From the NCBI GenBank assembly GCA_963931865.1, contig OZ007517.1, positions 9,248,038-9,312,037 of the forward strand: a stretch of 64,000 nt of DNA, written 5' to 3'. A model generated the notes under the pieces. The model saw only the letters and a list, made by a program, of their open reading frames with translations, ran no database searches and was not told the origin of the DNA. This document shows positions 1 to 64,000 of this stretch, one piece after another (the first letter of the stretch is position 1; the number at the start of each line of letters is the position of its first letter). The stretch is from Axinella damicornis (taxonomy: Eukaryota > Porifera > Demospongiae > Axinellida > Axinellidae). Both the position numbers and the translations under genes were made by a program.

Positions 1-363
1 TCCATTGGTAAAAGATATATCTAGGTTTGCCTCGACATCATACATCTATGTCCATAATCAAAGCTGTGACTATGGTCGACTTTGTGTACCTCTACTAGAC
101 CCTATGAGTGCTCTGTTGTGGTGTTTAGTGCTTTACTAGCAAGTTCAAGTCCATGTTTCCTAGAATGAACCATTAATAGTTATAATTGTTGCCTTTGTAT
201 GTTGAGTTTCAGCCCTAAAAGTTCTTGTACCTAAGATAGTACATGAAATCTGTATGCATAATAATTTTAAATAGTATAATTCACTCACGCACACATGCAC
301 CCTTAAAAATCGTATAATTGTACCTGAAATGTCTGATTTATATGAATCACATGCCCTCTACAG

Positions 364-689
364 CCCACTCCTTTGTTGAGCTGGTCCGATACCTGTTTAA
401 GGTACCAGGGGTGAAGGTGTTCTTGAGCCGCCGGGTGTGTCAAGATCCACTTGAAAAGTTTTTTGGCTGTCAGCGACAGAGAGGGGGCACGCATGACAAT
501 CCAACTGTAAAGGAGTTTGAGCAGAATACACTGCAGACTCTTCGGGTTGTTAACTCGTTCTGCAGGGAGGTTGCCAAGGGGAATTGCCGTGGCAACAAGG
601 GAGACTCTCAGCCTGTGCTTGAGCAAGAGAACAACCCCTTGCCGAGGAGAAAGCAAAGCAGAGCCAAAAAACATCAAAATTCAGAGTAA
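364..689 (+). CDS. P-element/THAP9-like transposase, C-terminal exon (partial)
   Basis: This reads as the last exon of a P-element-type DNA transposase, the enzyme that cuts and pastes its own element. A 3' splice site (CTCTACAG) lies just before the exon, and the frame is open to a TAA at 687-689. The diagnostic stretch is the RNase-H-like C-terminal signature of this family: CQDPLEKFFGCQRQRGG, then DNPTVKEF and a hydrophobic LRVVNSF segment. The tail is basic (RRKQSRAKKHQN), which could act as a nuclear signal. The THAP DNA-binding domain and most of the catalytic core are not seen and would lie before the window start, so I cannot say whether the full gene is intact. It converges on the gene ending at 789 with about 100 bp between stops, and the two may belong to one element. 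Confidence 0.7.
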
Positions 690-788
690 ACCTGTTTTTG
701 TGTATGCAGCATGCAGTTTCGAATTCACTTTCACTGTTCACATAATATTATTATGAAGTATCACATGTGCAATGTACAATGTAAACAT

Positions 789-1837
789 TCAACTTAACAA
801 ATGTTTTCTAATTATTCCCTTTGACTTTTGTGAAGTTTTCTTGGAGCGTTCCTTGTGCTTCTCAACCCAAGCACTGGCAAAAGCAAATCCACGCATTGTT
901 ACCCATAAGTCGACGATCATTGGGAACAGAGCCTGTTCCTCCTCTGCCTCCCAGTCTGCAGACAAGATGCTCCAGCGCAACAGCACATCCTTGTTGGCCT
1001 GGATGCTAGCAATGGCTTTCTCCTTTAGTTTGATTTGCTGAGTTCCAGCCTGACGAAGAAGAACTTGAAGTTCTAGCTCCATTGCAGCCATCAACAAGTA
1101 CATGTTTGAGTTAACATGCTTTAAGCCTCCCCGGTCTATTTCCTGCAACCAGTCCTGCGATTCATCAGCAACTCCATCTTCATCTGTGAGGTCTAGCATG
1201 CAAAGTATCAACTCCTCTTTGAGTGGATGACTGGAACGCTCAAGCTTTGAACGCAAAGCTCTTGGAATATAACCAGCAGCATAACGAACAGCATTCTTTT
1301 CTTCATAGGTGAGGGATTCCTGCTGGATAGTGGCGGACGGAGTAACTGTCGGAAAATGTTCTCTGATGAGGTCTTTGAAAATATGAATAGTAAGATACTG
1401 GTAGAGAATAGGGTGGGGGGGACATTTAGTTGAGACCTTCAGGAAATCCTCCCACAGTGTTTGAAAAGTTTTTGCCGTTCTTACTTGATGAAACTTGCTC
1501 CACATCTTCTCCCGGCCAGCTTGAGAGCTGTTTGCTGGCAAACACTGCCTCAGGCTCTGCAATAACCTCCTACTAAATGCGGAACACGCAGCTTGGTTGG
1601 TCGGGCATTTGCTCCACTGTAATAGGGAAGTAGCAGCTGTTAGTGCATCCGCTGCATGAGGTGATGGCAGTCGAAATCCGTCGTCTGAAGGCACAGCACA
1701 AACGGCTCGAAGGAATAGTTCGGAGTCGCCTAAACACGCAAGAAGACATTAAGGCTATAATAAAAGCAGACAAGGTACAACAGAATATTGTCCAACTTAC
1801 CGCACTCGCTCATTTCACTGTGTTCTGCCATAGCCAT
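789..1837 (-). CDS. Unrecognised 325-aa protein, two exons, probably transposon-associated
   Basis: Joining 1837-1801 (37 nt, starts MAMAEHSEMSEC) to 1729-789 through a 71-bp intron gives an uninterrupted 325-residue frame. The donor is a consensus GTAAGT and the acceptor is TGTTTAG; the phases match. I do not recognise a named domain. The central part carries YAAGYIPRALRSKLE, HPLKEELILCMLDLTDEDG, DWLQEIDRGGLKHVN and a helical MELELQVLLRQ segment; the end is lysine-rich. It reads as a soluble, helical, charged protein. Its tail-to-tail position 100 bp from a P-element-like transposase exon suggests it is a second gene of that element or a multicopy repeat-borne family, but that is inference. 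A host gene beside a transposon is the alternative. No frameshift is visible, so it may be expressed. Confidence 0.6.
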
Positions 1838-2300
1838 CACCGTATCGCGTAGCAACGATTTGCTTCCAATTAATCCACACCCGTAACAGACGTTGATCGC
1901 ATTACGTCATCAGTTTCCAATCCCGTTCCGTGAGCTATAATATCTATGGTTTTGTGGTTCTGGTGTGCTAAACACATTTGTGCTTATCTGGTGGTAAAAG
2001 CGCACCATGGGCCTATAATTGTGCTTACTACACCACAGTATGGTGTACTGTATACAGCGTAGCTCCACCCAACATCCGGCCTTTTGTGTATAGCGTTTCT
2101 AAGGTCAGTGAAAGCACGACATTGTAGGTTGTGCTTTGCAAGCTTCACACTATAGCTACGTAGTGTATATGCAATTTATATTACCCCGCGCGCGCATGCG
2201 CGAAGCGGGGTTAAGCAATCGGTTTTGTCTGTCAGTTCTCTGTCAGGCGAAAAAGATTTAAATCTCGCCACATAGACTGTCATAAACCATCGAAAGGGAG
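1838..2300. promoter_or_regulatory. 5' flank of the 325-aa gene, no coding signal
   Basis: This holds no convincing exon. It contains a CREB/ATF-like core (TTACGTCA near 1902), several short imperfect repeats around TGGTGTGC and ACCACAGTATGGTG, and a GC-rich palindromic block at about 2185-2213 (CCCCGCGCGC...GCGGGG). It is the likely promoter region of the minus-strand gene starting at 1837, which is inference from position only. Confidence 0.3.
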
Positions 2301-2921
2301 TCAAACAATAGCAAATAGCAAATTACTTCGCTTGTCTGGGGGACCAAGTTGTGCATCTTGGTCTGAGTCCATGGCCATCTGCTTTTCACGCTGATACTTC
2401 CGTGAAGTTGCTGACTTGTGTCGACTCTCCTCAGTCTGGCTTCTATATGTCATACTGCTTTGCTTCTCAGCTGCTAATGCTTTCGCTTTATCAGATGTTC
2501 CATGCAAAGATGTGGGGTTTTCTTGCTTACTGTCCTGCTTTATTCGCTCCACACCGTTAGCTATAGTATTTCGTGGAATACCATGCCAATCTGCATACTG
2601 GTGAGAAAAAACCTGAGTAAGCATTTGCAATTGGGGAAGGCGTGTCCACCCTACACCCCAGTGTGAAGTCTGACTCCATGATGCCACAATCTGCTTCTCA
2701 CCGAGGAGTGCTTCTGCTGTTAGAGGAACAATGTGCTTTATTTCTGCGAAGCTTAGGCTGCCTTTAAGAGTACAGAACATTTTTAACTCCTCAGATGTGC
2801 ATTTGGCAGAGGTCACTGAATGAGCTATTGTGCAGAATGCTTCATGGCCTCCTTTACGGCTACATACTGGTATACGCGCACTGTAAAATGAGAAGGGTTG
2901 TTTTAACCAGGCTGTGGTCAC
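2301..2921 (-). pseudogene. Coding fragment of an unrecognised gene, cut by a MITE end
   Basis: The minus-strand frame from 2880 down to the TGA at 2301 looks coding: varied residue use with SEELKMFCTLKG, EIKHIVPLTAEALLGEKQIV, HWGVGWTRLPQLQML and a charged, serine-rich C-terminus. I do not recognise the family. The first 14 codons of the open frame (2921-2880) lie inside the terminal inverted repeat of a MITE, so that start is not native. The MITE end supplies TTTTACAG exactly at the junction, which could serve as a 3' splice site. It is therefore either a gene truncated by the MITE or a last exon now using the MITE's acceptor. Confidence 0.4.
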
Positions 2922-3110
2922 CTCAGTTGCATCTCAGTGCCTCCTTGGTGATCAAGGAATGAGCACACAAGTGCAACCTACTTTGACCTTGTTAGCTATT
3001 GGATAGGAAAACCTAGTAACTAGGATATCCTAGGTCAAGTTTACACTGCTTGACCACTATAGGTCCTCCAGCAGACATACAAATGGGTAAACAATTAAAG
3101 ACTCACTTGT
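2880..3110. mobile_element. MITE fragment, CACTGTAAAA family (5' half)
   Basis: It begins with CACTGTAAAATGAG and continues with TTGTTTTAACCAGGC, GTCACCTCAGTTGCATCTCA and GATCAAGGAATGAGCACAC. The same blocks in the same order occur in the full element at 52990-53440. No matching right terminus is found downstream here, so this copy is truncated. Confidence 0.7.
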
Positions 3111-3496
3111 TATAATTATTTTTCTATCTCATAATTATTATTATTATTTTTGCTGTTGTTTTGTTGGTACCCGTTATAGGTAGATAATATAACCATACTA
3201 TTTTTTTTTCTTGGACAACTGGCTTTTGTCTATTAGAATTTCGTTAAACTTCAAAAAAGCTGGGCGTGGCCAGCCCTAGCTAGCTAATTGCTAAGTACAA
3301 AGTGCGTGCGTAGTCTCGTATATCACGTGACGCTTACCACGAAGTAGATATTCATGAACAATCCAACGTGTCAACCAGCTGCGAATGAGCTATGCCATGT
3401 ATTGTACACTTCTACAGTCGATTTCAGCTGCCTCAAGACGTTGCGTGACCGTTCGCAGCAACAACATCCTTTGGCTAGAGGTCCACGTTAACTACA

Positions 3497-3728
3497 GTAA
3501 GGTAAAACGGGGTAATTCCGGTCACGGTATAATTCCGGTCAGTCTATACAAAAGCCACCACCAATTGTACATGATAGATTCTTTGGGAGTCCCACTTATG
3601 CCGCAGTAACACTAACTGCTCCTCGTACTAGAACTGCAATTATATCCGCATTGCTCTATGTAAACTTAGCTTTTGGGCTATACTGACCGGAATTGTGCGG
3701 TGACCGAAATTACCCTGATTTACCTTAC
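3497..3728. mobile_element. MITE with about 55-bp terminal inverted repeats
   Basis: The left end (GTAAGGTAAAACGGGGTAAT) is the reverse complement, with few changes, of the right end (ATTACCCTGATTTACCTTAC). The inner part of each arm also matches (AATTCCGGTCA). The element is 232 bp and has no coding content. It ends only 40 bp before the start codon of the GT92 gene, so it is part of that gene's 5' flank. Confidence 0.8.
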
Positions 3729-3768
3729 TAGTACACGGTCTGCCGGTTAGCCACAAGTCAAGAATAGC

Positions 3769-4992
3769 ATGACGTCCAAGAGACAAGGGCTGACTGTTGT
3801 TTGTGTGGTAGTATTCTTTGTAACTGTGATTTTCTACAGCATTGTCAGCAGAGATCACCATCGAGGCCTACGACTTATTTCAGAACTGAGTATGTTCCAT
3901 CGTTCTGCTGAGGAGTATGAATGTACCGAGTATGAAAACATGTCACTCCCAAGAGATGTAATTGTTCGATCAGTGTATTTTGATGGCAGGCACCGCAACA
4001 ATCACACAAATGCTTCTGTATTTCTTATAGAGATGCGAATCACCATCCTAAATGAGAGCAGAGTTGTTGGTTGTAAGGTCGGGGAACATTTTGGAACTGC
4101 ATTTAAAATACGTCAGTTGAAACTGAACTTGAACTTTGTCCATGAGCATCACCCTAAGCTTACCCATGACACGTACTTGGTGGACTGCTATGATGTACCT
4201 GTTCAGAATGGTAGCACAGCACATATCTTGTACAAAAAAAAGTACAATGAAAGTGCTGTAGTAACTTGCGTTGGGTCTGAATACCCGTTGATGGTCCCTG
4301 CTCCTCCTGAACCAGCAAATCCACGGTGGAATTTCACTGTTGCCATTTGTGCTGCAATGGCGTATGGTAGTCCACCACTGCTTACCGAGTGGCTTCAATA
4401 CCAGAGGACACTTTCAGTGGACCATATTCATATAATTGCAGAGAACTCGTTTGTAACATCAGATAATCAGGCCTTAAAACAAGCAATTGAAGGAGGTTTT
4501 GTGAGTGTGGATGTGTGGAAACCGTGGTTGAAGCGAAACCAAATCTACTATCATTCTCAAGTGCTTGCCCATGAGGCCTGCCTCTACCGACTACAAGGGA
4601 CCTACTCCTACATAATGCTACTAGATTTAGATGAATTCTTCATCCCAAGGGTGTCTGGACAAACAGCACTGCACTACTATGCGCAGCACTGCTGCAGGTA
4701 CAATACCACTTGTGGTTCGTGCCATTTTCGAGAGTTTATGTATTTTCCAGACTGTGGTCTGCGAGGAGATGTTGAGAAAGATGGAAATATAACTGCTAAA
4801 TTGGTTTCCTATGTAACTGTTGAACAACCGGCTGTTGGGAAATCCATCCACATTCCCTCCGCTGTTCTTGATATGGGTTGCCAGCGAGCCGAGGTGTTTT
4901 ATAAGGATTACAAACAACATTATTATCCAATGGAAGCAGCATACGTGGCACATATTAGAACTGGTAGAAAGCCGCCTGATGGGAAGTGTTGA
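3769..4992 (+). CDS. Glycosyltransferase family 92 protein (intact, single exon)
   Basis: This is a 407-residue type II Golgi membrane protein of the GT92 (DUF23) family. Family members add galactose or related sugars to N-glycan cores; the acceptor here is unknown. The N-terminus has a short cytoplasmic tail (MTSKRQG) and a membrane anchor at about residues 8-26 (LTVVCVVVFFVTVIFYSIV). A stem follows, then the catalytic domain: VAICAAMAYGSPPLLTEWLQ, DHIHIIAENSF, HEACLYRL, and the DxD-type metal/nucleotide-sugar motif MLLDLDEFFIPR (D286, D288). A cysteine-rich block (CCRYNTTCGSC) and YFPDCG come next. The protein ends with YVAHIRTG, a typical GT92 C-terminus. Several N-x-S/T sites are present. 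There is no intron and no frame break. A related broken copy lies at 25549-27460. Confidence 0.9.
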   Translation: MTSKRQGLTVVCVVVFFVTVIFYSIVSRDHHRGLRLISELSMFHRSAEEYECTEYENMSLPRDVIVRSVYFDGRHRNNHTNASVFLIEMRITILNESRVVGCKVGEHFGTAFKIRQLKLNLNFVHEHHPKLTHDTYLVDCYDVPVQNGSTAHILYKKKYNESAVVTCVGSEYPLMVPAPPEPANPRWNFTVAICAAMAYGSPPLLTEWLQYQRTLSVDHIHIIAENSFVTSDNQALKQAIEGGFVSVDVWKPWLKRNQIYYHSQVLAHEACLYRLQGTYSYIMLLDLDEFFIPRVSGQTALHYYAQHCCRYNTTCGSCHFREFMYFPDCGLRGDVEKDGNITAKLVSYVTVEQPAVGKSIHIPSAVLDMGCQRAEVFYKDYKQHYYPMEAAYVAHIRTGRKPPDGKC

Positions 4993-5606
4993 TAAATCCA
5001 TCATTCTTTTTGTCTGTCTTTGACTCTATTTTTTAAATTGCTCTCATACTCGCAATTCTTATATCAAATTACTGTTTCAATTTAATGGAAATCATATCAG
5101 AGTATCAAAAATGCATGCAGTATTTCCACAAGATTTCTATTTGTGAAATTACCCCGCCTCTATAAAATTTTGGTTTGCAATCTTAAGTGCTCTACCAGCA
5201 GAAGCAGATTACCTGCTTGCAGACGTATTCATTCTGACAGCAGCTGAAAAAATAATTATGTAGCAAGTTAGTTTGATACAAGGGAACAGATCGAGGACCA
5301 ATGCAGGAGTGCAATTGCCAACTCGTACTAGTACTAGTACTGTAATGTTAGAGCCCTCTTGGGACCACAGATCTAGCCATACTGTTTGGACTAGGGTATC
5401 TCCAATAAGTGTTTAGGCTGTGATAACGTTAGGGGTGAACGTTTGCACATGAGTTACTAATTGAGTTCAGGAATCATATATTGAGCTGATCATATTGGCA
5501 CACAGAGCAAACCCTGGTGAAGGACAACAGCCTAGCTACCAAGACAGAGATCAGTGTGGTTCACTTCCCAACCTGCTGCAAAGAGGTACAGTAGCTACAA
5601 ATGTGG
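4993..5606. other. Convergent intergenic region between GT92 and MRPL55
   Basis: This AT-rich spacer separates two genes that converge. I see no exon in it and no clear transposon. Both 3'UTRs must lie here. Confidence 0.4.
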
Positions 5607-7514
5607 CTATGTGTCCCTGATGAGAGCTCTGTACTTGGACTGGTCCCATTGCTCCTCATCCTCCTCCTCCTCCTGGTCCACGTATACCCTTGCCTTTGCG
5701 GCCATCTTCTGCTTCTCTCGGGCTGCACGCTCCTCCTCTGAGAGGGAGGAGGGGTCCAGCGGGAGTGGGAGGATTTGGTGAGGGTACCTGTGAGTCGTGA
5801 ATGAGTGGGTGTGTTCATCCTCCCTCCCTCTTGTGCTGTTGACAATGCTAAAACGTCATTCCTGGTGTAGATAAATTTAGCCTCGTTCCCAGGCCTCCCA
5901 CGCGGCCTGGGAACGATCAGGCTAAGACTAAGATAAATTACGAAGAATATGGAGGGCCATTCCTCATCTTGAGTTTAACAAACTCAAGATAATGTGAGGC
6001 TCTCCCAACTTTTTCTATACTGCAACTAGCCAGGGCCAAAGTCATTACTTAGCCAGACACTGCTATATTGACATATAGTCATCTCTGTGGTTAAAGAATG
6101 GCTGCACCTACTTATGCAGTATTGTGTCTTGGCAACCAGACAATGTGTTCAGGGAGTGGTTGCCAACCTATGCCAATAATACAGCCACCAAATGGGGGAT
6201 TCGTGGACAGCATAACACAGGCAATAACAGATGGTAGGACAGTCTAGCCGCTAGCCCCTCTCCGCGGAGAGGGGATAGCGGCTAGACTGATGGTAGGAAT
6301 ACACCGTGAAAGTGGAACCGGAAAGGCCCTGGGGATGAGCTAGGCTACTGCAGTACAACCAAACAAGAATCGAGCACAGCGTTTTGTCGTCAGCTTACTG
6401 AGACACCAACCGGACAATTGCCAAGAAGACCCACTGTAAGGCCTACCGACTGCTCATTTTCAAATCAGTGGAGCTGTAGGCAGCTGCATGCTGGTCAGTA
6501 GCGCCATGTAGATAGGTGCCTGCTAGTCAGTAACCTGCATGCTGCCCTCATTATGGCTCAGTAGTCAGAGTCAGTCACAGAGATCACAGAGGTCAGTCCA
6601 GAGGTCACAGGAGTCAGTGTCACGGAGGTCAATGAGGTCTTAAGGCCTTAAGTATTTGCCGTATGCAATCACGTCACAAAATCGAGTGCATGTGATGCAG
6701 GCAGCCATGAATTTAATCAATGCGTGTGACGCAAAAAAACGGAGTTTTGTCTGCTTCTCACAATCTGCGCAGGAACTTTGAATGTATGCTAACTACTTAA
6801 TAGCGAATGTTGACATACTTGGAAGACAGCTATGTAGCTGCGAGAATTTCTGCAAGCACAATAGAGCGCACCATCTTCTTGCCACTCATGACATGGAGTT
6901 TTAATGGAAAGATTGTGGGCAGATAACAGGCTATGACGTCAATTATTGCATAAGGTCTATAGCACTGATCTAACACCTGTGGTGAATTGTGCCCATCACC
7001 TGTGGTGAAATGTGCCCCTCACCTGTGGTGAAATGTGCCCCTCACCTGTGGTGAAATGTGCTACTCACCTGTGGTGAAATGTGCCCCTCACCTGTGGTGA
7101 AATGTGCTACTCACCTGTGGTGAAATGTGCCCCTCACCTGTGGTGAAATGTGCTACTCACCTGTGGTGAAATGTGTAAGTGGACCCATCTTGGTTGACCA
7201 TCAGCACCTTATACATGCGAGGAAAGATCTTCTTTGTATTTGCAGCTGGCAGCGGCTTCCCATCAGGGCCAAGGCCCATCCTGCAGAAGGAATTATTATT
7301 CAGGGCTTGAGGAGATAATTATACATGGAACCATTGCTATATATGGCAAGATGAAGGGAGGGGGGGGGGGGGGGGGGGGGAGAGGAGGGAGGAGGGGGAG
7401 ATGAAAGAAAGACAAGAGAAGGGAGGGGGCACATAGCAGGTCTTCTCACCCCAGCGTTTGTCGCAGTAGTACTGCAAGCAACAAACGCTGGCCTGGGTAC
7501 AAGGCTAGGAGGCA

Positions 7515-7569
<55 letters not shown>

Positions 7570-7809
7570 TCATGAGAAGTTGGTCTTGTCATGTATACAT
7601 GTAAGCCATGATGTACAATGAACTCACTTTTCTAATCTCTTGGCTGCTCTTGCAGTCGGTAATTTTGATGCTGAGTACTGACGAGCAGGGACTCCCCCAC
7701 CAGCCAGTCCCACGGCACACCGACAGCAGCATGGCAGCAGTGAGGTACCAATGTGCCGTGGGGCAACGAATGCCAAGGGACGTTGAAACCACCTGGATAA
7801 GATAGCCAT
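5607..7809 (-). CDS. MRPL55: Mitochondrial ribosomal protein L55 (mL55), three exons
   Basis: Coding exons are 7809-7628, 7280-7161 and 5787-5607, giving 160 residues with exact phase joins (2 then 2). mL55 is a large-subunit mitoribosome protein of animals. The first exon encodes a typical mitochondrial import peptide: no acidic residues, arginines, MAILSRWFQRPLAFVAPRHI and then RQYSASKLPTARAAKRL. The second exon carries FPRMYKVLMVNQDGSTYTFH, and the third continues YPHQILPLPLDPSSLSEEER. These match the conserved mL55 core (YP-VLLV-QDGST, then MPIDLDTLSPEERRAR in vertebrates). The acidic tail (QEEEEDEEQWDQ) is longer than in vertebrates, whose protein is about 128 residues. It is divergent from the cystinosin gene. 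The donor of exon 2 is embedded in a 23-bp tandem repeat (see 6974-7170). Confidence 0.85.
5878..5924. repeat. Short palindrome, CTCGTTCCCAGG family
   Basis: TAGCCTCGTTCCCAGGCC is followed after a few bases by its reverse complement GGCCTGGGAACGATCAGGCTA. It is one of many copies in the window, just 3' of the start of the convergent 3' region of MRPL55 (inside its last intron). Confidence 0.75.
6241..6289. repeat. Near-perfect 49-bp hairpin
   Basis: AGTCTAGCCGCTA with CCCCTCTCC pairs with GGAGAGGGG and TAGCGGCTAGACT around a CGC centre. It lies in the second intron of MRPL55 and is unrelated in sequence to the CTCGTTCCCAGG palindromes. Confidence 0.8.
6974..7170. repeat. 23-bp minisatellite made of the MRPL55 exon 2 splice donor, nine copies
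   Basis: The plus-strand unit is CACCTGTGGTGAAATGTG plus CCCCT or CTACT. On the gene strand each unit is the end of exon 2 followed by the donor, ACCACAG|GTGAGTAGC or ACCACAG|GTGAGGGGC. The copy nearest the exon (7161) is the one that gives the correct frame into exon 3. In-frame reading through the real donor meets TGA at once. Copies with GTGAGT alternate with copies with GTGAGG. Confidence 0.9.
7360..7568. repeat. Poly-G tracts in MRPL55 intron 1, with a hairpin between them
   Basis: There is a run of 21 G at 7360-7380 and of 53 G at 7516-7568. Between them is a purine-rich stretch and a hairpin (CCCCAGCGTTTGTCGC pairing with ACAAACGCTGGCCTGGG) related to the units of the array at 28520-29340. 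On the transcribed gene strand (minus) these are poly-C tracts. Exact lengths may be uncertain because such runs are hard to sequence. Confidence 0.8.
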
Positions 7810-9084
7810 GTACCATGAGACCTACGTACAGATGTAGTAGTTACAGTGGTGTGTGGGAGGTCAGAGGTCAAGCTCCCAGCTCCAGAAACATATAAACAGG
7901 AGAAACTATTTCAATGGAAAGGGAGGGGAAATAATCTGGTTGGCCAAGGATAGTGGTGTTTATTCAACCTCAATTCAGGTCAAACCACTCCTGGTGAAGG
8001 TGCACACTCGGATCAGGTGACCCGGGTACTTGTAGCTATGCAGGGAGAGAAGATGCCCATTCCGTGGTCATGGAGGATGAAGAAGGCTGTAAAAGGAGGC
8101 CCGGGGTGGGGGGGGGGGGGGGAACACTGCTTCTACATAGCCAATTATGCAATTTGCCTATGCACTGTGGGTAATCAAGATTCAAACCAGTTGCAAGCAC
8201 AGATAGTGGACACGCGTGCACATTCAGCACCTGCCCTACCCTTGAATCCCCAGACCAATAGCCATTGCATTTTTCAGAAACTGGAGGGCAAAGAGATCAT
8301 GTGATGTCGAAATTGACCAATCAACAGGCAGGATGGTGATGTAATGCCTTCCATTTTTTCCCCCATAGTAAAAGGATGCTCTCTATCTATCTATAGCCAC
8401 TTCAGAGCTATTATAGGTAGGGGATTTCTAGACAGGTGGGGAATTTCGGACACTTTGCTCTTGCAAGTTTACTCGCAGATTGTGTCCGACAGCAACTTTC
8501 ATGCCTGCTGTATGTAGGTAGCTCTTCAGTATGGGAGAAGTCCATGTCCAGCTAGCTACAGCGGAATTACATCCACCTGTCTAGAAATCCCCGCCCTATA
8601 TCTTAGCTCCCTTCCGAGGCTCTCATATACATGTGATGACTGTGCCCTTGTGAGCAAGCTATCAAATGCAGGCTATGGCCTCATAATTTAGCATCACGTG
8701 ATCACTGCTTCAAGTGGGTTGGGTTAGGGTGGGGCTAGACTTTGACAGCAAAGGACAGACATCCCGTCAGTACTCTCAGACTCTGCATACAGCATACAAT
8801 ATTTAAACTCCCCCACAGTGACCCACTTACCTCACAGAAAGAGCTCTATGTACTTGTAGCGCTATCTCCATATGTGGATTTTAGTCTCGTTCCCAGATCC
8901 CGAACGCGCACCCGCGAGTGTGCGTTTGTGGTCTGGGAAAGAGACTGGTGGATTTCGGCTGCACTTCCGGCAGAAGTTCCGGTAGGAGGGACTGCAGTTA
9001 TTAGATGAATTCTGGTTATTTAGACATGTGACTGTGAATTTACACTCAGCATGTTAGCTTAAATTTTCTACCGTGCAGAAGAGG
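7810..9084. promoter_or_regulatory. Divergent intergenic region between MRPL55 and cystinosin
   Basis: The two start codons face away from each other across 1.27 kb, so both promoters lie here. It holds a short poly-G run near 8106-8122, a MITE at 8412-8601 and a CTCGTTCCCAG-type palindrome near 8882-8947 (TAGTCTCGTTCCCAGATCCC ... GGTCTGGGAAAGAGACTGG). No exon is evident. Confidence 0.45.
8412..8601. mobile_element. MITE with about 38-bp terminal inverted repeats
   Basis: The left arm TATAGGTAGGGGATTTCTAG with ACAGGTGGGGAATTTC is the reverse complement of the right arm (GAATTACATCCACCTGT, CTAGAAATCCCCGCCCTATA) with few mismatches. The element is about 190 bp and non-coding. Confidence 0.75.
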
Positions 9085-12000
9085 ATGGAGACTGCTCACA
9101 GTAGAGTGTGGGCCCTGTTTGCAGCTGCGTGCTTCTGTGCCGTGGGGCTGGCGGATACTAACTGCAACTATGCAGACCCAGAAGGTATGAATGAATGAAT
9201 GATTATCCATTCCACCACACTTCAGATGATAGCATAACTCATAATTTGACCAACCACATCAAGGGGTGGTCACTCATGCACCGTACTTAGAACTGCGACC
9301 GGGGTTACAGTTTGTGACCGTCCAAAAACTGCCCGTGACCGCGTGACTACGCTGCTAAACTGCCGGTGACCCTGTGACTGTCGCAAAAATCCACCGTGAC
9401 TGCGTGACGTTTTGGTAGTATACGGACTAATACAGTAAGCCACACCTACATCCGCCGTATACGGGGTCACAATCGTCGGTCGGAGCTCTAAGTACGGTGC
9501 TTATTGGCGTGACCACCCCTTGCACATCCATGTTGGTGCTTTAGTACTCCGTGTATGATGTCACTTAGTCACATGACTATCTGACCACACTCACTGTGCC
9601 TCTCTTCATTACAGAGGGGAAATATTTGCTATGCGCTGAAAGTATCTCTACTGTCGAAGTTGGTTACAACACCTCCCTACAGCTTTACATCATGTACGTT
9701 TTATCTGTGGTACATAGTCCCGTTCCCAGGCCACACGGAGTAGCCTGGCCTGGGAATGAGGCTACTGTAGTACACTGTGTGTTAATCAGACACCATGGCT
9801 ATAGGAATTATTTCACACAATTTTGTGTGGCTACTGCAATTTGAGGGCGGCACTTGAGAAAGCAATTGAGCAATCGTGTGCTACAATAGAATAACCATTC
9901 AAGCAGTGGCGTAGCCAAGGGCGGGCCTGGGCGGGCACGTGCCCGGCCAATCCTATATTGTTCTTCGCACGCGCAGTGGGAAGCCACACAGTGAACACAA
10001 CAGCGGAAGCCTATCTTACGTATTCATAGTCCTGATTATGTTTTCACAGCATAGTAAGTCAATATTCATGAATCTAAAACCCATAATCAGTTTTGTAGAG
10101 CAAACTCAGCGCTATCAATAAGGCTTCTCAGTTAACTCGCGCATCTCAGGATCGGAAGTGGATCAGAGCCCGAGCTACATCATAGGCACTGACTGACCTG
10201 TCGACAGACGTGCTGTCGATAGATGGGCCTTCACCAGAACGTCTCTCTGCAGCATCGATCCTCATACATCTGGAACGCGCAGTGCAAAGCACGAAGGTGC
10301 CACGAGAGTCCATCCTGATAACTGAAAAATGAAGGCGAAAAAATTTTTCCGCGCTTTGCGCGGACTGATTGCCACTACACACCTCTATGCACTGCCTTCG
10401 GCAGCGTGCATATCAGCCCCTGTATATAGTGCCCGCCCAATTCTACATTCCTGGCTACGCCACTGCATTCAAGGCAGAAACTTATTCGCTCACAACCTTC
10501 CATTTCTTAATTTATGAGTTGTGTTGCATGCTGTGCACCTCTTACATCCAGAGATGGTATGAGTTGTGTTGCACCTCTTACATCCAGAGATGGTATGAGT
10601 TGTGTTGCACCTCTTACATCCAGAGATGGTATGAGTTGTGTTGCACCTCTTACATCCAGAGGTATGAGTTGTGTTGCACCTCTTACATCCAGAGGTATGA
10701 GTTGTGTTGCATGTTGTCACACTGTGCACCTCTTGCATCCAGAGGCCCCTATCAGAGTAACTCCACCAACCTGACTCTCCCTCTCCTGCTCAATGTCTCT
10801 GTGGACCACGCCGGGATTATAGAGGTCCCAGACCAGGTACCCAGCTCCCTCCTCCCTCTTCTTTTCCACCCCTCCCTCCCGGCCTTCTTTCCTCCCCTTC
10901 CTCCTCCCCTCCTCCTCTTTCCCCTTCCAACCCCTCCTCTTCTCTCCCTCTCTCTCCCACTCCTCTCTCCACAGTGGAAATGTTGAGGCCCCACATACCC
11001 CCCCCCCCCCCCCCCTCCCCCCCCCCCCCCCCCTTCGTTCCCCTTACTCCCCCTCCTTCCCTTCTTCCTTCCCTCCTCTTCTCCCCCTCCTCCCTCTCCC
11101 GCCTCCTCCCTCCCTCCTCCTTCCTCCTTCTTCCACCCTCCTCCCTCCTCCCTCTACCCTCTCCCTCTTCCTCCCTCACACTCCCTTCTCCCTCACACTC
11201 CCTTCTCCCTCCTCCCTCCCTCCTCTCTCTCCCTCCCTCCCTCCCTCCCTCCCTCCCTCCCTCCCTCCCTCCCTCCCTCCCTCCCTCCCTCCCTCCCTCC
11301 CTCCCTCCCTCCCTCCCCCCCTCCCCCTCTGTACGGGATTGTGTCCTAACATTTGTGTCCTGATGTGTTCATGTTAGGAATAAGGTCAAAGTTCAGTAAT
11401 TAAAATGGCTTGTACATTGTGATCATATGCACAAATAGATTTGGATTGAGAGTGGGAACTCAACTGTCCTATCCATTCATGGCATTGGTGCTGGGCGGAC
11501 ACTCATTGGATTCCAGTACGCACACAGTGAGGGGAATGGCTCCGATGCAGGACCGATTGTGAGGTATGTGGGGCGGGGTGTAGTGGTGTGGGTGTGGGGG
11601 TGAAAGGTATGTGGGGTGGGATGTAGTGGTGTGGGTGTGGGGGTGAAAGGTATGTGGGGCAGGGGGGGGGGGGGGGGGTGTAGTGGTGTGGGTGTGGGGG
11701 TGAAAGGTATGTGGGGTGGGGCGGGGTGTAGTGGTGTGGGTGTGGGGGTGAAAGGTATGTGGGGTGGGGCGGAGTGTAGTGGTGTGGGTGTGGGGGTGAA
11801 AGGTATGTGGGGTGGGGCGGAGTGTAGTGGTGTGGGTGTGGGGGTGAAAGGTATGTGAGGTGGGGCGGGGTATAGTGGTGTGGGTGTGGGGGTGAAAGGT
11901 ATGTGGGGCGGGGTATAGTGGTGTGGGTGTGGGGGTGAAAGGTATGTGGGGCGGGGTATAGTGGTGTGGGTGTGGGGGTGAAAGGTATGTGAGGTGGGGC

Positions 12001-13566
12001 GGGGTGTAGTGATGTGGGTGTGGGGTGAAAGGTATGTGGGGTGGGGCGGGGTGTAGTGGTGTGGTTGTGGGGGTGAAAGGTATGTGGGGTGGGGTATAGT
12101 GGTGTGGGTGTGGGGGTGAAAGGTATGTGAGGTGGGGCGGGGTGTAGTGGTGTGGGTGTGGGGGTGAAAGGTATGTGAGGTGGGGCGGGGTGTAGTGATG
12201 TGGTGTGGGTGTATGGGTGAGAGGTGTGTAGGTATAGTTTATGTAGTGGTGAGGGGCGTGAGGACATGAGCTCTAAGTATAGGTTGTGGGTTATGTGTTG
12301 TGTTATGTGTAGGGAATAGTCAGACCTCCCATCTCTCTTCTTCCATCTCCCTTGTCCATTCCATTCTACGTTCTATCTCCTCCTATCACCTTCTGTCTCT
12401 CTTCTTCCTCCCTTCTCCCACCCCCTCTCTCTTCTCCCCTTCTTTCCTACCCTCTCCCTTTCTCCCCTCCCTTCTCCCTTCCCCTCTCCCTTCTTCCTCT
12501 CCCTTCTTCCTTCCCCTCTCTCTTCCTTCCTCTCCTCTCCCTGTCTCCCCTCCCCTTACCATTTTCTGTCTCCCTTCTCTCCTTCCCTCTCCCTTCTCCC
12601 TTCCCTCTCCCTTCTCCCCTCCTCTCTCCCTTCTCCCCTTCTTTCCTCCCCTCTCCCTTTCTCCCCTCCCCTTACCATTTCCTGTCTCCCTTCTCTCCTT
12701 CCCTCTCCCTTCTCCGCCCTTCTGTCTCCCCCTCTCCCTATGTACATGTGTGTGCCAGGCTTGATAAGGTGAGGTGTGAGGCATCCATTGTGCACTGGCT
12801 GCCCCTCAATATCATCATTGCCATAGTCGGATGGATCTACTTTGCAGCTTGGTCTGTCTCGTTCTACCCCCAGGTGAGCTAGCCCGAAGGAGGACACACA
12901 TCGCAACACCCATTTCAGGGCCATTTGTATTCTATTCTCCCCCCTCCCACCATTCCTCTCCCCTTCCCCTCCCCCTCTACCCTTTCCCTCCCCCTCCCCC
13001 TCCCCCATTCTCCTCCCCCTCCCCTCTCCTCCCATTCCCCTCCCCCTCCCCATTCCCCTCCCCCTCTCCCCCATTCCCCTCCCCCTCCCCATTCCCCTCC
13101 CCCCATTCCCCTCTCCCCCATTCCCCTCCCCCTCCCCCCATTCCCCTCCCCCTCTCCCGCCATTCCCCTCTCCCGCCATTCCTCTCCCCATTCCCCTCCC
13201 CCTCCCCCATTCCCCTCCCCCTCCCCCATTCCCCTCCCCCTCCCCCCTCCCCCATTCCCCTCCCCCTCCCCCCTCCCCCATTCCCCTCCCCCTCCCCCCT
13301 CCCCCATTCCCCTCCCCCCTCCCCCCCCCATTCCCCTCTTCCCTCTCCTCCCATTCCCCTCTCCTCCCATTCCCCTCCCCCTCCCCATTCCCCTCCCCCT
13401 CTCCCCCATTTCCCTCCCCCATTCTCCTCTCTCTCCCACCATTCCTCTCCCCATTCCCCCCCTCCCCCATCCCCCTCCCCCTCCACCCTCCCCCATTCCC
13501 CCCCCTCCCCCATTCCCCCCCCCCCCCCCTCCCCCTCCTCCTCCCTCCCCCATTCCCCTCCCCCAT

Positions 13567-13600
<34 letters not shown>

Positions 13601-14309
13601 ATCCCCACCCTGGGAGTGAGAGTATCAGGTGAATTTGGTATTGTTGCAACAGTTTGATTTGCACTCACCAAAATTACCCGCTATGTGGTATGGTATCGTA
13701 CATGACTCTCTACCTTGGCCATCCCTTAGATTACCCGCTATGTGGTATGGTATCGTACATGACTCTCTACCTTGGCCATCCCTTAGATTATCTTGAATTT
13801 CCAGCGTCGGAGTGTGATCGGTCTGAATTTCGACTTCCTCGCGTACAACCTCACCGGATTCCTTGCCTACTTTGTGTTCAACATGGGGCTTTACTGGATC
13901 CCGGTCATCCAGGTTAGCCATTGAGCATAGTTTGGTATTTTGAAAGGAGGCGCTGGTATAAGGGAGATTATGAAAGATGGATGAACCTTGTTCCTATTTC
14001 ACCTCTCCCTTCCTCATGCCACACCCCTTTACCGTACCATTCCTCTCCCTCTCCCTTCCTCATGCCACACCCCTTTACCATACCATTCCTCTCCCTCTCC
14101 CTTCCCTCCGTTTCCCTTTCCCCTCCTTACTCCACACTACCTCTCCGTTTCCCTTTCCCATACACCCCCTCACTCTCTCCCTTCCTCATACATGTACCCC
14201 CTCCTTCCCCATATCATCCCCTCCTCCTCTCTCTTCCCCCTCCTCCCCTTCTTCTCTCCATCTCATTACCACCCCCTTCCCCATAACACGCCCTTCCTCC
14301 CCCACCCAA

Positions 14310-14388
<79 letters not shown>

Positions 14389-17300
14389 CCCCTAGCACCA
14401 GTATTTTGACAGGCATCCGGGAGGAGTGAACCCGGTCCAGCTCAACGACGTCATCTTTGCCCTACACGCCTTCGCAGCTACAGTCTTTACCATCTTCCAA
14501 TGCTTAATCTTTGAGGTGAATATGGAGCTCCCTCACCCCCCTCCCTTCCTCCTCTCCTCTCTTCTCTCCTGTCTACTCCCTCTCCCTCCCTTTCTCCTCT
14601 CCTCTCCCTATTTTCTTCCCCTCCCTCCCTTTCTCCTCTCCTCTCTCCTCTACCCCTCCTCCTCTCCTCTCTCCTCTACCCCTCCTCCTCTCCTCTCTCC
14701 TCTCCTATCTCTATTCCTTTCCGCTTTTCTCTCTCCTACATGTGTACCTTCTACCTGCTCCTCTCTCTTGTTCTCCTCTCCTTCCTCTGTCTTCGTATCA
14801 AAACGGGCGCCCACACTCACAATTGCTCCACTATTGAATTGAGAGTTTGAGTCCCTGACCTCCAGCTCTAAATGATGACCTAGCAGTAATCCTACTTCTG
14901 CCATAGGCTACTTTTCATACAAACAAATTAAGTGTGTCACCATAGCAACCTCGATTGAAGTTCTTATAAATTGCTACTAAATATAGTGACATTACATACT
15001 TTGCAATAGGTATGCACTTAGTCTATCGAGTTAGACCGATTTTCTCTCACTGAGGAAATTGGGGGTGGGGCATAGGGAATTGGCGAGAGAAAATTGGTCT
15101 AGCTTGATAGACTAGAATGCACTCAGGATCTAGTTAGCCCGACCAACTATATAGTGAGCTTGCAGGTTGAGCCTCAGCTGCTGATCAACCCCTCTTCCTA
15201 CTTCTCTGTCCTCTTTAGCGTGGGGGCCAACGTGTGTCCTACGTCGGGGTGTTCCTGTTGATCCTCATGTGGCTCACCATCGTCATCTCCCTCTTCGTGT
15301 CGGTCGGACAGAAGCTGGCTTGGTTGGACTACCTCTACGTCCTCTCCTACGTCAAGCTAGCCGTCACCCTCGTCAAGTATGTCCCCCAGGTGAGTGGTAG
15401 GCTGATCACACACGCTGTGTATGTGCGGTACATCACACAGTGTGTGACAAATCTTTGAGGGTTAACTAGCTATTGGGTCCCCAGATGACCAATCGTTGAG
15501 GGTTAACTGGCTATTGGGTCCCCACATGACAAATCTTTGAGGGTTAACTGGGTATTGGGTCCCCAGATGACCAATCATTGAGGGTATTGGGTCCCCACAT
15601 GACAAATCTTTGAGGGTTAACTGGGTATTGGGTCCCCAGATGACCAATCGTTGAGGGTATTGAGGGTATTGGGTCCCCAGTTGACAGATCGTTGAGGTTA
15701 ACTGGGTATTGGGTCCCCAGATGACCAATTGTTGAGGGTATTGGGTCCCCAGTTGACAGATCGTTGAGGGTTAACTGGGTATTGGGTCCCCAGATGACAA
15801 ATCGTTGAGGGTTAACTGGGCATCTGCATGCACAAACAGCCTTTTGTGGAACCGCCTGAGCCAGCGTGTAGATGTACATGTATATGCATGTACTGTCTGC
15901 CTTGTTCGTCTTGGTCGAGCTGGTCAGACACCAAGGATACACAGTGAAGCCAGCAAAGATAATGTCTTGTCTTGTTTGCTACATGTATACTGCCACTTGT
16001 TGCGGAGGGCGCCCTGGGTGCTCATTTCCAGACTTCTACGCCTCCCAGATTTTAATTGCCTATAGTACATGTGCACAAATACTGTAAGCAATCAAAATCT
16101 GGTGGTGTCCTAGGAATGAGGCTAGGCCAGTCCTCGGCTAGGCATGCAGCTATAGCACGTTAATTTTATACTATGCTAGGTATCTTGGGCTAGGAATGAG
16201 ATACAAAGCTGGGATTCACACCGTTGTGATCAGCATGAATGGAGCTTTCAAATGATGTCCATTTTACTGTAGATTGAATTTTGACCCAAAATCATGAAAA
16301 ACCATGGATTATAGCCTTTGGTCGACTGCGATTTTTTGGCAAAAACGTGACCAATATTAAAAATCCTTGTTAGGACATCAGTTGAATGTTCTTTTCATGC
16401 TGATCACAATGGTACATTACCTAGCTTCATATCTCATTCAAATGCATGGATACAACATGTCTTTCTTTAGACTATGGATATACGGAGTAGGAATTATACC
16501 ACTATGCTAGGTATCTTGGGCTAGGAATGAGATACAAAGCTGGGATTCACACCGTTGTGATCAGCATGAATGGAGCTTTCAAATGATGTCCATTTTACTG
16601 TAGATTGAATTTTGACCCAAAATCATAAAAAAACCATGGACTATAGCCTTTGGTTGAGTGCGATTTTTAACAAAAATGTGACCAACATTAAAAGTCATTT
16701 TTAGCACATCACTTGAACCTTCGTTGCATGCTGATCACAATGGCAAGCTTCATATCTCCTACAACATGTCTTTATTTTTAGACAATGGATATACGGAGTA
16801 AATGCATTATGGCAAGTGTTTGAGCTAGTAATACTATGCTAGGTATCTTAAGCCAGGAAGGAGATATGAAGCTGGGGTTTGCACCATTGTGATCAGCATG
16901 AATGGAGCATTCCAATGATGTCTGTTTTGCTGTAGGTTGAATTTTGACCCAAAATCGTGAAAAAACCATGGATTATAGCCTTTGGTCGACTGCGATTTTT
17001 GACAAAAATGTGGCCGAGATTAAAAGTCACTTTAAGGACATCATTCGAAAGCCCTTTGTATGCTTACCACAATGGCGCAATCCCCAGCTTCATATCTCAT
17101 TCACATACCCATACCTAGTGCAACGTTCTCTTCAAGTCTATTCCCGATTTTGGTTTGTTGTTCCATTTTTGGCTGAAATGGCTCGCTCATCAGTCACCCT
17201 GTAGAACAGGAGTGCTGTTTGGTTTAAAATCAGCATGTCAAAATGTGCCGTAATCGGTAGGAAATGGTTTCCAAAATGTGCCAATTTTGGCACAAAAACA

Positions 17301-20300
17301 TACCTCATCTATATGATGTGTCCTCTCTACATCTGCATCTCATCTCAAACCGTTGTTCTCAGGGACTCGCTTCCTCCCATTGCACTCGGGCTCAAACAAC
17401 TACGGAAACTCCCTAGTCAACTAATTGGCTAATAGCTTACTCAGCTAATCGACTAATTGAAAACTAAATGGGAAGTTTGACAGTGCTAGACAGCTTCAGC
17501 CAGCTTGACTCACAGTTCCTGTGTTGGCAGCGGAGCAGGTCCAGCAGACCCGGCTACCGCCGAACCAATGTTTGCTGCATGGCGCCAGAGCTAGAACTAG
17601 CAGAGCTCTCAGCCATCTTGTCACAACAATGTGCATGCACAGCGACTAATCGGCACGCAACAATTTTAGTCGGAAGCCTTAGTTAAGTCAATTAGTTGAC
17701 TAATGATCGTTCAGGCCTACGTTGCATCACACATTATTATTTAGATGACTATGCGAATGCAGTGTGTTCATAGCATCGTTCCCAGGCCTCTGCCCAGATT
17801 TTATCTCGCAGCAGTGGAGATTTTTTCTCCACTGCTGCGAGATGCAGAGGCCTGGGAACAAGGCTAGTGTGTTCAGGCTCCAATTATCAAGATCTGCATT
17901 GCCGAAAGCGTAATATCCTGAGGTAAAGATCTTGGCACATGTATAACAGAAGTCAGTACCCAGGCAGGGAGTCCTGTACATTGTAGTTGATGGACTGTCC
18001 TCACTACCTCCTGTACGCTTGCAGGCATGGATGAACTGTCGTCGTCGCAGCACAGTGGGGTGGAGCATTGGGAACGTCCTCCTGGACTTCACTGGGGGCT
18101 CCTTCAGCATCCTGCAGATGTTCCTCATCTCCTACAACTACGGTACGTTACCATGGCAACCTACATGATCCGGTGCAGTGGGAAATCTGATGTTTTGTAT
18201 CGTTGTAGCCCAACTGTGGGAGAAGTATAGAACTACTACATGTACGTCGACGCAGAGGTTATGCGATTTATCCTCTGCGGGAAAGTTTGGCCGAGGTGAA
18301 GCCGAGGCTAAACTTTCCCAAGGAGGATAAACCACATAACCTCCGAGTTGATGTAGTAGATCCGGCTTCTACCACAGACATAACCTCCAAGTCAAGTTAG
18401 TAGCTGGATCCGGCTGCTAGACAGCTACAACTCTCTGATTCTCAGCATAGCATGGCGATCCTTTGATGTACCACGGAGGATAAATTGGTTGTCCTCCGCT
18501 ATGACGTCATAGTGGAGGATAACCGATTTATCCTCCGCGGTACATCAAAGGAACACCCACGCACTGTGGTAGAATAACAAACTGTTCTGGATACCAGGCA
18601 CTCTTCTCCCCATACCGAGTGCCTGGGAACAAGACTAGCTTATACGTAGCTTATAGAACCTGAGTTCTGACGGCTACGGAAGGATGAATTTTGTTAGCCT
18701 GAAAAATTAACATAAAGAGCACGGTTTAGCCCACCACTTTTATTACTCCGCTGATCTGAAATTGCACAATTATGCTATCATAGCATAAAGTGGGATAACT
18801 TATGGGAAGCAGCCTGACTTCTGAGAACTGGCAATGAATTCAAACTTTCTGGTCACTCCATTCAGCCTCAGGTAGCTAGAGGCACCAGATCAGGTTTCTT
18901 CCAATGGACTGGAAGGAACCTAACTCAATATGCTCCCGTTTGGCTGCTGGGATTATAACTTGTGATGTAGTGGTGTGATTTGAACATGTGATGTGCACAT
19001 GCGATGTGGCATGTGGTATGCTGGTTCACATGCACTCTGATCAGGATGGCAGTATAGGTCTGTCCAGTGGCACTGTAATCTCCATTGACCTTTGACCTTT
19101 GTGGCTATAAAAGCTAAGAGCATTTCTCAAAGGTACTCCCATGTGATCTCCCATGTATATCCAAACATACATCATGTGACCTTTGCTAAAGGGTAAATCT
19201 GTGGGTTTTGAAATAGATCCTTCCTGTGGGGAAACCTTGTTGCTATGACAACAATGCTTGTATCCATTGGTTACCATGCAGAGTCAGTTATGAAGTAATT
19301 TGTCTATTCATGATCAGTGCAGGAGGTTTACCATTGGAGTTTCATATACTTTAGAGATGCCATCGTGTGAAGGGCAGTGTTACGTGCATGTGTAGTATTT
19401 CCCAGGCTCCCCCTGCGCAGCGGTGAAACGAGGGAGCCAGGGAATGAGGCTCCATGTGTAGTTGGCTCTCTCTGGTCTGTCTCACTAGACCTCTATTGGG
19501 TTAATGCGTGGTGCACAGTGGTACTCTATTGGGTTAATGCGTGATCACAGTGGTACTCTATTGGGTTAATGCGTGATGCACAGTGGTACTCTATTGGGTT
19601 AATGCGTGATGCACAGTGGTTCTCTATTGGGTTAATGCGTGATGCACAGTGGTTCTCTATTGGGTTAATGCGTGGTGCACAGTGGTACTCTATTGGGTTA
19701 ATGCGTGATCACAGTGGTACTCTATTGGGTTAATGCGTGGTGCACAGTGGTTCTCTATTGGGTTAATGCGTGATGCACAGTGGTTCTCTATTGGGTTAAT
19801 GCGTGGTGCACAGTGGTACTCTATTGGGTTAATGCGTGATCACAGTGGTACTCTATTGGGTTAATGCGTGGTGCACAGTGGTTCTCTATTGGGTTAATGC
19901 GTGGTGCACAGTGGTACTCTATTGGGTTAATGCGTGATGCACAGTGGTACTCTATTGGGTTAATGCGTGGTGCACAGTGGTACTCTATTGGGTTAATGCG
20001 TGGTGCACAGTGGTACTCTATTGGGTTAATGCGTGATGCACAGTGGTTCTCTATTGGGTTAATGCGTGATGCACAGTGGTACTCTATTGGGTTAATGCGT
20101 GGTGCACAGTGGTACTCTATTGGGTTAATGCGTGATGCACAGTGGTACTCTATTGGGTTAATGCGTGATGCACAGTGGTACTCTATTGGGTTAATGCGTG
20201 GTGCACAGTGGTACTCTATTGGGTTAATGCGTGATGCACAGTGGTACTCTATTGGGTTAATGCGTGGTGCACAGTGGTACTCTATTGGGTTAATGTGTGG

Positions 20301-23300
20301 TGCACAGTGGTACACTATTGGGTTAATGCGTGATGCACAGTGGTTCTCTATTGGGTTAATGCGTGATGCACAGTGGTACTCTATTGGGTTAATGCGTGAT
20401 GCACAGTGGTTCTCTATTGGGTTAATGCGTGGTGCACAGTGGTACTCTATTGGGTTAATGCGTGATGCACAGTGGTACTCTATTGGGTTAATGCGTGATG
20501 CAGAGTGGTACTCTATTGGGTTAATGCATGATGCACAGTGGTACTCTATTGGGTTAATGCGTGGTGCACAGTGGTACTCTATTGGGTTAATGTGTGGTGC
20601 ACAGTGGTACTCTATTGGGTTAATGTGTGGTGCACAGTGGTACACCGCTAGTGGTCCCAGTGTTGCCACGTTACCATCACAAGTTGACCTCGTACCGCAG
20701 TGCAACACAGGGCATCCCAGTGGTACTCAGAGTGTACACAGGAAATTGATTGCACTGCATTTGTCTAAATTCTTCAAAACTGGAGAAGAGGATTGACCTC
20801 ATGTGCAATAGTAGTTGCCTATCATATCTGTTGGTGTGTGGTACACGTATGGGAGCTATGGGGGTGACACATCACCATGGCAACCTCAAGTGGTCTGCTT
20901 CCACAGTACCAACTAGGGGCATCCCTGAAAACTGCTGCCATTATAGTGTCACAGGCACATTAGAAGGACAACAACTCTTATACCCTTAAGGCATTCACTG
21001 ACTGGAAATGAGCGGCCACTGAACGAGGCTGACATGCATAGAAGAATTCAATACAACCAGCGTATAGTTTGTAACTACCAAGCAGTTGGATATCCCTACT
21101 TCTTACTTCCTGGGACAGTAAGATCGATGCAACTTGTGATGGTAAACATGGCACCATCGAGCTTAGTCTCGTTCCCAGACCTGAGAGGTTCTGGGCACGA
21201 GACTACATCAAGCTTAACCCCCAGGGAGCTCATGAAATATGTGATTTAGCCTCATGCGGTTCTACATAGTTGGTTCTCATGACCTCTGATAGGCTTGGTG
21301 GCGCCACGTTACAATCACAAGTCCTATTGATCTTACCGGCCCAGTACACAGTAGGGACATCCCAGAGGTACTCAGAAATCCCGCTAACTTGCGGTTCATG
21401 TGCTGGTATACATAACATGTTGGTCTTGATGGCGCCACTTTACAATCAGCATTGATCTTCCCAGTGCACAGTAGGGACATCCCAGAGAAAACTGCTAACT
21501 TGCGGTTTGTGTGCTGGTACACATAACATGTTGGTGGTTGGGCTTGATGGCGCCACGTTACCATCTCAAGTTGCGTTGATCTTACCATACAAGGAAGTAA
21601 GGAATAGGGACATCCCGGAACACTCACCGCTAACTTGCGGTTTGTGTGCATGTACTTATGACCGGTGGTAGCTACAAACTGTGCTGGTTGTCTTCTCCAG
21701 AACTCGTTTTACATTAGAAAGAAAGCAAGCCCTATTGATCTTACCATACAAGGAAGTAAGGAAGGGACATCCCAGAACACTCACTGCATAACTTGTGGTT
21801 TGTGTGCAGTTATATGCCAGTTACAAACTATGCTGGTTGTATTGAATTCTTCTCCAGAGCTCTGTGTTACCTTAGAAAGACCAAGAAAAGCTTTTTCACC
21901 TGAATTTAGAACCTTGTCTTGCAAGATGTTCTGAGAAGGGGTGTATTCCTAGGCGTGATTGGAAATGTGATCAAGTATTCATTGGCCTTCTCTGTATTTG
22001 ATATTCATTCTAACTGAGGTTCAAAGCCTGTATGTCAGTCCCAAACCAATGGGCATGGAATGGGAATCAGCTAGGTAATGTACTTCAAACCCCTTTTTTC
22101 TGCAGTGCAAAGCACATCTAGTAATTTCCAGTAATCTCCAGTAATCTCCAGTAATCTCCAGTGATCTCCAGTGATCTCCAGTAATCTGATATCAGAAAGG
22201 TCAACATACCTATTAGCATGAAACCCTTCCCTTGAAGATGCACTTTGACCTTTCTATTGCTATGACAACAACACTTGCTTTTCCATGCATGAGGCTACAG
22301 TTCAGATAAGGTTTTCCACGAAAACCACTTCCAGATCTCAGATTGTAAATGGGAATCACCATCAAACCTCGGACTTCAAATCGGAGGGGTTACTACCATG
22401 AGCAGTGGCACAATGGTGGCTAACGAAGGCCTGGAGAAGGCAGAGAACACACCTACTCATTTTGGGGGTAGAGTTGAGTGGACTCCTAGGAGAGAAAGTA
22501 AACATCCCGTGGAATGGTGGGCTATGCCAGCAGTTATCAGGATAGGCACATGTACTTCATATAGTGTAATGCATATTAGGGTACATGCTTGTATTAGCTG
22601 GCTATTTATGTATCCAATGTACATAATTATTGTACATGAATCTTTACAATGCCACTAATTTCCTATAATACAAGTTCCTTAACTTCCATTGTGTATGAAC
22701 CACATGACAGAATTGGCAGATCTGACATGCCCATCGTGTGATTTGACCTCGTGCAGTAGGCTGAAGTAGGCTGAAGTGTTGTATACAACTAGTAGGCTCA
22801 GTGGCGCCACGCTACCATCACAAACTCCATTGATCTTACCGCTCCAGTACAAATTAGTGAAATCCCAGAAAACCGCTAACTTGCAGCTGGTATTGATTGA
22901 TTGATTGATTGATTATGTAGTTACAAATATTAAACAACTAGAGTAAATGATCAATTATCAGCCGCCATGTATAATCAGACACTCCCACACGGAGACGAAA
23001 CAATGCAGAAACTAGGAAATACCACAGAAATGTAGCATGGGTCCAGGTTAGCTGGCACTCCAAAAATGGCACCCAACCATCATTTCCTGTTCGCACTAAG
23101 GGCAATGCAAGTGACTGTCTGAAAATATCAAAGATCAGACAGGGCACATGTATTTCCAGACACCACTTCCTGTTCCTTCCCTGAAGCAGCTTTCAGCGAA
23201 ATTTCTGCACTACTGGAAAGGCCTAGGATCCTTCTGTTCCAGGCCTGATTTTTGTCACCATAACTGCTTTGGTCACTGAGGGGCGTGGACAAATTTTGAC

Positions 23301-24798
23301 CATGGTCTTTCCCCCTCTAACAAAATAGTGGATTTTGCCTTTTATTAGCTTTAACGTCACCCAATATACAGAAGGCCTATGATATGGGGATCATAAGAAT
23401 CTACAGGTCCTCAGCAACACACTGGTACAAGTTTGGTGTTCATACGTTGTGTTGTTCCCGAGATAGAGCTGTTTTCCCTATTTCAATCAGGGAAAACAGC
23501 TTTTCTTGAGATGGAACTGTTTTCATTTGGGAAAATAGGGAAAACAGCTCTATCTCGGGAACAACACAACGTATGAACACCAAACTTGTACCAGTGTGTT
23601 GCTGAGGACCTGTAGATTCTTATGATCCCCATATCATAGGCCTTCTGTATATTGGGTGACGTTAAAGCTAATAAAAGGCAAAATCCACTATTTTGTTAGA
23701 GGGGGAAAGACCATGGTCAAAATTTGTCCACGCCCCTCAGTGACCAAAGCAGTTATGGTGACAAAAATCAGGCCTGGAACAGAAGGATCCTAGGCCTTTC
23801 CAGTAGTGCAGGAATTTCGCTGAAAGCTGCTTCAGGAAAGAAACAGGAAGTGGTGTCTGGAAATACATGTGCCCTGTCTGATCTTTGATATTATCAGACA
23901 GTCACTTGCATTGCCCTTAGTGCGAACAGGAAACGATGGTTGGGTGCCATTTTTGGAGTGCTAGCTAACCTGGACCCATGCTACATTTCTGTGGTATTTC
24001 CTAGTTTCTGCATTGTTTCGTCTCCGTGTGGGAGTGTCTGATTATACATGGCGGCTGATAATTGATTATTTACTCTATTCCTAGGCAGGGTTGTATTGAA
24101 TTCTGAGACAAGTTCCACAGAACACTAACTTTCCACCTGAATTTGAAACCTTGCTGGGCTAGGACCTTCTGAGAATGTGTGAATGTGTTCATCAGAAGCA
24201 GCCCTTCTCTGTTTCATACCAGGTAGATAGAGGTATCACAGCCACCAAGTTAACACTTTAACTGCTGTTTGTGGGGTTTAACCCTTTGTCACCCTCGGCT
24301 TTTCTAGAGGTCATTTTCAGCCACTTGTTCTAAGCCCATTTTTATGCTAATAAGGAAATGGCCCTCCCAGTGTAAGCCAAGGCTTATAGCTTATCCCAGA
24401 CACAGCCATGGGCCTTCGACTGGACGGGGGCTCTTTTTGAATACTGGTGAACAAGCCTAATTTGTTGCCATCTCTGGCAGCAGTGCATACACTTATGAAT
24501 GAATAACATGCTAACACATAAATCTCTCAACACAGACGATTGGCTGTCCATCTTTGGCGACCCAACCAAGTTTGGCCTCGGGTTCTTCTCCATTTGCTTC
24601 GACCTGGTATTCATACTACAGCACTACGTGCTCTTCAGAAAGGCTCGGATGAAGAAGACCGGGTATGAGAAGATCGGATCAGACAGTCCTAATGGTGATC
24701 TGCCTCCAGAGTACAGTGAAAAGTCAAAGCTCATTGATGAAGAAGATCAGGGTAAAAGCAAGCTAAGGCAACTGTTGATAATTTTACATCTGGCCTAA
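9085..24798 (+). CDS. CTNS: Cystinosin, lysosomal cystine/H+ symporter, ten exons
   Basis: Exons: 9085-9184, 9615-9693, 10743-10836, 11439-11563, 12759-12873, 13787-13912, 14396-14515, 15219-15389, 18025-18142, 24536-24798. All phases join, giving 436 residues (human protein 367). It exports cystine from lysosomes. A signal peptide (residues 1-23) and an N-glycosylation-rich luminal domain precede seven membrane helices. The two PQ-loop motifs fall at exon ends: WSVSFYPQ (171) with [12 protein letters not shown] after it, and VKYVPQ (310) followed by [20 protein letters not shown]. Exon 10 has [16 protein letters not shown]. The tail has a tyrosine sorting motif GYEKI (392-396) and an acidic dileucine-type motif EKSKLI (411-416), and is longer than in vertebrates. 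The acceptor of exon 4 (ACAAATAG) has a weak pyrimidine tract. Almost every intron carries repeats. Confidence 0.93.
9261..9521. mobile_element. MITE in cystinosin intron 1
   Basis: Ends are AAGGGGTGGTCACTCATGCA and, inverted, TTATTGGCGTGACCACCCCTT; inner arms match too (CACCGTACTTAGA and TCTAAGTACGGTG). Arms are about 42 bp in a 261-bp element. CACATC is present next to both ends, one base offset, as a possible target duplication. Confidence 0.75.
9716..9765. repeat. Short palindrome, CTCGTTCCCAGG family
   Basis: TAGTCCCGTTCCCAGGCCA pairs with TGGCCTGGGAATGAGGCTA. It lies in cystinosin intron 2. Confidence 0.75.
9904..10465. mobile_element. hAT-type MITE with 8-bp target site duplication
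   Basis: The element starts CAGTGGCGTAGCCAAGG and ends CCTGGCTACGCCACTG, a 13-bp perfect terminal inverted repeat with a longer imperfect extension (GGGCGGGC near both ends). It is flanked on both sides by CATTCAAG (9896-9903 and 10466-10473). An 8-bp duplication plus CAGTGGCGTAGCC termini is diagnostic for the hAT superfamily. It is 562 bp, has no transposase reading frame, and sits in cystinosin intron 2. Confidence 0.9.
10507..10742. repeat. 33-36-bp minisatellite made of the cystinosin exon 3 splice acceptor, six copies
   Basis: The unit is GAGTTGTGTTGCACCTCTTA followed by CATCCAG and AGATGGTAT or AGGTAT. Each unit ends in the same CCTCTTACATCCAG that, as CCTCTTGCATCCAG, is the real acceptor of exon 3 at 10742. 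Only the last acceptor keeps the frame, because the last interval is 50 bp. The array can be read as an open frame of repeated residues on both strands, which I consider an artefact. Confidence 0.9.
10837..11336. repeat. Pyrimidine-only tract in cystinosin intron 3
   Basis: About 490 bp of C and T on the coding strand, interrupted only by a short unique stretch at 10972-10998. It includes two adjacent poly-C runs near 11000-11032 and a long CCCT tetranucleotide array at about 11230-11320. Confidence 0.9.
11564..12235. repeat. G-rich minisatellite made of the cystinosin exon 4 splice donor, 13 extra copies
   Basis: Intron 4 opens at the donor GTGAG|GTATGTGGGG. From there a 40-55-bp unit repeats thirteen times, and every unit ends GGGGGTGAAAG before another GTATGTGG, so each junction looks like a strong 5' splice site. 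The coding strand is very G-rich and T/G only over long stretches. Reading into the array from the exon meets TGA within the first unit. Confidence 0.9.
12320..12740. repeat. Pyrimidine tract in cystinosin intron 4
   Basis: CT-rich low-complexity sequence (mainly TCTCCCTTC units) between the donor array and the acceptor of exon 5. An internal segment around 12541-12590 is repeated at about 12661-12710. Confidence 0.85.
12925..13612. repeat. CCATTCCCCTCCCC minisatellite and poly-C in cystinosin intron 5
   Basis: About 690 bp of an irregular 12-24-bp pyrimidine unit (CATTCCCCTCCCCCTCCC), ending in a poly-C run of more than 30 bases near 13570-13601. The purine strand is correspondingly G-rich. 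Confidence 0.9.
13673..13786. repeat. 57-bp tandem duplication ending exactly at the exon 6 splice acceptor
   Basis: Two near-identical 57-bp copies (13673-13729 and 13730-13786) each begin ATTACCCGCT and end CCATCCCTTAG. The second TTAG is the acceptor of exon 6, and the exon itself begins ATTATC, resembling the start of the unit. The first copy therefore provides a second complete acceptor. Confidence 0.9.
13985..14395. repeat. CT-rich tract and (CA)n microsatellite in cystinosin intron 6
   Basis: A pyrimidine tract with a duplicated 50-bp segment (CCTCATGCCACACCCCTTTA twice) runs to about 14310, followed by a CA repeat of about 37 units at 14311-14385. The acceptor of exon 7 lies 10 bp beyond. 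Confidence 0.9.
14525..14800. repeat. Pyrimidine tract in cystinosin intron 7
   Basis: CT-rich sequence with repeated CTCCTCTCCTCTCTCCTCTA units on the coding strand. Confidence 0.85.
15013..15114. mobile_element. 100-bp inverted-repeat element in cystinosin intron 7
   Basis: TAGTCTATCGAGTTAGACCG with ATTTTCTCTC pairs with GAGAGAAAATTGGTCTAGCT and TGATAGACTA at the other end. It is a minimal MITE or foldback. Confidence 0.75.
15440..15825. repeat. About 41-bp minisatellite in cystinosin intron 8, roughly nine copies
   Basis: Units read GGGTTAACTGGGTATTGGGT then CCCCAGATGACAAATCGTTGA with variants lacking the GTTAACTGG part. The GGTCCCCAGATGA core resembles the nearby exon 8 end and donor (GTCCCCCAG|GTGAGT), but the match is too short to call. 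Confidence 0.85.
16171..17110. repeat. Three tandem copies of an about 330-bp sequence
   Basis: Copies begin near 16171, 16500 and 16832 with CTATGCTAGGTATCTT and share GTGATCAGCATGAATGGAGC, GAATTTTGACCCAAAATC and CCATGGATTATAGCCTTTGG. The third is more diverged. They lie in cystinosin intron 8 and are non-coding. Confidence 0.85.
17775..17868. repeat. Long hairpin, CGTTCCCAGGCC family
   Basis: ATCGTTCCCAGGCCTCTG is matched by CAGAGGCCTGGGAACAAGGC, with an inner perfect pair ATCTCGCAGCAGTGGAGA / TCTCCACTGCTGCGAGAT. Total about 94 bp, in cystinosin intron 8, shortly before exon 9. Confidence 0.85.
18229..18361. repeat. Imperfect 130-bp palindrome in cystinosin intron 9
   Basis: The two halves (ACTACATGTACGTCGACGCA, GAGGTTATG, ATTTATCCTC, GGGAAAGTTT and their inverted counterparts AACTTTCCC, GAGGATAAA, CATAACCTC, GATGTAGTAG) pair around AGGTGAAGCCGA. 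It is related by its GGAGGATAAA core to the next palindrome. Confidence 0.75.
18458..18553. repeat. Near-perfect 96-bp palindrome in cystinosin intron 9
   Basis: TCCTTTGATGTACCACGGAG with GATAAATTGGTTGTCCTCC pairs with GGAGGATAACCGATTTATCC and TCCGCGGTACATCAAAGGA around TATGACGTCATA. The centre is itself a perfect CRE palindrome (TGACGTCA). Confidence 0.85.
19491..20643. repeat. 33-bp minisatellite, about 35 copies, in cystinosin intron 9
   Basis: The unit is TCTATTGGGTTAATGCGTGR followed by TGCACAGTGGTWC. A few copies lack two bases. Because 33 is a multiple of three, long open frames of an 11-residue repeat appear on both strands, but there is no start context or non-repeat domain. Confidence 0.95.
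20644..22900. repeat. Degenerate copies of an about 130-bp sequence in cystinosin intron 9
   Basis: Blocks with GGCGCCACGTTACAATCACA, TTGATCTTACC, GTAGGGACATCCCAGA and CGCTAACTTGCGGTT recur near 20660, 21297, 21430, 21545, 21735 and 22800, with decreasing match. A CTCGTTCCCAGAC palindrome lies at 21166-21209. Near 22120-22190 there are about six CCAGTAATCT repeats. Confidence 0.75.
22940..24078. repeat. 1.1-kb near-perfect inverted repeat in cystinosin intron 9
   Basis: The left arm (22940-23483, starts AGAGTAAATGATCAATTATC) is matched base for base, with only scattered changes, by the right arm (23534-24078, ends GATAATTGATTATTTACTCT). About 50 bp separate them, and that spacer holds further copies of GGGAAAACAGC. 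Neither arm has a convincing coding frame. It could be a foldback transposon with very long termini or an inverted duplication. Confidence 0.95.
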
Positions 24799-25548
24799 TT
24801 GATCATTTTTTATATGCTAAATTTTATGTAGCGGATACATGTAGCCAAACTGGCTATACAATGTCACTTTTATAAATGCACATCATGTACTGTTATATCA
24901 TAGATAATGGTTATATTGGGTTCTGCATTTACATTGGAGTACATGTAGAGTGCAGTGTTGTACAACAGGTCACATGACATCCTGGTTACTATATAGCAAT
25001 TGGTCTGTACTGTCCTTCATACACAACCCTTGCAAAATATGTACATGGGGGCTAGTCTCGCGGGCCAGACTTTACATCAATCATTGCTTTACATTCCGCC
25101 AGGTGGTGGTGGTGGGGTACCTTAGTTTGTTCCCAGTACGTCTCTTGCACGAGGGCCACCATGCAAGAATCTGGGAATGGGGCATGCAGTTTGAGCTACA
25201 ACATTAGTCTCGTTCCCAGGCCCCGTTTTGCATCGGGAAGACCAGTCTTGTGTGACCAGACCCCAGCCGGTGCGGAACCGGAATGAGGTCTGGCCAACCT
25301 TTCTAATTACTCACTCTGAAATATTGGAATAGTTATGAGTGTATGCAGTCGATGTTAGACGTACCGTACAGACAAGACGTCGAAGACGCTCAAGTCTCGG
25401 CATGAAGGGTGAGCGGAAGGCCGAAAGTTCATTTATCAGAGGAATATTATCTGTGTTCAAACTGGATAGTCGGTGTGTAGACCTGGCAACACTGTGACCG
25501 ATGTCAAACCATAGTTTGATGCAGTAAGTACATCCCCTTCAGAAAGTA
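24799..25548. other. Spacer between cystinosin and the GT92 pseudogene
   Basis: The 3'UTR of cystinosin is expected here. An imperfect palindrome with CTCGTTCCCAGGCCCCG is present at about 25206-25300. I see no exon. Confidence 0.4.
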
Positions 25549-27460
25549 TTGACAACAGTACTGAAGATATATCAGTTTCTGAGGAAGATGAATCACCGTC
25601 GCTTCATTAGATACTTTTTGATAATCAGTCCGTTTTTGATCCTGATCTTTATATTTGGTGGAAGCCACATGAAAGTTTTCAAACTGTGTCCCCTGCTACC
25701 TCCGCTGCTTGTACCCTCCCCAAATGATCTCATTCTCCGTTCTGTTTACTTTGATAGCAGGCCACGTAATGGATACAACAACGCTTCCGTTTTCCTGCTA
25801 GAAGTAAAGAAAGTCATCCTACAGAACAAGCTGATTCTGGGTTGTAAGATCGGCAAATACTTTTCGGCCAATTTCAAGATTCGTGATATCGGAGAGACCA
25901 CTCCAATTCATGATCTTCACCCGCAGCTCACCCACGACTTTGTGTTGTTGGACTGCTACGATGTACCTGCTGAGACCAATTCAACAGCAAGGCATTTCTC
26001 ATTTATAGAACAGTAAGTAACAGGTCTGAGTGGATTACGGTGCAATCTGAACACCCGTTTATGATCCCTGCTTCTCATCGTCGGCCACCATCAAACTCAA
26101 ACTATAAATTCACAGTTGCTGTTTGCGTGGCAGTTCTGTTTGGCCAACCTCCCTCTTTTACCGAGTGGCTTCGCTACCAGAAAACTATAGGTGTGGACCA
26201 CATTCACATCATTGCTGAGGACTCGTTCACAAAAGGCTGTACATCTAACGATCCTTATTTTACTCAGTTAAGAAACAATAACTACGTTTCCATGGACGTA
26301 TGGGAAAAGAGACTACAGTTCTGAAGTCTGGTACCATTCCCAGTCGTTAGCTTATGAAGACTGCATATATCAATTGCGTGGCACGTATGATTACATTTTC
26401 ATGTTGGATACAGACGACTTTTTCATTCCAAGGGTTCCAGGTCAGAAACAACTCCACTATTATATTGATAAGTGGTGCCCTCGAAGTGGGTCCTGCTCGT
26501 TTGACTGGATTGACTACTATCCGGATTGTGGCCTGAAGGGAGACCCAGGAGAGGATGGTAACATCACCTCCTTGCTTGTCAGCAATGTGCGCCACGTATG
26601 GCACGTACCCAAGTCGCTGCACAGTCCCGACTCAGTGCTGGATGTAGGGATCCACGTTCCCAACACATTTGTGGATAGGAAGTGCAGGGCTCAATATAAC
26701 GGTCGGTCATCGGTCAAAATCCGCGCATGCGTGTTAGATGACCGCCCATTCTTAACGCGTGCCTGTCAAAATGGCCGGTCTAAAACGTTGGAGTGACTAC
26801 TGTAGATTAGCAAGAAGGCAAAGCACCAAGCCAGTGTGAAAACATCAGAACGGTGGCAGTGGCAGTGCAACGTGGAGTACAAGTCTGCGCTGAGAACGGG
26901 GTCTGCGTGCTAGAACCCGGTGCTTTAACCGTTCGTTCTGGGCCAGTCAGGCGTTGTGGAGGGACCTGGTGGCATGGTTGAGGACGCTACTGGCCCTCTC
27001 TCTGGTTGGACGTACCTTCGCTCAATGCCTTGGAGAAGATCTGCTGGCTACAAATTTTTTGTTTCGTGTTGTTGGCATACTTCGTCTCGATCTCGCACGA
27101 TGTCTGCAGATCTGGCCCGCGGCCGCGCGCAAGCGCGCGAGACTAATAGATGACGTAATCTGTGTACTTGTAGTACTATAGTAAGTTCCATGCATTGTGC
27201 ATACAATGACAAAGTTGTCTTGCATTGGATGTCTTTCACATGGAAAAAAAGTTATCATTTACTGGGGGGGGGGGGGGCATTTGATAGTGCTGGTAATATG
27301 TATGGCAGGTCCGAGTGGTCTGTCATTTCAGTTTACGGTCTGCCATTTCAGTTTATGGTCTGTCATAATGGAAGGTGCACTTGAAAAATTATATTGAGCC
27401 CTGGAAGTGGAATGTTAAGTACGTTTCTCAGAGTCTGGCTTATGTTGCACACATCCGAAC
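25549..27460 (+). pseudogene. Second GT92 glycosyltransferase copy, broken
   Basis: The sequence parallels the intact gene at 3769-4992: a membrane anchor (YFLIISPFLILIFIFGG), LRSVYFDSRPRNGYNNASVF, HPQLTHDFVLLDCYDVP, then in a shifted frame EHPFMIPA and VAVCVAVLFGQPPSFTEWLR with DHIHIIAEDSF, then in a third frame YHSQSLAYEDCIYQL and FMLDTDDFFIPR. Frame breaks lie near 26000-26015 and near 26318. Similarity stops near 26685, and the expected C-terminus (YVAHIRTA) reappears near 27450 after about 700 bp of unrelated sequence. The DxD motif is kept (DTD). Two frameshifts and an insertion make it a pseudogene unless the sequence has errors. Confidence 0.8.
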
Positions 27461-28061
27461 CGCCTTCCTACCTTTGTTGAGCCAAAGCCACCTTGTTGTT
27501 GTTATTTGTTGTTTATTTTATTGTTTTTCATCGATATCTGTGCATGAGTGTGTGGTCATGCAGTCAGAGATCAATGTTGCTACCGATACCCCTGGAATGG
27601 GATGTCTCCTATGATTATACCCAGGCTCTCTCAATTTGAGGATGTTCCTTCAATCATTGTATAGTTCTTTAGATCCTTAAGGGAATGAGGTACACGTGTC
27701 AACCATGTTATTATTATGTAAACATAGCCTCGTTCCAAGGCTCCTCGATCCCCAGCTTTTTGTCGCATACTGTACAGTATGCGACAAAAAGCTGGGGAGG
27801 TGCCTCGGAACGAGGCTGATGTAAACAGACATAGCATGTTTTTGGGAACACCAGGTGGGGTCCGGCTCCCCCATGATATAACAAAACCCAACTGCAAGTT
27901 CATATACGTAGTGTGGGAGTTTAGTGAGTATTCTTATCATCGTGATTACATCAGTACACACAATAGCCATGTGCTCAATCACAGGCCATCAAAACTCAAT
28001 CATACAAGGTTCACAATTACAAGGTCCACAAACACTCTCACAACATGAAGGTTCCTGGTAG
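27461..28061. other. Intergenic region with a long hairpin
   Basis: It contains a strong hairpin at 27726-27822: TAGCCTCGTTCCAAGGC ... CCCAGCTTTTTGTCGCATAC / GTATGCGACAAAAAGCTGGG ... GCCTCGGAACGAGGCT, with a perfect inner stem. Poly-G of 12-13 bases occurs near 27262 in the preceding pseudogene insertion. No exon is seen. Confidence 0.6.
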
Positions 28062-30358
28062 TCATAATTCTACAGAGTAGATGACGAAAATAAATCGCTG
28101 TTGGACTATAGTAATAGCCACAAGGTACATGACCTCGCTACCGAGTAGAATGGGAGGTTCAATGTACATGTAGTATTGTTGCAAAACGTCGTATTTCTTG
28201 TGCAACGAACCATCCCTTGTGGATAGAGCCAATACCTGTCTAGTCACATCATTGTCATGATCCACAACACTATAGACGTAGTATACATAGCCATCGGGGT
28301 GGATGGAAGGGCTAATTATTCGATTTGAAGAGGCATTCGCGGTTGCAGGTGTGATCCAACGGAGGGAGCCATTTGGAAATATGGAGAACACCTGATTGCC
28401 ACAGCTGAGTGGGAGATAGATATTCCAGTGTTATTAGAGATAGAAATGTCCAGGCAAACAGCAGCTACTTAGTCAAGCCTTACAACACTTGAAATTCTAG
28501 GATTACACAAGTCATGTACATGTAGCCTCGTTCCCAGGCCTCACCCCAGCATTTGTCGCTTGCAGTTTACGTTAGTACTGGGAACGAGGCTAGATTACAT
28601 GTAGCCTCGTTCCCAGGTCTCACCCCAGCATTTGGCTTGCAGTTTACGTTAGTACTGGGAACAAGGCTAGATTACATGTAGCCTTGTTCCCAGGTCTCAC
28701 CCCAGCATTTGGCTTGCAGTTTATGTTAGTACTGGGAACGAGGCTAGATTACATGTAGCCTCGTTCCCAGGCCTCACCCCAGCATTTGGCTTGCAGTTTA
28801 CGTTAGTACTGGGAACGAGGCTAGTATTACATGTAGCCTCGTTCCCAGGCCTCACCCAAGCATTTGTCGCTTGCAGTTTACGTTAGTACTGGGAACGAGG
28901 CTAGTATTACATGTAGCCTCGTTCCCAGGCCTCACCCCAGCATTTGGCTTGCAGTTTATGTTAGTACTGGGAACAAGGCTAGATTACATGTAGCCTCGTT
29001 CCCAGGTCTCACCCCAGCATTTGTCGCTTGCAGTTTATGTTAGTACTGGGAACGAGGCTAGTATTACATGTAGCCTCGTTCCCAGGCCTCACCCCAGCAT
29101 TTGGCTTGCAGTTTACGTTAGTACTGGGAATGAGGCTAGATTACATGTAGCCTCGTTCCCAGGTCTCACCCCAGCATTTGTCGCTTGCAGTTTATGTTAG
29201 TACTGGGAATGAGGCTAGATTACATGTAGCCTCGTTCCCAGGCCTCATACATGTAGTACTGGGAACGAGGCTAGTATTACATGTAGCCTCGTTCCCAGGC
29301 CTCATACATGTAGTACTGGGAACGAGGCTAGTATTACATGCAGGTTCAGTAACTAAGACCCACCTGTAATAGGCATATCCCTCAGCATCAACAGCAGGTC
29401 CACTTGCGAGGGACCCATCCCCTCGTGCACTGGGATCACAATAATCTTTACTGTTGAACACATGAGAACCATCGCGAGAGTGAATACCAAAGATTGACTT
29501 TCCTCTGCCAAGTATACCTCCCCAATCACTGCCAAAAACCATACCCTGGTTCGAAATTCCAAATTTAGCCGCAAAGGAAAAACCAAGGTCTGATTGCCAG
29601 TTGGTTAAGCCTGCTGAAACATCATAGGAAAACAATCTCCCTGCCGCAAGTTTAGGATTAATTTCTATGACCGGATCTGTGGGAAGAAGGACGGCCTCTT
29701 GTGTACGGACATCTTCATACTCAGAAGCAGACACTTCTGTGGGTCCAACTTTGGTTTGCATGAACAGTCCAACCTGATAGATGTTTGTTTTCTTCCACAC
29801 AATTGATCCATCTTTGAGACTGAGTGCTGCAAATGTGTCGTGGTCAAAGCCCCCCACATACACAGCATCAGCAGAAGTGGATAGACAGATTAGTGTTGCG
29901 TCGTACAGATCACTGTCCATCACCTTCCAGGCTACACTCCCATCCCCGGCATGGACCGCTACCATTTGAAAGTAAGTTGTATGATTTGTCAGGAATTGCC
30001 AGTTAGCTGCAGCAACAGCAATATTGTGCACCTTAGAGTACACAGAATTGGTTACAGAGGTGTCGAATGCATCGATTGGTGCAACCTCGACATCCCACAG
30101 GAGTGTCCCTTTGGGGCTCAGAGCTATCAAGGAGTTTTTGCTATAGTAAAACAGCATCCCTTCGTCGGATACACTAGGGGATCCCATGCCAGTACTGCCT
30201 GCGCCTGGAGACATTTCTGCAGAATAATTCCACCCTACATACGGTGGTCCCTGGTAGTTGACGAAGTTGGTGGAAGCTGAATTTCCATATTGCTGCGTCC
30301 ACGACGCTGCCAGTGGAGCAAAAACGCATAGAATTCCCAGAACTTCCACAACTTCCAT
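28062..30358 (-). CDS. Secreted PQQ/BamB-like beta-propeller protein, two exons
   Basis: Exon 1 is 30358-29364 and exon 2 is 28404-28062; phase 2 joins to give 445 residues. The start at 30358 is chosen because it opens a signal peptide (MEVVEVLGILCVFAPLAASW); the frame is open further upstream but without such a leader. The body shows repeated beta-propeller blades of the quinoprotein type: GSPSVSDEGMLFYYSKNSLIA with PKGTLLWDVE, AGDGSVAWKV, LKDGSIVWKK, SAGLTNWQSD, and in exon 2 PNGSLRWITP with SPSIHPDGYVYYVYS and DGSLHKKYDV. These resemble PQQ-like repeats (BamB family). It probably acts outside the cell or in the secretory lumen, with no enzyme activity inferred. The intron holds the palindrome array. 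It lies 540 bp downstream of the sacsin-like gene on the same strand. Confidence 0.8.
28520..29340. repeat. Tandem array of the CTCGTTCCCAGG palindrome, about ten units
   Basis: Each 80-90-bp unit reads ATTACATGTAGCCTCGTTCC, CAGGCCTCACCCCAGCATTT, an optional GTCGC, TTGCAGTTTACGTTAGTACT and GGGAACGAGGCTAG. The last two units are shortened (CCTCATACATGTAGTACTGG). Each unit can fold because its ends are complementary (AGCCTCGTTCCCAG and CTGGGAACGAGGCT). It fills most of the intron of the beta-propeller gene. Confidence 0.93.
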
Positions 30359-30901
30359 GGTTTGTTGGGCGAGAGGTGGGGTGACTAAGCAGCGCAGAGC
30401 GATACTAATTACGTGTGCCGCGCGCGCCTGACTATATCTTGCGCGGGAGATTTGAATCCACTGTACATGCAAGATGTACCGGTACGCTAAAATCAAGTGG
30501 CGCAAGTCTTAGGAGGTATAGATTGCAGCCTCCTGGAGGTCATCCCTGCAGCCTCTCAGCACCTTTTATACGGAGGTTTGTATTAAGTGTGTACTCTCTT
30601 AGTCTCAGTACCAGACTATTTGCGCACGGTAGTCTGGTACTGAGACTATGTACTCCCTAACAACCTTATCCTTGGGCCACTCCCCAGCTCTTCATGCAAG
30701 AGGTGAAAAGCTGGGGAGTGGCCCTGGGTGAGGCCGACTTCCTGGGTCTTCAGATTCGATTGGTATAAAAATACTACTTGCAAAACCATAATAAGGTTCT
30801 TACTTCAGTAGTCTAAACTTCAACAAAGCTTCTCAAACAACCGTGCACGGCCTACGACTAAGTAGTCATCTAGCTCTAATCTACGATAATCAGCAAACTA
30901 G
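30359..30901. promoter_or_regulatory. Spacer between sacsin-like A 3' end and the beta-propeller start
   Basis: It holds two strong hairpins: 30599-30650 (TAGTCTCAGTACCAGACTA / TAGTCTGGTACTGAGACTA) and 30673-30726 (GGGCCACTCCCCAGCT / AGCTGGGGAGTGGCCC). The first is a possible member of the AGTCTC-ended palindromes. The beta-propeller promoter and the sacsin-like 3'UTR must both lie here. Confidence 0.5.
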
Positions 30902-33900
30902 TTAACTGTTCACGAGTTGTCTCATCATGTCCAAGATACTTTCAGCATTTTCCTTAGCTCGCTGTGCGTCTTGTGGTGAGTAGTGGTCAGACGGAATTGT
31001 GGTACCGTCTGGGTGTCGGTTTGGAAATCGTGTGTCCAGGTAGTGGTCCTCAAGTGGGATGGTGCAACCAGCAAGGCCCTGTGTTGAGAATGGCTCCTCT
31101 GCCTGCAGTGCATATGCTAGCGGAGTGAGTTTGTGGGACTTCAAGCTCTTATCTCCTAGCCCACACTTGGCATACATGCCACCTTTCAGGGCCTTCTCTG
31201 CCACCTCGTGGGCCATGAAACACACACTAGCTGAGACCTCATGGGAGGTGGGCGTTCGGTCCAGAAGCATCACAAGAGTTCTAAAGTCAACTTCAGCTTG
31301 CTTTACCCACCTTTTCCCCTCTTCAGGATCTGGTTGTGGCCCAATTTCTTCATCAAATGGGAACTGTGCTCTAGTGAAGCCACCACCAACTCCACCACCA
31401 CCTCCTCCACCTCCTCTAGCTCTAAACTGATGCTCACTCTCCCTGTAACGTGAGTGTTGGTGAGCTGTATGGTCCCATGCTGTGAAGTAGGAGTTCCACT
31501 GTGAGTGAAATTCTGTTTGTGCATGTGGATAGGGGCCCCCTGTTGTTGGCTCGTCATCAGGGTCTACGAGGGGTAGTCCCTGTTCCAAACGTTCAATCTG
31601 GCTTTTTAGAAACTTGAACACCTCTTCAGCCAGTTCAGGTCTGTCTGGGTTTTTATCAGGATGCCACTTGAGGTAAAGCCGTCGAATTGCCTTAGTCTTT
31701 TCACTTTCAGGCAGTTTCCAGATCTCTCGGAGCTCCTTGCGAAGCTGCTTCTTTATGCTCTTGAGATCAACCTCATCATTTGCTTCATGTCTAGGCTGAC
31801 TGCCATCAGTTTCTCCTTCATATGGTACCAACACTTTACTCGTTTCCTCCCTTACTCCAGCTTTTGTTCCTCGGAGGAATTTGTAAAGATCCAACGCACT
31901 GACTTCCTTCCCTTCCTCATCGTCCTCACTGGTGTAGATTTTGTATTTCATTTCAATGTGTGTTCCAACATCATGACTGCTAACACCGTCATCATTCATC
32001 ACTGGGTGCATAACCTGTGCAAATACAAAGTAGCCTTCTCGATCTTCATAACCCACCCACTCCTCTGGGTGGAAAAGGTTGTTGATATCTTGGTCAAGAC
32101 GATGATGCCATGATTCTGGTATGGGTTTCCCAAGCTTGGGAGTAACATCTGCCTCAAAGTGAACATCTTCACTTTCAAAGTTGATTCCTTCTCTGTACAA
32201 TACAAACTGAAGCTGCTGTGGTGTTTGGACTCTTAGAAGAGTTGAAAACACACGTTGGAGTTCTGAGTAGGGTATATCAGATCCTGTGTTCTGGGACTTG
32301 ATGACATCAATCAAGTGTTCTGCTAGTGACTGGCATGCAATTGAATCCATAAACCCAAAGCTACTCTCTGAAATTTTGGAGTCTAGGTAGAAACACCAGG
32401 ATGTTTCCTCTTGTTGAAGGTAAAAGTCAACTTTTACAGACCCTATTAATGGATTAGGTTCTTTTGTTTGCAGTAGGATGTCAGTTTTGAGGTTTTGAAC
32501 AGTCACAATTCTGATGGTCTGGAAAAACTGTGTGATGATAGGTTCAAGATTCTTACAAAGTTGTTCATCGCCAGTGACATGCTTGATCACTTTTAGCATA
32601 CCCTGTGAAAGGTTGGGAAGACTAAACGTGGTCTGGAGAGATTTGGCAGCAGAAGAATTTCCGACCTCTGATTCAATGCAATGCTCGGGCACCACCTGCT
32701 TGCAACACTTTGAAAGTCCTTTGGGTCTAACACTTTCTGGGAGGCACTCACAGAATTCATCCTCGCGGATTCCCTCCCACTGGTCAGTCATGAGGTTAAG
32801 ACGGGACAGGTCAGTACCTGTAAGCTCTAGTTTGCAACCCCTGTAGTCGTACCGGTCACAGTACAGTAGGGATGGGGTGTGCACTAGTGTTCCTTCTTCA
32901 CTGGGGAGGTAGAGAGGATCCAAAGCTGCTTCGACATCTGCTACAGTGCTCTTTTTGGATACTTTCTGGTCTTTCAACAGTGTATACAGGGTCTTGATTA
33001 AACTTTGAACTACACGTTTGGTGTTGACATCAAGCGGTTGTTGGCCATGGTCAGAACAATTGAAGGCAGTTTCTAGGGCAACTCTCATGTGGCCCAGCCC
33101 AGGACTACTCTTCACTCCAATCTTCTCAAGCACAGAGTGCACAGCAAAGAATTCACCCGGGATGCGATGCAAGAAAGGGAAGTACCTTTCAGTATCTCCA
33201 GTGCTGAGAACATGGGATGGCTTTGTGAGCACCACACACCCCCTAGATGTGACAGTGTGCTGTGGTGAGGCATACACAGGAATACAAGGAAGGTCTTTCA
33301 ACGGGCTGAGTTCATCATTGGTTAAGTCTTTGATTTTTGCCAATAGGAATTCATAATGCCGCAACAAGACCTGTACCAAACCCTCCGCACCCTTTGGAGG
33401 TCTACACTCATCTGGATACTTGTCAAACAGACTAAATTCTGCAAATCGAGATCTGCAGCTGGCAATGGCAGTGATATTTTGAATCACATCAATAGGGCTG
33501 GGTTGCATGAGTACTTGCAGCTTCTCTAGGAGATCCCTCTGCCAATATTGGCAAGGAAGGTACACAACACATTTTACGGTCCAAACAATTTCTCCATGTT
33601 CAGAGAGTGCTGCTCCTTGCAGCTGAGTCATGTACACTACTCCACCACTTGTTCTGATGGTGTTGGGGACAGGATGAACTAAGTCTTGCTGGATCCAACT
33701 ACACTTTTTGAGATCTTCTGTACATACAAATGGGATCCTTGAAACTCCTGATACAAACCTGGAATCATTATACCATGCTTCATCTATTGCTTCTTGTGAG
33801 AATAGGTACTTCACCAACACTGAAGAGGCCTTTCTGGGATCAGCACTTTTACCATCAGCTGTTTCTTGGCAAAATTGAAGAAATTCTTGTTTGGTGATGG

Positions 33901-36900
33901 TCTCTCTGAATCCAATAGCACGGAAGAATTTCATCCACTTGGAATATTCATTCGTGAAACATTCCGGCAGAAAGTGAAAATGTTTAGAAAACGTTCTAAA
34001 GATTTCTTTCTCATCTGTACTGAACTCGCTTACACGTTTGAGTTGTGAACCTTCCTGACCTATACAGGGAAGATCCTTCAGTGCACCAACAAACTGTGTT
34101 GCTAGAATTTTTTTCCCAGCGTGAGACTTGGACCTGGAATCCATTATGAGCTTGTTTGGCTCAAAGAGACTGTCTCTGATGTGTTGTAGGTGCTTGAGTC
34201 TCTCAGTTACACTCAGGAGGGTAAAACCAGGAAAAATGTATTTGATGTACAGGTCTTCCTCATGTATTGCATCGATCCCCAGATTGGATGGCCCAAGCTT
34301 TGCCCATGCACCTATGTCATCCAGAAACACAACATTTATGCCACTCACCCACTTGGAGTAGCCAACTTTGCAAGCATACCAGGGCCAAATGAATACTGTC
34401 TTTCCAGTGACGGAAGTCAGACTGCCTTCAGTTGTGAGAAACAATGGGAGGGCTTTCACACTTGTTCGATATTCCTCTGGGCACACTGGAAATTGGAAAT
34501 TTATATTCTGCAAGTATGCTATCAGAATGTCAGCATTATCAATTGTGATGGACGAAGAGATACTGCTTTGTTGGTGGAGGTGGTACAAGTTGGTCAGTAT
34601 GCGCTTATGATCGCTCAGCTTTGGGCAGTAACTTTGCACAGCACCTTGATTCACCACTATGTCAGTTGCTAGAAAGGGCATTCCTAGGTGATCCAACACT
34701 TTGCAGACTGCAGAGAAATGGTTGCTTATTGGTGAGAGAGAATTTGGGTCAGAAGGTGGTCGAACAATTGGGAGAAGTAAGTTTGTCGACGAGAACAACT
34801 GGTTATTGGTGCTGGGTAGCAAAGCCCAGCGCTTTAGTATGTTCCCCAAATGTGTGTAGAATGTTTGGTCATTGGAAAGGCAGGCCCATAGTGCGTTGAG
34901 CATGGACTTGGACATGTGCTTATCTGCAGTGAGCACATGTGAGGCTTGTAGTGCAAGTGGAAGAGCTTTGGACAAGATGTCTTCAACTACTACAGAGCTA
35001 CCAAAGCCTGAAGAAAAGAAGTAGCTACTGCTATACTTCACATCCAGGAGTTCTGGGTGTAGAAACTTCTCAAAGCTTTGGGGGAAGAGTTGTGAATATG
35101 CTGAGGAAATGACTTTATTCCCTTCATCAAAGTTTCTGAGCTGGCCATCTGCAGTGAGGAGGAGTGGGTAGCCAAATGGAGGCTTGGGAAATTGAAATTC
35201 TTCAGTGGCTGTTGTTTGACAAGTTGAGAGAAGGTACTGACTTAATGTTTTGAAAGTTTTGTAGCCAAAAGGAGGCTTTGGAAACTCCTCAGTGGCCGAC
35301 ACTTCACAAGGCAAGAGAAGGTACTGGCTGAATGTTTTGAAAGCTGCAACTGAACGAAAAGCAGTTGCTTCAACAGCACATGGGAATTCATCAGTTGGAC
35401 TGACCTGTTCACTGAAGCGTGTATAATAATCATACACAGAAGAGGGGGAAGTTTCAGGCAGGTCACACTCTACAGTGTGGAAGTGGTTCCTGATTCTCAG
35501 TGGTGCACAAGTAATTTTCATCCCAATACGTTCCAGGATGGGCTTAAGTGGTGCATCATCATGGTCAAGCCTCATTGCCCAGAAATAAATCTGAAAACGT
35601 GGGCATTCTGAGTTTTCCAACAGGTGCCACATTGCTGTGTATTGTACATCCGGCTCTGAGGCCACTTGCTTCACTGAAGCCACCACAGTGGGATTTGAAG
35701 GAGTAGATTCAATTGTTGCAAGAACACTTGCATTGTTGTTAGCTAGCTTTCTGTAGACATCTTCTGCCAGTCTGCGCCACGGCCCCTCTGGAACTATCTT
35801 GTCCCCCTCAGGTCCCTTAGACCAGTTTGGGAAGACACTGTAGTAGCACAAACTATCAGTTCGGAGCTTGCTCAGATCACTGTAGGGCCCTGACTGGATG
35901 TAATGGCTGTGGGCTTCTGTTAAGAAATTGGCATAAGAGGAAGATATTGCTTTGAGAAGGTTCTCATTCCACCTTGATTTGTCATCAGCCTCATCTGGAA
36001 CTGTGGACGGCCAGAGGTTCCTGCGAGAAGCGTCAAGGATGAAGTGAGCATTCACATGCACTGGAAGTTTGCAACTTACGGGAAGAGGAAGAAAGCAAAA
36101 TACATCACCATGGAAACTCCTGAGTTGACTTAGTGAGCCAAGAGGTGCAGCTATGCCATGTTTGGGCTTGACCTGGGAGATGTATTTCCAAGTTTGTTGC
36201 TTATCTTCCAAATCACCAACACCCTGTTGAATGAGCCACTGTTCTGTCTTCTGTTTGTCTCCTTTCTGCTGCATGTGAGCTTTTGAAGCTGGACGGAGGG
36301 TTTCAGAGATTGTGAGAGGGTATCGAACTACACAAGGCTCACTCCCTCTTTCTTCTTTGAAGGCTGCAATCTTCTCATGAAGATGAGCACGACTTTGTTG
36401 GGCTGATTTATTGATACACACCTCAAAGCAGTGCTCTAATGCCAACGTGGGTGCAGATGTATGTTGGACCACTGGTGATATCTTAGACTGTTCAATGACA
36501 AAAAAATGCAATTCTGTTACATGGTTCAAAAATAGTAATGCCTGCTTCATTTTTGGAGCCCACTGATTAAGGTAATGTTGCATTCTATCAGCTGTAAGTG
36601 GATCACTTGTGTAGCTGACACTGTGGTCTACAATCTTTGAGGACCTCATCAGTTCACTCGTGTGTCTGAGAGGGAAACGAAAGAGGGAGCCACCCAGCAA
36701 CTCTTCTGGACAGTCTTTGAGTCCACCTCGCAGATAGGCTGATTTCAGGTCAGGAAAATCATCCCAAAAGCCACGGTCCAGATCATCAAATCTTCTTCCC
36801 GGCATTTCTGAAGTGGCTTCAGGGACAAATCGACAGTGAGGATCCATAATGCAGAGTGTCTCTCCACCCGTGATGAAACTGGGACAGTCTGTGAGATGGT

Positions 36901-39900
36901 AGACCACGTTAAATCCAATGCCATATTGGCCAATAGATTCCGCATCTGACCTTTTGCTGCCAAGGCCCAGCTGCTGAATTCCTTTGAGATCTTTCTCAGT
37001 GAATGTGCTGTCATTCCAGACAAGCAAGGCTGGGCCTTGCAGTTGCTGCCATTCCTCAGAGAGCACACTCTCTTTGCCATGAGTTCTTTTGTCAAGAATG
37101 ATACACATCTTCTTAGCTTTGGCATCGTCGGCATTCTGAAGGAGCTCTTTGAGTACCGTTATGTCAAACGGGTACTCCCTAAGGATATTTTGAATCCTCC
37201 GAGTTAGTTTTTCATGCTGGCCGAATGGAACTCCCCTGAAATGAACTGGAGCCTGAGAAACGTATTTCTCTAGTTTCTTGCTTCGAACTGGTTTTACCTT
37301 GAGCTTTAGGGCGAGCTCCCGTGGAATGATCTCGTGTACAAAGTTGTAGTGTTCTTCTGGTTTGCACCAGGGGGCATCATTGAACGCTAAATCTGTGGAC
37401 TTGTGCATCACATGTGATGTATCTGGAAGCATGATGGATTTAGAGCATTCATCAGGGTTAATGTTGTACAGCTTGGGCACTAGTTCATTCAGCAGTGTTT
37501 GGCAAGCTTCACTGACAGGATTATAATTGAAATCTTCTTTCATTTGAGACAGAACTCCTATAATATCCTCCGGAGAAAAGTTATCTTTGATCTCCAGTGA
37601 TGCAACCAGATTCTTTCTAAGGTCTAGGCTGGATGGTACAGGATAGAGGTAGGGTCCTTCCAGCTTCCACCCTCCAGCAACAGCTTGGATTTCAACGAAT
37701 TGTTGGCCAGTCCACACACATGGAAGACCTTGAAGTTCTTGTAAATCAAGTGGCTGTGATGCTTGATCGGTATTCTTTTGTTGCTGTATCTGCCCATCAA
37801 GGAATTCATATGCTTGCCGGCAAATACGATTGGCCCACTCAACCAGTTGAGGGCTGGGTTGCCTTGACTTGAATTCAATGATCAGCAGTTTCAGGTGGCT
37901 TATAACCTCCTGACATGATGGAGAAATTCGCAATTGAAGGATTTCTCGGGTTTTCTGATTTATGTAGTTGGATCCACCCTCGTCTGTTCTTGATTCATTC
38001 ACGAATGCCACTTGAGAGCCTGCTATGTTGACATTAGTCTCTGAAGTCTGAAGAGAAAGTCGGTAAGTTGTCGCTCCTTTTATCATTAGTTCCTTCCCAC
38101 TTAGAAGTTGATGGCCCTCACCAAACCATGGCAAAGGATAGTCCACTGGTTTCTTCAAGACTGGGAGGAACCGAACTGCACTTAAAGCTTTTGCTTCCTG
38201 CTTGGCTTGTTTGCCTTTAGCGTTGGACTCAATGCACTTCACAATTAGTTGCACACGTTTCAGTGCCTTTGTTCTGTCAGCATGATAGAGCTGTGCAATA
38301 GTCTCTGCACGATCAATTACTAGGCTCCAAGGAATGTTTTCACTAATCATTCCAAGTTCCATCATTGCAGTATCTACAAGGTGTCCATCACTGAATTGCT
38401 GGATGGGGAACATACCCTCTGCTGAGTCAAAGAGTTTGGCAAACTCCGTACGAGGGTCGACAACCTGAGAACACATTTTCAGTTGGGTTCCATCGGGAGT
38501 ACAAGGTATGCATGGGTGGTCGGTGAGGTATTCACGCATGTAGTCCATTCGGCTTGTTTGAACTCTATCAAGTCCAACAGCATACACTTCAAGCATGAAC
38601 TGAAGGACCTCATTTCGACTTCGCTGGATCTCACTGAAGGAGGTTATATGTTCAAAGAAGAGCTTGATGAATTCCTCCTCAGTGATGGTAGAGCTACTGA
38701 GGCTGAGGTGGATGTGGTACTTGCTGGGAAGGTCAACGAGAGGAAGTCTCAGATGAGTAACAACTGCAAGCACACAGTCCAGGACGGTGGTATCAGTGGC
38801 TGACTGGCACAGAATCCCAGGGGCAAGGAATTTGCTTTCTTGGAGGGTCAACCACTGACTAGAGGGCACAGAATAGAACAGTCTGCTTGATGATATTGCT
38901 TCACCATAGAGTTTGTGTACAGCATGAACCCAGGGGTTGTGCTGGGTAAGGCTTCCTTCTAGTGGCCAAAGGGAATAGAACGCATACTCTCCAAGTTTTC
39001 CCTGACAGTGACCTTCCTGGAGTGATGCCAACAGAGTGTGGTATGCCTTGGGAATCACAGTTTGCACGAGGGACAAGTTCCACTGCACTTCAGGATCATT
39101 TGTGGATGCTTCATCTGTTGTCCAGATGCCTCTTCGGTTGTTGATCACTGCAAAGTTACTGCTCACATGCACTGGAAGTCCAGTCTTTTGGGCTAAGGGC
39201 AGGAAGCAGAATATTTCGCCCTCTATTTCCATTACATTGTAGCCCTGACTAGGGGAAGTGACTTCCGTTAAACAAGCAACAGATGCAGTGGCTCGCTCCG
39301 TACCAATGGAGTCAGTGTGGGTGGCTATGAGCCAACTGTCTTCATGAGCTTGTGAAGATCGCTCATCCAAAACCCTTAGCTTCTTGACTTCAGTTAATGT
39401 ACCAGAGATTGACTCCACCGATTCCTTGGTAATTTGTAACAGGACTGTGGGGGTTTGTTCACCTTGGTCAATTCGACTAAAGGTAATGCGTTTGATGTGC
39501 TGGAGAAAAAGGATAAGTTTGGAGCTACAATTCTTGATGTTGGTAATCAGTTCTCTGATGGTTGCTTCAGTGTACATGGTACCACTCAGCTCACTGGCTG
39601 AGGTGCGGAAGGGAAATCTGAACATAGTTCCACTGTAGGGCTCCTTCGGATTGAAGTCAAAGAGGCCAGCATATGGAACCAGCTGTGATGAGGAAGCAAT
39701 AAACCTTGAGGCGAAATTGACCTTCTTTCCTGGTCTTCCAGGATTTTTTATTTCTTTCTTGAGGTAGCTCAAGGTGGGGTCGAATATGCACAGAGTTTGC
39801 TGGCTGACGAAGGAGGGGATATCAGTGATGTGATATACTGAGCAAAATCCAACTCCAAACTTCCCAACTTTAAGAGGTTTGCTTGCTTTTGTTGCTGCTG

Positions 39901-42900
39901 CCAACTTCGTTATGTCAGTGAAGTCATCGTTGGAAAAGGTGGCATTGTTATGAACAACCAGTGCAGGTCCATGGCAATCATGCATCCCTGGAAAGAATAG
40001 AGACCTAGGCTCTACAGTGTGCTGGCGAGCATCATAGCAGATGTTGACCTCAGTAGCCTCAGCATCATCTGCGTTCTGCAGTAGTTCTTTCACAATGGTC
40101 AGCCCATCTTTGTAGTCTTTGAGGATGTTCTTCAGTCGCACAGTGAGGGGTTCATACTGACCAGTGTCCTCAAATGTGTCTTCAGAAATGTCCAAGTACT
40201 CACTGAGGGGAGTGAGGCCAAGGTAATGGGCCATCTGAGAATGAATGCGATGGTGTACAAAAGTGTATGCTTTGCCATCATCTGTTGACACTAGGAATCC
40301 CTTCAGGAAGTCGTTGTCTGTGTAAACAACTTCACTGGCTTCCATTAATTGAGGCCACTGGCAGTTGGACTCCACTGGAACATAGAGGGTGTCCTCTTCT
40401 GATTCTGATAGAGAAGATTTTCGTGTTCCATCTGTGGTGAGCCAGTTGAGGATGCTCATCACAGTCTGCCATGCTTCATTAGCATCACTGGCATCGCACT
40501 CGGAGTCAGGTGCTCCGTATTTGATCATTGAAAGGACTGATATGATTTGTGACTGGGTAGCACTGGGTTTCATTCCAAAAGCACGAAAAAGCTTTGAGTA
40601 TTGGGAGAGATCATCCGGGAGGATATAGATGTATGGCTCAAGGTTGTGCCTGAAGCTTCTGTTTTGGCTCATTGCAACAACAGTTGGTCTAACAAACCTG
40701 TTGTGCTTCCTGATCCATATCCATTCTGGAATTGAATCAAGCCCATGCACATGTAGCTGTTGAGAGTTTTGCTTGTTTAAAACCTGGTAAATGAGGCGAA
40801 CAATGCGGGTTATTGTGGCAGCAGCAATCTCTTCCTGGCAGTGAATCACTTCTTGAAAGTGTGCCAAGATACACTGCAACATATCTCCAGTGGTAAAAAT
40901 CTGTGCAATTTTGGAGGGAAGGGTATAGTCTAGTAGGTACGCCTGAGAGCCAACAACAAGTGATAGGAAGTCAAAGTTGCCATGAGTGGAAGCGAAAATT
41001 GAGCTATGGAGTGAGACGAAATGGGATGGAAAGGGACTGCCCTTCCATCCCAAGCACGAAGGGTAGTCTTCTGGAGGAGATGAGCAAACTGGTAACCACT
41101 TTTTGATTTTTGCTAAGTTCTTTAAAGCCGTTGAAAAGGTATCCCTGTAGGATCTCCCCTGATAAGAGATGGTGACTACTTCGGAAAGTGTGTGCGACTC
41201 ACACTGACTCAGATACCCAAGGACAGCTTTACAATGAGAGTGTTTAGTGCTGTCAACTGACTGCGGATACGTGTCTGCTGAGGTGCTGATGGCACAAATG
41301 ATGTCCACAATTTCCTGTGGCTTTACAGAGGTGCGCAAGCCACAGCTCCTCAAATGCTGAATGTATCTTCGCTCATGGAATGGTGAGGTGGGAAATACTG
41401 ACTCATTCTTAAACAGCTCAGACAGTTGCTGAATAGAAGGGTCAAAGAGTTCCTGTGGGCACTTTCGAGTTCCAGAAAGTGTTCTGAGGAATGGGAGGCT
41501 TTGTAGTGCAAAAACTAACTTCTGTCGTTTTTCATAAGGAGCTCTTGAGACTAGGATCTGAAACATGTCCAGGATTTCTTGCATCAGGTCATCCAAAAGA
41601 TGGTTTGGGAGTGCAACAACATCTCTCTGAATTAGAGGGATGAGGTGGTCAGTGATGAAATCAATATTGCTAGGAAAAGCAACAATGCTACTCAAACACT
41701 TGAGGAGTTTCAATTGGTGGTAGTCACGTGTGAACAGGAGAAGGTTGGAAGGCAGATTTACTCCACTGACAACTGGGTTTTCAGGCTCTACAACTGCCAT
41801 GCAGAGATTTGAAACAGCTGTAACCGAATAAAGCTTATTATTGGAGTTCTGTCCAGTAGCAAAGATAGGAAGGTTTTGAATAGTAGACTGTCTCTGGCTT
41901 AGAGCAGGGCTTGGCCCGAAAGAGAGGAATTCTCGAAGAGAGCATGCTTCATCTGCTGTCATTGATACTCTCAGTGGATCAGAGACAGAGGGTGTAATTG
42001 CATCTAGGACGCCAACAGGACTGAACTGATTCGTGTAATGGGTGAGTTGGCGATGCTGGAGGTAGGGAAAGTCTGTTACCTTGCTATAGGCAACCTTCAG
42101 CTTGTCCAATGCTGCCAGTAGTGTGGGACTAGCAGGCTGAGACATATACACCACTGCTGAGTTTGCATTGAGCTGGGTAACCCGAAAGCTCACACCACTC
42201 TGCTGGCTGCTGTGGCTGAGTGGAAGTATCAACTTACCAGCAAATGAATGGAGAGATTTCTTTTGCACCCACTGCCAAAACAGCTGGAACCAATCAGATG
42301 GGAAGCGGCCATGTGGAAGAGTGACTATTTTCTGATACCTCCACTCAGAAGGCATGGCTGAAGGGATGAGTTCTGCTACCTTGTCAACAGTTAACTTCTT
42401 CAGCTGTGAGACTTGTTGTTGATCAGCCACCTCACTCAGGCTCCTTGTGAGATCTGGATCATGTGGTAAATCAACCAACATGTTGTCCAAATTTGGAAGC
42501 AGATAGCGAGGGCATTCTGCAGTGCAAAGATACCGACAATACTGGGACTGCCGATAGCGAACATCAAAAGCAATGAATGTATGATCCGCTAGTGGAAGGA
42601 GGACAAGTCCAGAAAGCTCTCTGTACTGCTTGTCAGACAGACAGTACCTGAGAAGCTCTAGCTTCCCCATCTCATCAATTGAGCAGTAGCTCTGGAGATG
42701 TTTCTTGAGCTGTGCACGGGCAAACTTTGGAGATACTTCTGAAACACTTGTTCTGGAATGGGACAGGGCACTCCAGATGCTGGGAGGAATGTCGACTAGT
42801 TTGATCCCACATTGTGAGAGGGCATTACAAACAACAGGTGCAACTTTGCTGCCCTTTGGGATGAATGAACTATCCTTTGTGGTGATCCACTCTCCTGCCA

Positions 42901-45900
42901 CTTTCAATGCGTCTGTTCGTTCAGTCCAAAGCACTGCCTGCCTAAAGAGTTGGGTGAACAAGGGAAGCAGAAGGCCCTCCCAGGTTGTGGTCTTCACCAC
43001 ATCTGCTCTTGGCCAGGCTTTGTAAAACTGCTCTGGGCGAAGATGTTTCTTGGCTTCCATGAGCAGTCGGGCATAGCATGGGGGGAGGAGCACACTTACC
43101 AGTGTCTTGTTCCAGTCAGCTGCAGGATCATTCTTTCTCTCAGTACCCGGCCATTTCAGAGTTCTGCGATCATCGTTTAAGCCAAAGGTGCCATTGACAT
43201 GCACAGGGAGTGATGAAGAAGCTTCAGTTGGCATGGGAAGAAAGCAGAAGATACGCCCACCTGGAGAAGTGGGAGAGCTTGAGCCACGGTTTAGCTCCAG
43301 TGCTGTTCCCACCCAAGGGAAAACATGCTGCTTTGCAGCAGAGTCAAGAGCACTTTGACTCTGTGAGCCAACCTGGTTAGCCACCAGCCAGTGGCTGACT
43401 GTTGTGGTTGTTGCGGTATGACTGGAGTGGTCAGTTACTTCCACATGGAAATCTGTCACCAGGTCTATTGACCTAGTGATGCAGTATGGTAGTGGCCTTG
43501 CCTGAGCACTGGCTGCTTTGAGTTTTACCATGAAATCCTTCCGCTTGCGGGCTATGGCATCCTTTTCTTGTATTGCTACTTGAAATGATGGCATTGGCTG
43601 CCCATTCTGTAATATTTCATAGACCTCAATCGCTTGAACAGAGCGGAGGAAAAGAAGCAAGAACTTTGCTTCTTCTCTGATGGCAACAAGCAGGGCTCGC
43701 AACTTCTTAATTGTGTAGAGATTTTCAGATAGATCAGAAGTGGCATTACGTAGCGGGAAACGAAAGAGTGTGCCTGGATAGATTCCTGCTTGGGCGGAAA
43801 ATCCAGCTACACCCTCAAATGGTGTTAGACTATCGAGTTTGTTTTGAGCACAAATTTTTCGAATGGGATAGGACTGTCCTGATTCCCCACGCCATATCTT
43901 CTCCTGAGGCTCCAGATAGGCCAACTTGTCTCCACTTACAATCACTGGAAGGTCTGTATCAATAAAAGTTAAAATGTCCTACATGTAATGGCTACTGTAG
44001 ATAGTAACTCCATACATTATGCATTGTATATTTAGGCCGGGATTTCATGCAGGGTCGGCACCACTGGTCACGTTAAGCAGGTTTTGGCCTGACCACTTTT
44101 CTGGTCAATAGTGTGTATAGAGGAAGAGCATTGCTTACACTCTGAATTGTATGTTTACACAGCACAAAAATAACCGATCCATGCCATAGATAACTGAACC
44201 GTATCGTGCTCAAAACCGTGTCGGTGTGCAACCATCATTATACTATGATACCTTACTGCATCCAAGGCACTAAAAGCGGCCTCTAAAATAGTTAATCGGG
44301 GCACACCCCCAGACCACCCAAGAGGAACGTTGACCATGCTGTGGCCAGCAACCTGACCATCCCGGCTCTGGGCCTGTATTTACTAAGATCCTAAATGCAA
44401 CACTCGATTCCCAGCCCTTTGGAATCCTCACAATCCCATATGCTGTATGCAGCTTGGAATTAATTCTTTGGTTTGATTGTTTCTTAGGAAAATGTCATAA
44501 TTATGAAGTTGAGATCAATTACGCAGGTGAGTAAACTATGGTGACTGCGGGCTCAAATTTTGCCAAGCTGACCGCAAACTGGATCTCGAGGTGAAACTGG
44601 AGCTGGTTAGGTGATCGCCTTATTCAGGTGACTGCTAAGACAGGTTTCACTGTAAAGTATGTATCCCTCCGTACATGGAATGTATATATTGCAAAGCTGT
44701 TCCATTGGATTGTAGAAATGTTTGTGTTATATAAGTAGCTACAGATGGCCTACGAAAACATAACACAAGGTACCATAGCATATGTCTAGCATGGCAGCGT
44801 AGAAGTAAAGCGTCATTGAAGTGGCTCATGAGGAATTCAAGCATGTACGGGACGTCACAAACAGTGGCCCCAGCAAAGCCTGGGAAGACTGACAGTGGGC
44901 GAGCCATTGGATTACTCGGCTACGAGTAGTATGGACGGATGAGGAGTCTTGCATAGCCAGATCCTTCCTGGTAGTTAGTATACAGTACATCCTCAAGTGT
45001 CGAAGGACACATCACAGACTATCAAGGTGGTCCAAGTTATCTTTCTGAGAAAAATGTTTGTGATTTTAATTTTCATTGCTTATGAAAATGTTTTGCAAAC
45101 AATTACAGCCTTTATATTCAGTATGCTACATTAGTAAACTATCAAGGCAGTCTTCGTGATCAAATTATCTTTCGGAGAAAAATGTTTGTGAGTCAAAAAA
45201 TATTTTTGCAAACAATAATTGATTTTCAGGATCACAGCCTTCATATTCAGTATGCTACATTAGTAAATCCTATTGCTAACAATTGGCTAATTTAAGTAGA
45301 ACAGTGTAAAGAAGCTACGTAGAGATGCGGAGAGTCTATAGCAGCAGTGACCAATACTGGAGCCAGCATTGACAGCTAGCATTTCGTACTTCATCTGGCA
45401 GTTGGAGGATCATGTGATCATCTTTCACAGCATCTGATTATCTACTTAGCCAACCACATATGAAGCCATAACTTAGAAGGGTCTCTTGTAGTAAACAGAG
45501 CTGTCCTGCACAGAGGATGTTGTGAATGGTCAGAACTCAGTGAAGTCTAGGCAACAGGTTATGTTCATCTCGGAGGATGTAGATACTCACTGTAAAAGAC
45601 CAGGGTTGTTTTAACTGAACTTGGTTACTTCAGTTGCAATTGGAAAGCAGCTCAAGACCAGCATATGCAGGCTCCAACGGGTCTATGGTTCCAACACTAT
45701 TTTGGGGATTCTGCAATTGCTCATGGCATAATTATTTGTAACACGCTTGTTAAGCATGTTCATTGTTAAGGGACACTTTGGTAACAAGCTGGCACACAGT
45801 ATGCACATTGTATGCACATTGTAGGGGACACTTTGGTAACAAGCTGGCACATTGTATGCACATTGTAGGGGACACTTTGGTAACAAGCTGGCACATTGTA

Positions 45901-48900
45901 TGCACATTGTAGGGGGCACTTTGGTAACAAGCTGGCACATTGTATGCACATTGTAGGGGGCACTTTGGTAACAAGCTGGCACATTGTATGCACATTGTAG
46001 GGGGCACTTTGGTAACAAGCTGGCACATTGTATGCACATTGTAGGGGACACTTTGGTAACAAGCTGGCACATTGTAGGAGTACCATGATCTCGATCCAGG
46101 CTACTCTTGAACTGCATGGGATAGCATTTAGGATGCATGCTTTCCGATTGCAACTGGGAGTTAATTAAAACAACCCTGGTGGTCTTTTTGCAGTGGTATA
46201 CAAGTCATGTGAGTATCAGCTGTTTGTATTATCCAAACTGCTGATCTTAGTACTTTATCTGTCTTAGACAGTAACAAGATACAATTGGCTTCAACTTGCA
46301 GGTTGTGTCAATCATGTCCTAACTCTTTATCTATGTTTGTGTAGGCATGAGTTCTCATAATCATCCTATATGGTAAAACCAGTGAGATTGTCCTGCATGA
46401 TTATGCCCATGTGCAAGCATGTGGTCACCCTAGAATGCTTGTATTCATGATGGCATATCCATAATGTGCTGAAAATCATTTGCTTGAAACCATGTGGTGC
46501 ATATAAACAGCAATTTGCTCGAAACAGTGTGCTGTAAAACAGTCAGCTGAGTTGAGTAACTGTTGCATGATTGACAGGGCTGAATGATTGGTCGAGCTTC
46601 AACCAGACCACTTTTCTAGCTAGTGTCAATTATGCCTGAGTCCTACTTACAGTGGCACCGGTGAACATTTGTCTGATCTTGGGCATGCCATGCAGGTGGT
46701 GTGACACTCCATGCCCTCCATTAGTTGAGGGTTCCGCTTCGTTCTTCATTCACCACGCTTCATTGCAAAGATGTCGACCTCCAAGCACATCCCCAAGTTT
46801 GCGTACACACGACACGTATGCAGTTGGCCGTGTTGTCCAACCTGACCACTTCCAATCTGGTGGCTATGGCTCTGCTCGACCACAGTCCAAGCAAGGCAAG
46901 GAAAACTGCTTCAGTATGGAATGCAAAAGTTTCTTGAAGGTGGTTGTTTTGCCCAATGTTTTACTTTGGTAATTGGAGAAGAGTTGATCTGAAGCAGCAC
47001 ACACCTTTAAGTGGTATTGTTGCATGATACCCTACAAGTTGAAAGGTACCGCTACATAAATATGCTTGATTAAATTAAGGTTTCAGGTACCCGATAACTG
47101 GAAGTAAAATCCAATTACTGTGTATACGGGCAGCTGCACATTATTTCAGCCATTCACATGCGAATTTACTTATCCACGCATGCGACATCTGTTGTATCCG
47201 AAAAGACAATTGAGGTGGAAATAGGCATTCGAATCGCTGCTAATCTAGTGACAGAGCTAGTTTTGGAAGACAGAGTAGTTTCTCACTGCTAGAGAAGTGA
47301 GTCGTTGCCACACCCTCTGTTGAATGCCATTTTCCCAGTGTACTTTGGCCTCTAGCCGGAGATGTTCTGTGAAATAACTTTGTTTATTTATAGCTCTCAC
47401 ACTCTGCATTCTACAGCCACACCTCAGCAGGAAGTTCATTTTCAAGAAGTAGGCGGGTCCGTAAATAGGTTCGATTCCAGCACTGACTTTGTTTCAAGGA
47501 GGAGTACATAAGAATTGGCATGGGCTGCATGAATGTAGTTACTGTTACCGCATAGTATACGCAGGTACCTGTAGCTATTATCTATGCCGTAACCATAGCT
47601 TGCAAAACATCCCTGCAATAAAATATAAAGCATTTTTGTCATTTTCATGATAAGCGCATTAGTGCGAGGCTCTGAATGGGGGATCTGATATTTCTCATGA
47701 TATATGTAGCTATGTACGTATGTGTATCATGCTCAGGAAAGTTGATAATGCTTAGGAATGTTGTGGGTTTCCTGCGGGCATATTGAGTTTTATTTGCCAC
47801 AAGGACTTGAAGGTGCAAGATTTACAACCTTGATCAGTGGACGTGCGCGCTGTGCCTCCAGGGCTTGCAGTGCTCAAGCTGCTACATATGGAGTCGAACA
47901 ATGAGCACAGTCAACATCTGTTTATACCGCAACTCCACAATAGTCTCGCATATAGCCAGAGGCTAGGGAACAAGTGAGTGGGGCCTTCAGGGATTGCAGA
48001 GCTAGAGTAGCTGTATCAGGGCCGTAGCCGCGAGATCTGAAGTGGTCAGGTTGAACAGCAGTGTTGGCTGAACGGTGTGAAGAAATGCGCGCGAAGCGCG
48101 CTGCTGTAGGGGGGTCAGGGGGCACCTCCCCCCCCCCCCCCCCCCCCCCCCCCCAGGAAATTTTTGGGATTTCTGGCCTTCTGAGGTGGTTTCTGATGCA
48201 ATTCTTGGGTAAGAATGTGGCAACCGGGGTCTATATAGATCTGCAGCTGTGGCCACAGTGCTTGCTAGCTACAACATGGATATCTATGGCTACAGTGACA
48301 TGTCGCATACAGATGGCGCTTCCTGTTTGTCGTAGTGCAGGAACGGCCAGCTAGCTATTAAACATGTTAAACCACTGGCTCTGTGTGGAGCACAGTACAG
48401 GTTTCGACTTACCAAAAGTTCGCTTGGGAAACTCTTGGAAGTGACAGCTTCAAGCTATATATTCGCAGCCATCTTAGTACGCGATTGATCACCGCAAAAA
48501 ACGCGGGGTGGTCTGCCGCGCGCGCCGCGTACGTCGCCGCAAAGTTTTTTTTACCCAAAAGTGGTCAGGTTGAAACCTGACCAACCTCACCGGTGGCTAC
48601 GGCCCTGTGTATGTGGAAGTTACCTGGCTAGTAGAGAGAAACACAGCTGTATGTGTGTCAAGCACCATTACACAGTGGTGTAGGAAGATATTTTTTGATT
48701 GGGGGCTGGAAACAGAGGCTGTGAAGTGGGTGATCCATATTCTACGTGGAGCGCGAGAAAACTTTTTTGGACCTCTTTTTCAACCATTAACAAAAACAGC
48801 TCTCGTAGGCTAGCATCTCACTACATGCACTTACATCATGTATGCTATTACTCACGATGGCCGTGGCGGCTGCTTTGGGTTGGGGCCTCGCCCTTGGCTG

Positions 48901-50459
48901 GTATGATATACCAACTATAAATATAGTTAGTATCTTACCGCGAAAAATAAACACTTACCGCGAACTGACCAGGTTTGCTGGCCAAAGAATGTATTGATCC
49001 GTCTCTGCATCATCATCAGCCACTGCACCCTCCCACAGTTCTCTCTGAAACTCGCGTATTGATCGGGGTCAGGTGGAGGGGTGTGTCGCAATGGCATGCG
49101 TGCACGTGCACCCGTATGAGGGCACGCCCTTATTTTCACCCGTGGAAAATTTCACGGGGGCGCCAGCCCCTGTTGCCCCTGTGGTTCCTACGCCACTGTT
49201 ACAGTAGCTGAGGTCCAGGGTATCTTCCCTGCATGTTGATTGAGTTTCTGTTGTGGGCCTTGTATAAACGTCTGCAGTTATTTTGTAGAGTATACTTACT
49301 AAAGTAATGTTGACATACATTGCTTCCCCCTCATTCGCCTATGTGAGCAGTCCAGCGCTAGGCTGGGCAGCTCCTGTGCAGAGGTCTGATGAAGTCTCAC
49401 CTCTGCTTCCTATTGAGTCCGCTTCAGCTGCTGCTCCCCTAGAATCAATTCCAGTAACCTGATCTACTGACCTTTTTTTGCAATACTGATACTCAAGGCT
49501 CTGTGAATGGCGCCAGTACAAGAAAACACTATGGTATGAAAACACTACCATGCATGTGATACCGAGATTTTGAGATTTTGAGTGACTGTGTGAGCAGCTG
49601 AAACGGGCGCAATCAGGGGGCAGCAGCAAGTGGATGCATTTGAGCCGTATTTCTAATTTCTGGATTTGGTCCCTCAGAGGCAATTTTTCAAAGCGTAAAG
49701 AGGAGCACTCTCCACCTAGCCTCGTTCCCATGGAGGCCTGAGAACGAGGCTACTCTCCACCCTTGTACTGAATGTGACAACGTTGGGCACGGTAAAGTTG
49801 CTAATTAGATATACCTGTACTGTTCGTCATAGACAGTTCTTAGATATATAGGTGAAAATTTTTTTTATTGCTATCACTTCTTGTTACCTGTGATGTGGTA
49901 GACGGAGTTGAATCCGATTCCGAATTTCCCCACTTTGAAGGGATCCTCTGCCTTGACGCTACGCTGCAAGTTCTGTATGCCCTCCCAGTCCTCAGCGGTG
50001 AACTGCGCATCATTGTAGGCCAACAGCGCAGGTCCCTGGAAGGGTGCCAAGGCGGGATCTACGAGCGATGTACTCTCGTGCTGCCTGCTGTCCAGGTAAA
50101 ACTTCACCGTCTTCGCTCCAGCGTCGTCCGCGTTCTGGATAATCTCCTGCAAGAAGGGCATGGCGTGTAACCTTTTTTCCCCTCTTCTGTATGTACAAAG
50201 CTAGTAGCTATAGCGCGCTAGCCTCGTTTCCAGGCCCGCGCCGTTTTCAAGTTCGGTTGCACGAAGAGCGCAAGTGAACCTAAGTTGGGCGGCGGCCTGG
50301 GAACGAAGCTACTCACACGCGCAGACTCCGACTGGCGAAAACAAGCGCAGGTACCTTGAAAATTTGGCCATCTGGGTATCTCTCGAGAATCGCCTTTATT
50401 GTCACAGACAGCGGAGGTCGTCTCTGTCCGAACTTCTCTCCAGTCAAAGGCTCACTCAT
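30902..50459 (-). CDS. SACS: Sacsin-like giant co-chaperone (copy A), three coding exons, complete
   Basis: Coding exons 50459-50355, 50146-49888 and 43953-30902 join in phase (0, then 1) to 4,471 residues; human sacsin has 4,579. A 5'UTR exon ends at 50566, and the UTR intron is 50498-50565. Sacsin is a cytosolic Hsp70/Hsp90-linked chaperone. Three Hsp90-like ATPase repeats are visible by their N-box and glycine motifs: EIIQNADDAG (36) with GKFGIGFNSVYHITD (108-122); ELLQNADDAE (about 1408) with GKFGVGFCSVYHITD (about 1482); ELLQNADDAK (about 2390) with GQYGIGFNVVYHLTD (about 2465). A J domain follows with an intact HPD (4219-4221, WHPDKN), then a glycine run and a C-terminal HEPN domain (about 4335-4471). 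The N-terminal ubiquitin-like domain of vertebrate sacsin is absent. The third exon is 13 kb without a break, which implies strong selection. Confidence 0.95.
43954..46200. other. Sacsin-like A intron, proximal part with repeats
   Basis: It holds no exon that I can support. Two tandem copies of an about 120-bp AT-rich sequence (shared ATCTTTCTGAGAAAAATG / ATTCAGTATGCTACATTAGT) occupy 45018-45265. The MITE at 45598-46195 is listed separately. Near 44036-44370 there are blocks (GGTCAGG, GGCCGGGAT / ATCCCGGCT) that may be an old inverted-repeat element. Confidence 0.55.
45598..46195. mobile_element. CACTGTAAAA-family MITE with an internal minisatellite
   Basis: The left end CACTGTAAAAGACCAGGGTT with GTTTTAACT is the inverse of the right end TTAAAACAACCCTGGTGGTC and TTTTTGCAGTG. 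Between them, six copies of a 44-46-bp unit (TTTGGTAACAAGCTGGCACA, TTGTATGCACATTGTAGGGG) run from about 45770 to 46075. Termini match the family of 52990-53440. Open frames on the minus strand here only reflect the repeat. Confidence 0.85.
48017..48607. mobile_element. Inverted-repeat element CAGGGCCGTAGCC, 5-bp target duplication
   Basis: Starts CAGGGCCGTAGCC and ends GGCTACGGCCCTG, a perfect 13-bp inverted repeat, flanked by TGTAT on both sides. Inner blocks GTGGTCAGGTTG occur near both ends. It includes a poly-C run near 48130-48154 and a GC-rich GCGCGCGAAGCGCGC palindrome. There is no transposase frame. Confidence 0.8.
48673..49198. mobile_element. Inverted-repeat element CAGTGGTGTAGGAA, 5-bp target duplication
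   Basis: Starts CAGTGGTGTAGGAA and ends TTCCTACGCCACTG, one mismatch, flanked by TTACA on both sides. It is 526 bp and non-coding. The terminus resembles hAT-type MITEs, but the visible duplication is 5 bp, not 8. Confidence 0.75.
50217..50312. repeat. CTCGTTTCCAGGCC palindrome in sacsin-like A intron 1
   Basis: CTAGCCTCGTTTCCAGGCC pairs with GGCCTGGGAACGAAGCTAC, with a second inner pair (TTCACTTGCGCTC-type). It nearly fills the 208-bp intron between coding exons 1 and 2 (50147-50354). Confidence 0.75.
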
Positions 50460-50496
50460 TGTCGGGCGTACAGCTAGCTACAGAGCAGCTAGCCGA

Positions 50497-50930
50497 ACTG
50501 TGAAGGAAAAACGGAGACGGTAATTATTAGCAACCTTAGCTAAAACTATCAAGTTTACTCCTTACCTTCAAGTTGGTCATTGGTTCCGAGAAATCAATCA
50601 GCGGCTAGCTAGCTAACTAGCTACAATTAGTCAATCCAGTTCACTCTTAAGCTTGCAAGCTACTGTTACATGTAAACAACTATTGCCAATAGTATTGGCT
50701 AGCAACTTGGTTTTGCGCTTTCGCCTCTAGCCCATCTGCTTAGCTGGTCCAACAACTGTTGACTCTAATCTGTGCACTGTAATATGGCTAGCTCACAGTT
50801 ACTTTTCTTATGAACACAATCTGATGACTGATTCCCAAGAAAGTCTTTATTCATGCCCTTGGACCTGGGTTCCAGAGATACCGCATCATGAATACAGGAT
50901 TGATCAATTTTATTAGGTCATGCTAGGAAG
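50497..50930 (-). promoter_or_regulatory. 5'UTR intron and conserved upstream region of sacsin-like A
   Basis: A 5'UTR donor (TTGAAG|GTAAGGAG) ends at 50566 and its acceptor (CCTTCACAG|TTCGGC) is at 50497. Upstream, several blocks are shared with the region upstream of copy B: CCTGTATTCAT-TGCGGTA, GGGCATGAATAAAGACTTTC, GATTGTGTTCA, CTGTGAGCTAGCCA and GATTAGAGT-AACA. I infer a duplicated promoter. Confidence 0.75.
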
Positions 50931-51115
50931 TCATACCCTGAATTACGTCATAGCTTAGCACTTAGCACTGTACCGTCTGCTGTGAAGCACGTGAACGCCA
51001 CATAAGAAATTAAACACTCATTAGTTATTTGCTATAATATATACCAGCTGTACAAACTTAACTGGTTAGAAATGAAGTGCGTAGAGTGACATCCGTTTTT
51101 TTTTTATTACTGCAG

Positions 51116-51985
51116 CAGCCACCCTCAGGCTTGTAGCTATTCTTGATTCATTCACAAGAATAAGTGTAAGTTGTTGCTCCTCTTATCGACACCATAGAGT
51201 GGCTAGTTTTGACCCATATATGGTCATGTGTAGAGTATTAATAAGCAACTGATTGTCGGACACCATTGATTACCAAACTTCGACCATGCTCAATTCAAAC
51301 TAAAAAGAATGTGAGTAAACCAACATAGTAGAGCGGCTTAGTTGCATAAACCGAGACAGCTCATACGCAGTAGTGCGGCACAATTGCACGAGTTGTCCGT
51401 TGATTGTGTGTCCAAAAACGACGCTTTTCAGGTCAGTCTGCCTGTGATCAAAACTTCAGAGTGGAAGAACGAAGAACCACCTATACTACATCGGATGACC
51501 CAGTTCCAAGGAGGCTTAGCTTAGCAACCGGATGCTGTGATCATCCTGCTTTTTGTGTAGCAGACGCGTATGTGTCAGAGGCCAAGCGACAATGAATGAG
51601 GTTTTGGAGCCCAAACCATACCACCAAAACTATTAGGTCTACGAAATGTGGTCTGCATTGTATGGATGGTAGTCTGTGTTGGAGTACGCTGGTTGGTGAA
51701 AATCTTGATGCAGTATTGCCAAAATAAAGTGTCCGATAATCAGTTGCTTACTCTACCTCAACTAATACTTTTCCACATCACTGGACAATTACATAATGAT
51801 GCAGAGAAGACGTAGCTATAGTATAGGAAACCGAGGTAACCGAATGGAGCTAAAGTTTGCAGTGTGTACCCACTGAGAAGCGGATGGCCCCCACCAAACC
51901 ATGGTAAAGGATACTTATACAGTCTGCTAGTTAGCTGGTTTCTTCAAGACTGGGACAAATCGAACTGCACTTGCTTGTCATTTTT
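51116..51985 (-). pseudogene. Relic of a sacsin-like exon 3
   Basis: Two blocks match the plus-strand sequence of the copy A exon at about 37975-38200. Block 51116-51185 shares ATTCTTGATTCATTCAC and AAGTTGTTGCTCCTCTTAT. Block 51868-51985 shares CCCACTGAGAAG, GATGGCCCCCACCAAACCAT, GGTTTCTTCAAGACTGGGA and CGAACTGCACTTGCTTG. They are separated by unrelated sequence including a MITE (51230-51756), and have internal deletions, so they cannot code. The fragment encodes a region between the second and third ATPase repeats and lies between the two divergent genes. Confidence 0.8.
51230..51756. mobile_element. MITE inserted in the sacsin relic
   Basis: GTAGAGTATTAATAAGCAAC with TGATTGTCGGACACC is the inverse of GTGTCCGATAATCAGTTGCT with TACTCTAC, apart from a small deletion. 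Arms are about 30-35 bp in a 527-bp element without coding content. Confidence 0.8.
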
Positions 51986-51988
51986 GCC

Positions 51989-51993
<5 letters not shown>

Positions 51994-52019
<26 letters not shown>

Positions 52020-52082
52020 AGCCCATCTGGAACCTTTGGTGGGGTCTATGATTCATAGACCCCACCAAAGGTTCCAGACAGG
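51994..52082. repeat. Poly-G run followed by a perfect hairpin
   Basis: About 26 G are followed by TCTGGAACCTTTGGTGGGGT CTATGA and its exact inverse TCATAG ACCCCACCAAAGGTTCCAGA at 52028-52079. Confidence 0.85.
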
Positions 52083-52649
52083 TTAGTCCTCAAGCAAACT
52101 ACACACCAGTCCTCAAGCAAACATACACACCGATGGTGTAGCACAATTTTGGTGCCATGACTGAGAAGGGCCTGCTAGCTAAATATAGTCAGCCAGCCAG
52201 CCAGAGTAAAGCACACTCTCACAAGCCATTATAAGTAGTTCCATCCCCAAGTGATGCTGTTGTAGCTAGTGGGTGCTATCCATGGATAATTGGTTACCAT
52301 ACAGAATCTTGTTCTCCCTCCTACCATGCATCCTATCACACATGGAGAAGGAATGAGCAAGATTCTCCTTTTACCTTCGGAATTATTAGCTATATAGCTA
52401 CTATCACTACTGGTATCACATTCTATGTTGAAGGGATCCATATATAGACTTAATGTCAGACCTCCCTAGAATAGAATAGGGTAGTGGGGTGGTGAGCCTC
52501 CAGCATTTAGCTAAGTGTTGCAAACAAACAGGAGATGGCTACTTAAATTTAAATACTGCATGGGAGAGGTCACTGGATGTATATGGTTATAGCTACCTCT
52601 AACTTGCAAGTGAAGTTGAAAGCGTACCTGTTATTTGTCAGTCTGAACA

Positions 52650-52745
52650 CTGTCGAGGGCCCGCTTCTCATTGGCTCTTGTGATGGTCCTCTCTGCAGTA
52701 AACTCCAGCTGCTTTACCTCGTGGTCAAAGAATGCCTCCATGATT
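52650..52745 (-). other. Possible exon of an unrecognised minus-strand gene
   Basis: After an acceptor-like TTTGTCCAG the minus strand reads MEAFFDHEVKQLEFTAERTI and then TRANEKRALDSVQTDK before a stop. The composition looks coding, and a donor-like CAG|GTACGC follows. I could not connect it in phase to the exon-like segment at 53646-53856. A 12-bp direct repeat (TTTGAGCTTGCC twice) lies immediately before the acceptor. Confidence 0.3.
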
Positions 52746-52989
52746 GTAACCTGGACAAAGGCAAGCTCAAAGGCAAGCTCAAAGTTCTAGTATCTCTGTT
52801 TCACAGATGCATGGCTAGCTATGTAGCAACTGGAGAGATAGGAAAATGGATCATAACAGAATTAGCTAAGACTTAAGTCAAAGTACCAAGCTACCTCTGG
52901 AGACAGGACAAATTGACACAGGATTTGTTAAACCGGAGCTAATTACTGCTTCAAATTTCTCCTCCGCTCTCCTCCAAGCGTGACGGGAA

Positions 52990-53440
52990 CACTGTAAAAG
53001 GAGTTTTAGTCAGGCTTTGGTCACCTCAGTTGCATCTCAGTGCCTCCTCCACTGTGGTGATCAAGGAATGAGCACACCAGTGCAGCCTACTTTGATCCTA
53101 TTAGTAGCTAACAGATAGGAATCCAAAACCTTGAGTAGGCCTGTTGAGATCACCTAGGTCAAGTTTCTTAGTTCCAGGAGATGTATAGGAATAGCTACCA
53201 TAAAAGTGTATGCAGCTGCACTCCAAACAATGTGCGTTCAAGCAGATCATATACACTGTTCATGCTTGACCCCATACAGATGGGTAAGCAACTTAAAGCT
53301 AGGTCACGTACCTATGATTATGAAACGTTAGAAGCACAATATTTTTGGTTGTGGGCGCATTCTTTGATCACCACAATTGAGGAGGCACTGAGATGTAACT
53401 ATGGTCGGTTCATTAAAACAACCCTTCTATTTTTACAGTG
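52990..53440. mobile_element. Complete CACTGTAAAA-family MITE
   Basis: Ends are CACTGTAAAAGGAGTTTTAG and, inverted, CCTTCTATTTTTACAGTG. Longer arms of about 75 bp include GGTCACCTCAGTTGCATCTC, AGTGCCTCCTC and GTGGTGATCAA on the left and their inverse on the right. It is 451 bp. A truncated relative is at 2880-3110. Confidence 0.85.
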
Positions 53441-53645
53441 TTAAGGAGGAGCACTAAGGTGGGAGGTAGTGTAAAATCTCAAGAAGTGTAGCTAGCTATG
53501 TAGTCCCATGTCCAGACCCTCTCGTACGAGGGTCTGGGAACGAGACTACTAGCTATGGTAAAATCAACTGGGGGAGGCACATTCCTGATGTATTGCACCT
53601 TGACAATACAAGTCGTATACATCAGCGTGTACCTCTTACCGTATG

Positions 53646-53856
53646 CCACCCCAGTGTTCACTGCTTCCTAGCTTTACCACAGTAACAGACAAGTTGATTT
53701 CCTTCCGCTCCTCCTCACCTGACTTCCTCTTTCCACATGTATTGCAAAGGCCCACCTGCCCACAGAGACAGAGAGGAGGATTTCCCGAATGAAAGCTCCA
53801 CACACTTCTCAGAAATGTAAAATTGTGTCCACTCCCTAATTTAGCATAGTGTCACT
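53646..53856 (-). other. Possible exon with a cysteine motif, unrecognised
   Basis: Between an acceptor (CCTCCCCCACAG) and a donor (CATACG|GTAAGA) the minus strand stays open after its first codon: FTFLRSVWSFHSG, then CLCGQVGLCNTCGKRKSGEE and INLSVTVVKLGSSEHWGG. The C-x-C...C-x-x-C spacing could be a small metal site. I recognise no family. It could be a remnant of a gene caught between the two sacsin-like copies. Confidence 0.3.
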
Positions 53857-53887
53857 GTGGGGGAGGAAGCATGCAAAACATGCATGT

Positions 53888-53931
<44 letters not shown>
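53888..53931. repeat. Poly-G run of 44 bases
   Basis: An uninterrupted G homopolymer on the plus strand. The true length may be collapsed or approximate. Confidence 0.85.
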
Positions 53932-53932
<1 letters not shown>

Positions 53933-54016
53933 ATCTCATGCTCATAACCACGTTTTGCATACTATACCTCCACCAATGTGCTAAATAAGGGGGTGACCAT
54001 GCCTTGTAACTATTCT

Positions 54017-54980
54017 CCTCCCCGGTGTCACAGGAAATCTGGAACCCCCGAAAATCTGGCACCCCCATGCTAGGAAAAACTGGCACCCTTCAGGAAAACT
54101 GTAGGATATCTGGTACCCCATGCCAAAATTCCTAGGATTTGTGGCCCCCCTGCCCCAAATCCCAGGATATTTGGCACCCCCTGCCAAAATCCTAGGATAT
54201 CTGGATGTCTGACACCCCCTGCCAAAATCCTAGGATATTTGGAACCCCAATGCCAAACATCCTAGGAAATATCTTGGCAGCCCATGCCAAAAATCCTAGG
54301 ACATTTGGCACCCCCTGCTGAAATAACAGTAAACAAGATAGCTAAGTCATAAGGAACAGTCCAACACAGTTCACACGACGTTTGTTGCACTGCATCAATC
54401 ATATGTTTCTGGCATCTGCAAATCAAAACACAGGATATAAATAATAGGACTGAATGGGGGGAGTGGCTGCATAAGTCTGAAACTGCAATTCTCCAGTGTT
54501 GGAAATGGAAGAAGTTGTCTGTTGGTGAGACATTTAATCAAATATGACTTCACATCGTTCAATTGGTCAAACACCAGTTCTGGTACTCTAGCTACTGCAA
54601 AAGCTATTGCAAAAACACACAATCTGCCAGTCCAATCTGCTACTGCCCACAGGAGTGTGCACTCGAGGTATGCGTCCACTTGTTCACCATCCTCCTTTGG
54701 ATCTGTAAACAGTCATCTTGACAGCATGCACAGCTCAGTTTAATATCACCTGAAAAACTCTCCTGGTAGTCCTACGGTAAAGCATTCCTGCCGAACACTC
54801 CAGGTGCAGTCAGGATACATTAGTATTCGCAGGGGTTCAAATTTTCCTGAGGGAGGTCAAGGGTGGGGTCACGTAATCCTAGGAAAATTTGGAATGGGGG
54901 TGCCGAATATCGTAGGATTCGTGGCATGGGGGTGCTGGAAAATGGGGGTGCCAATTTTTTTGTGACACCGGCCCCTCCCC
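54017..54980. mobile_element. Inverted-repeat element with internal GGCACCCCCTGCCAAAATCC repeats
   Basis: Left end CCTCCCCGGTGTCACA and right end TGTGACACCGGCCCCTCCCC are inverse. Next to the left end, 35-40-bp units (TCCTAGGATATTTGGCACCC, CCTGCCAAAA) repeat about eight times up to 54330. Inverted units (GGGGGTGCCAATTT, GGCATGGGGGTGC) lie before the right end at 54870-54960. A coding-like stretch lies inside at 54395-54709. Confidence 0.7.
54395..54709 (-). other. Coding-like stretch inside the 54-kb element
   Basis: After an acceptor (CTGTTTACAG) the minus strand reads PKEDGEQVDAYLECTLLWAV, then ADWTGRLCVFAIAFAVARVP, FDQLNDVKSYLIKCL and a stop at 54395. It looks like a protein exon in composition, but I do not recognise it. 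It could be a captured host exon or the remains of the element's own gene. Confidence 0.3.
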
Positions 54981-55224
54981 GGGCCCCATTCTCCCACCTA
55001 TGTAAGTGCATGTTCTAATGACTTCAGTTAGTGCTCCCATTATGCTCCATGAATCCAATTGGACGTAAAACTAAGCATGACTAGCTACCAGTATGGCTCA
55101 AAAAAACTTCATTTCTAGCTAGTTGATTCGTGGGTAGCAAACTTAGATCTATACGTAATGAAGCAATGGTATATATCATCTGCGACAGCTAGCTGCCAGT
55201 GTAATTTGGGGTATTTTACTTCCT

Positions 55225-55712
55225 TCAATGACCTTTAATATTGGTCCTGTATTCATAGTGCGGTAATTTTCTGGAACCATGTGGCCAAGGGCGTGAATAA
55301 AGGACTTTCTGTGGATTCAAAGAACCAGTCATTTGATTGTGTTCAGAGGAATATGTAGCTGACTGTGAGCTAGCCAATATAGCAAGCTAGATACAGTAGC
55401 TATACTAGCCTAGAGTGTACTGAGATTAGAGTTAACAAGGTGTCCGACCAGGCTCAATGAGCCGTAGAGGCAAAGGCAGCAAATCCTAGCTATATTATAT
55501 AGTTCAGTGCTGGTCAATAGTTATTAACAGCTAGTGTACAGTACCTAGCTAGTTGGCTAGCTATAAATATGATCACTGTCTCCCGGATCCCATGGCCAAC
55601 TTGATTCTATCCTGAACGTTGAAGGTAAGGAGTTAAAGTAGCTAGCTAATTCAGTTTAGCTTGCTAAATTGACTATCGTGCACCTCATGATGGCTCCGTT
55701 TTCCCTTCACAG
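55225..55712 (+). promoter_or_regulatory. Conserved upstream region and 5'UTR intron of sacsin-like B
   Basis: It carries the same ordered blocks as the upstream region of copy A: CCTGTATTCATAGTGCGGTA, GGGCGTGAATAAAGGACTTT, GATTGTGTTCAGAGGAA, CTGACTGTGAGCTAGCCA, GAGATTAGAGTTAACA and GTAGAGGCAAAGGCA. The UTR donor (GTTGAAG|GTAAGGAG) is at 55624 and the acceptor (CCCTTCACAG|TTCGGC) ends at 55712. Confidence 0.75.
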
Positions 55713-55745
55713 TTCGGCGGCTAGCTAGCTGGTCTGTACGCCACA

Positions 55746-58700
55746 ATGAGTGAGCCTTTGACTGGGGAGCACTTCGGACAGAGACGACCTCCGTTGTCTG
55801 TGACAATAAAGGCGATTCTTGAGAGATACCCAGATGGCCAGATCTTCAAGGTAGCTAGCTAGCTAGCTAGCTCAGTACTAGTAGCTACACAATATAAACA
55901 TACAAGGTTCTGTGTTTGCTTTCGCCAGCCTCGCGTCGCCAGTCTCTGAGGGTGAGCGAAGAATCTGGCAAAGCGAGACTGATAGCTTTGTACATCGTAC
56001 GGGAGCGGGGCGCAAATCCTAATTGCACTTTGCCTGCTTAATTTTCCAGGAGATTATCCAGAATGCGGACGATGCTGGGGCGAAGACGGTGAAGTTTTAC
56101 CTCGACAGCAGGCAGCACGGGAGGACATCGCTCGTAGATCCCGCCTTGGCACCCTTCCAGGGACCTGCGCTGTTGGCCTACAATGATGCGCAGTTCACCG
56201 CTGAGGACTGGGAGGGCATACAGAACTTGCAGCGTAGCGTCAAGGCAGAGGATCCCTTCAAAGTGGGGAAATTCGGAATTGGATTCAACTCCGTCTACCA
56301 CATCACAGGTAACAAGTTTCATGAATCCAAGCGATCAAATCGCATCTGCTATTTAGTCGGCTTGGCCCAAGTTTTTGCATGCCTCAGGCTCTGCAGCAGG
56401 AACTCATTTTGAACGTTAATTTCACGCATGTGTATGGCTGGTGACACCACGGTACCATCTAGTCTCGGAACCAGACTCCCAACCCAAAGGGGGAGAGGGA
56501 GTCTGGTACAGTTGCGTACAGAAAGCCATTATGGGCTACAGCTTGCATGAGGATTCCTAAGTGCCAATTAAAGGTGATCCAGTGGCTCTCAAGGAGAATA
56601 ATTGAGTTACTATCAATTCACCACACTCAGCCACCTGTGACATGTCACAACCCAATTACATAGCAATCAACCAATCTGATTCATGCCACCGAAATTCCGT
56701 GACTGCAAAATTGACATGTATGCAAATTGCCATGTATGCAACTGTACCAGACTCCCCCTCCCCCTTTGGTTTGGGAGTCTGGTTCCGGGACTAGGTACCA
56801 TCATGAATTGTCACAAAGGTACGTAAGTGCTCTAGAAATATAATTATTTTTCCAGATGACGCAATTAATTGCGCACGCAAGATTAAATACGTTTCAGAAA
56901 AATTGCTTAATGCGACGCATAATTAGAAATTGTTGGAAGAGTGCGTGTGCGAGCGCTATGGCTGCTAAAATCATCCGTACAGCCTTCTTTACACATACAG
57001 AAGGACCTCTGCTGATTCGTTGGACTTCGAGTGCAGAGCAACTCAAGCGGGGATCGCGGAGACCTCGAAAGGTAGTAGAGTCCATTGATTTTGCAAGTAG
57101 CGACAGCGAGCACTCGAAGGATCCACCATCTCCACCGTGCCAGATGACATCGGAAAATAATTATAGCATGTAGCGGTAGTGGTATCATGATTGACAGTCA
57201 ACACCAGAAAGACTCGCTCTTGGACACCTGTTGCAGCTGGGTAAATTTAAATATTGATGTTTGATGCTTTAGTGTCAATTTGGGTAGCTACATGTACATG
57301 GAAAACAAAGCACACTTCAGCCCTTTCGTCTTCTATTGCTTCATACAATAATATCACTAAGTGCAGGCAGACTAGTCACCCTGTTCATTGGCTGTTTAGA
57401 GCACATCAATTGTGTCCTGGTGTAAACAGAAGCTGACAAATCACATTTGTGGTGAGTCATGTGACACACTTATGTAATTACTCCTGGGCACTCAACCACT
57501 GAGAAGCCCAACCATTGAGGAACCCAAGCCTACCCCATGAATTAGCCTCACCATCCGAGATCTTACAGGATCTTGCTCAGGATAGAAAAGAGTGAAGATT
57601 CGAAGCAGCAGTACATACAACTAGCTATGTGTATGTTTTTAGTGAATTGCTCTACTGCAAGCAACTGCAAACCTACCCCCCTGAAGTTGCCTCACCGTCC
57701 GAGATCTTACAGGATCTTGCTCAAGATAGAAATGAGTGAAGATCTTGGTACTCATTTCCTGCATCAGTATGACACAAATGTTTATCCCCTTTGAGATTGG
57801 GCTAGCTACTACAAGACCGACTGTGCTAGTGTAAGTCACTGACTGTCGACCGCCCTGTGAACTCACCGTCATAACTTCTGTTTGTGCTAACTACCATGCA
57901 ACAAGCTACATATACTGAGTTATAGTATGCTTATTGAACTATACTATATACCTGCATGCTGCACACCATTTGGATGGTTGCCAGTTGCTCCAATTCCCAA
58001 GGCCATTTTCATGAATTTGTCCACTAGCGGCACGTCAACCAGCTTACAATATTTTAATGTGTGTCTGTGTGTGTGTGTGTGACGGAAGTGGGATGTTCGT
58101 GGGGCGGGACTATAGACTAGTGTCATATTTCATACTGAAATACTGGCGGTGGGAACGGCCTGGGAACCATGTAGGCTAGGGTGATAGTAAGACTCATAAT
58201 ACATGCCAGCCATTTCTCACGCATATTTGCAAAATTGTTGAGGAACAACCCAATTTCTGTGACGCGCGACTTCGTACTTCAATTTACTGGACCTCAACTC
58301 TGCGAAGAGAATGTTTGAGAACATTGGGCATGGGCTGGAACGAACAGCTCGGATGCAGTCGGGGAGCAGTAGTCGAAGCGGACGCAATCGGGGAGCAGCA
58401 GTTGAAGCTGATGCAATCGGGGAGCAGCAGTTGAAGCGAACACAATCGGGGAGCAGCAGCCGAAGCGGATGCAATCGGGGAGCAGTTTAAGGGGACGCAA
58501 TCACGTATTGGGCACGCAGGGAGCAGCAGTTGAAGCTGGCGTCAGCAGGTGAAGCAGATGCAATCGGGGAGCAGCAGCTGAACCGGACGCAATCGGGGAG
58601 CAGCAGCTGAAGCGGACGCAAACGGGAAGCAGCAGTTGATGTGGCAATTGGGAAGCAGCACTGAGCTCTGCACAGAGAGCTATCCAGCACCGGATTACTC

Positions 58701-61700
58701 ATGTAGGCGAACGAGGGGGAAGTAGCTGAGCAAGCAAAGCAAGCGAACCTACTTGTATATAATATATTACATGAAACATCATGCTCACGTGAGGAAACTT
58801 ACTAGGCCCTCCCCACTTTCTGGAGTGATGAAAAGACCAAGGCTACCATTTGTGTTCCACTAATAAATTATTGGCAACTTACACTACCCTCTACTTGAGG
58901 TTGTCTTTCAGTATCACTGCTAGACCACGTTCTCTCAGTGCCAGCTCAGTGTTGCTCACTGCTAGACCACGTTCACTGCCAGCTCGGTGTTGCTCACTGC
59001 TAGACCATGTTCACTGCCAGCTCGGTGTTGCTCACTGCTAGACCACGTTCACACAGTGCCAGCTCAGTGTTGCTCACTGCTAGACCACGTTCACTCAGTG
59101 CCAGCTCGGTGTTGCTCACTGCTAGACCACGTTCACACAGTGCCAGCTCAGTGTTGCTCACTGCTAGACCACGTTCACTCAGTGCCAGCTCAGTGTTGCT
59201 CACTGCTAGACCACGTTCACTCAGTGCCAGCTCAGTGTTGCTCACTGCTAGACCACGTTCACTCAGTGCCAGCTCAGTGTTGCTCACTGCTAGACCACGT
59301 TCACTCAGCACCAGCTCAGTGTTGCTCACTGCTAGACCACGTTCACTCAGCACCAGCTCAGTGTTGCTCACTGCTAGACCACGTTCACTCAGTGCCAGCT
59401 CAGTGTTGCTCACTGCTAGACCACGTTCACTGCCAGCTCGGTGTTGCTCACTGCTAGACCACGTTCACACAGTGCCAGCTCAGTGTTGCTCACTGCTAGA
59501 CCACGTTCACTCAGTGCCAGCTCAGTGTTGCTCACTGCTAGACCACGTTCACTCAGTGCCAGCTCAGTGTTGCTCACTGCTAGACCACGTTCACTCAGTG
59601 CCAGCTCGGTGTTGCTCACTGCTAGACCACGTTCACTCAGCACCAGCTCAGTGTTGCTCACTGCTAGACCACGTTCACTCAGTGCCAGCTCGGTGTTGCT
59701 GTGCAGCATGCATCCGAAAATTAAAAAGCTTAACTCTGGCTTGCCACACAACTAGAATGCGCAAGGTGTTGACATTGGACCTGTTGCTAGCTAGAGCTGG
59801 TTTCTGCAACGCCATTTGTGAATGCGTCCCTGAAGTGAAAAGGTCAAACCATCTCCCCCAGTACTCATCTACTGCACAATATGTCATCATAAAGGAACGT
59901 AATGCAAACATTCTAAGGTGACCACTGATTGCACATGGACATAATTACATGACACCATTGTCACCGGTTGTACCATAGAGGATGATCTATACAAACATAG
60001 AAAAACAGTTAAGGCATGATTGACACTACCTACAAGTTGAAGGCAATGCCAGTTATCAACCTGTACCTATTATGGAGCAGAGGTAGTAATTTCATGTGAA
60101 TGTGTAGTGGGTATGTAGTACCTGAATGAACGAAAATTGCTCGCTTTTCTATGAGTAAATGTGCGGCAACTCTAAGCAGGAGAATTGTTTCCTAAATTGC
60201 ACAGTTATTGTAGCCCGAGGGCCATCAGAAATTGCACACTTACTAAGCGGCTGTGGTGCACGCTAACCAATCAGGTCAGGTCAAGCTCCGCCCTAGTAAT
60301 GAGCATCCGCATTGACCATGGCTACGCCTAACGGTTGAATATGGCTGTACATTTAAGCTTTCTATACCTGAGCAGAAGAAACGCTTTGAAAACCGAATGA
60401 TAGTGTGGCGAAAGTTTTATGCTCATACGTATGAATGCATACACATTGTGGGTGTGGCTTTGGGGAAGTAGTTGGAATCATCCCTTTATTATGTTTGTTT
60501 CCTGAGATATTCTATATATATGCAACATGTTTTAGAGCTTAAAACTATGGAAGGATAAATTAACGTCTCAGCAATAGACATCAGTTACATATGGGTTTGA
60601 ATGATGAAACCAAGGCGTCTACGGGATTTAGAGCCTCACAGAAACTATATAGACACCCGCGCGCGAAGCGCAAGGGTGTCTATAGGTTTCCAAGGGATCT
60701 AAATCCCGTAGGCCCCGAGGGTTTCATCGTTTAAGGTATTTATACTATACAGCTGGCAGCCAATCAAATCACTGTCTGTATTAGCAGCCGAAACAGTTAG
60801 CAAAAAGGCTCAGTAGTCAGAAAGACTTCACACAGAGATGGCGACTTTTATAGCAGCTGCTCTCGCCATCCGCTAACCGACAACTCTGCCTACTCATGCC
60901 TCGTGTTTGGGACTGTGACTCCGAAGCGGAACCAGACTCTGGGATCGCAGCAAATACCGCCCGCCCCATGACACTTACGGAGGCGTACGTAGACGACCAA
61001 GTCCGAAGTCCAGCTCCACGCTACCTGTACTCATCTTCACGCTCAAGACCGAATCATGGACTGTACATTGTATCAATAGAGCTATGATGCTAATGCATGA
61101 CACTGTAACTACATGAAATTTACAGGTGTATAAGTGAAATTTACAGGTGTATAAGTGAAATCACGGGGTAATAAGTGATTTAAACCCCTTTGATTGGCCA
61201 ATCATATCGCAGTATTTCATTCAAGTATAGTATAAAAGTCTGATCTTCACTGAGTTTGAACCCTCACCATAGTGTATATACGTAGGCAAGCTGCATTCAT
61301 TACTAGTAGCCATTACTTTGTTGATGCAGATCTTCCAGTGATTGTAAGTGGAGACAAGTTGGCCTATCTGGAGCCTCAGGAGAAGATATGGCGTGGAGAA
61401 TCAGGACAGTCCTATCCTATTCGAGAAATTTGTGCACGAAAAAACAAATTCGATAGTCTAGCACCATTTGAGGGTGTAGCCGGATTTTCCGCTCAAGCAG
61501 GAATCTATCCAGGCACACTCTTTCGTTTCCCGCTACGTAATGCCACTTCTGATCTATCTGAAAATCTGTACACAATTCAGACGTTGCGAGACCTGCTTGT
61601 TGCCATCAGAGAAGAAGCAAAGTTCTTGCTTCTTTTCCTCCGCTCTGTTCAAGAGATTGAGGTCTATGAAGTATTACAGAATGGGCAGCAAATGCCATCA

Positions 61701-64000
61701 TTTCAAGTAGCAATACAAGAAAAGGATGTCATAGCCCGCAAGCGGAAGGATTTCATGGTAAAACTGAAAACAGCAAGTGAACAGGCGAGGCCACCACCTT
61801 ACTGCATCACTAGCTCAATAGACCTGGTGACGGATTTCCATGTGGAAGTAACTGACCACTCCTGTCATACCACAACAGTCAGTCACTGGCTGGTGGCTAA
61901 CCAGGTTGGCTCACAGAATCAAAGTGCTCTTGACTCTGCTGCAAAGCAGCGTGTTTTCCCTTGGGTGGGAACAGCACTGGAGCTAAACCGTGGCTCAAGC
62001 TCTCCCACTTCTCCAGGTGGACGTATCTTCTGCTTTCTTCCCATGCCCACTGAAGCTTCTTTATCACTCCCTGTGCACATCAATGGCACCTTTGGCTTAA
62101 ACGATGATCGCAGAACTCTGAAATGGCCGGGTACTGAGAGAAAGAATGATCCTGCAGCCGACTGGAACAAGACACTGGTAAGTGAGCTCCTCCCCCCATG
62201 CTATGCCCGACTGCTTATGGAAGCCAAGAAACATCTTCGCCCAGAGCAGTTTTACGAAGCCTGGCCCAGAGCAGATGTGGTGAAGACCACAACGTGGGAG
62301 GGCCTTCTGCTTCCCTTGTTCACCCAACTCTTTAGGCAGGCAGTGTTTTGGACCGAACGAACAGAAGCGTTGCAAGTTGTAGGAGAGTGGATCACCACAA
62401 TGGAAGGTTCATTCATCCCAAAGGGCAGCAAGGTTGCATCTGTTGTTCGTAATGTCCTATCACAATGTGAGGTCAAACTAGTCGACATTCCTCCCAGCAT
62501 CTGGAGTGCCCTGTCCCATTCCAGAACACGTGTGTCAGAAGTGTCTCCAAAGTTTGCACGTGAACAGCTCAAGAAACATCTCCAGAGCTACTGCTATATT
62601 GATGAGATTGGAAAGCTTGAGCTTCTCAGGTACTGTCTGTCTGACAAGCAGTACAGTGAACTTCCTGGACTTTCCCTCCTTCCGCTAGCAGATCATACGT
62701 TCGTTGCTTTTGCTTATCGACAATTCCAAACAAACCGCTACCTTTGCACTGCAGAGTGCCCTCACAGTCTGCTTCCAAATTTGGATAACATGTTGGTTGA
62801 TTTACCACATGATCCAGATCTCTCAAGGAGCCTGAGTGAGGTGGCTGATCAACAAATCACACAGCTGACGAAGTTAACTGTTGACAAGGTAGCAGAACTC
62901 ATCCCTTCAGCCATGCCTTCTGAGTGGAGATATCAGAAAATAGTCACTCTTCCACATAGCCGCTTCCCATCTGATTGGTTCCAGCTGTTTTGGCAGTGGG
63001 TGCGAAACAAATCTCTCAAGTTTTTTTCTGGTAAGTTGATACTTCCACTCAGCCACAGCAGCCAGCATGGTGGTGTGAGCTTTCAGGTTACCCAGCTCAA
63101 TGTAAACTCAGCAGTGGTGTATATGTCTCACCCTGCTAGTCCCACACTACTGGCAGCATTGGACAAGCTGAAGGTTGCCTATAGCAAGGCAACGGACTTT
63201 CCCTACCTCCAGCATCGCCAACTCACCCATTACATGAAACAGTTCAATCCTGCTGGTATCCTAGATGCAACTACACTTTCAACCTCTGAATTGCAAAGGG
63301 TTTCCATGACATCAGAGGAAGCATGCCGTCTTCGAGAGTTCCTCTCTTCAGGGCCAAGCTCTGCTCTGAGCCAGAGACAGACTACTCTTCAAAATCTTCC
63401 GATCTTTGCTACTGGGCAAAACTCCAGCAGTAATCTTTACTCGGTGACAACTCTCATGCATTCCTCACTTCTCCGGATGGCAGTTGTAGAGCCTGAAAAC
63501 ACAGTTGTGAGTGCAGTACATCTACCTTCCACCATTCTTCTGTTCACTCGTGACTACCACCAGTTGCAACTTCTCAAGTGTTTGAGTGGCATTGTTGCTT
63601 TTCCTAGCAATATTGACTTCATTACTGACCACTTCGTCCCTCTAATTCACAGAAGAATTTTCCCAGACCATCTGTTGGACGGTGTCATGCAAGAAATCCT
63701 GGACATGTTCCACATCCTTGTCTCAAGAGCTGGAAAACAACAGAAGTTACTTTCTGCACTTCAAAGCCTCCCATTCCTCAGAACACTTTCTGGAACTCGA
63801 AAGTGCCCGCAGGAACTCTTTGATCCTTCTATTCAGCAACTGTGTGAGCTGTTTAAGAATGAGTCGGTATTTCCTACTTCACCATTCGATGAGCAAAAGT
63901 ACATTCAGCATTTGAGGAGCTGTGGCTTGCGCACCTCTGTAAAACCGCAGGAGATTGTGAACATTATCTGTGCCATCAGTACTTCAGCAGGCACACATCC
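55746..64000 (+). CDS. SACS: Sacsin-like giant co-chaperone (copy B), 5' part, runs off the window
   Basis: Coding exons are 55746-55850, 56050-56308 and 61330 to beyond 64000, with the same exon structure and phases as copy A. About 1,011 residues are visible, and the third exon stays open to the window edge. Exon 1 differs from copy A at one residue (H9 instead of K9), exon 2 at two; exon 3 is highly similar with many substitutions and an in-frame deletion where copy A has RAPYEKRQKLVFAL. The first ATPase repeat is intact: EIIQNADDAG, GKFGIGFNSVYHITD, GTLFRFPLR, IFCFLPMPTEAS, LPVHINGTFGLNDDRRTLKW. The lack of stops over nearly 900 codons of exon 3 argues for a functional gene. Whether it keeps the J and HEPN domains cannot be seen. 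Confidence 0.93.
55851..56049. repeat. Intron 1 of sacsin-like B with (AGCT)n at the donor and a hairpin
   Basis: The intron opens GTAGCTAGCTAGCTAGCTAG, a tetranucleotide array that begins at the splice donor itself. A hairpin-forming segment (GCCAGCCTCGCGTCGCCAG / CTGGCAAAGCGAGACTG) lies at 55925-55983. Confidence 0.7.
56460..56793. mobile_element. MITE with about 48-bp inverted repeats in sacsin-like B intron
   Basis: TAGTCTCGGAACCAGACTCC with CAACCCAAAGGGGGAG and GTCTGGTACAGTTGC is the inverse of GCAACTGTACCAGACT, CCCCCTTTGGTTTGGGAGTC and TGGTTCCGGGACTA. It is 334 bp and non-coding. The AGTCTCG/CGAGACT ends recall the shorter palindromes. Confidence 0.85.
56794..58330. other. Sacsin-like B intron, unique part
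   Basis: No exon is supported. An open frame at 56856-57173 ends in a plausible charged stretch (RKVVESIDFASSDSEHSKD) but has no splice support or recognised domain. Two copies of a sequence with TCCGAGATCTTACAGGATCT lie about 143 bp apart (57551 and 57694). Confidence 0.4.
58340..58670. repeat. 27-33-bp minisatellite, about ten copies
   Basis: Units read GCGGACGCAATCGGGGAGCA followed by GCAGTTGAA, with variants. It lies in the sacsin-like B intron; open frames here are produced by the repeat. Confidence 0.85.
58913..59705. repeat. 42-bp minisatellite, about 19 copies
   Basis: The unit is TCACTGCTAGACCACGTTCA, CTCAGTGCCAGCTCAGTGTTGC; some copies lack seven bases (CTCAGTG). Since 42 is a multiple of three, long frames occur on both strands, with no unique coding sequence attached. 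It is in the sacsin-like B intron. Confidence 0.95.
59706..61329. other. Sacsin-like B intron, distal part with a 130-bp palindrome
   Basis: It holds an imperfect palindrome at 60599-60731 (ATGATGAAACC, CTACGGGATTTAGA, TATAGACACCC / GGGTGTCTATAG, TCTAAATCCCGTAG, GGTTTCATC) with a GCGCGCGAAGCGC centre. A 22-bp direct repeat (GAAATTTACAGGTGTATAAG) lies at 61117-61156. A short open frame at 60896-61087 has no support. The acceptor of exon 3 (TTGTTGATGCAG) ends at 61329. Confidence 0.5.

Follow-up and report, generated by a model that had tools for sequence, protein, structure and literature searches.

Why do tandem repeats lie at, and even across, the boundaries of exons and introns in two neighbouring genes of a sponge? 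The window, the whole 64,000-nucleotide stretch of Axinella damicornis DNA analysed here, carries MRPL55 on the minus strand and cystinosin on the plus strand, and the predicted models of both genes are supported by homology:

9085..15389, plus strand: cystinosin exons 1-8, placed by homology (the gene runs on past exon 8)
9085-9184, 9615-9693, 10743-10836 and 11439-11563, plus strand: cystinosin exons 1-4
12759-12873, 13787-13912, 14396-14515 and 15219-15389, plus strand: cystinosin exons 5-8
7161..7280, minus strand: MRPL55 exon 2, placed by mL55 homology
5607..5787, minus strand: MRPL55 exon 3, the last, placed by mL55 homology

Spliced together, cystinosin exons 1-8 give an open frame of 310 aa that matches human cystinosin (E 1.1e-61); seven top relatives, which include two named sponges, match it as well. 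The mL55 match covers MRPL55 exons 2-3 including their junction and begins downstream of a putative exon 1, and a candidate start codon at 7732 has no in-frame join to exon 2.

The first-pass annotation had proposed that at four introns of these genes the repeat unit begins or ends exactly at a splice site, so that the splice signal is itself multiplied. Multiplied signals are indeed present in both genes, in four introns with tandem arrays that include the splice site:

6974..7175, minus strand: array at the MRPL55 intron 2 donor (TRF, 23 bp x 8.8; about 9 copies)
10534..10744, plus strand: array at the cystinosin intron 2 acceptor, a 36-bp unit with CATCCAG (exon start 10743)
11562..12209, plus strand: array at the cystinosin intron 4 donor, a 43-48-bp G-rich unit in about 14 copies (exon end 11563)
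13673..13790, plus strand: 57-bp tandem duplication at the cystinosin intron 5 acceptor (57 bp x 2.1, 100% matches; exon start 13787)

Donors (MRPL55 intron 2, cystinosin intron 4) and acceptors (cystinosin introns 2 and 5) are both affected. The proposed exactness holds only in part. Each 23-bp MRPL55 unit straddles the junction, with 15 exonic and 8 intronic bases, and the frame-keeping donor is the copy nearest the exon (exon end 7161, intron start 7160). For cystinosin intron 2, the TRF row (10534-10711, 36 bp x 5.1) ends 31 bp before the acceptor, and the real acceptor, read by eye, sits in a further degenerate last copy. The intron 4 unit carries AG|GTATGTGG. TRF gives two rows for its array: one of period 43 opens at 11562 and takes in the last 2 nt of the exon, and a higher-scoring one (period 48 x 13.6) opens at 11568, 4 nt into the intron. 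The two copies at intron 5 are identical, a 4-nt ATTA is common to both breakpoints, and the duplication extends 4 nt into the exon. The exonic part of the intron 4 and intron 5 arrays is at most 2-4 nt.

The initial suggestion that no named system of this kind exists was mistaken. In amphioxus, tandem arrays spanning splice sites are called mirages, with units of 10-72 bp in Adh3 and 150-160 bp in BflGb6 and a similar case in PGBD5 (PMC3087553 and PMC3902484); RT-PCR suggests that splicing is undisturbed (PMC3087553), and somatic instability has been reported for the Adh3 mirage. As in those mirages, the sponge units hold a 5´ or 3´ splice site, repeat number differs between homologous copies, and several genes of one genome are affected (PMC3087553, PMC3902484). 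MRPL55, where the exon-intron boundary lies inside the repeat unit, is the clearest of the four introns. The sponge case differs in its host, in involving two adjacent genes and in having near-empty paralogous sites. The variable internal tandem repeats of human segmental duplications also involve minisatellite differences between recent paralogues, sometimes at exon-intron boundaries, but half of them lie in coding sequence, whereas the sponge arrays lie in introns and at junctions (PMC2812944). An earthworm metallothionein case (PMC12783039) was judged to be a different phenomenon, and a search of a plasmid collection gave no match. The sponge arrays belong to the mirage kind already described, and a limited literature search turned up no previous example from the phylum. 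Mirages accordingly extend from amphioxus to a sponge and need not be a cephalochordate oddity.

A duplicate of this segment on contig C4, set against the window's own contig, C13, provides paired views of junctions with and without arrays. The C4 copy of cystinosin keeps an open frame through exons 1-8, with 305/310 aa identical, and both paralogues have the gene's introns. On C4, introns 2 and 5 have a single acceptor copy and no array. At the intron 4 donor, where TRF reports no array, about 1.5 degenerate copies can be made out by eye. Of the 7 arrays in the C4 cystinosin introns, none has a splice site within 5 bp. MRPL55 has 9 copies on both contigs, but the variants are ordered differently. 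Since C4 is single or near-single at three of the four sites, those sites have changed since the copies separated, and the copy-number instability characteristic of mirages is seen there between the paralogues. The direction of the change we infer rather than observe.

If every unit carries a splice signal, which copy is used? All 27 of the alternative copies tested, these being copies that match the exact motif, would lead to a premature stop, so only the copy nearest the exon keeps the protein, and that copy is presumably the one used. These arrays would allow a clean test of how the spliceosome chooses the exon-nearest among many near-identical sites. The same stops, with no usable product from any of the 27, argue against the earlier proposal that selection for redundant splice signals maintains the extra copies. 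The AG|GT core is kept in 9/9 MRPL55 copies, as such selection would predict, although copies at the other sites were found by that very motif; C4 cystinosin, moreover, keeps its open frame while lacking three of the arrays. We regard selection of this kind as very improbable.

That chance placement is unlikely, as had also been argued, holds only weakly. TRF arrays take up 41% of the intron bases of cystinosin and MRPL55, and in a local test at that coverage, with the MRPL55 intron 1 borders uncertain and the cystinosin introns after exon 8 left out, 3 arrays touched a junction within 5 bp where 1.11 were expected (P 0.09). When the intron 2 array was lengthened by hand and the count restricted to minisatellites, the result was 4/11 against 0.77 (P 0.005). 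This local excess is modest, at a locus that was chosen post hoc. Four arrays in two adjacent genes do exceed local null models, as would be expected if a local process primed at splice sites or at R-loops on nascent transcripts made them, and the coding strand of the intron 4 array shows a strong G skew (0.94). However, skew is slight or absent in the other three (-0.02, 0.10 and -0.19), which leaves one strongly skewed array in four; the C4 cystinosin introns have no array within 5 bp of a junction, and in the wider sample described below minisatellites are not in excess at the 436 predicted sites. Priming of this sort is not supported, and we think it most unlikely.

We consider it probable instead that these are mirage-type arrays, in which duplications that cross a junction are tolerated and then expand like any other minisatellite. 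The mechanism of duplication, as we infer it, would run as follows. In a minisatellite-rich sponge genome, some tandem duplications would by chance span an exon-intron junction. They would be tolerated because the exon-nearest splice-site copy would still yield the correct mRNA, the remaining copies being plain intron, and arrays seeded in this way would go on to expand and contract as minisatellites do. The coding exon bars the copies from spreading further, which makes the array edges seem anchored; where an array is of low complexity, the GT-like or CT-rich character of the splice signals adds to this impression. One calculation counts against tolerance: a simple tolerated-duplication model predicts 0.93 junction arrays where 4 were seen (P 0.009, with the locus again post hoc).

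To what extent does the pattern reach beyond these two genes? The wider sample comprised 314 kb (the window, flanking C13, and contigs C4, C12 and C1), and TRF arrays cover 8% of C13 and 6-15% across the four sampled contigs. The count at 436 predicted splice sites left out period-1 arrays and any exon shorter than 45 bp or scoring below the limit; dropping period 1 reduced 172 array loci to 159, of which 121 have a period of 9 or more. In these 314 kb minisatellites were not in excess at junctions: they touched 6 of the 436 sites, against 6.44 expected. Once microsatellites (period 2 or more) are included, 15 sites are found where 8.29 were expected (P 0.016), or 9 against 4.13 under a stricter limit (P 0.021); the excess appears only with these microsatellites, as GT arrays at donors and CT-rich arrays at acceptors. 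The sites came from a lower-order gene finder, run with one setting chosen from four that were tried, and false predicted exons dilute the test. It placed 6/8 cystinosin exons exactly, which is no independent check because cystinosin splice sites seeded its splice-site models. It replaced a first, weaker finder that over-predicted and then recovered 3/8 cystinosin exons (mode B). With that first finder in mode B, 4/212 sites were 5 bp or less from an array edge and 1 was inside an array at periods of 9 or more (random non-coding controls, 1.2% and 9.3%), and 11/212 and 1 for all periods above 1 (controls, 1.7% and 11.3%); mode A gave 4/214 and 11/214 near an edge, each with 1 inside. Because only 1/212 sites lay inside an array, against 9-11% of random non-coding positions, arrays of whole junctions may occur less often than neutral tolerance allows, or may have been missed by the finder.

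The microsatellite excess raises the possibility, tentative and compatible with tolerated duplication, that splice signals themselves seed arrays, polypyrimidine tracts and donor GT being prone to slippage. Nup155 fits this idea. It was picked for having a site that touched an array in the 436-site count, and, over 16 exons and 30 sites (predicted exons lacking clear homology dropped, single borders as the gene finder set them), 5 sites touch arrays, microsatellites included, where 0.79 are expected (P 0.001); CT-rich arrays adjoin three acceptors and GT arrays two donors. The two short donor arrays noted in the first-pass annotation are also present:

9185..9202, plus strand: short tetranucleotide array GTATGAATGAATGAATGA at the cystinosin intron 1 donor
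55851..55870, plus strand: CTAG array GTAGCTAGCTAGCTAGCTAG at the probable donor of a sacsin-like gene

The position 55851 is taken as a donor because the sacsin-like frame is continuous. Both arrays are missing in the paralogues, the C4 counterpart of the first reading GTATATATGATT and the sacsin-like paralogue lying at about 50354 on the minus strand. Seeding nevertheless leaves out the complex 23-, 36- and 57-bp units, which are not in excess in the sample, and a gene finder may prefer GT-rich donors and CT-rich acceptors. More speculative, and rather doubtful, is the general form of the idea, that in repeat-rich animal genomes splice junctions seed GT arrays from GT donors, CT arrays from polypyrimidine tracts and occasionally a duplication of the whole junction. 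If this were true, amphioxus and sponge mirages would be two faces of one process that continually makes candidate splice sites.

The arrays also bear on whether such repeats feed alternative splicing or intron gain. Intron gain by tandem duplication is documented for potato RdRp and fission yeast, with duplicated splice signals as here (PMC4974935), but the sponge cystinosin introns exist in both paralogues and no new intron is seen. The MRPL55 array could itself mark a gain in which a piece of exon containing AGGT was duplicated in tandem (the Rogers model), given that its unit contains the exonic CACAG|GT. Against this, the array sits only at the donor end of the 1.37-kb intron 2, the unit was not found to recur at the other end, and the likeness of the 3´ end to the unit is equalled by ~10% of 713 CAG|GT contexts; such an origin has very little probability in our view. 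As a separate observation, an array on C12 resembles the MRPL55 unit, with a 25-bp unit and 70-75% identity.

All four minisatellites that the first-pass annotation had placed on splice junctions of MRPL55 and cystinosin were detected by TRF, and the two short donor arrays it named were found in the sequence (window at G000:C13:9248038-9312037; genome 226 Mb, 120 contigs). Spliced cystinosin exons 1-8 give a single open frame of 310 aa that matches human cystinosin (E 1.1e-61) and has sponges as its nearest named relatives (Halichondria panicea, 59%; Amphimedon, 55%), which points to a demosponge genome. Aligned to seven top relatives, including two named sponges, cystinosin shows no long gap or insertion at the array-bearing junctions. 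MRPL55 exons 2 and 3 encode Pfam Mitoc_L55, and the mL55 match (E 1.1e-10) spans their junction.

The 23-bp unit at the MRPL55 intron 2 donor combines 15 exonic bases (CACATTTCACCACAG) with 8 intronic bases (GTGAGTAG), and the first of its nine copies is the exon end. TRF gives two starts for the array at the cystinosin intron 4 donor: 2 nt before the junction in one row, and 4 nt past it in a second, higher-scoring row. The 57-bp duplication at the intron 5 acceptor is exact, reaches 4 nt into the exon and has ATTA at each of its breakpoints. For intron 2, TRF places the array edge 31 bp before the acceptor, which is in a last, degenerate copy. The first-pass annotation knew of no named system for such arrays; in amphioxus, tandem repeats holding an exon-intron border are called mirages (PMC3087553, PMC3902484), and the arrays described here are a further case of this known phenomenon. 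Similar repeats are reported for PGBD5 in PMC3902484, where Adh and TnC are also cited; human paralogues are treated in PMC2812944, and intron gain in PMC4974935. We recognized no sponge case in the titles and abstract openings of the matches listed, in a search that covered few subscription journals.

A second copy of the locus offers a view of array history. C4:8308001-8348000, on another contig, contains a duplicate of window 3095-28098, with long aligned blocks mostly 88-97% alike; this inter-contig segmental duplication, of at least 25 kb, pairs that part of the window with G000:C4:8308001-8329982. Cystinosin exons 1-8 form an open frame on C4 as on C13, with 305/310 amino acids identical and 10 of 930 coding bases different. 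On C4, intron 2 is without the array (399 bp vs 1049 on C13), intron 5 has a single copy of the 57-bp unit, and the intron 4 donor has about 1.5 degenerate unit copies; of the 7 arrays in the C4 cystinosin introns, none comes within 5 bp of a splice site, and the two closest are 10 and 12 bp away. These single or near-single copies mean that three of the four arrays were gained or expanded on C13 after the copies separated, or contracted on C4. For the 57-bp duplication, the identity of its two copies speaks for recent gain. The MRPL55 array has nine copies on each contig, in different variant order. The short array at the inferred sacsin-like donor is absent from its paralogue within the window.

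We favor a model in which duplication across a junction is tolerated and is followed by ordinary minisatellite turnover; given the microhomology at its breakpoints, the 57-bp duplication may have arisen by slippage or end-joining. Priming at R-loops, suggested earlier, is disfavored, as G skew fits one of the four arrays. Selection for redundant splice signals had also been proposed. Use of any other copy found by exact motif would produce a premature stop (cystinosin intron 2, 5/5; intron 4, 13/13; intron 5, 1/1; MRPL55, 8/8), and redundancy therefore cannot rescue the protein. For both genes to work, splicing must mainly use the copy closest to the exon.

Because the locus had been chosen by the first-pass annotation, all local P values are post hoc: with random placement of 14 arrays in the 9 introns considered from the two genes (2935 of 7095 bp covered), 3 were observed within 5 bp of a junction vs 1.11 expected (P 0.09), 4 vs 1.64 within 15 bp (P 0.07), and 6 vs 2.47 within 31 bp (P 0.02). 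For minisatellites only, with the intron 2 array hand-extended, 4 of 11 lie at a junction vs 0.77 expected (P 0.005); tolerated junction-crossing duplication predicts 0.93 (P for 4 or more, 0.009).

The wider sample covered 314 kb and 172 array loci, in which a self-trained gene finder predicted 228 exons and 436 splice sites. The finder is crude (6/8 cystinosin exons exact, their splice sites among its own seeds), and the 436-site test left two of the four focal arrays uncounted. Arrays of all periods above 1 touch 15 sites vs 8.29 expected (P 0.016; 9 vs 4.13 under a stricter score limit, P 0.021). For periods of 9 or more the counts are 6 vs 6.44 (P 0.63), 4 vs 3.18 under the stricter limit (P 0.40) and 8 vs 7.95 under a laxer one (P 0.53). 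With an earlier, weaker finder, 1/212 predicted sites fell inside an array vs 9-11% of random positions. Stretches preceding predicted acceptors are at least 75% CT in 16/216 cases and at least 75% GA in 0/216; those following predicted donors are at least 40% G in 18/218 and at least 40% C in 10/218. Nup155, a gene in this sample, is supported by homology:

C13 sample 2483-24186, left of the window, minus strand: Nup155 (E 9.3e-185)

Against an expectation of 0.79, 5 of its 30 splice sites adjoin arrays (P 0.001). Each of these arrays is low-complexity; three acceptors have a CT-rich one and two donors a GT one. The arrays starting at predicted donors hold 47 and 83 GT copies, and two arrays of roughly 100 CCCT copies stop 4-5 bp short of acceptors; for periods of 9 or more, 1 was observed vs 0.5 expected (P 0.39). 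An excess is thus likely for arrays resembling the splice signal itself; none was seen for complex-unit minisatellites, either at the 436 predicted sites or in Nup155.

Other features were noted in and near the window. A nearly perfect 50-bp inverted repeat lies in MRPL55 intron 2 (window 6240-6289), and pure G runs occupy 7516-7568 (53 bases) and 53888-53931 (44 bases). An intronless sacsin-like ORF of 4358 aa (30902-43978, minus strand) has SACS x3, HEPN and DnaJ (below cut-off) domains; its surroundings in the window and flanking C13 hold four more open frames (9-13 kb), at least one of them similar to it by eye. A short palindrome-like element and its reverse, also found by eye, are scattered and form one tandem array:

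Window 28517-29340; near 5890-5940, 8884-8945 and 9717-9765: CCTCGTTCCCAGGC element
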